Positions 1-64,000 of a stretch of 64,000 bases of DNA are shown here, piece after piece (the first letter of the stretch is position 1; the number at the start of each line of letters is the position of its first letter). This DNA is from Marchantia polymorpha subsp. ruderalis. Taxonomy: Eukaryota; Streptophyta; Marchantiopsida; Marchantiales; Marchantiaceae. Under the pieces are notes generated by a model. The model saw only the letters and a program-made list of their open reading frames with translations, made no database searches and had not been told where the DNA came from. The stretch is taken from the NCBI GenBank assembly GCA_037833965.1, contig AP031358.1:1682001-1746000 (forward strand). Direction: 5' to 3'. The position numbers were made by a program, and so were the translations under genes.

Positions 1-533
1 AGGAGGGAATTCGCGAGGCTGGCTTCGCGGGGAAATTGTTGCAGGCCCGGTCGATGATTATCGCCCCGGGACGAGAGATGATTCGAGGCGGTGAAGGACG
101 AGCGCTTTAACTGAAGAATTTTCCGTTGCAGAAGCAGGCCCGCCTTCTGTTACGAGGCTTGAAGCTTGTAACCGTTTGCGTGGCTCAACCACGCGGGAGA
201 GCGCGGGCGAAAACCAGGCTCGGATCTCTCGCTGAAGATGAACGTCCCGAGAACATGGAAGGGATGGTCAGCGGCTTCCGGTTCACGTTACCCTAGACGA
301 TGATGAGAGACGGACGAGGATCGAGGATCGAGGCAGGTTCCATGGGACTGATGCAGTCGCGCTAGTCTCGGACCAGAGCAGGAAAGGGAAGGGAAGGGAA
401 GGGAGGGGAGGGGAGGGCTCGTGCTGGTGCTTGTGGGATATGGCAGATCGTCGGCTCGGCGAGGTCGAGGTTAAGCTTGAGATTGAGGTCGAGGTGGAGG
501 TCGAGGGTGGTCCGGAGTGACAGACGCATCGCG
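1..533. other. Upstream region and probable 5' leader of the first gene
   Basis: No supported coding exon. From about 300 onward the + strand is rich in GA and TCGAGG repeats, which looks like a transcribed leader of the gene whose first ATG is at 534. Longer frames reaching upstream of 534 depend on TTG starts and were not used. Confidence 0.4.
385..417 (+). repeat. GGGAA/GGGGA purine tract (G-quadruplex type)
   Basis: Seven closely spaced runs of three or four G on the + strand separated by one or two A. The tract lies about 120 bases before the ATG at 534, so it is probably in the promoter or leader. Quadruplex formation is inferred from base pattern only. Confidence 0.6.
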
Positions 534-2825
534 ATGAGCTCCTCGGGTGATGGCAAGACGCCGTGCCCTCACGATCACCAACATGACTTCAAGAAGGAGA
601 TCGAGGAGAGTATCCGCCGCTGCGAGCAGCTTCTGTCCATCGACCCGCCCATCCTGTACCATGCGACATGCCTCGAAGGTTCTTGCCTTGACATTGTAGC
701 ATTCGAGAATTGCTCGCCCCCGATCTATCTACGACTCGACCGATCGAGGTCGGCGTCGAGTGCTAGTTTGTGATCCTCGTGGTCAGAGCTGGCGGGGTTC
801 CCATCCTCTCCGGGAAAGGATAGGAACCTAGTGAAACTGTCTTCAGTATGCCATGTCACCGTCCACACCGATGGTTGCTGATTAGTCTCTAAACCCTCGG
901 ATTCTTCCCTAGTTTATGCTATCCTAACTCCATTGCAATTCTGGCTTCGCTGCTCAGTCCAAAACCTCCGCAATGTACAAGACCACCTTCCTTCGTTGGC
1001 TCGCTTTTAGCCCAATCTTTTAATCCTTGGGCTGGAAAGCTGAGCAGTGATATCGACTGCCTATTCTCTCCGCATGCAGAATTGCTGTGACACATTCATG
1101 ATCAAAGACAAACCTAAATCGTGCAATTTTGTAGTCGACCTAGGACCTTGCTTTATCATTTATGCGCGATGTCGGGAGACAGAGACTGATGAAGAGATTA
1201 ATTGACCCGTAGGTAAGAACAGCACCGGCAGCAGAAGGAGCTCGAGATCGTCGGGGAAGACAGGGAGCGGAATCAGTAGAGCAGAGCCCAGCGCGATCAG
1301 CAGCGGGGATTATGATGAGAGCTCGGGAGAAATTGATCCCGAGTGGAGGAAGAACATGGGCTTGCTCATCAATCTACAAGACGGCAACGTCACCACGGTC
1401 ACGCCCATAGCAGCGGACGAGGAGGTGGTCATCGGAACGCCTGTCGACGAGGAAGGCAACCCTCCTGACGAAAGGGTCGAGACGGAATACAACTTCAGCT
1501 TCGACGAATCGAAGGGCTCGTCGAGATCGGGCACGGTTCCACAGTCCATCAGCATCACGACGAGGACGGTGACGCGTGAGAGCAGATCCGACATCACCAG
1601 CGAGTCTGAAGACTGGAACTATGACGCCGTGGGGCCGACTCGCTCCCCGTCTTCCTCCGCCAGTGGCATGGGCAGCAAGTCCTCGTCCAGATCCAAAATC
1701 CCGAGCCACTCCTCATCCAAATCCAAGCCTCGTTCGCCCGCTTCTTACAAATCCAAATCCCCGGGATCTTCTCCCTCTTCCAGAACCAAAAGCTCCAACA
1801 CTTTGTCTAAATCCAAGAGCGGATCAGGCTCTGCCTCAGTAACGGGGTCAGAGCTCAGTGGGTTACTGCCACCCGACGATCCTCGTGATTTAGATGTGGA
1901 AAGCGACAGATACTCTGAAGCTGCGAGTGGAAGCGTGACGAGGTCAGAGCGGGAGCTAGCACGCGCAAGACAGAGCAGGGAAAGGGAAAGGTCGAATCTG
2001 GAGCTGCTGAGTCGCGCGTCAGGAGGGGAATTCGATGAGACGGTTTCTCGAAGAGAAGAGGGAGATTACGAAGTAGTGACGACGGAAAGATGTGCAACAT
2101 TTCCTCGCCACCGAGGGTCACCATCGCCTCCTTCCTCTCCACATTCTTCCATCTCCATACGGAAGGGCATGAGTCCGCCCAAAACCCCGAGGTCCAGAAG
2201 CCCAAAGAGCCCCAGAGCCGAGCCAGAACCGAACCGAATTCTGCTTGATACCTTGAGCTTCTCCTTCAACACCCCGCAACCGTACACTGACAATTGGGAG
2301 TGGGTCGGAGAGTGCTCCGGCCTCAAGGCAGACAGACATCGATTTGAAGGTAAACGAAAAAAAATTCCACCACTAACCATTTCATCGACACACTCTTCAC
2401 AGTTACTGCCTGCAAGAACCATGACATACACATACAATGCTGAAAGTAGCATGAAATGCCTTAAACCCAGAAAGAACAATCTACAAAAATGCCATGCTCG
2501 ACCGCTCGATGCGTGCTTCACTTCAGCTCGTAGTGAGCTGAAGCGTGGAACTCGGATAGTGATAATCTTCTCATTTAATCCCCATGTGCACAACTTCTCT
2601 CGAAGAACGCACGAAGCTACGCGTGAAACACCTTCAATTCAAAGAAATTGTTGATCCACCGAAAGGCTCAGCATTGTGCAGAGCACAGAAGATGCCTCGG
2701 GCGATCAGACAGACCTGAATCGTTTGTTTGTCAAAGAGTCAGATAGTACGCGGGAGTGGCTGCTCTGGATCAAAACGTCCATCAATTCCTTCCAAATTGA
2801 CCGCAGTGTACGGCCAAATCTGTAG
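534..2825 (+). CDS. Uncharacterised Ser/Arg-rich low-complexity protein
   Basis: I do not recognise this protein. Exon 1 is 534-748 (phase 2 donor AG|GTCGGC) and exon 2 is 1223-2349 (acceptor AACAG), which joins in frame. Exon 1 codes a compact start with a CPHDHQHD His/Cys cluster and a charged helix. Exon 2 begins with an acidic/hydrophobic part (NMGLLINLQDGNV), then a long SKSKS/SRSKS/SPKSPR tract with an RSERELARARQSRERER stretch, and ends with more ordered sequence rich in W and F (NTPQPYTDNWEWVGE). The last exon is unsettled. The donor at 2350 is phase 1, but the best open segment downstream (2672/2682 to a stop at 2823-2825, containing REWLLWIKTSINSF) fits phase 0 or 2. A shorter ending at about 2720 is possible. 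Disordered SR-type composition suggests phosphorylation or RNA/cytoskeletal binding, but no domain supports a function. Confidence 0.55.
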
Positions 2826-2976
2826 CCCTAATATCCTCCCTTGATGTCCCCGCGGAGACAAAATTTGCCGTAGAAAGGATCGCAAGATTGCTCCGTGAGT
2901 GTGACCCAAATTCCTCCGACCTAGAAAGAAGCTAAATTGAGAATGCGGAATGGCGTGCGAGTCTCGGGCGTTCGAT

Positions 2977-3468
2977 CTAGGAGCTCATGAAGGACGGGAG
3001 GCCGCCCTCGCCTGTCGAGGGATCAAAGGTGCGCTCCAACACATGCTCTTTGAGAGTGTCCTTGGTCCCGGGCTTGACAGGAAGGAGCGTCCTCCTCTCC
3101 TTCAAAATGTCGGGACGAGGAATGACACTCCCGGAGGATGTGCCCCCCGTGGTCACGCGGACTTTGCTGCCATCCGCCAGGTATCGAAAGATCACCCGAA
3201 CGGGCGAACTAGTCACCGGATCGATGTGCTGCAGTTTGGAGACGTGAATGGGGGATTCCATGGTGACAATTCCTCCCGGATTCTCGCCTCTTCCTTTGAT
3301 GTGCTTCTTGACCAGATTTTTCCCCTCGATGTACACCTTGTTCTTCGACCGCAAAACCTGCTGCACCTTCCCGGTCTGTCCCTTGTCCTTGCCCCCCATG
3401 ATCATCACCGTATCTCCGCGCAAAATTCTCCAGTGCTTGAACACCTGCTGCGCCGCTTTCCACCCCAT
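2977..3468 (-). CDS. Mitochondrial-type ribosomal protein uL24 (KOW domain)
   Basis: A 163-residue intronless protein starting MGWKAAQQVFKHWRILRGD. This is close to plant mitochondrial-type L24 proteins such as the Arabidopsis KOW protein At5g23535, compared from memory. The KOW segment (about residues 15-45, with MGGKDKGQTGKV) contacts 23S-type rRNA. It is followed by the family's GKNLVKKHIK, HVSKLQHIDPVT and SGSVIPRPDILK motifs. uL24 is an early assembly protein of the large subunit near the peptide exit tunnel. The MGWK methionine was chosen because it matches the family start; the open frame runs 30 codons further upstream without a good ATG. No strong presequence is visible, so organelle location rests on family resemblance. 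The gene converges on the Ser/Arg-rich gene and diverges from the repeat-protein gene at 4.2 kb. Confidence 0.9.
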   Translation of the reverse strand: MGWKAAQQVFKHWRILRGDTVMIMGGKDKGQTGKVQQVLRSKNKVYIEGKNLVKKHIKGRGENPGGIVTMESPIHVSKLQHIDPVTSSPVRVIFRYLADGSKVRVTTGGTSSGSVIPRPDILKERRTLLPVKPGTKDTLKEHVLERTFDPSTGEGGLPSFMSS

Positions 3469-4196
3469 CTTTCTCCTGCCCGCAGCAAGAAGAAGCTCAA
3501 ATCTCCCTCCCTCCGCTCGAGACGTCCACCGCCTGCAAACCTCACAGAATATCTGCAAACCCCTCTCCCTGTCGATTGCAGTAGCGCTCTTCCCTGGCCT
3601 AAAGTCTCATCTAAACCCTTGTCCCACTCTGCTTCCCACTGATGGCGCTAACGAACATCACTTGCAGGTCTTCCACATCCCGTACTCTGATTTAAGCTGT
3701 CGTCCGCTCCGGTCGACTCCAATCTGCTCACACGGTGCAGAGGATTCTCAAGGGAATGTATTCTCCTTGAGCTCGTCCGGACGCCGCGGGCCAACTGCTG
3801 GCCGGCCCCACCACCACTAGGGCTCAGGGGAGGACAGGTCCTTCCTTCTAAGTCTGTCGCTCTGGGTGTGACACCAGTTGGGTGCTGCTGAGTTCCCTCC
3901 GAACAGATGAAGGTCGCTGGTGTACCTTCTTAGTTAGGACGGTCGCTTGAACTAGGAGGGCATTGTCAAAGATTGCTGCTGATTAAAGTTGAAAACAACA
4001 GAAGCTATTGTCAAAGCAGCTTCAAGGAGGGAAATCAGAAAAGTGGATGCAATGTCGACCATTCTAGAAAGTTTCTAAGGCCTCGCTCCAAAAGAGATTC
4101 ATTCTGAGAAGTGATCCGTTCTAAATATCAAAGAGTGAAACTAGAAGACTTTCTGCTCCTCTTCGGAAGCTGCCAGTATGCAGTAGTAGCTCTTAG
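3469..4196. promoter_or_regulatory. Divergent intergenic region between uL24 and the repeat-protein gene
   Basis: About 730 bases separate the uL24 start codon (- strand) from the first exon I can support for the + strand repeat gene. It must hold the uL24 promoter and leader, and probably the promoter and any first exon of the + strand gene. Several short frames exist but none has a convincing ATG joined to a phase-0 donor. No TATA box or known operator was picked out. Confidence 0.4.
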
Positions 4197-7100
4197 TGCC
4201 TGCGTAGAGGACAACAAAAGACAGTGGATGAAAATGAGATCAAAGACGGTACTGCTTTTCAACCTGGGAAGAACAGAAATGGTGCCTAAGACCTCCTTCG
4301 TCGTGGCATTGTGAATCAGGTGCCGTGGTCGAGGAAAACCTCGACATGGTTAATGGCAGGCCACCCAATCGACCGATGCAAGGAGGGGATGGCATGCAGA
4401 AGCGATTCAAGGTACCCCCGCCCCCCGACCCTATTCCCTACCCCTAAAATGCAAAGCTCAAACGCCTCTCTTGCATCCATATACTCCAGAACCCAAGGGC
4501 ATCTAACCTGAAACCCGATCCATTGCAAGAGTCTCCCTCACATGCTTGTCCTCCATCTGGCTCGGCCGATCACAGGTCCATGGCAGAACGAGGGTGGTGA
4601 AAGGGACAATGAGTGATAGCAGAAAATCTCCCGGAGCTATGGTACGTCCACGATCCTCAACCTCGATCTAAATCTACGCATTCCCTTCGTATTGCTAGAT
4701 CTGCCCGGTACAAGTTCAGGATGAGTTACTATGGTAGTCCATAAGCCCAGGATATCATTAAAGCTCTGGATCAAGGTAGTGGTTTATTGCCAGCGTGTTT
4801 GTTGACCACTATGTTTGCCAGCGAGGAGGTCGAGTTGGAGGAGGTGGTCAGCTGGGCGCTAACGCCATAGCATATCCAAGTGGAAAGGCCTCGGGTTCAA
4901 CGGTGAGCACCGACAGCAGAACTTCATCTTCATATCCCACATCTGAGTGCATGCCAAATGTTTCAAGGCCTCAATCTGGTGAGGGTGGTGTCAACTTCAT
5001 TCTCAGGCTCTGACCGATCATTCCCGTTCGAATCTGCAGGCAAGGTTACGTCATCTGTCAAAGCCTCGCACCGACCTTTACCAGAAGCTTGCCCACACCA
5101 GAGCTCAGCTCGAAGAGGAGCATATGTCGGAATGCTCGTTCAAGGTACAAGAAACTCGACTCAAAGATTGCTATTGAATATGATTGCGAGAGATATTTAT
5201 TCCCCTCAGCCCAGAGGGAAGTGAGGGGGGAGAGTCCTTTTGCTGATCTTACAACCAGTTTTGGACATTGGGTAACCCACAGGTTTGGGCTATGAGGTAT
5301 TCGGAAGTCCTCGTCCAAATAAACTTCTCACAGAAAACTGACAACAAGTACCAATGTCATTTTTCCAGCAATTGATGAATTACAAAATCATTGTAAGAGG
5401 CATTAATGACTATGGGCAGAACTTTACCAATTCTGTTCGAAAGTTCGTTACCTGTTCACTGATTACCTATAGAGTTGTAGGTGCAATATCAGCAATGCAG
5501 CTTACTCAAAAATAAACGTAAACTGAACAAAAGCGGAGAGTGAAGAGTAAGTAAGTAGAGACAAATGAAAGCCATAACCATAAACATAGAACACGCTTGA
5601 GACTGAAGAGGAAGGACCCGTAGGCTTCGTCTACAACTTCGGTTTCTCCCAACTAACGAGTTGACAATGTCCGTATCAACTGCAGCCAAGAGTTGGGAGA
5701 AGGCCAGATCCACAGTCGCAGTATTCAGCCCCATTGATACATCGAGTTACCGGCATTGAGAAACGAGTGGATTTGAGGAAAAGGGTCAGCTTTACTCTGC
5801 ATCGGATATTCTCTTGCTGGAGTCGGGGTTATGATACATGGATTTACTGGCCAGAAATATTATTTCGAAAATTTATGCTTTCACTTAGACCATAGTTTGT
5901 GCACTGGCACTCCCATTCAATCGATTCACAGTCTCTTGCTCCTCGAACACTTCGGTCCACGTCATACCAAACCTTCAGTGTGGCACGCCGATTGAGAACT
6001 GAAGGTTTCAGACAATTGACTGCGGTCTGATGCGTCGTAATCGTGATGATCCCAGGCGAGAAAAGTGATCGAGAAGGAAGAACTGGACCAATGCTCTTTC
6101 TGGCCACAGATTAATTCCAACCCTGAGTATCTGGACTTGAATCAGTACAAGCCGATTGAAGAACGTTCCTTGGAGTATCAGGTTTGGCTCAAAAAGGGGC
6201 ATGATTCACTTGCTTCTGGTCTGTGCTTTCTGTGTTTTGATTCAGTCCATATCAAAAACAAATCTCAGCACACTTAATCTGATAACCACAACTATGCTTG
6301 GGCCCGCGGTGGTCTTACTGTCAGTCTTCCTTCGTGACCACTGCAGAGAAGGCGAGAGGCCAAAATTGCCATGGCGAGAGCTATGGAAGATCAGCAGAAA
6401 GGACTCACTTTCAGGCCCGAAATCAATCCAAATTCCATTAAGATTTTCAAGCAAGTGAGAAAATCACCTTGATTCAGGATCGGCTGCCTCTTGAGTTCTT
6501 CTGCTCTGCCCTCGTAAGGCGGGACAATTTCATGCTGAAAAATAGTTTAGTATGGATGTGGATTTCTTACGCGATGGGGGCAAATTCTACCACAGTCGGT
6601 CCAGTTTATTGGTAAATTAAAGTACTGCAGTAGGAACTCTTTAGGACACCGCACGGACGCAGTCCATGTCATAAGTGGCCGTGCGACAGTGAAACCAACT
6701 TTCTCCTCTGCATAGGCCACATACAGCACTTGAGTTCAATGCATGCCACAGAAAACACTCACCGTGGGAATGTTTAGCGCTCTTGTTGAGAGTTTTCACT
6801 CAAACTGATACTGTCACAGACAGGTTTGGAGACTATCAACGTCGCGGACAGACTAACAGCCATGGGTTCCTTACACAACGACAACAAAAATGCGGCGGTG
6901 AGATTCGTGAAAACGGGATGACGATATTTAATCAGATAGAATGCAATGTCATTATTCCACAAGAATCCTTTATTGTGTCAGAGTTTATAAGGTCCCTCGA
7001 TTCTTTTGTGTTCTGTAGGCAAACTGGTTTGGACCTTAAGATCTGCACTAACTTCAAGAGCTACACGATGGGCAATACTTCACTGTTTTCCTGGAACAGG

Positions 7101-10100
7101 CAAGGACTCTCCCAAAGGATGAGTGTACCTTCACTCCAGAAATCAACAGCAACACGGATCTGATCATACGATCATCAAAATTGCTCGAAGGATGTACTCC
7201 TGATTTCTTCTCGAGGCAGCAGTACTGGCTGCAACGATTGGAAATGAGAAAGGTAGGTTCCTCTGAGCTTTCACCAGTGAAGCCGAGGCACCGGCATCTA
7301 TTATACCGTATTCAGCAGATCTTGATATGAACAATCAAATTGAAGAGAAGAAGAATTCAAGCCCCAACTTCACCTCTCAAATACCTGAAACTTAATATCT
7401 CTGTACACACTTTTGTCCTCACTATATTAGTTTCCATGGAAACCGAGGTATTTCCAATGAAGCAAAGACGCAAAGCTGCAGCTCTGCGTTTCTGCAGACA
7501 TGTCTCTTGGTGTGGGTGAAGATGGTCCAAATAGAGGGTTCAGTGGACAGAGTTAAAGAGGTAGCATCCATGAACCACAAACGTGGGTTGTAAGCAACAA
7601 CAGGTCCTTTTGTTCACTCGGACAAGAACAGATCTTACTCAATGTCCAAAATACGTTTTCCAATGCAAGCTTGCAGAAAGCGAAGGAGCAAGAGATGCAA
7701 AATGAACTGTCTTTCAAACCGAATATTGACTCCAATTCGGATGCGATACTGAAGACATCCCCCATCCGTGAAATTTTGGATCAGCCACTCGAGCAAAGAG
7801 TAGATCGACTTTACCAACGGGACACCGAACGTCGAAAGCATATTCGACGGAAAATTTCTGTAAGTGACGGCTGTTCAAATCATAATCAACACTCAATCGT
7901 AGACCACCTAAACTCATTACACCTCACCCAATGTTCCATGTTCCTGATTGCAGAAATTTACGTGTGTTTTCCATCGTCTGTCTCCGCGCAGGAAGCATAC
8001 TACGCCCAGTTCACTCATTCGCCATCAATCGATCACACTTCTCGACTGCTGGGCGGTTCTTCGACTGCATACGAACTTTTCAAGGTAATCCAGCCAATGC
8101 TGTAAATGCTGCTGTGTGTAAATTTATGTTTCCTAATGATTACATTTACGGAGTTTTCTACAAAGGCCAAAACAAAACTCCGATTCTGTTGAGCTGTCAT
8201 GATCATGTCATGTCCATCCTGTTGAACATATGACGTCGAATCTGGTATCCGGTAATTGAGACCTGTCTCAATCTCACTGGAGGTCGGTAAGTGATGGCTC
8301 AAGTTTGCAAGGTGCCTGCAGAACGAAAAAGGTCATAAAACGCGGGAGCGAATCAAATCGGTTTTACAGGATAATTTCGAGAAGAACCATCCTTTTCGAC
8401 CGAAGGTACGTACTGTAGTGCAATTCGAGCACTATCTGTATTAGCAGATTGTCACTGCTCTGTAACCCCCAGTGAGAATCCTTCTAATCCGCTGAAGTTT
8501 GCAAAGTCAACACCTCCATCTGCTTTGTCAATTCCCTTAAAAGAATTAGTCATCCAATTCCAAACAGCAGCGACAAGTCGGGAGTTGGAGACACACAAAA
8601 ACCTCGTACCTTGGCATCATCGGTACAGTATGTCACAGGCGATCTATAAAGCTCTCAGACGAGGTCCTCATAACAATTAAACTCATGTTGTCCAAAGTTT
8701 AACTTGTGTTTAGCGTTGTTCACTGAAATCCTTATTCAGTTTCAGAATTTTTTCCGTTGGCTTCAGAAGTGCCTAGATTTCCGATGCATAACAATTTTTC
8801 AAAGTTACAAGAATCTCCAATCTTCCCAGAATGTTCATCTGAGGCCTTGGTGACCACCCCGAGAGCTAATCAGATTTGTAACTTACAACCTGTATTAGAA
8901 CAAGATGGCGCTAATTACCTCTAGCTGTTAGAATCTGTCTGTGGATTGAAGCATGTTGAATTCCAGATGAACAGATCAAGGAGCATCGAAAAAATCAGAC
9001 AAGACATGAAGGTGACCCATGAACTAAAGTTCATACAAGGAACAGACACCTTCCGAGCGCTCAGATGAATGATAAGACGAAGCCTTTAACTCGAGTTAAT
9101 GCACTATCAAATGACCACAGTCTGAGCAATCACTATGCTTTTTGTTAAAGAGTAGCAAATGTTTCAACTCTGCAGGTTAAATTTTACTTGCTGGAGTGTC
9201 GCCTCTTCACTTACAAACGGTCCTTACCACATAGGTCTCCCAGAAGTTCACATACAAAATTAAGGTGACAAATCACGAATAGGAGAAGGAGAAAAAATAA
9301 TAACACCGCACCAATCATATGCCAGTTAGATGCTTTTCTGAGGATTTATTTCACAGTAGCCTATCTATGAGTTCGATTCTGCTATGTTTTTTTATTGTCG
9401 CAAGAACCTTGGACTTGTCCACTTCTTGGCTTCTGGGAAACACAAATCTCAGTCTCCCGACCATAGCCAGAAAGATAACAAGGATGAACGGAACGAAATG
9501 ATATATTTCCTTACAAATGCTCTTATAATGTGAACCGGAGTATGTTGTTGAAGTTTTACTTATCAATGGATTTTCGTCGCCCTTTTAACAATTTTGAAGC
9601 TCTCATTTCCTGTCTTGTGTGTGGTCTTCTCGCGACGGTAAATGTCGTTAAAAAACAGCACAGGTCATTCGAGAATGTAGGCGTACCATTAGTCAATCTG
9701 GAGTTGACTAGTCATATATAGACTTAACTCTATCATTCTCGTGGCGTAAGTCAAAGAAGGATACCACGTACTTACACTGCTCTGCTCGCTTGTCTTCCTG
9801 CTCAGTTGATATCCAACGGGGCACGCAGGCCAAGCGCAGACAAAATGGAAGATATGTTACATCGGCGTCGACAATTTCGTCTGGTGTGATCAATACAACA
9901 ACCCCAGTTCTTGATGCAGAAGTTGAAGGAATGCAAAAGTTTTGCCAAAGATGTGTCTACAAGTTTGACTACTGTATACGTGTGAATGTGAATGTATTTG
10001 AGGAATCTTTCTTTCAAAGACACAATTATTGGCTGGAAGCTTGTGAACATATAATACAGAGGACCATGCAAGGACCTGCAAATGTGCTCGTACTCATCCT

Positions 10101-11325
10101 TATCGGCTGCAGGAGAAGGCACGGGTCTTGGAGGAGATGAAGGTGATACGAGAGCTTCAAGAATTCAAAGAATGCACATTCAAGCCTCAGGTGAATAGAG
10201 CACCGCCAAAGGATCAAGAACCAGTGATGGTCAAAGGCCTGGGAAGATTTCTGGAGCTTCAGGACTTGGCCAAGCAGATGAAGAAGGATCAGGAGGAATG
10301 GGAGAGAAAGATCTTCTACCAGCATGTACGTTTCACGTCCCTGATTCCATCGACCTATATGTTATGCATGGCACCCGATTCTGCAAAATATTTTAAACTC
10401 CCCGGGTGTTGCCCCACATCTTCAGCATATCTCCATCAGCCTTGCCACCACTGCCACATAAGGTTTTGATTTCTTGCGAAAGACCAGACACACGGACTCA
10501 CAATCTTGTCAAAGGGATGTTCCACTGGGAGCGACTTGTGTCAAGTTACCACGTCGCTCTCAGGGTTGCACCGTTGCAATCTCCAGGGTCCTACATGGGC
10601 CGGGGATTTCAAGCCATACAACGAAAGGGAGATAGAAATCATGATGACAGAGTGTAGCTGACTCCGGAGTACATGTCTTGCAAACAGGTATACGCGCTGC
10701 CGAAGAGACAATATACCATTCCCAAGCCCTTCTCCTTCGCACACAGGCTTACTAAATCCTACTCCGCCAGGCAGCAGAAAGAGGAACGTCGCACCGGTTG
10801 CACGGTCCGCTTCCTATTCCACAACAAGGTCAAGGAACGAAGGTGCGCTCCATATCTGAAAGCCCTAGCCATGACTGCGAGGGTTGGCTGACCGTAACAT
10901 ATGAAAGAAGAATAAAAATTTTTTAAAAGGAATAGTCTATCGTCATCGAATAACTCGACTCCAAGAATTCCAAGAACGATCCCACCCAGAACTACTTGAC
11001 GAAGGCTTCAGGGTTAGAGGAATTTCCAAACGAGTCTTTTTGATGTCGATCATTTCTACACCTTTTCCATCCGCCCTTACCGCGATGGCTGCCAAACTGC
11101 TGACAGCATTTTCGGGAACATTCATTACAGCATTTTTGCCGCGATTAACGATCACGGGTGCTGTGTGTTGCATTTGCAAGCAGTGAGTTCGTGGACTTCT
11201 ACGAGGCGTCCCATCCGACGCCCAAGAACCCGAAGTGGAAAGATGTCACCAGATGGCTGAAGCCCGAGGACGATCCACGCTTTAATCCGGCCGACGTTCA
11301 GAACGATCTCTCGTTTTCAGCGTAG
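4197..11325 (+). CDS. Multi-exon F-x-P-x-[I/V] repeat protein, probable cilium/centriole-associated
   Basis: Unnamed. Exons deduced: 4197-4248, 4320-4411, 4576-4641, 4822-4902, 5007-5144, 5686-5784, 6056-6181, 6347-6454, 6820-6897, 7100-7252, 7677-7859, 7992-8084, 8322-8405, 8507-8605, 8967-9011, 9806-9883, 10113-10325, 10688-10842, 11184-11325. Joined in order, the protein repeats a unit in which a basic helix leads into C-[ST]-F-x-P-x-[I/V]-[N/D]: SECSFKPRV, QCSFWPQIN, LTFRPEIN, CTFTPEINSN, LSFKPNIDSN, CTFKPQVN. Short R-L helices such as EQRVDRLYQRDTERRK lie between. The C-terminus has a GLGRFLELQDLAKQMKKDQE helix, then a TIPKPFSFAHR motif, ending at a TAG at 11323. Such repeats occur in conserved proteins of flagellated eukaryotes (general recollection), so a role in the sperm axoneme or basal body is inferred. 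The 5' end is missing: no ATG precedes 4197 in frame, and the first in-frame ATG is near 4347. Exons around 8507-9011 and 9806-9883 are least certain. Confidence 0.7.
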
Positions 11326-13445
11326 AGTCCGCAGCTCGAGCGACATGGGGAACAGACTTGTCGGAACCCGGCCTACCGTCAAATGTATTATAACCTGATT
11401 CGTGAAGAAACCGGCCACATTCGGTTTGCAGTCCGTGCCGTCCTGCGCCTGTACTCTTCTTGCGTGACCGACTCTTCTGCTCCACGGTCCGCACGTCCAA
11501 ATGTATGATGTCCGTCCACGTTCACCGTCTCCCGCTCCGAGCGGGAACGTACAAATAAAATGCTCCTTCTATTGAGTTTCGCCGAATTAATAAAGGTGCA
11601 TGAGTTTTCCCGCATTGCTAACTCGATTTGTGGTACTTCATAAACTAAAATCATCCCCAAAATTGGCACGGGTTGCCCAGAACTGGAAACTGAATTAAAC
11701 TGGTGAATGCGTATACTACTATTGCTGTCCATGGCGGTCAAAATAAGAACTACCAAACCATAACTTAACAGTAGTCGCGCGTCCGGGTGTAAGGAGTGCT
11801 ACTAGCGCTTATACGGCCAAGTCACAATAGCTGTAAAGAAAATGATTTTACTACTTGACACATGCACGGTTTGTAGCTAAATTCTCGAATATCGGCAGGA
11901 ACACCCCAAGTTCTAAAATCTAAATTTGTTGATTCACACGAATGAAAATAAAATCAAAAATATAATGCTCAATATTTCCGTTTTTTTAGTGATTAATTGT
12001 TTGTAGATAGATAAAAAAAAATTCCAAATGTTAAACACCAACAATACTGTAAAGTTAAAAAAGTCATTTTATTAGTTAAAATTAATAGTTTCCAAGTTAA
12101 CAAAATTACAAAGTTTCACGATTCCGTTTTGATTACAATATGTGCATACTTATACACATTCGAAGGATCCAATGACATACGTGTTTTGGTATAGAGAGAT
12201 ATTTTTGAATTACAATACTTTGTTTTTCTGGTTTTCGAAATTAATAAGATTAAATATTATGGTTATGAGTGCAAGTTGTGTCATGAGACAGAATGTAATA
12301 TATTCATTGATAGATAGAGACGTTTGGTTTCAGAGTGTTGAAGCAAACAAATATACCAAACAATTACATGTATGCAATTTGGAAGGCATTCTGGTGGTGT
12401 CTATAAACTCCTGGCTTTCGTCAAAATCAAGTACACGAGGTACGTTAAATTTGGAACCGGGTGTTAAAATATGTCGAGGTCACAATTGGAGAATATAACT
12501 GATCAACAGATGATGGCTTAAGCTCTCTCAATCATGTAGCTAGACTCTCTTCTGGAAGTAAGAAACGACAACAAGATCGGAATAACGTAAGCCAACAGCG
12601 TCCAAGACATAAGTTGTGTGAGAATATCAATATCTATTGACACTGGCTCTAAATTAAGTCACTTGGATTCACAATTTTAATTTAGAACAAGCTGAAGTAT
12701 AATTTTCAACCCACTAGCTTTTTCAGAGGAATGTCTTTTATCAGTTTCGGTTTAGAGTATGATTTTTCTGCAAACATTGTGCGGGTTTAAGAGCACCTCG
12801 TTGAAATTTTGATGGTTATTCTTTCCATTTTAAAAAAAAATGGATAACTTTGCTTAATATCTCTCCGGGAAAAACTTATTCCGAATAAGCAATACCGCTC
12901 ACACCCTGTCCCTGTTAGAGGACACAGGCGTCTGGAGAAACCGGGTGGAGGACGTGGCCACACCGGGAACAAGCAGTATCCGTGGGACCCGCAATCTGCC
13001 AGTTTGCAAGCTTTGCAGCAACGAGCGTGGACTCGAGGAAGCCAAGCCAAGCCAAGCCAATGCTCTGCGTGGTCCACCGGAACCGCCACGTGTAAAGATC
13101 ACACGTCCGATCTCATGGACGAATGAGAATCCGCCGCGTGTGCTCGAGCAGACCTCCGCTCAGGGCCACCAGACCAGTCCACCAATCGAAAGTGCGCAAA
13201 GCATTCGGTTCCGGTGGTGCGCCCGCTCGCGACCTCGCCCAGCGAATCTGTCACACAATTCTCCACATTTCGACTCGAAATCCCGAAACTCGCCGCAATT
13301 TCTTTTCTGTGGACTCGAGACAATCCAGCTCCATCGAGCTGAAATCCCTCGTACCGAATCTTGTCTGCCTCCGAGAAACACGAATTCGCAACCCCCCGAG
13401 CAATTCGGACGAGAGCTCTGAGTGTCAACTTTCTCTCGGGGTGGA
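11326..13445. other. Intergenic region, AT-rich in the middle
   Basis: The first few hundred bases are probably the 3' UTR of the repeat gene. From about 11.9 to 12.9 kb the DNA becomes AT-rich and holds one 118-codon open frame (12142-12498) without recognisable similarity or splice support. From about 12.9 kb it turns GC-richer and forms the promoter and leader of the aldo/keto reductase gene, including a CCAAG triplication near 13045-13060. Confidence 0.5.
13087..13092. promoter_or_regulatory. G-box CACGTG upstream of the aldo/keto reductase gene
   Basis: A perfect palindromic CACGTG about 350 bases before the start codon at 13446, in GC-rich promoter-like DNA. bZIP and bHLH factors bind this core in plants and it is common in light- or stress-responsive promoters. 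A six-base match can occur by chance, so function is inferred only from position and from the plastid location of the product. Confidence 0.4.
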
Positions 13446-16400
13446 ATGGCGAGTGTCGCTCTGGGCGGCAGTGCTGTCCATTTGGCCAATGGCTCTGGCG
13501 CGGCGTGCGTGAATTGCTCGACGCTGCGGAGCTCGAGAGCTCTCGCTAGCTCACAGAGGAGCTTCCGAGGAATCCCACTGGCAGCAGGAGGGGGCAGGAG
13601 CTCGACAGGCGGCGCCAAGGAGCATTCGGGCTCGAGCTCGAGTTCGAGGACGAGAGCGCAAGCGCAAGCCGTGGACTCATGGCCGTCGCCGTCTGCAGCG
13701 TCGACGGAGCCCGAGACGGTGCAGCTCGGGAGGTCCGAGGTCTACGTGCCCAGGCTCGGAGTGGGCTCGTGGTCCTGGGGCGACGCCTTCTTCTGGCACG
13801 AAGGCGGCTGGGACGGTACGTGACCTTCTCGACCCTTCTGTCGAACGAACCCGTTCCTGTCCCTCGCTCGGATCGGACCACCGGGTCCAGAACTGCCCTC
13901 CCGGGTCGCTGTCGAGAAACATGCAGTCCGCCATCAGAACCGCCGGACGAGGACGACGAGATTCTTCGGAACAGGCTCGTAGGTCGATCGATGGATGCAG
14001 TCGTCGTATTCGTCGTCCGAGTCGGGAACATGTCGATTTAGCGACGTCGTAGAGGCATCAAGTGCGTCGTCGGAATTGGGACTATCTGACGAGGCAACGG
14101 CTTGGGGGTGGGAACGTCCGCGTGTGCAGATAGGAAAGCGAAGGAGGCCAAGGCTGCTTTCGAGGCCAGCGTGGACTCAGGCCTGCCCTTCTTCGACACC
14201 GCAGGTAACGTCTCTGTGTCCCCGGCTGCGCCATATTCTTTCTTCTCCTGGCCGTGGGAGTGAACATACGAAATTCATGAATTGAGGACTTGAATGGCCC
14301 CCAATCTGCGTTGCAAATTCTCGATGTTAATGAATTTTCGAATGAATTTTTTCGGTCCTGGACCTCGTAGAATTGCAGTGCAGCGCCGTCCGAGATTGGT
14401 CGAAACCAGTTGCCTGTCTCGGGAATGACCTTGCACAAGAGAATCAGTTCCAATTACAGTGCAAATAATTGTTGCTTGAATACCTCACTACCGAACTATG
14501 ATCTGATCACCACCTGGCTCACGTTCGCTTTCTGGTGTCTGGGGGTTTTGCAGAGGTTTATGGCCAAAAGGTGCGCCAGTGGAACTCTTCAAACCTTTGT
14601 CAGGAATTTGGGTTTTTGAGTGGAGTAAAATATCAGTCTAGCTCGGTCTGTTTAGAGTCTTTCCGTATTTGTTACGGTACTTGCATTCGATGTTTTAGTC
14701 CGTGAGATGAAACTGGTATTATACAAGATATTAAGGATAGTAATGATTGTTAGGTTCAGAATTTGGACTTGAGCCAAATTTGGAGATTTTAAAAATGACT
14801 AATACGGTTTTCGAATTCGGGGTTCGTTGCTCATCTTTTTCTCCCGAGTGGAATCTGCATTCAGGGCAATTTCATTACTTATATTTTGCTTCATGAAATT
14901 GCAGTGGGGAGGAGGTGATGATTCCGAGACTCTCCTCGGGAGGTACGTTATAATTCGGAGGCAACGAGTATTATTTCCTTATGTACGCCTCTACTGTAAT
15001 GCCTGTGTAGAATAACCAGTTTCTATGTTGGAGTCAATCACCGGAGAACTGTGGATGAATGTTACTCTCAGGTTCATCAAGGAGAGACAAAAAGCGAAGC
15101 CTACAGAAACAACGAAAGTTGTGGTGGCCACCAAATTCGCAGCTCTGCCTTGGAGGTTTGGCAGAGGTAGCGTCGTCTCAGCCGTCAGGTCTTCACTCCA
15201 ACGCCTCGGCATATCGCAAATAGACTTGTACCAACTGCACTGGTACATCCGCCTTCCCTCCCTACCTCGTCCAGTGCCAAAATCAGTAATGGATATCAGC
15301 TCCTCTTCCTGCATCCATAGAAATGTTCCTTCTTCTTTCCGGACGGTGATGGTGGTGGAGGATTGATTTATCAGAAGCTATGATGGTTTATATTGCATCG
15401 GTGCACGTACATGGTCGAGACTTTGGTTTCGGTGGTGTCGCCTTTGTAGGTTGATTTAGGCCTTATATCATAAGCAGGCTCGAGTGATTTGATGGTTTCT
15501 GAGACTCACTGACTCGCACTGGACGATGCTGATTTCGGTGTCGGTGGCTATTCTGGATTCAACAGGCCAGGGCTGTGGGGGAACGATGGTGAGTGCTAAA
15601 CCCTAAACCCTCGGAAATCGTCATGGACTCTTAGATCCAAGTGTTGAAGCCAGTGAGGTGTAGCGGGTCGTTCAGACCGAGGCCTGAAGGAAGTTCTGGA
15701 GCTGGCACTCGACTACAAGGAAGCTTGATTGTTGTCCTTGCACTGTGTTATGAAACGGTGCAGCATTCGTCGATGGATTAGCGGATGCGGTGGAGTTGGG
15801 ACTCGTGAAAGCCGTGGGAGTGTCCAATTACAAAGGTACTGCTACTTTCCCTTGTGCTCAACCCGGTAGCTGCAATGTGCTTCCTACATCCACGCACAAA
15901 TCTCTGTGTATACTCCCGAGTGGCATTCATAGCCCCATCTAATTAACACCGATTATTCCCTTGACATTTTGTCAGTAACTCTTAAAATCAAATCAAGGGC
16001 TAGAAATACAACTTTTTACCATTACTCTTGACAGATTTTATCTAGCCCACCCATTTGCCAGAATATGCAGGCAGACTCAGATTTTCCTGTGATACGGTGG
16101 GATTGTAGGTCATAACATATCAGCAATTAAAACCTCGTTCCTCTTATCACTTTCCGAGGACTGAGCTTTAGGATCATATACGTCTGTGGGTTTTTTATTG
16201 ACATCTGGGACGCTTTGGCCGAGTGGTTAAGGCGTGTGCCTGCTAAGTACATGGGGTCTCCCCGCGAGAGTTCGAATCTCTCAGGCGTCGTCCCACCCGT
16301 TGCTTTTGCTTTCCGAACTCACTTAACCTAAGGTTCTAACTTTTCCGTCCATTGGACGGACGGACGGACACATAGCTAGACAGATGTCCCTGATCTGAAA

Positions 16401-18663
16401 GTGAGTAACCCTTTACAGTACATTCCACTGGGCTGTAACCGCGTACGCCTCCGACTGCGTTCGGAGTTGCGAGTCCTGACTCGGCCTCCGCTCTGTGCCC
16501 AGTTTTCTACGTGGGAAGAATAGTCATTCTGATTATTGCCTTCCTTCCTTCGATTCCGCAGTCGATTCGTGGTCGAAGGACGATTTGTCCGCGCAGGTCC
16601 CAATTCTGCGAGAGATCGATTGCTGCCTGCTGCTCTTTTGAATCAGGCCTGGAAATTCTGCCACGTTTGGGAACCTTAGATACCGAGTCGACCTGAATTA
16701 CTGGATTGAGTTTGAGGATTTTGAAGATTGTGGAAAATGTTGGTGAGATTGGATCCCGGTTTCTCCGTTAGCGACATGGGCTTTTCTTTTTGCCCACCAC
16801 GGGGAGACAACTGCTCTCCCGTGGCTAACAGCTGCAGCAGCAGCTTGCCGATTGCCCTCCATTATCTTTTTCGATCTCTTTCTTTCTCTCTTTCGATCGT
16901 CTTCATTGCGTTGTCCCTACGAACATCCATTTTTCACTTCAAAGCGATATGCCACCTGCAATCGTTCTTGAATTCGCCGTATATCAGTCGGCACATCGTC
17001 CGTGCCGTGGATCGTTGGATGGGCTCCGCATTTTACCGTCTCTCTGCTCTACAATTCCTCTCGCACTAATCTTCGAAGCCAAATTGTGCCTATCGATGAT
17101 CATGAATATCTGAAGCACTAATCATGCTACAGTCCGGACGAGAAACCTCTCCCAATCTTATCAAGGCCAAGTTTTAATTGTCGAATCTGATGACAAAGGG
17201 AGGAAATTTTAGTTAGCTAATTGGTTGGCACTGCCCCTTGCCAAAATTCGTTCTTCTTTCTCAGAGCAGAGGCTCAGAGACGCGTACACCCAACTGAAGA
17301 AGAGGGGAGTCATTCTGGCCTCAAATCAAGTGCACTACAGCCTGGTCTACAGAAACCCCGAGCAGAACGGAGTGAAGAAAGCGTGCGATGAGCTCGGAGT
17401 TTCCTTGATTGCGTACTCACCCCTCGGCCAAGGTACGCAAACAATTACATCTCCTTTGCAGCAAACGCCAGCCCAATTTGATGCGCTAGGTCACACAGCA
17501 GGAACCTCCGAAATCAGAAATTCAATCGAAGCTGGAGAGGGAGAGCATTGTAATTGAGGATTATACAACAATCCAGCAATCCACCGGAGAGAGAGCGGCG
17601 AGACTGAGATGGGAATTATGGTTGGGCTGTGTGTGGGTGTGTGGCAGGAGTGTTGACCGGCAAGTACTCGCGGACGAAGCTTCCCTCGGGGGCTCGAGGG
17701 AAAACCTACAACGAGCAGTTCATGACGGAGGTGAGTAGCTGGGCTCGCAGTGCGTGTGCGGACATCGGGAAGGAAGATTCACGAGGGACGGGATGGGATG
17801 GTCGGGTAACAACTAACATGGAGGTGGTTCGTTCGTGCAGCTGGAGCCGCTGATGACGAGAATGAAGGAGATCGGGCAGCTGCATGGAGGGAAGACCCCG
17901 ACGCAGGTACGCACTCTTTCGCTCTCCCTCTCCTCCATGTCTGCATCCATTCACTAGCAGTGGGGACGGACCGGGCATGGGCTTCGTGCCCCACGGAAGA
18001 AGCATGAAGCTGCAGAGGTTGTCGTGCATGGAATTTCGGAGCAGTTTGTGCCGCAGAAGCGGAGCTCGCGGAGGAGAGTCCATGACAAGAAGTGCAGTCG
18101 TCATCGTCGTCGTCCAACAGAGTGAAGCCTCGGAGCGTCGCTCACATTGAGCTCGTGGTACAACGGGACTCCGGAGGCGCACGACTCGCTCACGTCTCGT
18201 CCTGTCCTCAATTGGCGCAGGTGTCCCTCAACTGGCTCTTGGCGCAAGGAAATGTGATCCCCATTCCTGGAGCGAAATCTGCATCTCAGGTGAAAGATTC
18301 TCTCGACCCCCGCACTCGCACATGGATCCATTATGTTGGCAGATGCGTGTGTAGTGGGCTGTACATCGACACTGTGGCTGTATGGAATCGTTTGCTTTTA
18401 TTGTTGGAACGCCTGATTGGCCATAGCTGATACGACGGCGTGAGCGTTTCGTGCCCATAGTTTATCTACACAGTGCGCTCTTCCTGGAAGGAGGACGCAA
18501 TGTGGATGGGAATGGACTCTAATCAGCCTGGTCTCGTCTGATTCAGGCCCAGGAGTTTGCTGGGGCTTTGGGGTGGAGTTTGTCCGGGTCAGAGGTCGAA
18601 GAGCTGAGGTCCATAGCGAAGAATGTGAAACCCGTGATGGGATTCCCGGCGGAGCTGATCTAG
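13446..18663 (+). CDS. Chloroplast aldo/keto reductase (At1g06690-like)
   Basis: NAD(P)H-dependent oxidoreductase of the aldo/keto reductase superfamily; natural substrate unknown. Twelve exons keep frame throughout: 13446-13815, 14130-14204, 14554-14570, 14905-14942, 15072-15242, 15566-15588, 15764-15835, 17265-17432, 17648-17730, 17841-17906, 18221-18289, 18547-18663, giving 422 residues. The first ~80 residues are Ser/Ala/Arg-rich with few acids, a plastid transit peptide. The barrel starts at [17 protein letters not shown]. The catalytic tetrad is visible: Asp in FFDTAEVYG, Tyr in EVYG, Lys in [10 protein letters not shown] and His in DLYQLHW. Cofactor-site motifs follow: [24 protein letters not shown] and the C-terminal [10 protein letters not shown]. 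The sequence follows Arabidopsis At1g06690 (compared from memory) almost collinearly. The ATG at 13446 is the first in frame. Intron 7 (15836-17264) contains a tRNA gene, and two exons are very small (17 and 23 nt). Confidence 0.93.
16209..16290 (+). tRNA. tRNA-Ser (anticodon GCU)
   Basis: An 82-base cloverleaf. The acceptor stem 16209-16215 pairs with 16283-16289 with one G-U pair. The D arm contains TGGCCGAGTGGTTAAGGC, the anticodon stem TGTGC/GTACA encloses the loop CTGCTAA with anticodon GCT at 16242-16244, there is a long class II variable arm, and the T arm has GTTCGAATC. The discriminator base is G16290. The intact A box (in the D arm) and B box (GTTCGAATC) suggest an active Pol III gene, and a short T run follows near 16304. 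It lies in sense orientation inside intron 7 of the aldo/keto reductase gene. Confidence 0.95.
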
Positions 18664-21473
18664 GTCGCCCTGGTCTGCTTTTGCTCGCTTGCCATCTGGA
18701 TGTCGATCTGAGGGAGGAGGGAGGAATCGATTGGTGTCCTGGCGAATGAAGGACTGCATGCAGCAGCTCTCGGAGGGTGTAGCTCCATGATTTGACAGGC
18801 CATGTTCGCTGACACGGATTGTGGACCAACTGTATGCATCCGGAATGCAGGTGTCAGAGATCTTTCGCCGTAGAAGTTCTCGTGCAAACCGCTTGTAGTA
18901 CACTATGCAACGTGAGTTCGAGGGAAGTATATATTGTAGTATATAATACTACTCGCCGTGGTAGGAAAGGTGTGAAAATTTCCACATTGCAAGGAAATCT
19001 GACCTCGACAAAATGCGAGAGGTTATATTCTCTCTCCGACCTGCGGTCAAGATTGTTAGACGCAGAGATGTCAGAAATGTACATGGAGATTGTTGGCTTA
19101 ATATCAGTTTCTTACGATTCATCGACTCAGTCTGTCCTTTTGACCAACCGAACTGACAGTGGAACAGACAGCAGTACAGGAATCTCAACATACGAAGTAA
19201 TCTGGCACAGCGAAAAACCTTGTCATACTCACATGCGTTGAAAGCTCACTATTCCAACAAACCAATAACATAAACTAGTGAAGGGAATAGAAGCGGCTAC
19301 TGCTGAGTGGGCACTCTCGAAAGAAGAATCAATACCAAATTCATTCCCGGATGATGATTGTTCCAATGTACAATCAACACACTGTACCCTGAAATCAGAA
19401 TGTACTCACCATTATATGCAACGCCCAAGTACTTTCACTTCTAGGAGAAAAGCTCAAATATAAAACTGAAACAAAGAGACCTGCTTAGCATCTCTCTGTT
19501 TATTGCTGGACAAAATTTACGTATAGTTGAAAACGTGAAAGATAGAAGGACCAAAAAGTAATAATTTTCCACATAATCGTCGTTGTTTAATCACTGTCTA
19601 CCATTTGTGTACTTGACACATGTTTCTGCAACGTTTACTTGTAAACTACAGATAGTATCTTCAGTTCAGTTGCTCAACCTACGAGAAATTACGGGTGCAT
19701 TAATGAAGTTCTTAAAGTTCGTTCACATTAGCGGTAGGTTAATGGATAACTCATCAGCTGTTCGCTGGTCACAAATTTCGTTCGTGCCATCCTAACTCAT
19801 CCTCACTGCTCACTTTTCGTCCTGGTTACTGAACCAGACTTTGGACATCAGATGCGGTTAAGATGGCCTCCTACGGTTTAGAGACCTGCAGCTACTTCAA
19901 GGTGGAAGAAAGTTCAATTAGGATTTTAAGTTAACAGCCTTCGTAATGAACAAAAGACTTTCAAGCTATCGACTTCTTAGTTATTCAACTAAAGGTCTGA
20001 CCACGTCAGGTCCTTAGTCATGTTTTGACACTGTATGCCAAATAACGTTCGGCAAGATCTAAGATGTGAAGGTGAAATCTAAACAGCGAAACCTTGGGGG
20101 ATTTGATCCAAAGACTGCGCCTGTGGGTGTGAAGTTAACATTTAGATCGCCCAGAAGTCGGGGCTATTGACAAATCACACACTTGCAACGAAACATATCG
20201 AACTTGAAACTGCTCAGGACACATACAAACTGCTGGTAGATGCTTCCCTCTTCCAAGAAATAAGTGGCCTCTTCCAAGAAAATGTGTGTCTGCAGGCACC
20301 AGTGAAATAATGCGTAATCAGTACCACCCACATAGTGGCACTTATCGTGACTTATCGTTGGAGGAGTCATCGACTCCATCCATCACCACGGTGGATTGAA
20401 GCGAAGCAGTGTCCTCAGACACTCGGCACTTTGCTGAACCATATCGTCATGAGAACGCATTTTCTTACAATCAACCCATCCACCACATGCGGACCATTTA
20501 CATCCAAAATAGTCATCCATTCTTCGAACCAAGGAAAAATCATAGTATTATTTCCAATAGATAGACAGGCAAACACATATGGCCCGAACAGTCAGCCAAC
20601 CAATCATCACACCAATCACTCGCATTCGGGCAAAATAGGGTGACTGAGTGTCACCCTTATCTACACAGTTGATGGGCAAACTCGCATCATTAAAAGGGAA
20701 GTATATTACATTCGTTCCTACATCTTAAGCCTGAAGGTTCCCACGAATTCTAGGAGATGAGCGCAGTTGATCACAATGCAGAAAGTTGGTGGTACTCCGT
20801 AGACTATATTTCGACTCATGATGTAGTGTAATAGCATCAAACATGATTGGGACTTCGAAGACACTCAGGCAGCTGGCCATCTACGCATGAGCTAATCTAG
20901 CTGGTACATGCTTGACGGTGTCATCAGTCAGTTCATAAGCCACCTGCACTTGCTCATGGTACTTAATCATGGTTTAAGACTTGGATGTATATACAGTAAA
21001 TGACACAGTTCAGAGTACCGAGGTCCTAGGTGCCGTTCATTAGCTGGCAAGGCAAGCTGTCTAGATGAACCCCTAGTCTCGTCAAAATTCTATCAACCTC
21101 ACACCCCGCTCCTTTTAGTACTAAGGAAACTTCGGCGTTCATGCCACCGCCCCGCTTTGTGACTATGGGTTGCGGATGAGATGATGATGATGATGCAGAT
21201 AAGTTAGAGTTACAGCACTGGAAACATCCATTTCCTACGAAACTGTGGAAGGAGCCAACCAACGTTGGCTTAAGCAGTGCAGAAAGTGGCTGCACTTTGG
21301 CACGCTCGGAGAATCTACACTGGTCAGGTCATACAGGGAGCTTCCACGCTAAATTTTGTGATATCCGTACACACCGCCTCTAACAAAATTACACCACACT
21401 CAAGTAAGAAAACGTTGGCCTTCCAACTCCAATCCTCCCGCCTTGAACCAAAGACTTCAAAAGCAAGAGTCAT
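18664..21473. other. Intergenic region between the reductase and MAP65
   Basis: The two genes converge here, so both 3' UTRs lie at the edges. I see only short open frames without splice support or recognisable motifs, and no tRNA, terminal repeats or long tandem repeats. Composition is moderately AT-rich. Confidence 0.5.
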
Positions 21474-24400
21474 TTAGTTGCCAACCTGCCAGAACGTTGT
21501 CCCCAGTTCTCCCTGCAGAATACTAGCTCTTCGTTCCTCAAAAGAGTACTCTTGCAAACTTGGTGTGGTGTTCTCGCGGTCTACCCATTCACCCGTCCGC
21601 CCCGGTGAAGACTCGGGACTTCTGCCGGATGACTTGCCTGGGCTGCTACAGCTCTGCCTAGTTGAGCTGTCTTCAAAAGAATGCCCATTCGACTGAGGCG
21701 CAGCTCCAGAGACAGGGGAAAGAGGGCAACGTTGCTCTCCCTTTTGCGGATGTGGTCCTCCGTTCGAGAAGTTTCCAGATCCACCTGTTTCATACAACGA
21801 GTCTCAAGAATTAAGCTAGCCGATGCAGAGACGTTGTAATTGGCTAGACTTTGCTACAATTCACTTACTCGGTAATGCTAACATTAGCAAATGTAGACTT
21901 TGCTACAATTCACTTACTCGGTGATGCTAACATAAGCAAATGACTTTCGACCAGTCCCGTGCATAGACATCATTACTCAGCACAATGCATACAGTCCATT
22001 TACCAATAGGGCAAATGAGCGAGAGGTCGCAGTAGACGAGTACCTTCTGGCCTCGAACCTAAGCGGCTGCTCTCGTGGACATAAAAAAGGCAGGCAAATG
22101 CAATGCAGACCCGGTTGATGAAAGAAGCGTATTTACATTCAGGGAATACCGGGCCAATAGTCGAGGCGCGTGGGAGGGGATTATCCAGCCTGGGGGGAGG
22201 TGGGATCAGACCCACCTGCTGATGCAAGTGAGGCAGTATCCTCCTTGTTTATGGCAACATAGTTCAATGGTGCTGTGGGTCGTTGTGTTAACTTGCCGCT
22301 CTTGGCTCCATTTATTGAGCTCAATCTTGAAGGAGTCACGCCGTTAACTCTCGGCATCAATAACTCCGGATTAGAGGGTTGCAGCATTGCACCTCCGAGG
22401 GAGAGTCTCCGGTTAGCTTGGGTAGTACCACCGTTACCGTTTGCCCGAAGGCCACCACCGGCTTTCTTAGCACTCATACCACCTTTATTGGGACTTGGTC
22501 GAGAACCAAACAAAACCTCCTGCTCGTTCATCAGCTGTTCTTGGAGACGCTTTTGATCCTGTGATTAGAGATGCCACCTTATGTGAGTTTCTAGGTAAAG
22601 TACATGGGCCGTCCAGACCCCCGCAAATATAGAACAATGAAATCATCCCAGACTATCAACGGAGAACGAGTTTCAAAGTCGTACCCTTGCTCTCCTTTTC
22701 TCTTCTTCCTTTTCCTGTCTGAGGAAGTTGTACTCGTCCAACATGGCCAGCAATCGAACCTGCGTAAATATAGCTCTGTTAAAAAGCCTGCCATCGAAAG
22801 GAAACGAAGAATACGATAACAATTCAGAACTCCTACATCAAAATATGAGCTGAGGGATGTGAGCTAGGAGATTACCCCGTCGTATAAGAAAGGAGTTCCT
22901 CTCTCTTCTTCCCATGCTCTAGTTCTTGATGTGAGAGACTCCACCAACGCTACAAAAGGCAATCGTTGAAATTGTCAGTCGAACACTCAAATCCCCGTTA
23001 GAATCAACAGAAAGGGCAGAAGATAGCGGTAGAATACGACATTTCGATGTGCTGAGTAGAACTCACAAGGTAGTTTATTCACAGTAGCCCGTGCTCGTTC
23101 TGCACGCTTGAGATTGATGTGGGCACCTTTACTCGCGTTATATCTGTTATCATCCTGTGGAAGACCCAATCCAGAGAAATTGGGTGAGATTGGAGCGAAG
23201 AAATGACGCCAAAGAAAAAAGTACATTCGCCGGTCATAAGGAAGGTCAATTCACCACGTTCGAATATACCTTGTTGTAATCTTCTAGCCAACTTTCTTCC
23301 TCACAAGCAGCTAGCCATTTTTCCATCTTCTCCATAATCTCTCTTCTACTGTAAGCCTCCTCCCTGGCCTTTCCTATTTGCTCCTCCAGGCTTCCCAAAA
23401 GCTCTGAAGGATCCACAATTCCTGCATAGCCATTCACAAACACTTCAGAAATCCCACAGCACATGAAGATTTAGTATTGACGGAAGAATGAGATTTGTTA
23501 CTTAAAACAAGAGGGATAGGAAACCGGTACATACCAGATTCAATTAGCGCATTCGTCTTATCCGGAGCAGTACTGGCATCAGGCTCCATATGTGCTCGCC
23601 TGCAGATTTCCTCCAGTTCCGTCCGCTTCTTTTGTACGAGCTCCTTCATCTTACTGGCTTTCAGTTGGTCTAACCTTTCAACCTCAATCTCGGCCTGCAG
23701 CCATGTTACGGGAGTTAGCAACAACTTGCGAAGAGGAAAAATAAAGTACTCGAGAACTATTCCAGAAGAACACCGCGAGCGGCTATATTATTACCTGCTC
23801 AATTACGTCCAGGGTAAGAGCACCGGGTGCAGTCACTTCATACTCAGAGGCGGCAATATTACACGTTATGTGTTGGAACATTTGTTGCTCATCCGCTGGG
23901 GTGTCCATGAGATTCCAGAGCTCAAGCATTGTCGTACCCAGGTCTTGAAGCTGCAACATTTATCGGATATCCACGAATTAGAATCTAAAAGAGAGATGAG
24001 TTGCGAATGACGAGCCAAAAAGACTCAAAAGCGGGCCCGCTTTTCCCGATTATTTCGTGCTTGCCTTTTGAATGCGCTGCTTCTTTTCATCCTGCAGCAA
24101 GTGAATAGACTTAGCAAGTCTCTCCAGTGTCTCGTTATTGATACTCTTCAACTGGCCGCCAGTGGAGTCATCCAAACTCGGGTCGACTTCGGTGATAGTC
24201 TTAAAGAAATCCATGCCCAACACAGCGCATAGCTCATGGACGACGTTCACGTACTCCAACACCTGAAGAAGTCGGTCGTTCTGCGCAGGGAGATAACCAC
24301 AGGGTGAGCGTGCTAGTAGGCTAAAGGATGAAGCGAGTACTGGGCGGAAACCAAACCAACAGCATTTCATGCGGCTCCTCCACTTCTCGAGATGAAGGCT

Positions 24401-25442
24401 TATTGAAACGAACCTTTTCCTTCTGCAGAGTCTGCAGCTGAGCATGATACTCATCCAGTCTTCTAAGGGTCAAGTCGGCATCAACTGTGTTCAGGGAAGC
24501 AGTGTCGGTCACTGGTGTCCCTGAAATTTCACCAATAATCTTTTGAATCTGGGTTTTAACTTCTACAAATTGTCTAGCCCGCTCCTCTTTCTTTGCTCGC
24601 AGTTCCTCCAGCTGTGGCGCAACCGCGGCTACTTGCTCCTTCAGAGTGCCCGTCCGTTTCTCCTGCCAGAATGAAACAGCCCCACAATCAGACATGGAAT
24701 GGTTGACATTACTAGAAATGACAGAGAACAACTTCTTGAGCGGGTTGTCCGCACAGCAGGATAGTCAGAAATGACGAACGTTGCACGGAGTTGGACAGCC
24801 AGTTCGAGAGGGAACTTCTCGATATACGTAATAGTCTCCGCTGGCGCAAGACGCACTGTCTGGTGAAGGGACTCCAAGTACTAGTTCACATGAAATCAAA
24901 TCACATAAGACAGCCTCAAGAAACTAACCCATTGAGTGGGTCGGTCACCAAGAACAGAGAACAGATTCGCAAGCTCCGCCTCGGCGTCGGCCAAGGCTTG
25001 GTGCAAGCGGGCCCGGGCGTGACTGGCTTGGTCCACCTTTCTTCGGTACACTTCTAAACACTCCTGCTCGAGCTGCAACAGCATCTTGTCCCTCTCCGCA
25101 TCACTTTCTCCGACCTCGTCCCAAATGTGCTGAATGAATGTGCACACATCAGAAACATTGAACAGCCAGTCAAAACCAAATGCTAAGGTTCTCAAGCCCT
25201 ACTCGTTGGTAGACAATTGACTTACTCGACCCTCGTAGACTGCGACTGCGAGTCACATGGCTTCTCGTGCTACTCAGAAAGGACGACTACATCTTAAGAG
25301 AGTTTCAGCAAAGCAGACAGATGCGTGGCGCATTTGCTTCATCCAAAGCAGAAACATCGGCCGTGCAGGTGTCGTTGCAAACCTGCAATTCTCGAAGTAG
25401 GGAACCACAAGTAGTGTCCACCTGCTGCTGTTGTTGCCCCAT
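21474..25442 (-). CDS. MAP65: MAP65/Ase1/PRC1-family microtubule-associated protein
   Basis: Cross-links antiparallel microtubules in the phragmoplast, spindle midzone and cortical arrays. Twelve exons, read 25383-25442, 24929-25129, 24414-24662, 24065-24280, 23795-23950, 23535-23694, 23270-23421, 23067-23154, 22876-22949, 22685-22759, 22216-22558, 21474-21784, join in frame to 694 residues. Near the start, [20 protein letters not shown] and [16 protein letters not shown] match the plant family. Coiled-coil rod follows to about residue 340 ([24 protein letters not shown]). The conserved microtubule-binding block is at about 385-480: [46 protein letters not shown] and [21 protein letters not shown]. 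The tail carries ALFGSRPSP-like and NRRLSL motifs, then a Ser/Gly/Pro-rich last exon. Arabidopsis MAP65-1 has about 590 residues, so this tail is roughly 100 longer. SRPSP, NRRLSL and SP sites in the tail suggest kinase control. Intron 4 has a GC donor. Confidence 0.95.
21845..21942. repeat. 49-bp tandem duplication in the last MAP65 intron
   Basis: Two adjacent 49-base copies (21845-21893 and 21894-21942) differ at only two positions. They lie in the intron at 21785-22215. The low divergence suggests a recent duplication. Confidence 0.9.
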
Positions 25443-27306
25443 TGGGCTCCACTGCCTTGGACCCAGCGCCTCGGAATACAATAGTTAAGAAGGCCAACTG
25501 AGAGTATACCACCACAGCCCCAGTCTCCCAGAGAGAACAGCAGTGTGCGAGAGTGTCAAGTTCCGAGATCGATGACGGGACGCTAGTTGGTCACAACAGC
25601 CTGCTCGGCTTTTATGAAGGGCGTCCAGGCTTGGCTACCAAAGAAGCTTTGCGCACGAAATCCAACGAACAATGTCCGTCTGCAAAACCAGCACCCTATC
25701 TGAAAGACTCCAGCTACCCTCGGCTTCCAGTGTTTTCCCCTGCTTACTCCATTCGCGACCTCCTCCGCACGTCGAGGATCTCCGAAACTAGACAAACGCC
25801 AGAGTCTTTCCACAGAGAATGTGTCAAGACGGGAGAATGTGAGAGCACAATGACCCGAATAGTGCCTCAAAATAGGACCAGGACCTCTAAACAGTGCTCG
25901 GCCTCTAGGGTCCACGTCCCTCCTCGGCTTCACTCACTCACTCAACTCGACCACCCTGACTTCAACACACAATGCCAAGATCCTGAGTTCAAATCGGAAC
26001 CTCCGCGCACGCCCGACGCGATGGAATCTTCTCTCTCCAGTGACACGGTACAAGGAGCTTGAACCGCAGCTGTTCAGCCCAATGCTGCCCCTGCTGCTCC
26101 GAGCTCCCCGCTCAACCGGAGGAGCAGCAAAAACGAAGAAGAATCCACGAAGACCGAAGAGAAGAAGCGGAGAAAAAACTTCGAGAAGAGGAGGAGATGG
26201 TGGTGGTGGTGGTGTACAAGCGCAGGCAGAGGCTGCCGAAAGCAAAGATCCGGGCGACGAGCCCAAATCGACCTCCGCTCGCGGTGCGGATCAATCGAAT
26301 CAGCGTTCACAGTCTCTGACTGACAGACTGACGAGGCCTCGTCCCTCTTCGTCTTCCTCTCTCGCAGTTTTTCGGAAATCTAGACTCTGCGCGGCCTGCT
26401 CTCTTTCTTCCTTTCCTTTCCTTTCCCTTCCCTTCCTTTCCTTTCTCCCTCCCTCGCTCCGCACTCTTTCGCCCAGCCTCTGAAGTGGAGCGGGATCAAA
26501 CACTGGCGCCTGCGTCGCCCAGTCCGCTTTCACCTCTCCCGCTCCCGCTCCCGCTCCGCGCTCCCGTCGTTAGTCCCGGCTCGCGCTCCGTCCTCTCGCA
26601 CAACGGTAACTCTTCTCCCATTACTTTCATCCTTCCACGGTTCGATCCGACGGCCTTCCGGAAACTACTGCCCCATGCGATCGGGAGTTTCAGGGGCCAC
26701 TCCATCGTTAGATCCCGAGGAGGCAGCCCGGCTCCGTTGGATTCGTTTACCCTCTACCTCGCTCGGGTAAATTTACCGTGGTGAATCTTTCTGTCGGAAT
26801 CGAGGTATGTTACATATTATGAAAGCAGATTAATTTATACCGTCAGATTAATATGATCGGAAGGTTATAAGTTCTTGCGGAATTGAATATTTATTTCCGG
26901 CTTCTGACAGTATACTATTCTGGGAGTGCCGACCGGGTACCTGGAAGATATACCCTGTAGAGGAGGAGAAGTCTCACGGGGCGACGGGGAGGCGCCGGTG
27001 ATGGCAGACGGAAAGCCTGCAAGGATTAGCAGGCTGACACGTTCCACGTGGCATGAGATCACATGCGGATGATGAATGTAGCAGAGGCGTCAGTGATGGC
27101 GCAGCCCGTCGGGAGTTACCTCGTGGGGTCCATGGGAATAACCCCGCGCGTACAAGAGAGTGAAAGATGGTTAATACCCGGGTGACGCCCTCCCTGCTGC
27201 GCATACTATACGTTACCCGCCAACGGCTGGAACGTCTCCCGGCGAAGGGCAATACTCGCCGTGAATTTGACCCCGCAGATGACCGTTGGCGATTGGCACG
27301 CTAATG
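25443..27306. other. MAP65 upstream region: leader and promoter
   Basis: The stretch is GC-rich up to about 26.8 kb. It contains several open frames on both strands with no ATG context, no splice continuity and low-complexity composition, so I treat them as non-coding. The MAP65 leader is probably in the first kilobase. At 26.9-27.3 kb there is a GC-rich stretch with a CGCCAACGG/CCGTTGGCG inverted pair, but no recognised gene. Confidence 0.45.
26401..26460. repeat. Polypyrimidine (CCTTT/CCCTT) tract
   Basis: Almost pure C/T on the + strand, so GGGAA/GGAAA-rich on the MAP65 sense strand, about 1 kb before the MAP65 start codon. It resembles in reverse the GGGAA tract at 385-417. Confidence 0.7.
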
Positions 27307-27329
27307 TGATGATGATGACGATGATGATG
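27307..27329. repeat. (GAT)n microsatellite
   Basis: Seven GAT-type triplets interrupted by one GAC. A similar longer GAT/GAC run occurs at about 59002-59037. Confidence 0.8.
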
Positions 27330-28484
27330 CTCATCACGTCAAAGACTCGACTCGATCCCATCTTACCCATCATTCACGACCATCCATGACCATTCAGCGG
27401 ATTGGCGAAACCATGAAAAGAAACTCCCATGGACATACTCATGTACCCGTTGCAGGCACGCTTGCATGCATGCATGCCCCATACGCGCATGCATGTGCCA
27501 TCTACATTTTAAACAATTTAAACTCGAGCGCCGAAGCGCGCCGCCTGTATGGTTCATGCGAGCGAGGATAATGAACTTCGCGTAACAGACACTCGCTCCC
27601 GTTCTGATTTTTTTACTCCATTCATTTTGTACCTCTCTAAGATTATTGTTACGAACCATTTTTCTCTTCCTTTCCATTCGGCTTATGTGCTGTATCGTGC
27701 TTGAGATGTCAATTACGAAAAATCTTGATATTCGATTTGACAACAAAAGCCATCATAGACAGAATGTCAAGTCTTCCATGTTTCTGTACACTCTTCACGC
27801 CAAAAATTATAGTTTAATGAGTCGGGTGTTGGGAAAAAAACTCAAGAAATTTTGGGAATATTCCATAAACCTATGAATGCAAACCATCAAGTTTGGACTA
27901 AACTTCAATGGCTCACAATGGAAACAATTTACTAATGAAATTACAATTTTTAATATATACAAGATAAAGGTCTAACGAGAAATAAATGCATCTACCACTT
28001 CTGGTACTATCATTGAATTAACAATTAATAGTAACAAGTATACTAAATGTGATCAACAAGTTAGACTTTACACTTCTAGTTCAAGGAAAAAAATTAGAAG
28101 ATTGTTCATCATTTCAACGGAGGTTATTATGATTGTAAGAGTTTTTCAATTACAAAATTTGTACTATTTTACTTCCACATATCTCAAGAATGAACTTCAT
28201 TGATCATTTGTGAAGATAAAAATTAAATTAAAAGACTCAATGAACTAAGATTGTTATAAGTATCATTACATTCATCAATATATGATGATTTTGAAATTTA
28301 TCTTTGTATCAGATGTTTGTATCACATATTTAAATTTTCTAGAGATAATGATATCATCAAAGTTATTTTTGGTAAACTATCAAAGAAATTTAAAATTTTA
28401 TTTTACAATTTTTTATACAAATTTAAAGCAAAAAATGTAAGTGAGTTGGCAACTACTATGAGATAATAATATTGATATATATAA
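27330..28484. other. Start of the gene-poor region
   Basis: AT content rises steeply after about 27.6 kb. A GCATGCATGCATG alternating run sits near 27.47-27.49 kb. No coding signal is supported. Confidence 0.5.
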
Positions 28485-28893
28485 GGGAATGTTAAAACAA
28501 CGACACAAATTGTTAAAACGACCACACTGAGATACTAAAAAATGTTTAAACAACCCTTACCACGCTTTTTTGATGACTTATCAAAGAACTTGGTCACGCT
28601 TCTCGCATCTGGCTGCTTCCTTGTCATCCACACTAGCCAAATCTTACCTGCTCCTGGCGCAGACAAGTATGGTTGCAAGCTATACTTCCTCGTTCCTATA
28701 GAACTCCTCAACAAATATGGCACACACGAAATCAAGATGGTCAGACAGAGCGCGGGCACCCTGAGCATTCAAACTAAAAATGTCCCTGCATACAATCTCC
28801 GCATCCGTCAGCCTCTGTCTGGCCCTTATAGACTTGAGTGCAAAAAGATTTGTTTTTGATTGATGACACCTTTGTGGTTGTTTTAACATTCCC
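28485..28893. mobile_element. Non-autonomous TIR element (MITE-like), 409 bp
   Basis: The ends are perfect 17-base inverted repeats, GGGAATGTTAAAACAAC at 28485 and its reverse complement ending at 28893; similarity continues a few bases inward. The flanks look like an 8-base target duplication with one mismatch (ATATATAA left, ATATATAT right), as in hAT elements, but the AT-rich site makes this unsure. A partial copy of the end (TGTTAAAACGACCAC) lies just inside the left terminus, a subterminal repeat. The interior is GC-richer than its surroundings and holds a 105-codon frame (28542-28859, +) and minus-strand frames, none matching a transposase I know. Confidence 0.8.
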
Positions 28894-29642
28894 ATATATA
28901 TGTGTGTGTGATGTCAACATGCTTACATTAGATTTATTATCTTATAAAAAGTCAAACAAACAACTTTAAATTATTTAAATGTTAACTACAAGATCAAAAT
29001 AAAAATTACGACATGTCAAGATTTTGTTGGAAAACATTTTATCAAATATCAACCGTTTATCAATTGAAGATACATATAAACTACAATGCTCCACATTTTG
29101 TATCAAATGTGTGTCTAATTGGATCAACATAGTTTTGACTAATTTTATTGCATGACAATATATTCAACACACACATATTGATATTAATAAAGCATTATAA
29201 CGGAATTTTTTTTATCTTCTTGAGGTTAATATTTATATATTTAACAAGAATCAAACAAGAATCATACAATAAAGACAAGTGATAATAAAAGCACAATTTG
29301 ACAAATAAGTACATAATACGTCATTGATTGCTACGTAAACGGAAGAAAAACACAACAGATTGTATTGCTAGTAATAAAAACCTTGCAACGAGATCACATG
29401 CTCTGATCAGATTGCACACGCGAATACTCAATCGCTTCACTTGTACACCCGTCCCGTTTTAAATCGCGCACCTACAAGCTTTCTGTTGCAATTTCAAGGG
29501 TTCATCTTAAGACAATAGAATGAATCACAATGATAAAGTGCATTTTCCAATAGAACATGAAAAACATGTGTTAGTAGAGTAATTTTCCAACACGGGTTAG
29601 TTAATCTCACCAAGCTCAAAAATCACACTCATTAACGTAATT

Positions 29643-29660
29643 ACTTTGATACCAATTTGT
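29643..29660 (-). mobile_element. Possible LTR-retrotransposon primer-binding site (relic)
   Basis: On the minus strand this reads TGACA, two bases, then TTGGTATCAAAGT. Plant LTR elements primed by initiator tRNA-Met carry TGGTATCAGAG just after an LTR ending in CA, so there is one mismatch in eleven. No paired LTR, gag or pol frame was found nearby; at most this is a decayed fragment. Confidence 0.25.
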
Positions 29661-30783
29661 CAGGTTTAAACCAAGAATCAATAAATACAATAAAACAATT
29701 CAACACAATGAGTAAACACAAAACGTGAGATGTTGCGTGGTTCTCAACATTCAAGTCCAATTGATGATTTTAACGGAAAGGGTCATCGTAATAGAAAGTA
29801 GATCTTCAAAAGGCAAACCACACTTTTCATACATATATCAATGGCTTAAATTGATGGATACTAATTTTTTTCATTCATAAGTGAATCAAGGTTAGTGATA
29901 TAATAATTTTGATCTTTTCATTATTCCAAAATTTAAAATATCAATCATAATCTAATTCCATGTAATGTTATTACCACTTTTATGTGCTGACACATATAGG
30001 ATGGAATATTTACTCACTTACTTCATACGACATGTATGTATTGCCCCCATCATGTTATACACATTGGTTCATTAGATAGCAAATTAATCTACTAAAGGTA
30101 AAGGGCTTCACAATATAGTAACATAACATCATCACGTTAGATGCTTCTATGCTGGTGGAGACTATTTACATGCTTCACAAGTAATGTAGGCGATTGATCT
30201 AAACAGTTAGGGTGCTTTGGTTGCAGTATGAGATATCTACCAGTGCAATGCAATGGGGTATAGCTCTATCCTACCGTTTTGGTATACTTCATGTTCTACT
30301 TGATGAAGTCTTCCTAATTCTCTCATATACAACTCACTCCTCCAGATAAAATTTACCGTGGCACAAAACATTTTCATTGTCTACTTTACCTACAAATACT
30401 GCACAGGAGTGAATAAGCAACTCCAGGAATTTTGCTCCCCAAGTTCCTCACAGTGTCCAAGTGCCTTCAGTTCACGAAATGCAAGAGGTGTAGCAGAAAG
30501 AGCGATGCGATCCAGCAGAATAAGATTTCTGGATAGATCTAGGGAGCGGAATCTCCCGAAAGGAGAATGAGCAGCAGCAGCTACGGATGACATTGGGTTT
30601 GGCACTCATGCAGAGGAGGCAGATATCGGGCATTCTGCCTCTACCTCATATCATCGTCCGCAGTGCTGCGCTCAAGACAGATCCAACAGTGCTTTCACGG
30701 ACTATTTATGGCCTATGAGGCACGCGGTCGAACTAATCTTCAGCGTCTGAGCTTGCATTCTGTTCTGTTGCATAGCTCCAGCA

Positions 30784-30845
30784 TCTTGTACATCGAATCT
30801 CACGTCATTACATTGCGTTCGATGTGAGATTCCATGTACAAGATT
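30784..30845. repeat. Imperfect hairpin, 24-bp arms
   Basis: Arms 30784-30807 and 30822-30845 pair at 22 of 24 positions across a 14-base loop. The sequence lies in AT-rich non-coding DNA. Confidence 0.85.
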
Positions 30846-32228
30846 TGTAACAACAACTTTTCATCGCATATTACTCTTCCTTTCGCATTAGAGGTTTCCA
30901 AATCAGATGCACAAGATCATGGACGGGAATTGAATCCATTTGAGAATAGTACCCAGTATTCGTTCCCATTGATCTTTGATTTACGCTTGAGTTAAGCATA
31001 TCCATGAATAAAAATTTTAATGAGTGAATTTAGAAACATTGTTTTTTCTTTTTTTGTCCAAAGCGGAGCGAAAAACCGTGTTTGGTCTAAAGTGTTATGA
31101 CAAACTATCAGAACCCATGGAATTTTTGGTTTGATATAAACATATCCTTAATATATGTGTGGGTGAATACAGGAAATGATTATATTCTCATTACAATTAA
31201 ACTCGAGGGTCTTGTGGTCATAATTGATGTGATGCATATTTTCCATTATATAATATCTTCCGAGCCTTAAGGGCTTGATGAAATCTTGCATACTTCTTTA
31301 AAATAATTTTCCATGGGTTATAATCTTCTCAAGCCAAAATGAAATCGCAATCACAGGTAATATCTTGAAGTTTACAAGGTATGTATTAGGTTTTCGTGAT
31401 TGTTTTTCGATTAATTTCTTGAAATCAAATTCTACGAAAGAGCTTACTGTTATAGGTATGTTATGAAAACCCCTTCTTCCTTTCGTTCTTTTATCTTTGT
31501 CATTGTCATGTTTCCATAAGAATTTAATGAGTTTAGCAGCAGTCTATATTTTCTCTTAAGATCATGCCGCTTAAATCTATGATGAATTTTAAGAATTGTC
31601 ATGAAATTAGTCTGTAATTTCCACTTTGTCTTTTGATGGCATTGGCTCAGTTTTGTTCTCAAATGTTATGTTCATCTTTCTCATCGAAGCCAAATAGTTT
31701 GTTTCGTTCTGAGAATACAAAAAAGATTATGTACGTGTATTATGATATGAGTTGGAGTTTCCCATTTCTCTAATTATTCCCTCATGGCGCGTAGACATTA
31801 CATCAAGCAATTTTTTACTTAAAGAACTTATCCTATATATCGTTGTTTATTAGCTTGGGGGCCTCTATCCCTAACCAAGTGTACTTTCTGGTTATGAAAT
31901 CTTTCGAATCCGTGTTTCAAATAACCTAAATTCATGCTTCAAGCTCTTGAGATCTGGAAAGTACTTTAAATTTGATGGTTTATATTCCAATGGTTGATAT
32001 GCTCAAACAAAACCTTGCTCATTATAAGGTAAAGAAATAAGTCAAATCGGGTTAATAAGCTCCGGGCATCTTGAAAGCGCTAGGGATCCGCTAAAACAAT
32101 AAGTAAAAATCACAGAAGGTTTTGATTACGGTTGAACAAGATAAAAAGCATGGGGAAACACGTACATGGACATAGATTTGCAAATATCGGAAGCGTAGTA
32201 ACAATGAGCTCCAGTGCAAACCAGCTTC

Positions 32229-32269
32229 GATGCTCTTGGGGAGCTGCAGACCAGCTCCCAAAGAGCATC
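32229..32269. repeat. Hairpin, 18-bp arms with 5-base loop
   Basis: Arms 32229-32246 and 32252-32269 pair at 17 of 18 positions around the loop CAGAC. The stem is about half GC, unusual for this AT-rich neighbourhood. Confidence 0.85.
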
Positions 32270-33535
32270 CCATTGTCTGTTAATGGAGAAGCGGTTAGGA
32301 TTCGAGAATCCACGACACATGTTGCTCCTTCTCACAAGAGCGAGCCATGCAACAGCAAATGAGTGGATGAGTCAAAATGCCTCCACAAGTCCATTGATTC
32401 CCTTCTGAACGGTGACAAAAGAGGGGCACGTTGAAGGCGTCAAAAAAACGAAGGACGTTCAAAAAAGCGTGACGGAATCCGAATTCAAATGTTTCAAATT
32501 TAGGGGACTAAAGATGGCAAATCTGATAACATGAAGCTTCTCGGGTCTGCAACCTCCGGGCTGACTCTCATTCAGGTTTACCTCAGATGGCTTTTCGGTA
32601 GGTCACCATGATTCTAGAAGACTAGAATTCCGCATCATACTCATAACCTAAACACCATCTCACACAATCTCTCAAGGTATCACTCCAACTCATACACTCA
32701 TCGACACTCCAAGGTATTGAAAATTTGTCACTCTTTCATATATGAAACAAGTCTCTACATATGAACTCTTTAAATTTGCTTAAGAGTCTCTTCCCTACCT
32801 CTCTTTATATATTATTTGAAAATTTATCACAGTAACAAATGGTAATTCCTTTCTAACCTACTTTTACAAAGATAAACCATAGTAAGGTTGACTAGTTATC
32901 AATATGTGGCAACATGCCAGTGGACTCCTAAACCTTCTAGATTTTTACCAATCCCTAGATTGAGATGGCGACATGCCATTTGTGCCTTTCCAACTTCTAG
33001 AACTTTCACTTTCCACTAAGTCAACATTAGACTTAGTCTAACCAATGAATTACTCCTTACTTTAGTCAAACCAATCAAAACTAAACATGAAGTCCAAAAG
33101 TATTTTATCTTGGAATCTAGACTTTTGTACAAGACAAAATAGAAGCGTTCACTCAAATCTTCTATAACTTCTCTAGTTATTCCACCAAGTATAGACATTA
33201 TAGCTAAACTATCTAAACTTAGTCATAACTAGCTAGATTTAGTCATGACTATCATAACCATGATTATCTCTTTGGCTAATTCTAGTTTTATTTCACACAT
33301 GCAATATCCGGTCTTACAGGTCCAGGCATTTTCACGATGCCCGAGCCAAATTTGGACAGAAATTAGTATCTAACGCAAATTTGTAGGCTTTCCAAGTGGC
33401 TTTTGGAGGGAGAAAGTGTTTCGTTTGAATATAGTATGACTGACATGTGAGCATGGTTCTTACACATTTATTTCGTAAAGTGTGTACGAAGTAATATGAT
33501 GCATACTTTCTCTTGTTATCCACTTGTACCGTTGG

Positions 33536-33604
33536 TAATATAGAAAAGAGTATGGGAAGATCCATCAGGTCTTCGTGGAAAGCAAAAGAGTAACATGGGG
33601 CTAG
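33536..33604 (+). repeat. Dispersed repeat, copy 1
   Basis: Shares with 46967-47039 the order TAATATAG, GGGAAGA-CCATCA, GTCTT and ATGGGGCTA with similar spacing. About 80% of bases match over the first 37, then the match weakens. Likely a diverged transposon relic. Confidence 0.55.
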
Positions 33605-34432
33605 TTACTAGTAGAATCACATAAGAAGTAAATACTTCATTAGAAATTCATTCAATGAAGATTAAAGACTTTACAAAGAACAATAGCATATGAAATAACA
33701 TTGATCCATGTGATTGATGTATTCTAAGTATCAACACCTCATGTTTGTTATTTAATTCGGGTTTATAATAAAGTCAATACAATGTACTAATGAGTATGAA
33801 GTATGAGTTTTCACAAAGTCATATGTATTGAATTTGTGTCACAATGTTGCAAATTTAATTTTAACCTGTTTTTAACTTTTATTGATTATTTATTACATCA
33901 ATACTTATGTTTTATGAGAAATTCATCCTCAAGTGTCATACAAAAATCATGATAAAGAATTTTATCATGTTTTTTAATAGGAAAAATTGCCATGTAAAGT
34001 TGAAAAAATAAATTATAATATATTAGTTTCAAATATGTACAATTATAAATAAGACAGATAGATTTTAATTTATTTGATAACAATATATTTTTGAACATGA
34101 AATCAAATATTAGATTGATCATATTGTAATAATAAGTCAACATATAGAAATATATTCATCTTCAATTCAATCTTAAATTATAATCCAAAGATTTATCATG
34201 GAAATTGATCGTTCAACTTGGAGACGGTGCCAACTTTCTAATTGTAGAGTACTATAGTGGCGTTCTAGCAGCACAAATAGACATTATCAGTATTTTGTTA
34301 CTCACTCTTGTAAACATCAATTGTATTTGCTCTTCCAATATCACTATTAATATAGTATCCAATATTACTTTGAGTGTTAGTGCATGGAGCTTCAAGGGCT
34401 ATTTCAAGTCTTGTATGAGTTGTCATTCGCAT

Positions 34433-34460
34433 TATATATATATATATATATATATATATA
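34433..34460. repeat. (TA)14 microsatellite
   Basis: Twenty-eight bases of uninterrupted TA inside the AT-rich block. Confidence 0.95.
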
Positions 34461-37400
34461 CAACTTATTCAACTATACTAACTTAGATCAAGCTAAACTA
34501 AATTATCAAAATTACTAATGTGAAATCAAAACAATCTTCTACTTGATACATGTTGTAAGTATTGTAAACTTCATAATCTACACAATTGCTTCACGGCAAA
34601 TATTAAATTAAAAATGTAATCGACATTAGTCAAATAAATAAAACTAACTGGAATAATTTGTAGTCAAAATAGAATAAACTACAAAAATATTAAGGTAATA
34701 AAGTTGCAATGATTCAAATTATATTTCTTATACAAAATCTTTGAACTCACTTTATGTTTACTAAAGTTCTTCAAGGTTATAACTTTGGTCAATTCATCGA
34801 TTCTATTGAATTTGTGGTCAATACTGTCTAGCTCAGTTTTCTTCTCAAATTTTTAATTATGTAAATGTGATTCATTTTTTATTCATCATTTGATTTTTAA
34901 TAAATTATGAATCAATTTTATTATCACAATGAATAATTTAGTGCTTCAATCTTATTTTCAACCATATAATTTATTATGTTGTTTTTATTGTATCTATATA
35001 TTTAACTTTTGTTCTTGATTGAGCTATGCAATTTTGCAAATATATATTTCTAACTAATACATCACTTACATATCGAATATAGATACATGTTTAATTATAT
35101 TTTTTAATGTCAACATCTTGACTATAATTAGCATCAACATTTTATTGTAAGCATTTGGTATTGTTTGATAAGCCATGAAATGTCAAAGCATAATGTTTTT
35201 TATACTTTAATAACATGAAATGAGATTTATTATATTCCAATGCATCTTTCTTATATTTAATTTATCATGTGTTCATCTTGACCATAGCTCAAACATTAAA
35301 AGAAGTTGTGCATATGATTAGATGTTTAAGAATTGTCACTATTGTTTCATAAAAAATTAATGACATATTTTTCTTATCAATGACATTGATTAGATTTAAG
35401 CTGCAAAAAGATTAAAACGTGTCATCAAGTGAGTTTATACTACTTTAAAATCGTCAATGTTAAACTATGAATCACACATTGAATATATTTGACTTGATTT
35501 AGATTTAATCTTATTCGAATTTTTCAATTTTTTAATCTCAATATACTTTTGAATTTTTTTTCAATACTTCATTTTGAATAAAGATTTAAAATGAAAATTA
35601 AATTTCAATCTCATTATGTAGAGTTCTTGTCAAAATAAGTAAATCATCTACATGAGATTGTAAAAAAATGAAATTGAAGATTTCATTGACACATATGAAT
35701 CATACATATTTTGTGAAAATCCTTGTGATTCCATGAATTTATATAATGATTTCACCAATATATGCATCAACTTATCTTGATCTTTGTTCTCATAATCAAC
35801 AAATTGTGTCATATAAAATTTTTGTTTGAATGATTGATATAAAATAACTTAACTATATATATTCAATTAATAATTAGAATGATTATAATTCAATTTCAAC
35901 TTCTTAATTTCAAACTCAATGTATATTGGATGATGTCACATCATTAGATGTATAATGATCAATCTTTCTATCAATAAAATTAATGAGTGGAAAATTTACT
36001 TTTTGTCAATATTTGAAACTTGAACATTTTTTCACTAATCAATAATTAGAATCGATGAAAAAAAACATTGAAATTAACAATAATTTAATGAGTTAGTAGA
36101 TAATATAAACTACAATACTTCTCATCACTAGCAAATTAAAAAAAATAACATTGTTAAGCGTATGATGCAACTGAAAGAATAAAGATGTATGAAATACACT
36201 GAAATTCATTGTGATATAATTTAGATGATGTCAAAAAATTAGTTACATTAGAGTAGAATGATTTATCAAATACATTGCAACTATTTGTGACACAATTCAT
36301 ATGGCATCAAGAAATCAATTACATAAAAAACAAAATATGTACTAATTATAATGTATTTTTAAGAGTTTCATTCCAATAATCATAAAATAAATCAGAAAAT
36401 CTTAGCATATTGAACATATTATCAACAATGTTTGACTGATTTTTTCAGATTAACGTGTTATTGGGAAATATAAACTGTAATTAGATGAAATACAATTTTT
36501 TGTAATTATATTTTTTTACTCCTCGTAGGTTTACGTACTCACTTAGTCTATACTCAATTTCACATTATGTCTAATATGAGTCTCAACTTGAACTTTTCAA
36601 TTTTTAAAAACTATAAAGATCTAGAACTTTTGTGTGTGCAAATAAATGAACACAAATCTTAAATAATCAACGATTCAGCATATATTTAAAACTTTCCAAC
36701 AAGTTAGATTTTAAGAGAGAAAATACAAACAAAAGTAAATTGTGCATATTCATATAAATCTTTGGAATTGTGATATTCATCATACAGTTGGATGTTTATC
36801 ACGTGTTGGAAGCAAATGGATGTATAATATTCAAATATACTAAATCTAGTACTAAGATGACTCATGTATTATATTTTAGGTTTATATATATGAGTAAAAG
36901 TTAACTATACTCATTGATGATAGTAGCTTGCTACCTCAGATTTGTAAAGTTAAGTTAGAGTTGTATGAACAATTATGCAGACATCATATGAAAACTTTGA
37001 TGTCAAATTTCAACATTTAAAAAATTGTTGTAAGTATTCAACTGATGCTTATAAACATATAGCATTGATTCAATTACATCAATCTAAACAATCATTATAA
37101 TCAAATAAATAATTTCCGATTAATGATTAATTTTTTAACTTTCATTATGTATAGAATCAATTATGATTATTTTTGAAAATGATTATTCAAAAGATATATT
37201 TTTAAATAAATAAAATGAAAATCATATTCATGAACATGTCATTAAATTCTGATGTAGTTTATGAAAATAATATTTTTTTTATTTGATCAAAATGAAGTTA
37301 TTATTACAGGTTTTATATTTATATTATAAAATTTACAAATAATTATTAAAATCAGCAATAATCTATAATTTTAGTTTTGGAATTAGGTCGGAAAAAAATA

Positions 37401-38018
37401 TGATATGAAATAATTTGAATTTTTTAGAAAAAAATGTTCAAGTTATTTCACTTATTTTAAACCAGATTTTAAATTTGATAAATCTGATAATTGAATTATA
37501 TTTGACATTTTACTTGCTATGATTAATAATATTTTAAATGACACTCTAACAAACTTGAAATGTAAGTTTTATACAGATTTGTATTCAACAAAAATTTGCT
37601 AATTAAATGTAGATTGAATGTTTTTATAATTTTTTATAATTAAGATTTCAAATTATTCAGAAGATTGATCGATTGATATCATATATTTGATGTTTTATTT
37701 CATTTAAATTCAGAATTTAAATCTTGAATTTTTTGTATGAACATTTGTATATGATAGGATAATATTGTTGCTTAAAATATGTTGTTTAGTATAATGATAT
37801 AGACATTTTATATTTGAAAAAAATAAAATCTAATGAGATACAGAAAAGAGTAAGTAAAAATATTTAGGTACATTTGTTCGCCAATATTTGAGTATTTAAC
37901 AATGTAGTATTTCTTAAATTTGATGTATGTATTGTATTTGATTCCTATTTCATTGTCATCACTTTCATCAATCTGAATGTTTTAGATCATTGAAGATACA
38001 TCTTATTAATTATTAATT

Positions 38019-38046
38019 AATTTGTGCATTTTAAAATGCACAAATT
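38019..38046. repeat. Perfect 28-bp palindrome without loop
   Basis: The 14-base arms AATTTGTGCATTTT and AAAATGCACAAATT meet at 38032/38033. With one mismatch the symmetry extends about six bases further on each side through TTAATTAA-type sequence. Confidence 0.9.
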
Positions 38047-39340
38047 AGTTAATTAATTAATTATATTGTGTATAAAATTAAATTCTATAAACACTGTAAT
38101 AAAATATGAAAAAGGTTAACATAAAGTTGTTGTTATATTGGACCTTTATCATAGCTTTGAACTAGAAAGTATACATTACATTTTTACATCATATCATATA
38201 TAAAATAAGATTAACTTTGTTATATTTTGAAACATTAATATCATATTGGTTCTTTAGAGTATTAAAGATTCAACAATAAAATTTTCATTATGACATATAA
38301 ATCTTTTATGATTTTTGACAGAAATTCATATTGGCGTATAAAAAGAGTAAAAGATGACTTATTTCATAATCTTCTTTTTTGAAAACTTGAAAATTTTGAA
38401 TGATTATTATTCTGAAAATATTAGTTTTCTATTGCATGAAAATATTGCGTTTGATAATTTAGAGATCTCGAAATTTATTTTTAAATTCTGTTAGTATGAT
38501 TTAACTGAAAATAACTTTCATCTTATCATTTGCTTTTTATCTTATGTGGGTTGATGATATCTTATTTTATATTTTTTATATTCTTAGATTTCATATTTAT
38601 TGTGAAAGATTAAAAGTAGTGATTGATTTCATGAGGGTGACAATAATGTATTGAAAGTATTTATTATATTGCAATAGATTGAATTTCGCATGATAATTTT
38701 ATTTTTGATATTAAAATTTATTGCAGCTTTGATATGTAGAAACATTTGAATAAAAATGAAAAAATTTTATTACATTTTTTTGGATTTTAAAACTTGGTTT
38801 TTCTTTTTTTATTATCATATTGGCCAGTTAATTTATTTTACTAATTTTTTGGAATATCAAATTGGAGTTTCATTAGCAATTTAGGTTTCACCTAAATTAG
38901 CTTAATTTAGTGCCATCAAGAAAGTTAATTTAGGCTAATTTAGTAGTTTCTATGCTAAAAGCGAGCTTGAGTGCACTTGAGAAAGAGTGAGATGTTCAGA
39001 GGTAGAGGAAGCATCAATTTGTGCAATTTAGGCGCTTTAAATAATCATGCATGCATATGAATTAAGTAAAGAAATTGTTCTATGATAACGGTTGGTGTAA
39101 GATGAATGTAGATAACACTCAAAACCGTTGCAAAAGTCATTGAGTTTTGAAAAATTAACATCAAAGTTACTCTAGCATACATGATACCACAAATTTTACA
39201 AAGGAAATCTTTGGGTGTGAATTTGTTGTAAGTTTTAATCAAATCTGCAAAAAAAAAATGCGTGAAACCTACTAATATAAATATGACATATGTAAACAAA
39301 TGTCATAGGGTGAAATATAATTTCACTCCACATTTTGCGA

Positions 39341-40030
39341 AGCTATTTCAAGGTACAAATCCACGAAGCAAACACAAACAAACCAACCCACGTGATGGTG
39401 GAAGCGTATAAAGTGCTTCGCGGGAGTCTAGGACCCCCACAGCACAGCTGTCTAGCATAAAGGTCATTTTCGTATTTTGCGACCGGAGTCGATTCATCAT
39501 TCAAACTACGGTGCAAGCCGGAGAGACATTTGTGACATAACGTCGTGAATACGTACGTACAATACGGAAATGACGACATCATACGGTTAATGATTCACGA
39601 CAGAAATGAACATGCAAAGAGAGCGTATGCCATTCCGGTCCGGTCCGTCTGGACTGATTCCCGGAAGGAGGACCTTTCCCGACTGTAGTGTACAACAGCG
39701 GTTGATCATGATTACCACGTCGAGGGCGGCAAGTAAGTACGGGCTGACTGTGTGGATTAGCAAGAAAGCATTTCGGGCAGAGCGTAAGCTCAAGGCCGGG
39801 GCTGCTGAGCCGACTCTGGTAAAGGCAAAGTGGGGCAGTGGCCGCATTACAGGCCGGTACTGCCGAAGAAGGGCAGGTGAGGAGCATCGTGAGGGACCGA
39901 GGGTACAGTCCTGTACCTTTATGTTGCTCCAGGCTTTGCGCAACCAAACCGAAGGACGCCGAGTTGACCGGACGGTCCGAGGGGAAAACCCATGCAGATT
40001 CCAGAACCAAGAAAGCTTCTCATAGCAGAG
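39341..40030. other. GC-richer island with open frames on both strands
   Basis: About 700 bases of roughly even base composition set in AT-rich DNA. A 139-codon frame (39606-40025, +) and a 143-codon frame (39579-40010, -) overlap fully; neither resembles a family I know. A donor-like GTAAGT occurs near 39732. It could be a gene fragment, a young insertion or a small GC-rich gene. Confidence 0.35.
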
Positions 40031-42518
40031 TTTCTTCGGCGTGCTTGACTTGAATTGACTTGACTCGTTTAAGGTTCTGGACTTGAGTGGAAGAGTGGTT
40101 GTAGAGGAGAACTCAAGTAGAGACTACAACGAAAGTATACCCAGAGCAGACGGAGCAAAGACGGACCATGAGCCCCAAGTCAAGGAAGGAAGGAGGAAAA
40201 AAGAGTGCCCCTCGCTACTTTAATGTAAGAAAATATCTCGTATTTATCGCTGCCACCAATCGGTACCGCTGCCAAGTATTACTGGTACCTGAACCTTCGA
40301 GCTTATTTTGGAATTTTACAAGCAACTGCTGGTAACGTCACATTCTGACGAAATAACTGGACACAAGGAGAAAGCAGTAGATAAATCTCAAAATTTCGTC
40401 TACTTTAAACTCATAATTCAGCGCAGTACACGTATCGCGGCCATAAGCAGCAAATCCCCAAAAGTAGAATCTACTCATGACAAATGTAACAATGTTCAGA
40501 TGATAATTTTATCATTATATCTTCGAACCTGAACTCTTTACTTCATCTAACTGGACCTATCCGACTTTCTTCTAAGCATCATTGGATGGTCTCTAAATTC
40601 ATAATTTTATCAATAAGTTTATCATTCTAATAATCATATGAATTTTTTATAAAATACTCATTATATTAAATGACACAACATAAAGAATGGGTATAATATG
40701 TCAGATTGAAAATATAAATAGTTCTTTTATTTACGGAAAGGTTAGTTATCCCTCATTTATAGTTAATTAGTCATCACTCCCGCAATTCTCTTCTTGGATG
40801 CAGGGTAGAACTGATGAAATAACAAGTATAGGGTGTTTAACCAATATAGTATTTGATAATTAGCCCTAAATGAATGATAACTAACAACTCACTTTGTTTA
40901 TTAATTTTTCTACATTGATATGTCAAGATATAATATTAAATAATTTATCCAAACAATGCACAATTTAGTTCTGCTTATGTATTTTTATTCAATACAATTT
41001 ATAATATATCAAGTTTATGTGAAAAAACCTTACAGTCATAAAGTGATCTCTACTTAGAAACAAGGTCTAATTACCACCAAATTTTCTCGTATAGATCTTG
41101 TTATTACTTAAAACAAGTTGGAATTATTTTTAAGCACTAAAAACATCCAAAGCCTCTCATGTTTATGGGTTCATACACAATGTTTTCAAAAAAAGCAAGG
41201 AAACATTTGAACACCCCCCACCACTTGGGATCATATTTTAAAACTTTCTTTATAGATTTCATGAACAAAAGTCACACAATCAAACCAGCCATAATAGATC
41301 GTGGATATGTATAAAAGTTTACTTTCTAGTTCGTTAGCACAACCTTAATGCCAATGACAAAGTGGGCATATGATTTCTCGTAATCACGTTCAAGTGGTAA
41401 TCGTGGTTTCTTTCTCGGGCTGACAAAGATGCCTCTGGCGGTCAATAAGGGCTGACGATGACAATCAATCATCGGTAATCTTTGTTTATTCATAATCTCA
41501 TAGATCCAGAATGAACATCCGATTGAGCATCTGGGAAGCATCTCGGGCCGAATGACCGAGTCATGTACATGTGGTACACATAGACTTCAGAATCAAGCGA
41601 GTAATTTATTATATTAAAGTCGGCATAATAACCAAAATCTAATCTTGGATAACACTTCTTGTCTTTCTCAGTCAAAGAGATGCTCATCGGAGCTTTCATG
41701 AACCTCAGACGACCGTGTTAATGATTAATAATGAGGAATAATCCAAGGAACATCACAAGGCGAGATCTTCAGCCGAATCCAGATTCTGGACATGCTTAAC
41801 CGCAACGAGTGATACTTTCGTGATTCTTCTGTGAGTTTTATTGGTCAAACTCATGTCCGACTTGTCTTTACCTGCCCTCACTAAGAAATATTATTTTCTG
41901 CAATTGAATACGCAGGTACCCATTAGTATCTCTACGCAATTGACGGACTGGGAATGGATGTGGTCACAGAGAACGGCAGTCGTAATCAAACTATGACTTA
42001 AAGTCGTCATAGGAAAAACTCATCTACCTTATGATACAATCGAACTCAACTTTAATGTATGGTTTTGGCCAACGAGATATGCTAAGGAGATCAAGATCTA
42101 GCATTGTTGAAATCAATTGTGTTTCCAGTAGCATAGGTAAGTATGCATAGCTACAAAAGTAAGATTTGTCTTGCTCTTGTTAGAAAGATATTGAATGGCC
42201 CAGAGACTTAACAGGATTCAAAACAATGGCATTTACCAGTCCCCAAAATTTGTTAAGTATCAAGTGGAGCAACTAAATTCATGTTTTGGCATAGTAATTA
42301 ACAAAAGTCATAATGTTTGTCATGCCTGTCATATTTTTGGATCAACACTGTTCATTGCTCATACTGGGCTATAAGAGCATATGGTTATCGCAGCCTCCTT
42401 ATGCAACAATTTTGAAGAACTTTGACTCCATCCGAACAACTCTACACCTTCCAGTATTGATGAGTTCAGTGACTACCATTACCAAATCCTTGAAACTCTT
42501 AAGCATCAAAAGAGTAAC

Positions 42519-42552
42519 CATTTAACACACACAATTCGATGTGTGTTAAATG
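42519..42552. repeat. Perfect hairpin, 13-bp arms
   Basis: CATTTAACACACA at 42519-42531 and its exact complement at 42540-42552, with an 8-base loop. Confidence 0.9.
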
Positions 42553-43078
42553 TATTAAGATCTCCTCTTGAGTCACCTTAGTTGCTTCCATGCTGCATTC
42601 AGAACTTTAAAACATTGAAGTATACTAAAATGGTAGCTTCTAATAGCACTTAGAATTAGAAAAAATGCATTTTGGACTTACGAAAGTAAATATTAAATAT
42701 TTAATGGCTTGAAACTAAAAACTTAGAAACGAATTCAGCTTTATTGTTCATCTATGAAAGGGAGGAGAGGTCAACTGAATACTTAAAGAATAAAAGAAAA
42801 TTATTTTACTGGAGCAGACAAAAAAACCAGATTCTCATTAAAGGTTAGATCATGATGATCTCAAGTCATAAGACAATGAATCAATATGATTGAGGTACTC
42901 TGAATCCAAAAGACTAATGTACATGTGTAACAATAACCCTATACTCTTAAAAACTGAAAATTTATAATTCAAACAACTACACAACTTGAAGGTGAGATTT
43001 GCTTCAATGATTTCTTTTATATGTATGAATTTAAAGATTCTAAATATTAATGACTCAATGAGCTGTATTCTACAGAAT

Positions 43079-43106
43079 ATAAATTAGAATCTATATTCTA
43101 ATTTAT
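43079..43106. repeat. Perfect hairpin, 12-bp arms
   Basis: ATAAATTAGAAT at 43079-43090 and its exact complement at 43095-43106 around the loop CTAT. Confidence 0.9.
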
Positions 43107-45148
43107 CGAGGTGATATTAAAAAGTTGATGTCATAAAAACAGTATGTTGATAAAGTTGAGTCATATTAATGGTTGTGACAAAGTGTTTTTAGCTTACGCC
43201 AATCTTGTTTTTTTCATTTTGTTTTGAATTTCGGTTCAAAAAGTGTTGTGATATCACTATGAGATCATGAATAGATGATGTGTAATTTCAACCAGCACCT
43301 CAATTAACACAAGAAAAGCATAACGCAGTGAGCACATGGATGTGTCATATGATATCAAATTTCTACATTGATACTTAAAATGTAACTTCATCTTCATTGA
43401 CTAAAAAAATTATAAAAATGCTCATATCCTACGCTCAAGTGGAAGAACATCTTAGAATTCTCATGTCTACAATTAAAATTCCACATAGAATAAAAAATTA
43501 CGGACAAATCAGAGTAATCGATTGTTTGATTGAGTTGTTGAATAATGAACAATCTTCTAGCATTATGTAGCATAACAAAGTTCAATGCAGGCTTAAGTTA
43601 GAAAAAAATAATTTTAAAAAATAATTAATTGACTTATTCAAATTGGAGTTATCTTACAATCAAACTGAATGTGAAGAGAGTAAAAAATTACACCTAGTTA
43701 GTGCTAGAGATCATCAAATCAAATCTTAACATTGAGGCCAATATTAGTTGGATGGTTTGTTCATTGTTACAAAGTCACAACCTAAATTTGATAATTTAAA
43801 GACTTTCTTGGAAGATAGAAGAGGTTTTGAAGGAAAATCTTGCTGAAATATTTTTTCCCGATTGGTTAACTTTTGAGGTGGGTTTGTTTTAAAAATAATT
43901 TAAATAGATTTTTGATTGAAAGATATGAATTTATAACAAGATGCAGAAAAAGACAAGTTCCGGTCATGATCTTATTCTTGCAAAACTTATTTAATCATTG
44001 ATAAGCATAGATGAAACTTGATATCAATGGATTATTTCAATGGTTTAATCATTTGTGTTGAGCTCGTCCTAATAAATTTAATCTTCGGTCATGGTTATCA
44101 ACTTCTTATGGAATAAATTTGCGAGTGATGTTTAGGCAACTCATGCCAAATCTTTTGTATCATTTAAATTAGAATTTTATAATATTACTCATCGCACCAC
44201 TTGTCAAGTTTACTCTCAGGTTCTCCATGGCTTCCCGCGCCTCATGCGGGGCAAAGTGTACCATGCTGGCTAAAGCCAGGTGGAAGATTTTCTGCAGAGT
44301 CCCGAATGTCGGTTAATAGCTCGTTATGGGCTCCCAAAAAAGGTTGATTTGATAAATATTTTTCAGTAATTAAAATTTTGAACATGTTCATTGATCATGG
44401 TTTTTTGAAAGTATGAGTTGTAGGATTTCCAAAAATGATCTTAATAAGGTTTTGTGAATGGAAAATTCATGTTTAAAGGATGAGTCTTGAAGTTATCTGA
44501 AAAATTAATTATTTTTTTTGACGTTCGTGTATGAATCAGAAATCGATTATGTTCAATCTAAGAATTCCATGTCTTGAATAACATGGTCCTATACATGTTC
44601 ATTATATCTTGTTTGTAATGTACATTGCGTCTACCTCAGGTTATGGAAGGGGTAAAGACTAAAAGTAGATTCTCGACAACCTTGTTCACTTATTTCTGTT
44701 TCATTGTGTACTTCAATTAACAATCTTCACTTTTTGATAAAAATTTGACAAAGATGTAGGCACAAACACCTGCTCACGAATCGATGGTAATTGACATTCT
44801 CTTTTCAAATTATTTCTGTTTTTCATCTAAAATAATTAAAATCATGTTGGTACATTATATAGTATCATGTTTGAAATACGTCAAAGAAGTAATAAAGATT
44901 TAAATAATACATGATAATGTAGTAAAAAAATGCTAAATTTTGGCATGCTAAACTATCAAAATTCGTGCTGAAAATGGATTATCAAAGAGAAGAACATCGT
45001 CTGTTATCTGCCGAGAAGACTCAAAGGGGCAGGTCAAAAGCGCCAGGAATGTTTGACCACAGTTCTGCATTGGAGTTGATTTCGCAGTAATCATCTCGGA
45101 CAGCACGAGAGTAACACGAAAACAATTACACAGTCTAATCATTCGACC

Positions 45149-45469
45149 ATGACTGCGACTCCGACACCGGCAGACACGGCAACGGCAGACGCCGTCGACA
45201 GGCAGCGCAGGTCGCTCAGGTATTGCAGAAGTCTCAGTGCCAGTTCTGGGTTTCTGACGCTCACTGCTCTAGGTCACTGCGGTCACGCGCCGTTCTGGTA
45301 CAGGGTAGCAGACGCAGACGGTGCAGGCCAGCCCGTGGTTCAATCCGATGTTACGTCAGTGCGAGGCCTTACGGTACGCGGTACCTATGTACGTACGTAC
45401 GTACGTGCATTGACGCCCTTCACTACTATTCGAGACCTCGTGGGCATTTGTTTCTTCCTGGGAGCATGA
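45149..45469 (+). CDS. Possible small unassigned ORF (106 codons) in a GC-rich island
   Basis: A frame starting with ATG in a GC-rich pocket within AT-rich DNA. The first ~35 residues are Thr/Ala/Arg/Ser-rich (TPADTATADAVDRQRRS), somewhat like a targeting peptide; the middle has GHCGHAPFWYRVADADG. The later part reads through a GTACGTACGT repeat and looks non-coding. No family is recognised, and it could be only a first exon or a chance frame. Confidence 0.25.
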   Translation: MTATPTPADTATADAVDRQRRSLRYCRSLSASSGFLTLTALGHCGHAPFWYRVADADGAGQPVVQSDVTSVRGLTVRGTYVRTYVRALTPFTTIRDLVGICFFLGA

Positions 45470-48400
45470 TTGTTTCCTTTCAATTTTCCTCCGTTTGATT
45501 ATATTTTTCTTTTGTAGAGTCAAGTTGTGAGTTATGAGTCCCATTAAAAAATCCCCATTCTAGATGTCGATCCTCGAAAAGAGAATGCCCTTTTTCCATG
45601 AACGGGGAGGAGAGAATTTATTCGGAATTGTAAAAAATTTGTTGTGCTCGCTCTTTCCATTGACAAGTTCACCATGTTTGAGAACATTTTTCATTAAATT
45701 CCGAATGCAATTTCAATTTATACAGAAATCATGCCTTTCCCAAAATGAATTTCTTAATTCCAAAAAGCTATGGAATGAGATGATTGATAATAGAAAATTT
45801 CAAAGTAAAGCTTGGAAAAACTTCATCAAGTTGTAGGGGAAGAAACAAAGCGGTTAGATGGATTCCTAAGCATATATAAATAAAAATCAAATATAGCATA
45901 GTTATTTAAAAACCCAAAAATTAATGGATTCTGACATGATAGATTGGTATGGGTAGTATTAAATGGAAATCAATAGGTACTAAACTAGCCAAAAAAGTAT
46001 GATGTCCATATGATAGATGATCACTCGTATTCACAAACAAATATGACATGATACAAAAAAATTGCAACGCAATCTCTGCCATATATGTGAATTATACAAT
46101 ATCCCTGACTCTAAATCCCTAGTCCTTGATATTTTCCCATGCTATGGTAGAGGAGTGATTTGTACATGTATTAAGAAATATATCAATATTCCATTCTTTA
46201 ATCGGCAGGGTAGACCGGCTTCCTGTTGACAGAAAAAGCAGGGATACAAATACGGACATCTGAGAATAATAAAATTACTGCTGGCATAAGGATATTGCAG
46301 TTCTAAGAACTGAGCTCTTCCTCTCAAATATGCAGAGCCGAGGGTAGCATTTGAAGTCTTTTTTGACACAAAGGAAACGGTGTTAGACCTAGTGATCTAG
46401 TCTTGAAAGAGGAATAACTCACCGATTGAAACCAACTGAGTATGCTTTCCATTTAATTTTCATTATCTAACCCGTTGAATAGAAGACAGTAATTGGTTTA
46501 TACCAAAAGAAGAAGGGTGTATCATTTTGAGCAACATCAAAACATGATAAGTATGCAGATCTTGTAGTAAAGTTCAATCCTAAGTTCACAAAAAGTATCC
46601 TTTATATTGAAGGGTCACCACCAAAGCTACTGTTTCCGATAAACCATGATAATGTACCGCATTTCATATTTATACTACCTCAACCTTAACCCTCTACGGA
46701 AGATATGTGTTAATAAGTACATGAAAATAGTATTTTGTACTAAGGAAAAGTATTATAGAAGAGCACATGCTCCGAAAAAGCGAGACGAAGATGATGACTT
46801 TACACTCTCAATCATGTGTTCGGTCATGGTGAAGGCCACTTACCTGGGAGGTGGTAAAAATCAGAAAATACATTTTCCATGACTCCAATCGCCATATCCA
46901 TTTAAAGTCATCTTTTTCCCATTTACAAGATCAGGAAAGGTTGGGTGCAGTAAAGAGAAACCCCATTAATATAGCAAAAAGGACGGGAAGACCCATCAAG
47001 TCTTGTATGGATGAAACCAGAAGAATATGATGGGGCTATGTCCAATAGCACCCAAAGAAAAATATAATACTGCATCTAAGATATCAATTATTTCTATTAC
47101 ATTAGCATCCTAATAAGCATCGTCCAGCTGATTGCACCAGCTGGTAGAATTTTCTTTTACTTAGAGAGATCAATGACTAATATTTCTGAAAGTCTGAAGA
47201 CACATCACACAGGCAGCAGCATGTGGAAGATAGTGAGGCTCATAAGATGGGAGGCAACAAGGATTCGTGCAAGTGATCATGGCTTACGTGTACTCTGCTT
47301 TTGGGTGAGTTATCGCCAGCAGGCCTCTCCATTCACAACGCTTTTAAAACTCCGTTCCCTTTAGTTTCACCATACGGCGAGCGTTTGGGGTGGAAGCATA
47401 GGGGGGTACATGGACACGGTAACATCTGTAAAGAGGCTGAAAATTCCAACTACGAGAATAAACCAGCGAGCCCCCCTGGCCAAATATTCCTTCATGATAT
47501 AAGCCATATCAGCAGACATATCGCTTGCCTTATCTCCCTCGATTTGCACACCGCCTCGTCATAAAGAGCACACTTTCTTATATGGGGTCGGGCAAATGAA
47601 ATGTTTCTAGCAGTGTTGGAAGTTCTGTTATGTTGTCGTTTTGCACTCAGTGAGTGATGCTTAAAGTACACTAAATGTAATTTAATCATTGTCATGCTTT
47701 GTCCTTCATTTATCCGCCTCATATTTTCCTCGTTACTGTTTTGAAGTAAATGAGTATACTGTTTATTTCCTTTCACTGAAATATAGTTTTAACCAGAATA
47801 TTACCCACGACTCTGTAAATCTATATCAAGAAGATATATAATATTATGGAGTGCATTTTCTCAAGTCTGCAAGATGTAGTATACTGCTTAAATGGAAAAA
47901 CGGGCGTTATAAAATACAAAGTTTCGTTTGATGTGGATGAAAAGAAATAGTTTTGCACGGGCTGACGAGAAGCCCTACCTCTGTTTTTGCAAAAAGACAC
48001 CATAATTTTACATATAAAGATTGTACCATAGCTCAAATAAAGTTTGCAATTGATTCCACCTTTCAACAAAATTGATGTGTCAAACCCAGATATACAGCCG
48101 GGAAAGGTCCTCATGTACATAGAAAACTAACTGTTACAACCGTAAAGGTTGCAGTATTTCAGCATAGACCCTTATTGGAGTCGACCAAAGTTAGGAATAC
48201 AACATAGTCCTCGATTTCCATATGCTCTCCATGAAAAGTTTTAAGTCCGACCTCAAAATTTTACTTCCCTCTCCTGAAATGCGTGAAAATACTAAAATAA
48301 TAATAATGGATTCCTTGATGTTTGTGGCAAATTGAGAAACAAAAACTAAAAGTGGTAGTTAGTAGACAACTGCATGCATGTCCAATTCAATAGTACAAAT

Positions 48401-51400
48401 AGCATTTACAGTTGCCAATAACTCATTGGGAAAGGAAGAGTTTTGAATAATTAATCCTTCCGTATTTCTAGTCATTGAAGCCATTACGTATTTTATTGGG
48501 TCCCATTACCATCTTACTTTTATATCTTCAAAGTCTTAAACTCTCCAACAATGACTTAAAGGTTTAGGAGAATGACCTCTTTGTCTTGAATAAATGAAGT
48601 TAATAATAATAAAATAACACTTATCCCCTGACAAAGTTAGTTGTCACGTGTAGTCTAAGTAAATTGTTTGAATGGAGGTGCCGCAAAAGTCCAAGAGGTG
48701 ATTTTATTATCCCCTAATTAAATTTTGTTCTAGAATGAGATTATTTCACTTGTCCTAGGCTCGATATCTTTGTCTTGGAGCAAGCCAAGCTATGTAGATA
48801 GCTGAAAACACATAAAGAATTGTTCTAGAATAATGTCATGATTCTGACCTGAAAAGGTCACGAGACAGAATTTATTATCCATTGTGACATTGCACATGCT
48901 TTGACCCATACGCAGCAGATTACACTTCGCGCATCACTTGTCTGAGCTACCTTGGAGAGGATCTCAAAAATCCTTCACCGGCAAGAAAGAAGAACGCCCC
49001 TGAAGCATAAGATTCAAACTTTTGTTGCAAAAATCTGCCACTTGGATTAAGCTTCAGGTCGACGAGGGCTGACTCGTCTAGAGTGGATGACAAGAAGTGG
49101 TCCCACAGTGAACATTAGGCAAAGTGCGAAAACTTGGAAGCTTGTGGAAAGGAAGAAGACTCGGAGCTCGATAGACCAAAACATTCTGAACAGGCCACAA
49201 CAAAGCGTTATGGTTAATCAATAAAACACATATCTTCTTGTTGTACTCCAAACTTCACAACTGAGACATTTTACCTTCTGTTGTTGATATTGGCCAAAAT
49301 TTATATGGAAAAGCTTTTCAAGCCAACATACTGAAGGACAACCATGAACTTCCCGTGAATTTTTTCCCCGTCACCCCTGAGTCATTTTGCGGGCTTACTG
49401 CGGAGGGATATGGGTAAGTTGTGAAACCCTTCTTTTACTATGAGTTCCCGACTCAAGAAAATCACAGGCACAAGTGGGGACAGGCAAAGGACCGCTGGAT
49501 GCATGAAAGAAGGACTGAATTCTGAGCTGAAGATTTCGTGAGGATAAGTCTTACCCCACCAACCAGACCTGAATCCTGATCACTACACCCCATCACATGG
49601 GATGTTGTCCCTTGCACCGAGGTAACTTCTGTCCTCTTTGGAAAATCACTTCTGAAGTTTAAAAGAAGATTTGGGGACCGAAAACATTTCAATAGGCGTA
49701 GGGAACCATCCGGTTTGTCCACTACGGCATCAAAACCAGCATTACAGAACCTTGTTTGCAACGTGACGACAACGATCCAGATTGTGGTAAGAACTGATTG
49801 TACTTGCTTCCAATACGTTACACAACTTGGGACGCATGAGAGTGAGAAATTTGTGATAAAAGGTTCAATCTACAACAATAATTCAAGGAAAACAAACACA
49901 GCAAAATTAAATAAAATATAAAGATGAAACAGTATTCAAGATGGAAAAGTACACTCCGATGTGCTCTTTATGAGACGACAGAATCGCAATAAATGCAAAG
50001 TTTGCACACCACAAACAGAGAGATCCCTCTCAAAAGATACGGAAACCAAAAGAGTGTAAACGAACGATTTCAAGGTTATTAGAGATATAGCCGGGGAGTG
50101 TAGGTCTCCCGTACTCATTACACATGTTTTGCGATAGAGCATTCTTTTGAAAAATATGTCACATAAGCATAGTTAAATTTCTTGTCATTACAAACACGGC
50201 CTTAGGGATGCAATTTTTTGCACTTGACAGCAAGTTCACCTCTACTGCCGAAATTTCAGTATTGTTATATTCGAGCGTCACACATATATCTTCTAATCGA
50301 GTATAAGTTGAGGAAAATCTTGAAAAAGAACTGAAGGTAAAAAGGGGTTCCATTTGGTGGTTTGCAAGAAATAGAAGGCCATGAAGGGATCTATCGTGAT
50401 ATTTTGTAGGGTACAGAAGGCTGTAAAAGTTAGATACGAATCTTGCAAATCTTCTTGTCCAAAGAAGAGACATATCAATTGTATAAATGTACTGTCTTAA
50501 CACAAACATATGATGATATATATTAAAACCATAAGAAATATATCACTGCATCATCAATTTCAAAACAAAACTTTACCACTTTCAGCACGAACTGTTACCT
50601 AGGTTTCATACATGATTTTCACACAATTGATATAAGTGTACATTCCGTTTTCTACACTGATTTAATTACGCATAATAAGAGTAAATTTCACTCCATCTCT
50701 AACTAGTGTCTCGTTTCTGATATATATTATTACACGAAGAAAGGTTGGGGCACGACTGTAATTGTTGAAGTATATACTGAGTAATATATACATAGCTTTG
50801 CACATGCTAATTTCTACGAGATTGCGCCGAGGCATTGCAATCGTTATATTTCTACTCGTAATCTTGATTCTCTACCCAGCCTACTTCAGGTTTAGAAGAG
50901 GATTTTGCTAACAAGCAGCAGAGAACTCCTTTCAGAACATCCAGACAGAACACCAGTACACGGTGAACATCAAAGGCTGAACACGGTTGAGACTGATATC
51001 AGATAGATGAGAAAGATGAAAAGTTGATACATGTCTTGTTGTCTTATAGATGGTCAAATAGGATAATCACATATGATCAAACCAACGGTTAATTGCAAGT
51101 TTTGCCCAGGAAATTTCACAGAATTCATGATGAAAGGACAAAGCGCTCAAAGGAGACAAAGGAAAATCTTCCAACTGCTGCCGATGCAGAGCAGAAAGCT
51201 AGGAAAGTGAATCTGCAATTCGAAAAGACCAAAGAAGTTTGAACGTACTGTAAAGCCAAATGGTCCAGAGGGCAGGTCCGAGGCTTTAGATGGAGCTATA
51301 GAGTACCGTGGTGAGAAGAACGAACAGCCTTGTCTTGAGAGTCTTGACCGCATAAAACAATACTTGCGCTTTTCTCTTACGTTTGGGTTGGTCTCCAGTC

Positions 51401-54400
51401 AACAAGAGCGCAGAACAACTGGTCAAGTGGACAAAAGTTACCGTAGTCGTACATATAACAGATATTGATCCTTTGCAGTACATTCCGTTGGTTGTGATTG
51501 GCCACTCTATCCTGATACCTGAGGCATACTGCATCTCGTATGAGAGTAAGGGGCAAACTTGTCACCCTCCATTACCATAGTCTAGATATGAAAGTGACAT
51601 ATCGAAGGATTATAAACCGTTGGCGTTGCATTATTTCCCCACATCTCGTTACAGCAGTTACTCTACAAGCGCACGTAAATCTTTTGGATATAAAAGTATA
51701 AGACCAGCCTCGACCGACCGTACAATGTATTGTCAACCCTTCATTACAACTCTTTGACATGTAGTCACAATCCTCCAACCCCTGGCCTACCTGCATGTTT
51801 CTGAATAATTGCACTCGCAATCATGGCATTCACCCTTCCTCTGTGGACAAATGTTGAGTAGAGTTACCACACTTCTTGCCCTGTTTTGTCTGAATATGTT
51901 TTTACTGATAGCACGTATGAGACGGATATTCTCTCGTTGATATTCCGCACAGCAACCGTCGAGATTTAAGGCTCAATCTGGACTTGCGGTCTATGGAGCC
52001 TTGACTTGCTCACGATCATGGCGTCAACTCATACTCCTGCAAATTGATTATACTCGAACTTTGCAAGAATGTGCCATGAAGATATATCATGCTGGAATGT
52101 TAAAAGACCCGACTTCTTTTCGTCTGTTGTCTTTCAACTCTAGAGTAGGTTCCACTAACCGGGGACTGTAACACCATAGCTTTTGAACGGTGCTTGCTAT
52201 AGACAAGATGTAAGAAATAGATAGCAAGAGGCTGAGAATATCCTATCAAACCGAAACACGGATGCAGCTAAAGGAGTGAGATGGGGCTAGACTCCAAAAT
52301 TTCATACCGCAGAAACCTTAATTCAACTATCTATGTGAATCAATCTGCGTACTTCGTTGACATGAGAAGAAATAAAATACAAAAAAACTGATCTTTTATG
52401 TTTTGGACAGACTAAAGTTCTGTATGTATAAAACACATTGTGTAAAATAATAATAACAGATTACAGGAATTTGAAGAGAGATATACCCATAACGTATGTA
52501 CATGCTGTCGCGTAGGTTTATATATGTAACTATTGAAATCATTCGATTCAATATCTTTGGTACCAGAAAGATGAATTCTGTAATAGACTTTGTCATCTTT
52601 ACGGGTATTTGATGTATAACAATTTGCACATGTGTGCTAAGTTAGTACATTTTAAGCTCGGACGTCTTTCTTGGTCTTCTTCATGACCGCTACCCAAGCG
52701 ATGCCACTACGACCTTTGTAAGCACAGAGCCACCACTACAGCGATGATGTTTAGGGCAATCACGATGTCGCTTCAGACCTTGTAATACTCACACTCAGGT
52801 CAGGATTTGTCAGTTCGCAGCCTGCTGTCTCAGTGAGTCTCAGGCAACCGCAGCGATCACGCCATTTGACATCAACGGTGTTAGGACGCTAAAATGACCG
52901 CGTAAAGGACCACAGTGAGACAGGAAACTTTGAAGCTTTCAGTATGCATTGGGTTCGAACTTGGTTCAGGGGCCAAAACTCGTCCGTGGCTCATTGGCCC
53001 TTTGACACACAGGCTGTCTCTTTACAGTTAACGACTACTGTATCTGATTAGAAGTTTCTAGCTCGAATCAAATGCTTCTCAAGGACGAAGCGACAGCTGC
53101 ACTAATGCAGTACCTGATGTGGAATTCGGAATGTACACTAGCAATTTTTAGTTTCTTGCGATGACCGAGAAGACTCATGTGTATGTACAACGAGAGACTG
53201 AGTAAAAGTACTCAAATCGGTCCTAGGGGACTGCGACTGAAATTTAAACGAGTGGCAGTACATTGATGCATGATAGTGAGCAGAAGATCCCACGTTGATT
53301 AAATCTACAGCCAAAATGAAACCAAGGACATGACCGTACATGAATAAAGCTTGGAGCAAGAAAGTCTAAGTCAACGAGGTACAGCAACCAGATATCGTGC
53401 CTGTCCAAGAGTAGTCGGCAATTCAGCGGTTATTTCATCCTACTTATGAGATGAGGAAAATTGGAAGCTGTCCCAACGCTCGAGAGTTGCACAGGGAAAG
53501 AGAAGAACTAGTAAATATCCTGTCTGTGCCGTTTGAGAATCCAGAATCTGCAAGGACTGAGAAGTTACTCGAGGCCTCTGCAAGCGCGTAGGCGTCTCTT
53601 GTCACTCTACATGTCAGGTGTTAATTAAGACAGTCACACGGCGGTTTGGGTCAATTTGAGCCAGAATCCATCACTCAGTTGATTTAGGCAGAAATGAGAA
53701 ACACGATTTGGTGTGCGTATCTGGGAGGAAACACTGCAAACCCAGAGATTAGAGATAATGGATGACGAAAGAACATAGTATTTATAGTATTGAGTCTGTA
53801 ATTGGTTCATTTCGAAGTTCGAGCCGATGTTGCTTCATTTCGATGTTTCACAGACGAACTCTGATGGGCTCGTATTGTACCCTTGTTCTCACTTGCAGAA
53901 GAAATGACAGCATGCCCAAGCTTGATACTCCTCAAGTTCACAGAGTTTAGTTTTAGTTTCCTGTATTGTTTACGGTCTTACTAACCCAGACGATCGGCTG
54001 TTTCCGTTCAGGGAGGTTTGAGTGATCACTCTAAGGATAGCCTAAAAAATACTCTGGTCATCGTATCCGAAGTAGATTTTTCAAAATGAGCGTAGCCACA
54101 GCGAAAAACGAGTTCTTGAAGACCTGAGAGGCGTTTGACATGTCAATCCACATTGAAATCAATTAAATTCTGTTAGTTTGGGGTTCTGTCGAAAGATCTC
54201 CAATTTACCACTAATCGTGATGTCTAATCCAGTTTTTTTAGACTGCTGCTCTCATCCACCCATTTGAACAGAATTCAACTGAAGTCACTGTTGATTGACA
54301 TGTCAAACCCCCTGGCAAAAACGCCACAGCAAAGCACATAACGTAAGAAGACAACTCCCAACTGCAAGTTGATTTCATTTCATATTTCAGCTGCTTCAAA

Positions 54401-55116
54401 GCGAATGTTAACTCTAAAATATTACAACGTGAGAACCATGAATTCAACAGCTGAATGTTATTATCGATGAAACTTTCAAAAACCTTATCTTTAACAAGAA
54501 AATTCCATTACAGAACCACAAGAAATACAGCCTGCCGTGGGATCCCCTCCGCCGACTATTTCCTCAAATTAATTAAGACGATGTCGTATTTGGGTAGGTT
54601 TATCCAAACCAAAAGTTAAAAATGAATGAAGTGAATATACGCTAGATTTACGTAAGACAATTCTTCTACAGGGCATACAACTCTCTGAGCAAGGTGGGTG
54701 CACTCTGCGCAGAGAATTCACTGTGCTCAATCACAGCCATTGTGCACTAGCACTCCCACGAAATAAGGAGTGAGAGGCTACTCACAGAAAAAAAAATCCA
54801 CTCTGACGTCAGCAGAAACGAGATCAAGTTAGACCTTTCGATGGGAACATCTAATCAAACTGCTCACCCAGCCCACGAGTGAGTGGAAAACGAGAACTCA
54901 GAGAATGAAATAATTGCGGCACGCTGCTAAAAAACCATCAATTGTATTTAGCATTACCGGCTCCCGGCTCGTTGGGTTCAAAATAAGGAAACAGAGAGGT
55001 CGCTTGAACGACAAAACTGATACAAACTGAGACCGGCATGAACAGAAATGAGCACTGAGCAAATGAACGACAAAACATTCAATTGAAATTATTTTTTAGC
55101 CTCTGAGCCTGAGAAC
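45470..55116. other. Gene-poor region
   Basis: Moderately AT-rich DNA with short open frames only. The longest are on the minus strand (49462-49761, 99 codons; 50159-50509, 116 codons) and lack recognisable domains. No tRNA or paired terminal repeats were found. A second copy of the dispersed repeat lies at 46967-47039. Confidence 0.45.
46967..47039 (+). repeat. Dispersed repeat, copy 2
   Basis: Diverged match to 33536-33604 in the same orientation; the best-conserved part is around GGGAAGACCCATCA. Confidence 0.55.
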
Positions 55117-56100
55117 TATATATAACCCCTCCCTGACGTTCGAGTTACAAATGATGAACAAGAACAAACTAAGTAACGAGTGAACAAAGGAGGAAAAAGT
55201 GAGGATGACTTGTGAGAGAAAATGGGAGTCTTTCAGTAGGATACGAGGTCCGCTTAGACTTTCCTGTTGTCAGCCAGAAGATTCTTCACTCAGTCATCCA
55301 TCTACAGTCTCCGTACCCCAGCAAAGTATAGGTCAAAATATTGGCAGCTCTGGGCATTTGAATCAAGGTATGTGCAGACAGGAAACCGGTTTGAAATTCA
55401 TGTTGAAACTTGGTTCTCGGCTGTGGTTAAGGTTAGTGCGGGTAGTTAAATTCTGGACACGCTGTACATGAGGCAGGGTGCTTCCCCATCTTGCTCTTCT
55501 TGTAATCGAGGGGACTAACGTCAGTCTGGAATGTAACCTCCAGTCGTGTATCCAAACCCCGAACATACGGTTCCCGAGAGAAAAGTTCGGGCAGGAATCA
55601 GAGATCAGATCTGATTTTCACTTGCTCCAATCTTTTTGGCCCTATCATCGCAGCCTGTGCTTCCCACATTAGGACTTCAAAAGCGCTGCCAATTGCTCTC
55701 ATAGTCCCTGTCCAAAAATCTAATTTGCACTTCGCTTTTCCAACTTCGTGTCCCATACCTGAAGTAACCAAGGCTAACACGGTCTCTCTGGCTTTCTACG
55801 GAACCATAGGGCATTCAGCTTTTCTCGGGTTGCCAATAACAGGGAATGTGGTGAATCTGCCTCTCCGATCTGAGTGTAGCAACGTCTCGTCGAATGTACA
55901 GCGGTGCCACTCAAAGTTGAAACCTGACTGTCACCCCAGCCGTTTGCGAGCATGCTAACACCATGGAACGTAAAAATTCCGGTTCTGTTGCTGCAAACCT
56001 AGGTGGACGAAATGGTAAACTAGTCTCAGGCTGAACAACTACATAATCAGCTTCAAACGTTACATCCCAGCAGACAAGGAACTTCGAGAAACTACAGAGC
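55117..56100. other. Candidate exons of an unidentified gene
   Basis: A TATATATAA box at 55117-55125 is followed by a + strand segment 55274-55367 with a good acceptor (TTGTCAG) and donor (AAG|GTATGT). It codes a Ser/Gln-rich peptide containing SHPSTVSVPQQSIGQNIG. On the opposite strand, 55622-55758 is bounded by CAG and GTGAAA and begins GT-ATG, coding a segment with KLDFWTGTMRAIGSAFEV. Both look more protein-like than chance, but they conflict in strand and I cannot link either to a full gene. Confidence 0.25.
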
Positions 56101-57692
56101 TAAAATTGATCCCCGTGCTTTGCAGATTTCTTAAGATGAGATTTATACAACACTCAGAACAGAACTCAATCCCCAGGTGCAAGCAAGAAGGCCCAATGGC
56201 ACCACCACTCCACAATCATAGCCCAAACCAAAGGCTACCTTCCAGAAACTAGAATCGACGCTCGCGGAGAGCGAAGAGAACAACAACCAGCACACTCGAA
56301 CGAGAAAAACACACGCGGAAATGGATAAACTGACGCCACCAACGGCGACGGCAATGTATGAGCTCCCTCCAATTGGCTGCAATCCTCCAAAGCCCCGATT
56401 TCTTCGACGTTTTCGTTGAAAACCCCACAATCTGCAATGAAACGAGAATGCTCGCGCCAAAGAGGGAGCCGCAAATGCACGACCGAGCGACAACCGATTG
56501 ACCGCCAGCTTCAAGGAAGCTGTCAGCAAGAGCGACACCGAGACCGAGTCCGTCGCTCGACAAAAGAAGCAAGAAAAGGGTCGAATCAGCACACGCGGAA
56601 GGAGCGCGGCGAGGGGAGCGTGAGAAGCAAGCGACGACGAGGAGCGCGGGCCGCGGCGGGAGCGGGAGGAGGAGGAAGACGAAGAAAGAAAACAAGAAGA
56701 GAGGGAAGGAAGAAGAAGAAGAAGGAGGAGGAGGAGGAGGAGGAAAGAAAAGAAGCTGAAGGGAGGACTCGGAGGAGCGACGGGAGCAGGGGACGGGGGA
56801 GGACCGGGAGGAACGGAGGGGAGCGAGGAAGATGTGAGGGCGGCGTGACCGGTCACGACGGCAGGAGCACGAACGCACGAATCTCGTCGACTTCATGGCA
56901 CGACCAGGGGCGACCGGCGAGAGAGAGCGCCGGAGCGGGCGGCGTCCGGTCACCGAGGTGGAAGTGTCGGGCCGCGGACCGCTGGCGATGGTCGTGCCGG
57001 CGCTCTATTAGTGCGAGTCGCGGGCCTGCTTTGCTCGCATCCGGACGTCCGTCCCTGCGTGCCCATCGCTGGCCCTGCCTTGCTCCTCTGCTGCCGATTT
57101 GACTTTTCTCGCCCTCGCTCGTTGCCCTCGCTCCACTCTCGCCTCGTCCGTTTGCGCCATCGACGCTCGTTCGCGACAAGGATCGAGCCCCGTCGATCCG
57201 CGCAGCAGCAGCAAACTTCATCAGCAAACAGAGGTCGAGGTCGAGGTCGAGCTCGAGTAAGCCGAGGTGAGAATTCGCTCCGGATTCCAATTCCTCGATA
57301 GACTGCACGCCGCGACTGAATTGAATCCTCTTTGATTTAAACGAGCGGAATTTATTTTTTTTCATTTTTCATTTTTCATTTTTTGGGGAATTCATTTTCT
57401 CCGAGCTTGCGCGTCACGAGCGATGTGGGCGATCGATATAGCGCCGGGGGACCGATCAGCCGTTTCGGGGGGCGCGGGGGGACAGGGGAGGGGGCAGGCA
57501 ATTCGAGGGAGGTGAGCGTTGGGGGCCGTTCGGGGAATTGGAGCCCGGAGATGGATCGGCGGGCGATCGGGGGGTCGGAATGGGAGTGAGAATGGGAATC
57601 GGGGGAGATTTGAAATTCTGAAATTGAATTGGGCGCGTTGGGGGTGGTGAATTGGCAGGGGCAGGGGCAGGGGCGCGGGGAGTGGGATACCA
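56101..57692. promoter_or_regulatory. Promoter and leader region upstream of GDP-L-fucose synthase
   Basis: GC-rich, with a long purine run on the + strand at 56.69-56.77 kb (pyrimidine-rich on the minus strand, as in many plant leaders). This suggests a second, minus-strand transcript starting here. Open frames of over 200 codons on both strands are low-complexity K/E/R or L/S/P sequence and are not accepted as genes. GAGGTC repeats occur at 57.23-57.26 kb and a TTTCAT triplication near 57.36 kb. Confidence 0.45.
57658..57680 (+). promoter_or_regulatory. G-quadruplex-type tract just before the fucose synthase start codon
   Basis: Four runs of four G separated by CA or CGC, ending 12 bases before the ATG at 57693, so almost certainly in the mRNA leader on the sense strand. 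More G runs lie at 57.45-57.50 kb. An effect on translation is inference. Confidence 0.6.
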
Positions 57693-58625
57693 ATGGAGAA
57701 GGAGGCGAAGATCTACGTGGCCGGGCACCGGGGCCTGGTGGGGGCGGCCATCGTGCGCGCGCTGCAGCGCCAGGGGTACGAGAACCTGGTGCTGCGAACG
57801 CACAAGGAGCTGGACCTGACGAGGCAGGCGGAGGTGGAGAAGTTCTTCGAGGACGAGAGGCCGGCGTACGCCATCGTGGCAGCGGCCAAGGTGGGCGGAA
57901 TCCACGCCAACAACACGTACCCGGCGGATTTCATCGGCGTGAATCTGCAGATTCAGACCAATGTGATCGACGCGGCGTACAAGAGCGGCGTGCGCAAGCT
58001 GCTCTTCCTCGGCTCGTCCTGCATCTACCCGAAGGAGGCGCCGCAGCCGATCCAGGAGGAGTCGCTGCTGACGGGGCCGCTCGAGCCCACGAACGAGTGG
58101 TACGCCGTGGCCAAGATCGCCGGCATCAAGATGTGCCAGGCCTACCGCCTGCAGTACCACTGGGATGCCATCAGCGGCATGCCCACCAACATGTACGGGC
58201 CGCACGACAATTTCCACCCGGAGAATTCGCATGTGCTCCCGGCTCTGATCCGGCGCTTCCACGAGGCCAAGAAGAGCAACGCGCCCGAGGTCGTCGTCTG
58301 GGGCACCGGCTCGCCCTTCCGCGAGTTCTTGCACGCGGACGACCTCGCGGACGCCACGCTCTTCTTGATGGAGAATTACAGCGACGTGCCGCACATCAAC
58401 ATCGGCAGCGGCCACGAGATCACCATCAAGCAGCTCGCGGAGATGGTGAAGGAGGTCGTCGGGTTCCAGGGCGAGCTCAAGTGGGATCCGTCCAAGCCCG
58501 ACGGCACGCCCCGCAAGCTCATGGACAGCTCGAAATTGGCCAGTCTCGGCTGGGAGCCCAAGATCCCGTTCAAACAGGGACTGACAGAAACTTACAAGTG
58601 GTACGTAGAAAACTACGATGCCTAG
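57693..58625 (+). CDS. GER: GDP-L-fucose synthase (GDP-4-keto-6-deoxymannose 3,5-epimerase-4-reductase)
   Basis: Makes GDP-L-fucose from GDP-4-keto-6-deoxy-D-mannose with NADPH in the cytosol, the last step after GDP-mannose 4,6-dehydratase. The product feeds fucosylation of xyloglucan, pectin, arabinogalactan proteins and N-glycans. The 310-residue protein is uninterrupted and of normal family length. It is a short-chain dehydrogenase fold: GHRGLVG nucleotide motif at residues 11-17, [18 protein letters not shown], and the SYK triad at Ser108, Tyr137 and Lys141 (GSSCIYP, YAVAK). Cys110 and His180 match the acid/base pair of the bacterial enzyme. [19 protein letters not shown] and [16 protein letters not shown] are also present. 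It is intronless and markedly GC-rich, above all at third codon positions, unlike its intron-rich neighbours. The first ATG in frame was taken; upstream extension would need a TTG. Confidence 0.97.
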
Positions 58626-58668
58626 AGCCGCGCGGACGGTCCCCCATGTCGCCACTCTATCCGCAATC

Positions 58669-58696
<28 letters not shown>
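58669..58696. repeat. (ATTG)7 microsatellite
   Basis: Seven perfect ATTG units beginning about 45 bases after the fucose synthase stop codon, so probably within its 3' UTR. Confidence 0.95.
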
Positions 58697-58699
<3 letters not shown>

Positions 58700-59640
58700 A
58701 TATACAAATTGATGCACAATTGCGTGCGTTTTTACAAACTAGGATTCGGTCAGTTTTAGGCAGCAGCGCAGATAAGGACGAAGTAGGTTTTTGATAGACG
58801 GGCTCGAGTGCTCCATAGCCGGAGATTAGCAGCAGCATTGCCATAACATTCTTGCGGAACCCCCACCCCTGCCTTGGACAGGGGATCGCCCTGCAACCCA
58901 AGTCTTGGACTTTCTTCCAACTCATTATTAAAGATTAGCCCCAATTTTTTGCCGCGGTACAGTTTTCCGTCCTCTCGCTCTTCGTCGGTGCTGCGTTCTT
59001 AATGATGATGGTAATGATGATGATGACGATGATGATGTCTATCCGCGCACACGCCAATCATCCGACAGGACACGGGAGCTCCGGCCAGTCCTGGGACGGC
59101 CTGCTCGACGAGTCGATCCTCTCGAAATCTCTGTCCACGGGGGTTCCCTTTTTCTCGAGGTGATCTGATTCACAAAGCTGCCAATCCTCGGTCTCCAGAG
59201 CTGGTTCACGAGTGATCGCTTCGAGAAAGTCCAAAGCTGTCCGAGCGGGGGGGATGGGCAGGGGGAAGAGGCCGTGCTCCTTTGGAAGGGTCCCGAAAGA
59301 AGTGAAGCAGACGAGATCAGAAGCAGAAGCAGAAGGAGCTGAAACTTATCAGCCCTGAACGAGCTACACGTTTCCACCCAGAGAGGATGGCATGTCAACG
59401 AGGCCAAAAGTGGCCGCCAGCCTCGGCAGGCAGGCAGAAAGGCAGAAAGGGCGGCCGAGCTATGGATCATCAGAAAGACCTCGAGGCCCACGGGGCACAA
59501 CACTCCAACATGCCGGTGACTTCCACGGTCCAGACTCTGCTCTCGGACCGGGGGATCACGTGCTGAATCGATCAGTACCAAAAGGCCTCCTCGGTGCTCC
59601 GAGTGCAGATCAGATCAGATGAGCTGAGAGAGCAGAGCTG
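58697..59640. other. Downstream region of fucose synthase
   Basis: Contains the likely 3' UTR and a (GAT)n run at about 59002-59037. A 180-codon minus-strand frame (59039-59581) has no recognisable domain and no supporting signals. Nothing else is supported. Confidence 0.45.
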
Positions 59641-59848
59641 AAAAGACACTATCGTTTCTATTTCTATTCTTTCACACAACGATTTACGATTCAAAAAGTG
59701 CGTGAAGACAAGCCTCTCTCGCTGACCGAATCTCCTTTACTGATCACACGCTTCGCAACATTTGCATCTCCTTTCTCTCCGGTAGGTTTCTGCAAGCTCT
59801 CTGCTCACGACCCCTCTCTCTCTCTCTCTCCAGCATTTGTACCTGAGA

Positions 59849-60154
59849 ATGGAAGCAGATCCGCCAACCGACTCGCAGTTGCCAGAGTTGAGCGAAATCT
59901 CAACACTTTGCTGTTCCAAAAGAGGGAAGACATTTTCCACCGGGCTCCATGTGAAGTCAACTCGGGAGTCAGCAGCAGCTTGGACTCGAGGTCAGAAGAT
60001 CCGAGGGGGGATCCAGATCCCAGTGCAAGTGGGGGAGGGCTTTGGGGGAACCAAGATCGAGAGGCGTTGCGGACCCACGCGTTTTCAGGCGACGATGAGG
60101 AGGAGGAGGAGGCGGTACTTTCTGTTGTACAGTACTCAGTCCGACTGCGGGTAG
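59849..60154 (+). CDS. Possible first coding exon(s) of an unidentified gene
   Basis: The ATG at 59849 follows what looks like a short leader intron (59782-59833: donor GTAGGT, a CT repeat, acceptor CTCCAG). The frame runs 101 codons, beginning with an acidic MEADPPTDSQLPELSE segment. An internal donor (CTCGAG|GTCAG near 59997) could end the exon earlier. Downstream open segments at about 60534-60610 and 60655-61011 could belong to the same transcript. No family is recognised. Confidence 0.28.
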   Translation: MEADPPTDSQLPELSEISTLCCSKRGKTFSTGLHVKSTRESAAAWTRGQKIRGGIQIPVQVGEGFGGTKIERRCGPTRFQATMRRRRRRYFLLYSTQSDCG

Positions 60155-63100
60155 CTCATGGTTCTTTGCAAACGCGTTATCTTCTGAATCATCCTGGAAA
60201 TTGACATTCCGATGAATCAACAGCTGCTGATTCATGAGGCTGCATGAGGCATCTACGACAGAATCTGCAACAGATCTCCAGTTTACTTCCGGTCCCGAGC
60301 TGAGCTCCGGGCTGCAGAGCCGCCTTACAGTCCCCCGGCGTGAGAATCGTGTCGTGAACGATCTATCACCAGTACAGAGCAATCGACTGGAGCGAAGATG
60401 GGAAATAATGCTCCAGTCAAGGGTAATGACTCTCCTCTCTCCCATCTGGTCACTCATTCTCTACTTTGGCTGCTGCTCTAAAGTCACTCGCTCGCCGTAC
60501 AGAGAGAGAATTGTCCTTCCCTCCCACTTTGCATGCACTGCAACATCTTCTACCGAGTCTCCGATCGACGGCCGAAAAGGTCAAGGAACAAAACGAGCAC
60601 TGCTTTGCGAAGGTACAGCTGCTCCACGTTCAGCGACTCGCGTAGGAGAATAAGTTGATTCCCCTCTGTTCTCCTGCTCCCGGCGTAAAGTCTGGTAGAA
60701 ATGATTATGCCGAGCTGGGGTTGCAGCTGAAGCTCCAAATGTATGATCGGCTTGCAGTGATTCGTTTCATGTCCGGAGCCAGTGGCCTCGTACATGCACT
60801 ACATCGATGGCAATCAGTAGCTCTATGCTTCTCGGCAGGGGCCTCCAGCGCTGATAACCTTCCCAATGTGGCCTCTCCACTCCGTACTGCACAGAATTTA
60901 ACCAAAGAGTTTAAAGTTTCTAGTAAAAAATGCGGAAATTGTGTCCTGAACTTCCAGAAATCAGCCTTCCCATCCCTTCTGAGTTTCCCATTATGTAGCT
61001 CTCGACAATAAGTTCCATGTTTAATAGAACGTGTGAGATCTCACTAAATGGAATACGAGTGTTATATTGTGAGATATACATTACGCAGACTTCTTAATCG
61101 GGATCATCATCCCGTCTTACTGAGCTGCCAGATTCCAACTCTTAGCTGCACACTCATCGTTAACGAAGACGGTGAGATAGAAGACCTAAGTCTGCAGAGC
61201 ACCGGATGAATCGAAGGACAAGTTTCTTCACGACGTCCATGTGTGATCGAAGTCGAGATTCGCAGGTAATCTTTCTTGTAAAGCAGTTTATCTGGTTCAA
61301 CGTCTCGATCACTAAGATTCCAGAAATCAGGAGAACTAAGATTTCTCGTTCCAGTACGTATATGGGCAGCAAAGGGAAGTAGCGTAAGTCAAATGTATTT
61401 TATTCGAGCTAGCTCACGAGTTTCCACCTGAGACACTTCTTGGCAGACCGGCCGGTCGAGTTGACTCTGTGTACACCTACGCTAATCGTGAGACTTAGTA
61501 TGACACAAAGGAAACCAAGCTTTACTAGATTGAGCTCACCAGAGGCGAAAGTGATGAAAAGCTTGTACGGATGCATGAACTCCAGTCCTGCAGATTCGCA
61601 TGAAGTCAAATCGTACAGCTCTCCAGATACAAGTTGGATGAGCGTAGTTTGACAAAGCCAGGGAACGAGAGGACGCAGATTTCGTCCCAAGGCGTCTCTC
61701 ATCAGTGGGAGTGTTGACTAGGGGACTGCAGTGTTGACGGTCTGAACAATCGATGCCTCAAATAACGGTTTCTCCATGTTGCAAGTGGACATCCTAGGTG
61801 GCACGATGTGAAATAATCTCAGCACTAGGTATTGCTTCGTATGTGCATGCAGCGGCTCTCATCTTGAGATGCCCGCACATTAAGAGGCGATCTAGAGCAT
61901 AGCAACTGGCCTTCGCTTGAGCGTAATAGCGTTACCTGTGACAATGCTGAGACTTGATAATTCTCAAGAAGTAGCAATCTGAGAAGGCTTATCTTCGCCC
62001 GGGGTAGATACCAAACATGCATCGAAAACCAGACACATACTCGTGTACCTAGTATGATATACAGAAAAATATACACCGATAGCTGAAAAGTTCTAAGCCA
62101 AAATGCGAAAGCAGAGCATCCTTATGAGCCAGCCAATAGCCATAAAAAGAGGAGAAAGCAACCACGCCAATCTCGAGAATTTCTTGGGAGCAGAGTCTCT
62201 TTCAGTCCTTAATCACGAGGAGTAAGAGTCGGTGACATCTCTCGGTGTGATCAGCTCGATGAATCAGAATGCGACTGAACATAGTTGAGGTTTAGGAGGT
62301 GTTGGTTTGATTCTTGCCGAGCCTCGGACGTAACTTCGCTGGAGTCCTTACTTGAGGTTGTAACCGGATTTCAACAGAAGTGAAATACTACATCTGTTTC
62401 AGTAAGAAATGCATCCGTGCGGTATTAACAACAGCATAAACTTTTGAGCTTTCCCCAATCGCAACGGGAAAGTTACTTGATTCTCCCTTTGAAAGTCAGC
62501 TATCACTTTGTTCCCATTCAGTTTCGGAGATAAACTGGCTACAATCTAAATCTACCGGATATGCCTGGGGAAGAGTTACTCAGGTCAAGAGTTTCCAGAA
62601 CGACGTCAGCTCCTACCCCACTCGAATCCGATAAGAACATGGCCGCCACGTCACGACCTCCACACGGTGCAATTCCATGCCACCGGGTGGAACCAAGTAC
62701 AGTAACTTTGAAACTTCATTGGGGAACAAGGAACGTTGGCAATCTAAAGGGATGACGAAGCGACCTTTCCCAAGAGATAACACACGACCTCGTTATAAAC
62801 GAGGAGCACAAGACTTATCTCCCAAAAGAAAGTGAGCTGACACTACGCAGCTCTCCAGCATGAGTGGAATCAATGAAGTTCAGCCCACAGCACACGCCTG
62901 TATATGCTCGAACTTATCCAATTTTATTCCACATATTGTAGATATTTTTTCAGCTGTCAATGCTGCGAAGCTTTGAGTCTGGACACCAATGAAGAATACA
63001 CAGACTAGTGGAAACCCCCCAATCACTTCTAGAAGCACAGCAGATTGGCTCCGAAGCATGACACGGATATTACAAGGCCAAGCACTATGCTGAGAAGGAA

Positions 63101-64000
63101 CTGGCGACGTCGGCTGATGTTACGCGCTGAAGGTGCTGTACCAACTATCACACAAGAAACATGCCGCATAACGTTTGCTCCAGTAAAGTCAGTGCACAGG
63201 GAAGCAACAATAAGGAGACACAACACTGACAGACATGTGACATTTGTGCTGTATTCCATGGACACAAAACTGTCCAAGTAAATGAAACGTTTCTGATTAT
63301 CGTACAATGATTCATCGTGAAATCTTGCACATCATCTAATGATTAGTAAAGTGTTAAGTTAACAATATGAAATGCAAAGAAACGCTCATTGAAGCATATC
63401 TCCTCTTTCCCGTCAGACACCAAGTCACGTAAATTTTGAGCTCGATGAGTAGAGATTACCGCATCATGATGGACAAGATGAAGACGAAAATCTTTCAACG
63501 AAGATTCATGTCATGCCCTCCAACTTCCCCGTGGAAAACAGCTACTAAGACTTTTTGGCTGCAACAGTTCATATCACAAATCCAGGTGACTAATATCATG
63601 CTCCGTGTTTGTGGCTTGTTACGTGAAATGTTGCAGCTGGAAAGTCTTAGTGGCGAGCACCAATATATTTGATATATCAACAATGATTCCTTTTCAAAGC
63701 TTTGAACAGCGACACAAATTACATTGAGGGCGTTTCAACACTGCATCATGAAACACCAAAATTTGACCAGTATTCGATTTCTCAGTTACATCTTACTCAA
63801 ACACTCCGTATTTGGTGCCCGCGATACTATACGACAGAAGGGTAATTTGAACTAAGTACAAGAAGTCTACAGAAGAACAAAAGGTGGGTCATCCTCCTTC
63901 ATCCTCTCCACATGGTACCAAAAACAAAAAGGTATGGAACTATCTTCTTCTCATCTTCATCCAGTGGTATCAGCCTCTCTAGCCTGCACTCAAGTCATAC
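60155..64000. other. Unassigned right-hand region
   Basis: Mixed-composition DNA with short frames. A 92-codon minus-strand frame at 63029-63307 has two hydrophobic stretches but no recognised family. At 63542-63672 (+) an intron-like interval (GTGACT...TTGCAG) lies between two short open pieces. A TGGTATCAG sequence near 63965 resembles an LTR-element primer site, but the window ends there. Confidence 0.35.

Follow-up and report, generated by a model that had tools for sequence, protein, structure and literature searches.

A many-exon Marchantia gene for an unnamed basic F-x-P-x-I repeat protein, a candidate microtubule-lying component of the male gamete

Among described systems, CIP3 of Toxoplasma gondii (TGME49_225020, PDB 9y9z) comes closest to the protein that is the subject of this study. 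It is a long, extended protein on tubulin that belongs to the conoid, a parasite organelle that is absent from plants, and the part of it that we compared holds two copies of a C-T-F-x-P-x-[I/V] motif, at C570 and C623 (the second at 622-629), i.e. 53 residues apart. Another Toxoplasma protein, SPM1, which is located in the microtubule lumen, likewise has a short motif that is repeated along a tubulin-bound chain. CIP3 is described as a molecular glue of the conoid fibres, in which it is wrapped around protofilaments 2-5 and reaches through the tubulin wall, and SPM1 as having six Mn motifs (both in PMC12819142); the triple deletion of cip1, cip2 and cip3 is reported to leave many conoids disrupted or collapsed (PMC5740107). 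In a window of 64,000 nucleotides of Marchantia polymorpha DNA (i.e. the whole stretch that was analysed) we find a real-looking, many-exon plant gene for an unnamed basic repeat protein. Its motif copies, which are 47 to 67 residues apart, may correspond to the pair in CIP3 with its distance of 53. It differs from CIP3 in that there is no significant sequence match between the two and in that the 37-residue spacer of CIP3 bears no clear likeness by eye; it has seven copies, as against the two in the part of CIP3 that we compared. Two further families have to be considered on account of the element TIPKPFSF: its K-P-F-x-F part resembles TPX2-type motifs, the TPX2/WVD2 proteins being equally basic and helical but different in their main repeat, and P-K-P-F-x-F near the C-terminus presumably recalls the P-K-P-F element of FAM161 proteins. 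Repeats of the form E-C-T-F-x-P-x-I-N are, we assume, also present in uncharacterised proteins of flagellate protists.

GT-AG splicing of AG/GT-bounded intervals of the forward strand, beginning with an ATG at 4346 and closing with a TAG at 11325, yields 16 exons that encode a basic protein of 591 residues (114 K+R versus 79 D+E); since the exons were selected by eye and with regard to motif and phase, the 591-residue model is a proposal and not a proof. All 15 introns are GT-AG, no in-frame stop precedes the final codon, and 14 of the introns are in phase 0, the last one only being in phase 2. The exons have a G+C content of 0.490 versus 0.437 for the introns. When codon-position bias was scored over the three frames in a leave-one-out manner, the claimed frame came out on top in 10 of the 16 exons and not in those at 4576-4641, 4822-4902, 7100-7252, 7992-8084, 8967-9011 and 9806-9883, with a small shortfall in 7100-7252 and 7992-8084. 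An enclosure test (where enclosure means an open, phase-0 interval bounded by AG and GT) compared the six unsplit motif copies, the intron-split seventh being left out, with 3000 random open places drawn from the window outside the gene. At a lenient donor cut-off all six copies were enclosed versus 277 of the random places; at stricter cut-offs the figures were four of six versus 116 and 85, and at a further stricter one three of six versus 13. We consider the spliced gene model to be well supported.

The model bears out the original prediction in that motif copies on the same strand merge into one protein once small exons are joined, in that no single open frame displays the repeat (the forward-strand open frames hold the motif in separate pieces), and in that the stop codon falls at the predicted end, 11325. 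The start that had been placed at 4197 shifts to 4346, the first ATG of the model and itself a proposed start that is unproven, and the expected number of about 19 exons comes down to 16, with two more short ones possible (5722-5784 and 9235-9264).

All exons lie on the forward strand. The proposed first coding exon (4346-4411) begins with the ATG, ends at a GT donor and scores best in the claimed frame. Exons 2 (4576-4641) and 3 (4822-4902, Gly-rich) are less sure, as codon bias does not speak for the claimed frame in the one and prefers another frame in the other. Exon 4 (5040-5144), which is backed by an open frame, splice bounds and codon bias, has at its end an extra half copy of the motif, SECSFK, at about residue 104. 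The two possible additional exons, both from a scan of the gaps and both outside the model, are one at 5722-5784, with neutral codon bias, and a micro-exon at 9235-9264, for which codon bias is weakly positive. Open frame, splice bounds, codon bias and motif combine in exons 5 (6056-6181, first copy, CSFWPQIN), 6 (6347-6454, second copy, LTFRPEIN) and 14 (10113-10325, seventh copy, CTFKPQVN), and exon 7 (6820-6897) is supported by splice bounds and codon bias. The third copy, CTFTPEIN, is found in exon 8 (7100-7252; open frame, splice bounds and motif, codon bias neutral) and the fourth, LSFKPNID, in exon 9 (7677-7859), where it is accompanied by a long basic helix and where open frame, splice bounds, codon bias, motif and a structure model provide the evidence. 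Exon 10 (7992-8084) holds a degenerate fifth copy, FTHSPSID, and is recognised by this motif, codon bias not being in favour. The sixth copy is divided between exon 11 (8322-8405; splice bounds and codon bias), with the first half HPFRPK, and the less sure exon 12 (8967-9011), with the second half, in which codon bias prefers another frame; exon 13 (9806-9883), where the claimed frame is not on top, is less sure as well. Exon 15 (10688-10842; open frame, splice bounds and codon bias) includes TIPKPFSF at approximately 10715-10738. This element had been expected at the C-terminus; it is indeed near it, but begins 89 residues ahead of where the model ends. Exon 16 (11184-11325; splice bounds and codon bias), the last, is reached via the sole phase-2 intron and runs to the stop.

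The repeat itself stands out clearly. The strict pattern [ST]F.P.[IV] occurs five times in the joined protein versus a maximum of two in 20,000 residue shuffles, and, at the DNA level, five times on the forward strand of the region versus a maximum of three in 400 dinucleotide shuffles. The joined protein thus does not reach the six or more strict copies that had been expected, the sixth strict match of the region, near 10041, being antisense. Beyond the region the window contains three strict matches on both strands together, none of which is followed by N or D. With the relaxed pattern [TPS][FH].P.[IVM][ND] seven copies are found, at residues 120, 169, 220, 273, 330, 377 and 444, two of which (HPFRPKMN and FTHSPSID) match relaxed patterns only and are degenerate in that they depart from the strict form. 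Residue shuffles of the joined protein gave at most one relaxed copy in 20,000, a flattering figure since the pattern was fitted after the copies had been seen. The spacing, which was not used in that choice and which depends on the exon model, amounts to 49, 51, 53, 57, 47 and 67 residues, i.e. a period of about 50 that is fairly regular as judged without a null model. A repeat of about seven units, each consisting of some 50 residues around F-x-P-x-I, is on these counts a sound result.

For the exon at 7677-7859 (61 residues) a single-sequence structure model, made without an alignment, reached a mean pLDDT of 84.1 and a pTM of 0.44. It shows a helix at 2-10, the motif loop, a helix at 19-27, a short helix at 30-34 and a helix at 38-60, so that for this single unit the prediction places the motif in a loop between helices. 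The spliced model, the motif copies, their spacing and the helix-loop-helix of this unit, all computed here, are supported; what we infer is tubulin binding, an 8 nm register and a location in the male gamete. In the arrangement that we envisage, the protein would lie lengthwise on a microtubule, with every unit (about 50 residues) contributing an F-x-P-x-[I/V]-[N/D] loop as a putative tubulin contact followed by helices, one of which is long and basic in the modelled unit. With a helical rise of 0.15 nm per residue, a length of 50 residues would span approximately 7.5 nm, which is near the 8 nm of the tubulin dimer, and by this measure the seven units could clamp roughly as many dimers in a single protofilament. 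The two degenerate copies and the gap of 67 residues are not predicted by a strict 8 nm register.

Known families offered little guidance. The whole joined protein matched no Pfam family at E up to 10, and three pieces of it gave AAA_26 (one piece, E 0.16) as the sole match, negatives that are limited by the HMMER filters, which discard most matches above E of about 0.1. A scan of NCBIfam gave nothing at the curated cut-off; AAA_26 and TrmJ (E 0.088), the hits of the Pfam and NCBIfam scans, lie below such cut-offs and were dismissed as chance. In PDB no chain was found with the whole joined protein at E up to 10, and two pieces, three motif profiles and an X-spaced query retrieved no significant match; a second X-spaced query, composed from the letters of CIP3 itself and used only for reading the spacer, gave a low E-value that carries no information on kinship. 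CIP3 was the best PDB match for two of the three profiles, at the non-significant values of E 1 (profile A2, for which it was the single sequence matched) and E 0.39 (A3, for which it was the top one of three); it was recovered neither by the longer profile A4 nor by a two-unit consensus query, which matched nothing at all in PDB. The remaining A3 matches, a ribosomal protein (E 1.3) and a UBC-domain protein (E 3), are plainly unrelated, and a bacteriocin-biosynthesis protein (E 0.8) and CD4 (E 2.7), both from A4, were set down to chance, as was P57-M5, a PDB match at E 3.5. The link to CIP3 may be called coherent, but on these values it is statistically weak. One 143-residue piece (of the 591) gave 2 and 86 short-pattern matches in viral and prokaryote contigs, respectively, and no relative. 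Literature searches with the motif in several spellings found no paper, and for the gene none was recognised from titles and the starts of abstracts.

We put at roughly 0.45 the probability that this real spliced gene encodes a long repeat protein of basic character and that this protein lies on microtubules, most likely those of the liverwort male gamete. A structural role in the cytoskeleton would fit what is seen and modelled, i.e. a basic, repetitive protein with helix/loop units and, as a weak lead from PDB, a tubulin-wrapping protein. The same basic character, together with the K-P-F-x-F element, would also suit a microtubule-associated protein of general function, acting at cortical, spindle or phragmoplast arrays in the manner of TPX2/WVD2, in which TIPKPFSF would be the microtubule-binding element and no special tie to sperm would exist. 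This reading leaves the seven other motif copies unexplained, and Pfam, which we take to include models for TPX2 as well as FAM161, showed no TPX2 match in the whole protein or the three pieces at E up to 10, for which we deem it unlikely. A scaffold of the FAM161 type at centrioles or basal bodies, binding other centriole proteins instead of the tubulin lattice, is suggested by P-K-P-F-x-F near the C-terminus, and it would agree with the formation of centrioles for sperm only in liverworts; the FAM161 domain was equally missing at E up to 10 in the whole protein and the three pieces, and we rate this scaffold as distinctly unlikely.

Since basic repeat proteins presumably occur in many settings, the protein could instead be an extended adaptor that presents short linear motifs to a partner outside the cytoskeleton, such as a component of chromatin or of membrane traffic. 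The fairly regular spacing of the copies and the tubulin-wrapping lead, weak as it is, argue against such an adaptor, to which we give as little credence as to the FAM161-type scaffold. Highly improbable, finally, is a decaying gene or a false joining of exons from two genes: it could invoke the six of 16 exons that lack support from codon bias, the two copies that are off the strict form and the deviating phase of the intron before the last exon, but it is opposed by the enclosure of the motif copies and by the unbroken frame, the 15 GT-AG introns and the phase 0 kept over 14 of them (traits for which the exons were chosen).

Returning to a repeat protein on microtubules, the likeliest site in a liverwort would be one of the stable arrays in the male gamete, whether axoneme, basal bodies or spline, because sperm, which is flagellate in the complex thalloid species, is the only place where liverworts form centrioles, axonemes and the spline. 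The sperm flagellum or basal apparatus is a plausible, putative site. The spline and flagella are described in PMC6290024, the methods of which also give RRCSGTT as the DUO1 consensus. This consensus is absent from 3475-4345 and from the 2 kb upstream of the gene, a mild negative for expression in sperm, given that the window as a whole averages no more than 0.44 sites per 871 bases and that no requirement for the site is known. If the proposed role is true, the protein would be a further structural component of the sperm cytoskeleton of plants, which is poorly charted, and F-x-P-x-I at every 50 residues or so would be a simple sequence rule for finding lattice-binding proteins that escape profile libraries; should orthologues track flagella, the gene would belong with those that seed plants lost together with sperm motility. 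That an unnamed family, with one unit of about 50 residues per 8 nm dimer via F-x-P-x-I, is common to the plant sperm flagellar apparatus and the apicomplexan conoid, as a molecular trace of the shared origin that has been proposed for the conoid and flagellar roots, we regard as very unlikely.

A 187-residue piece searched against the genome (241,466,482 bases in nine contigs) revealed no second copy, as all four matches listed, the counts being lower bounds, fall in the gene itself; a close paralogue is thus not seen in this genome among the matches listed. One of the contigs measures 5.6 Mb and the other eight 24.2-33.2 Mb, and a location on a sex chromosome was set aside since the window is on a contig of 24.2 Mb and not on the 5.6 Mb one. 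Head to head with the repeat gene lies a gene for an L24 ribosomal protein of the 50S/mitochondrial type (2980-3606, reverse strand; PF17136, E 1.4e-17). Elsewhere in the window, long open frames overlap on both strands at 56362-58697 (355 aa on the forward and 413 aa on the reverse strand) in a G+C-rich, skewed segment, and Pfam gave nothing for them at E up to 0.01. An exon of a MAP65/ASE1 microtubule cross-linker is present at 24324-24764 (reverse strand; PF03999, E 6e-9) and a tRNA-Ser with anticodon GCT at 16209-16290 (forward strand). From 28001 to 46000 there is a long A+T-rich stretch, where G+C is 0.22-0.37 per 2 kb as against 0.41-0.55 before it.
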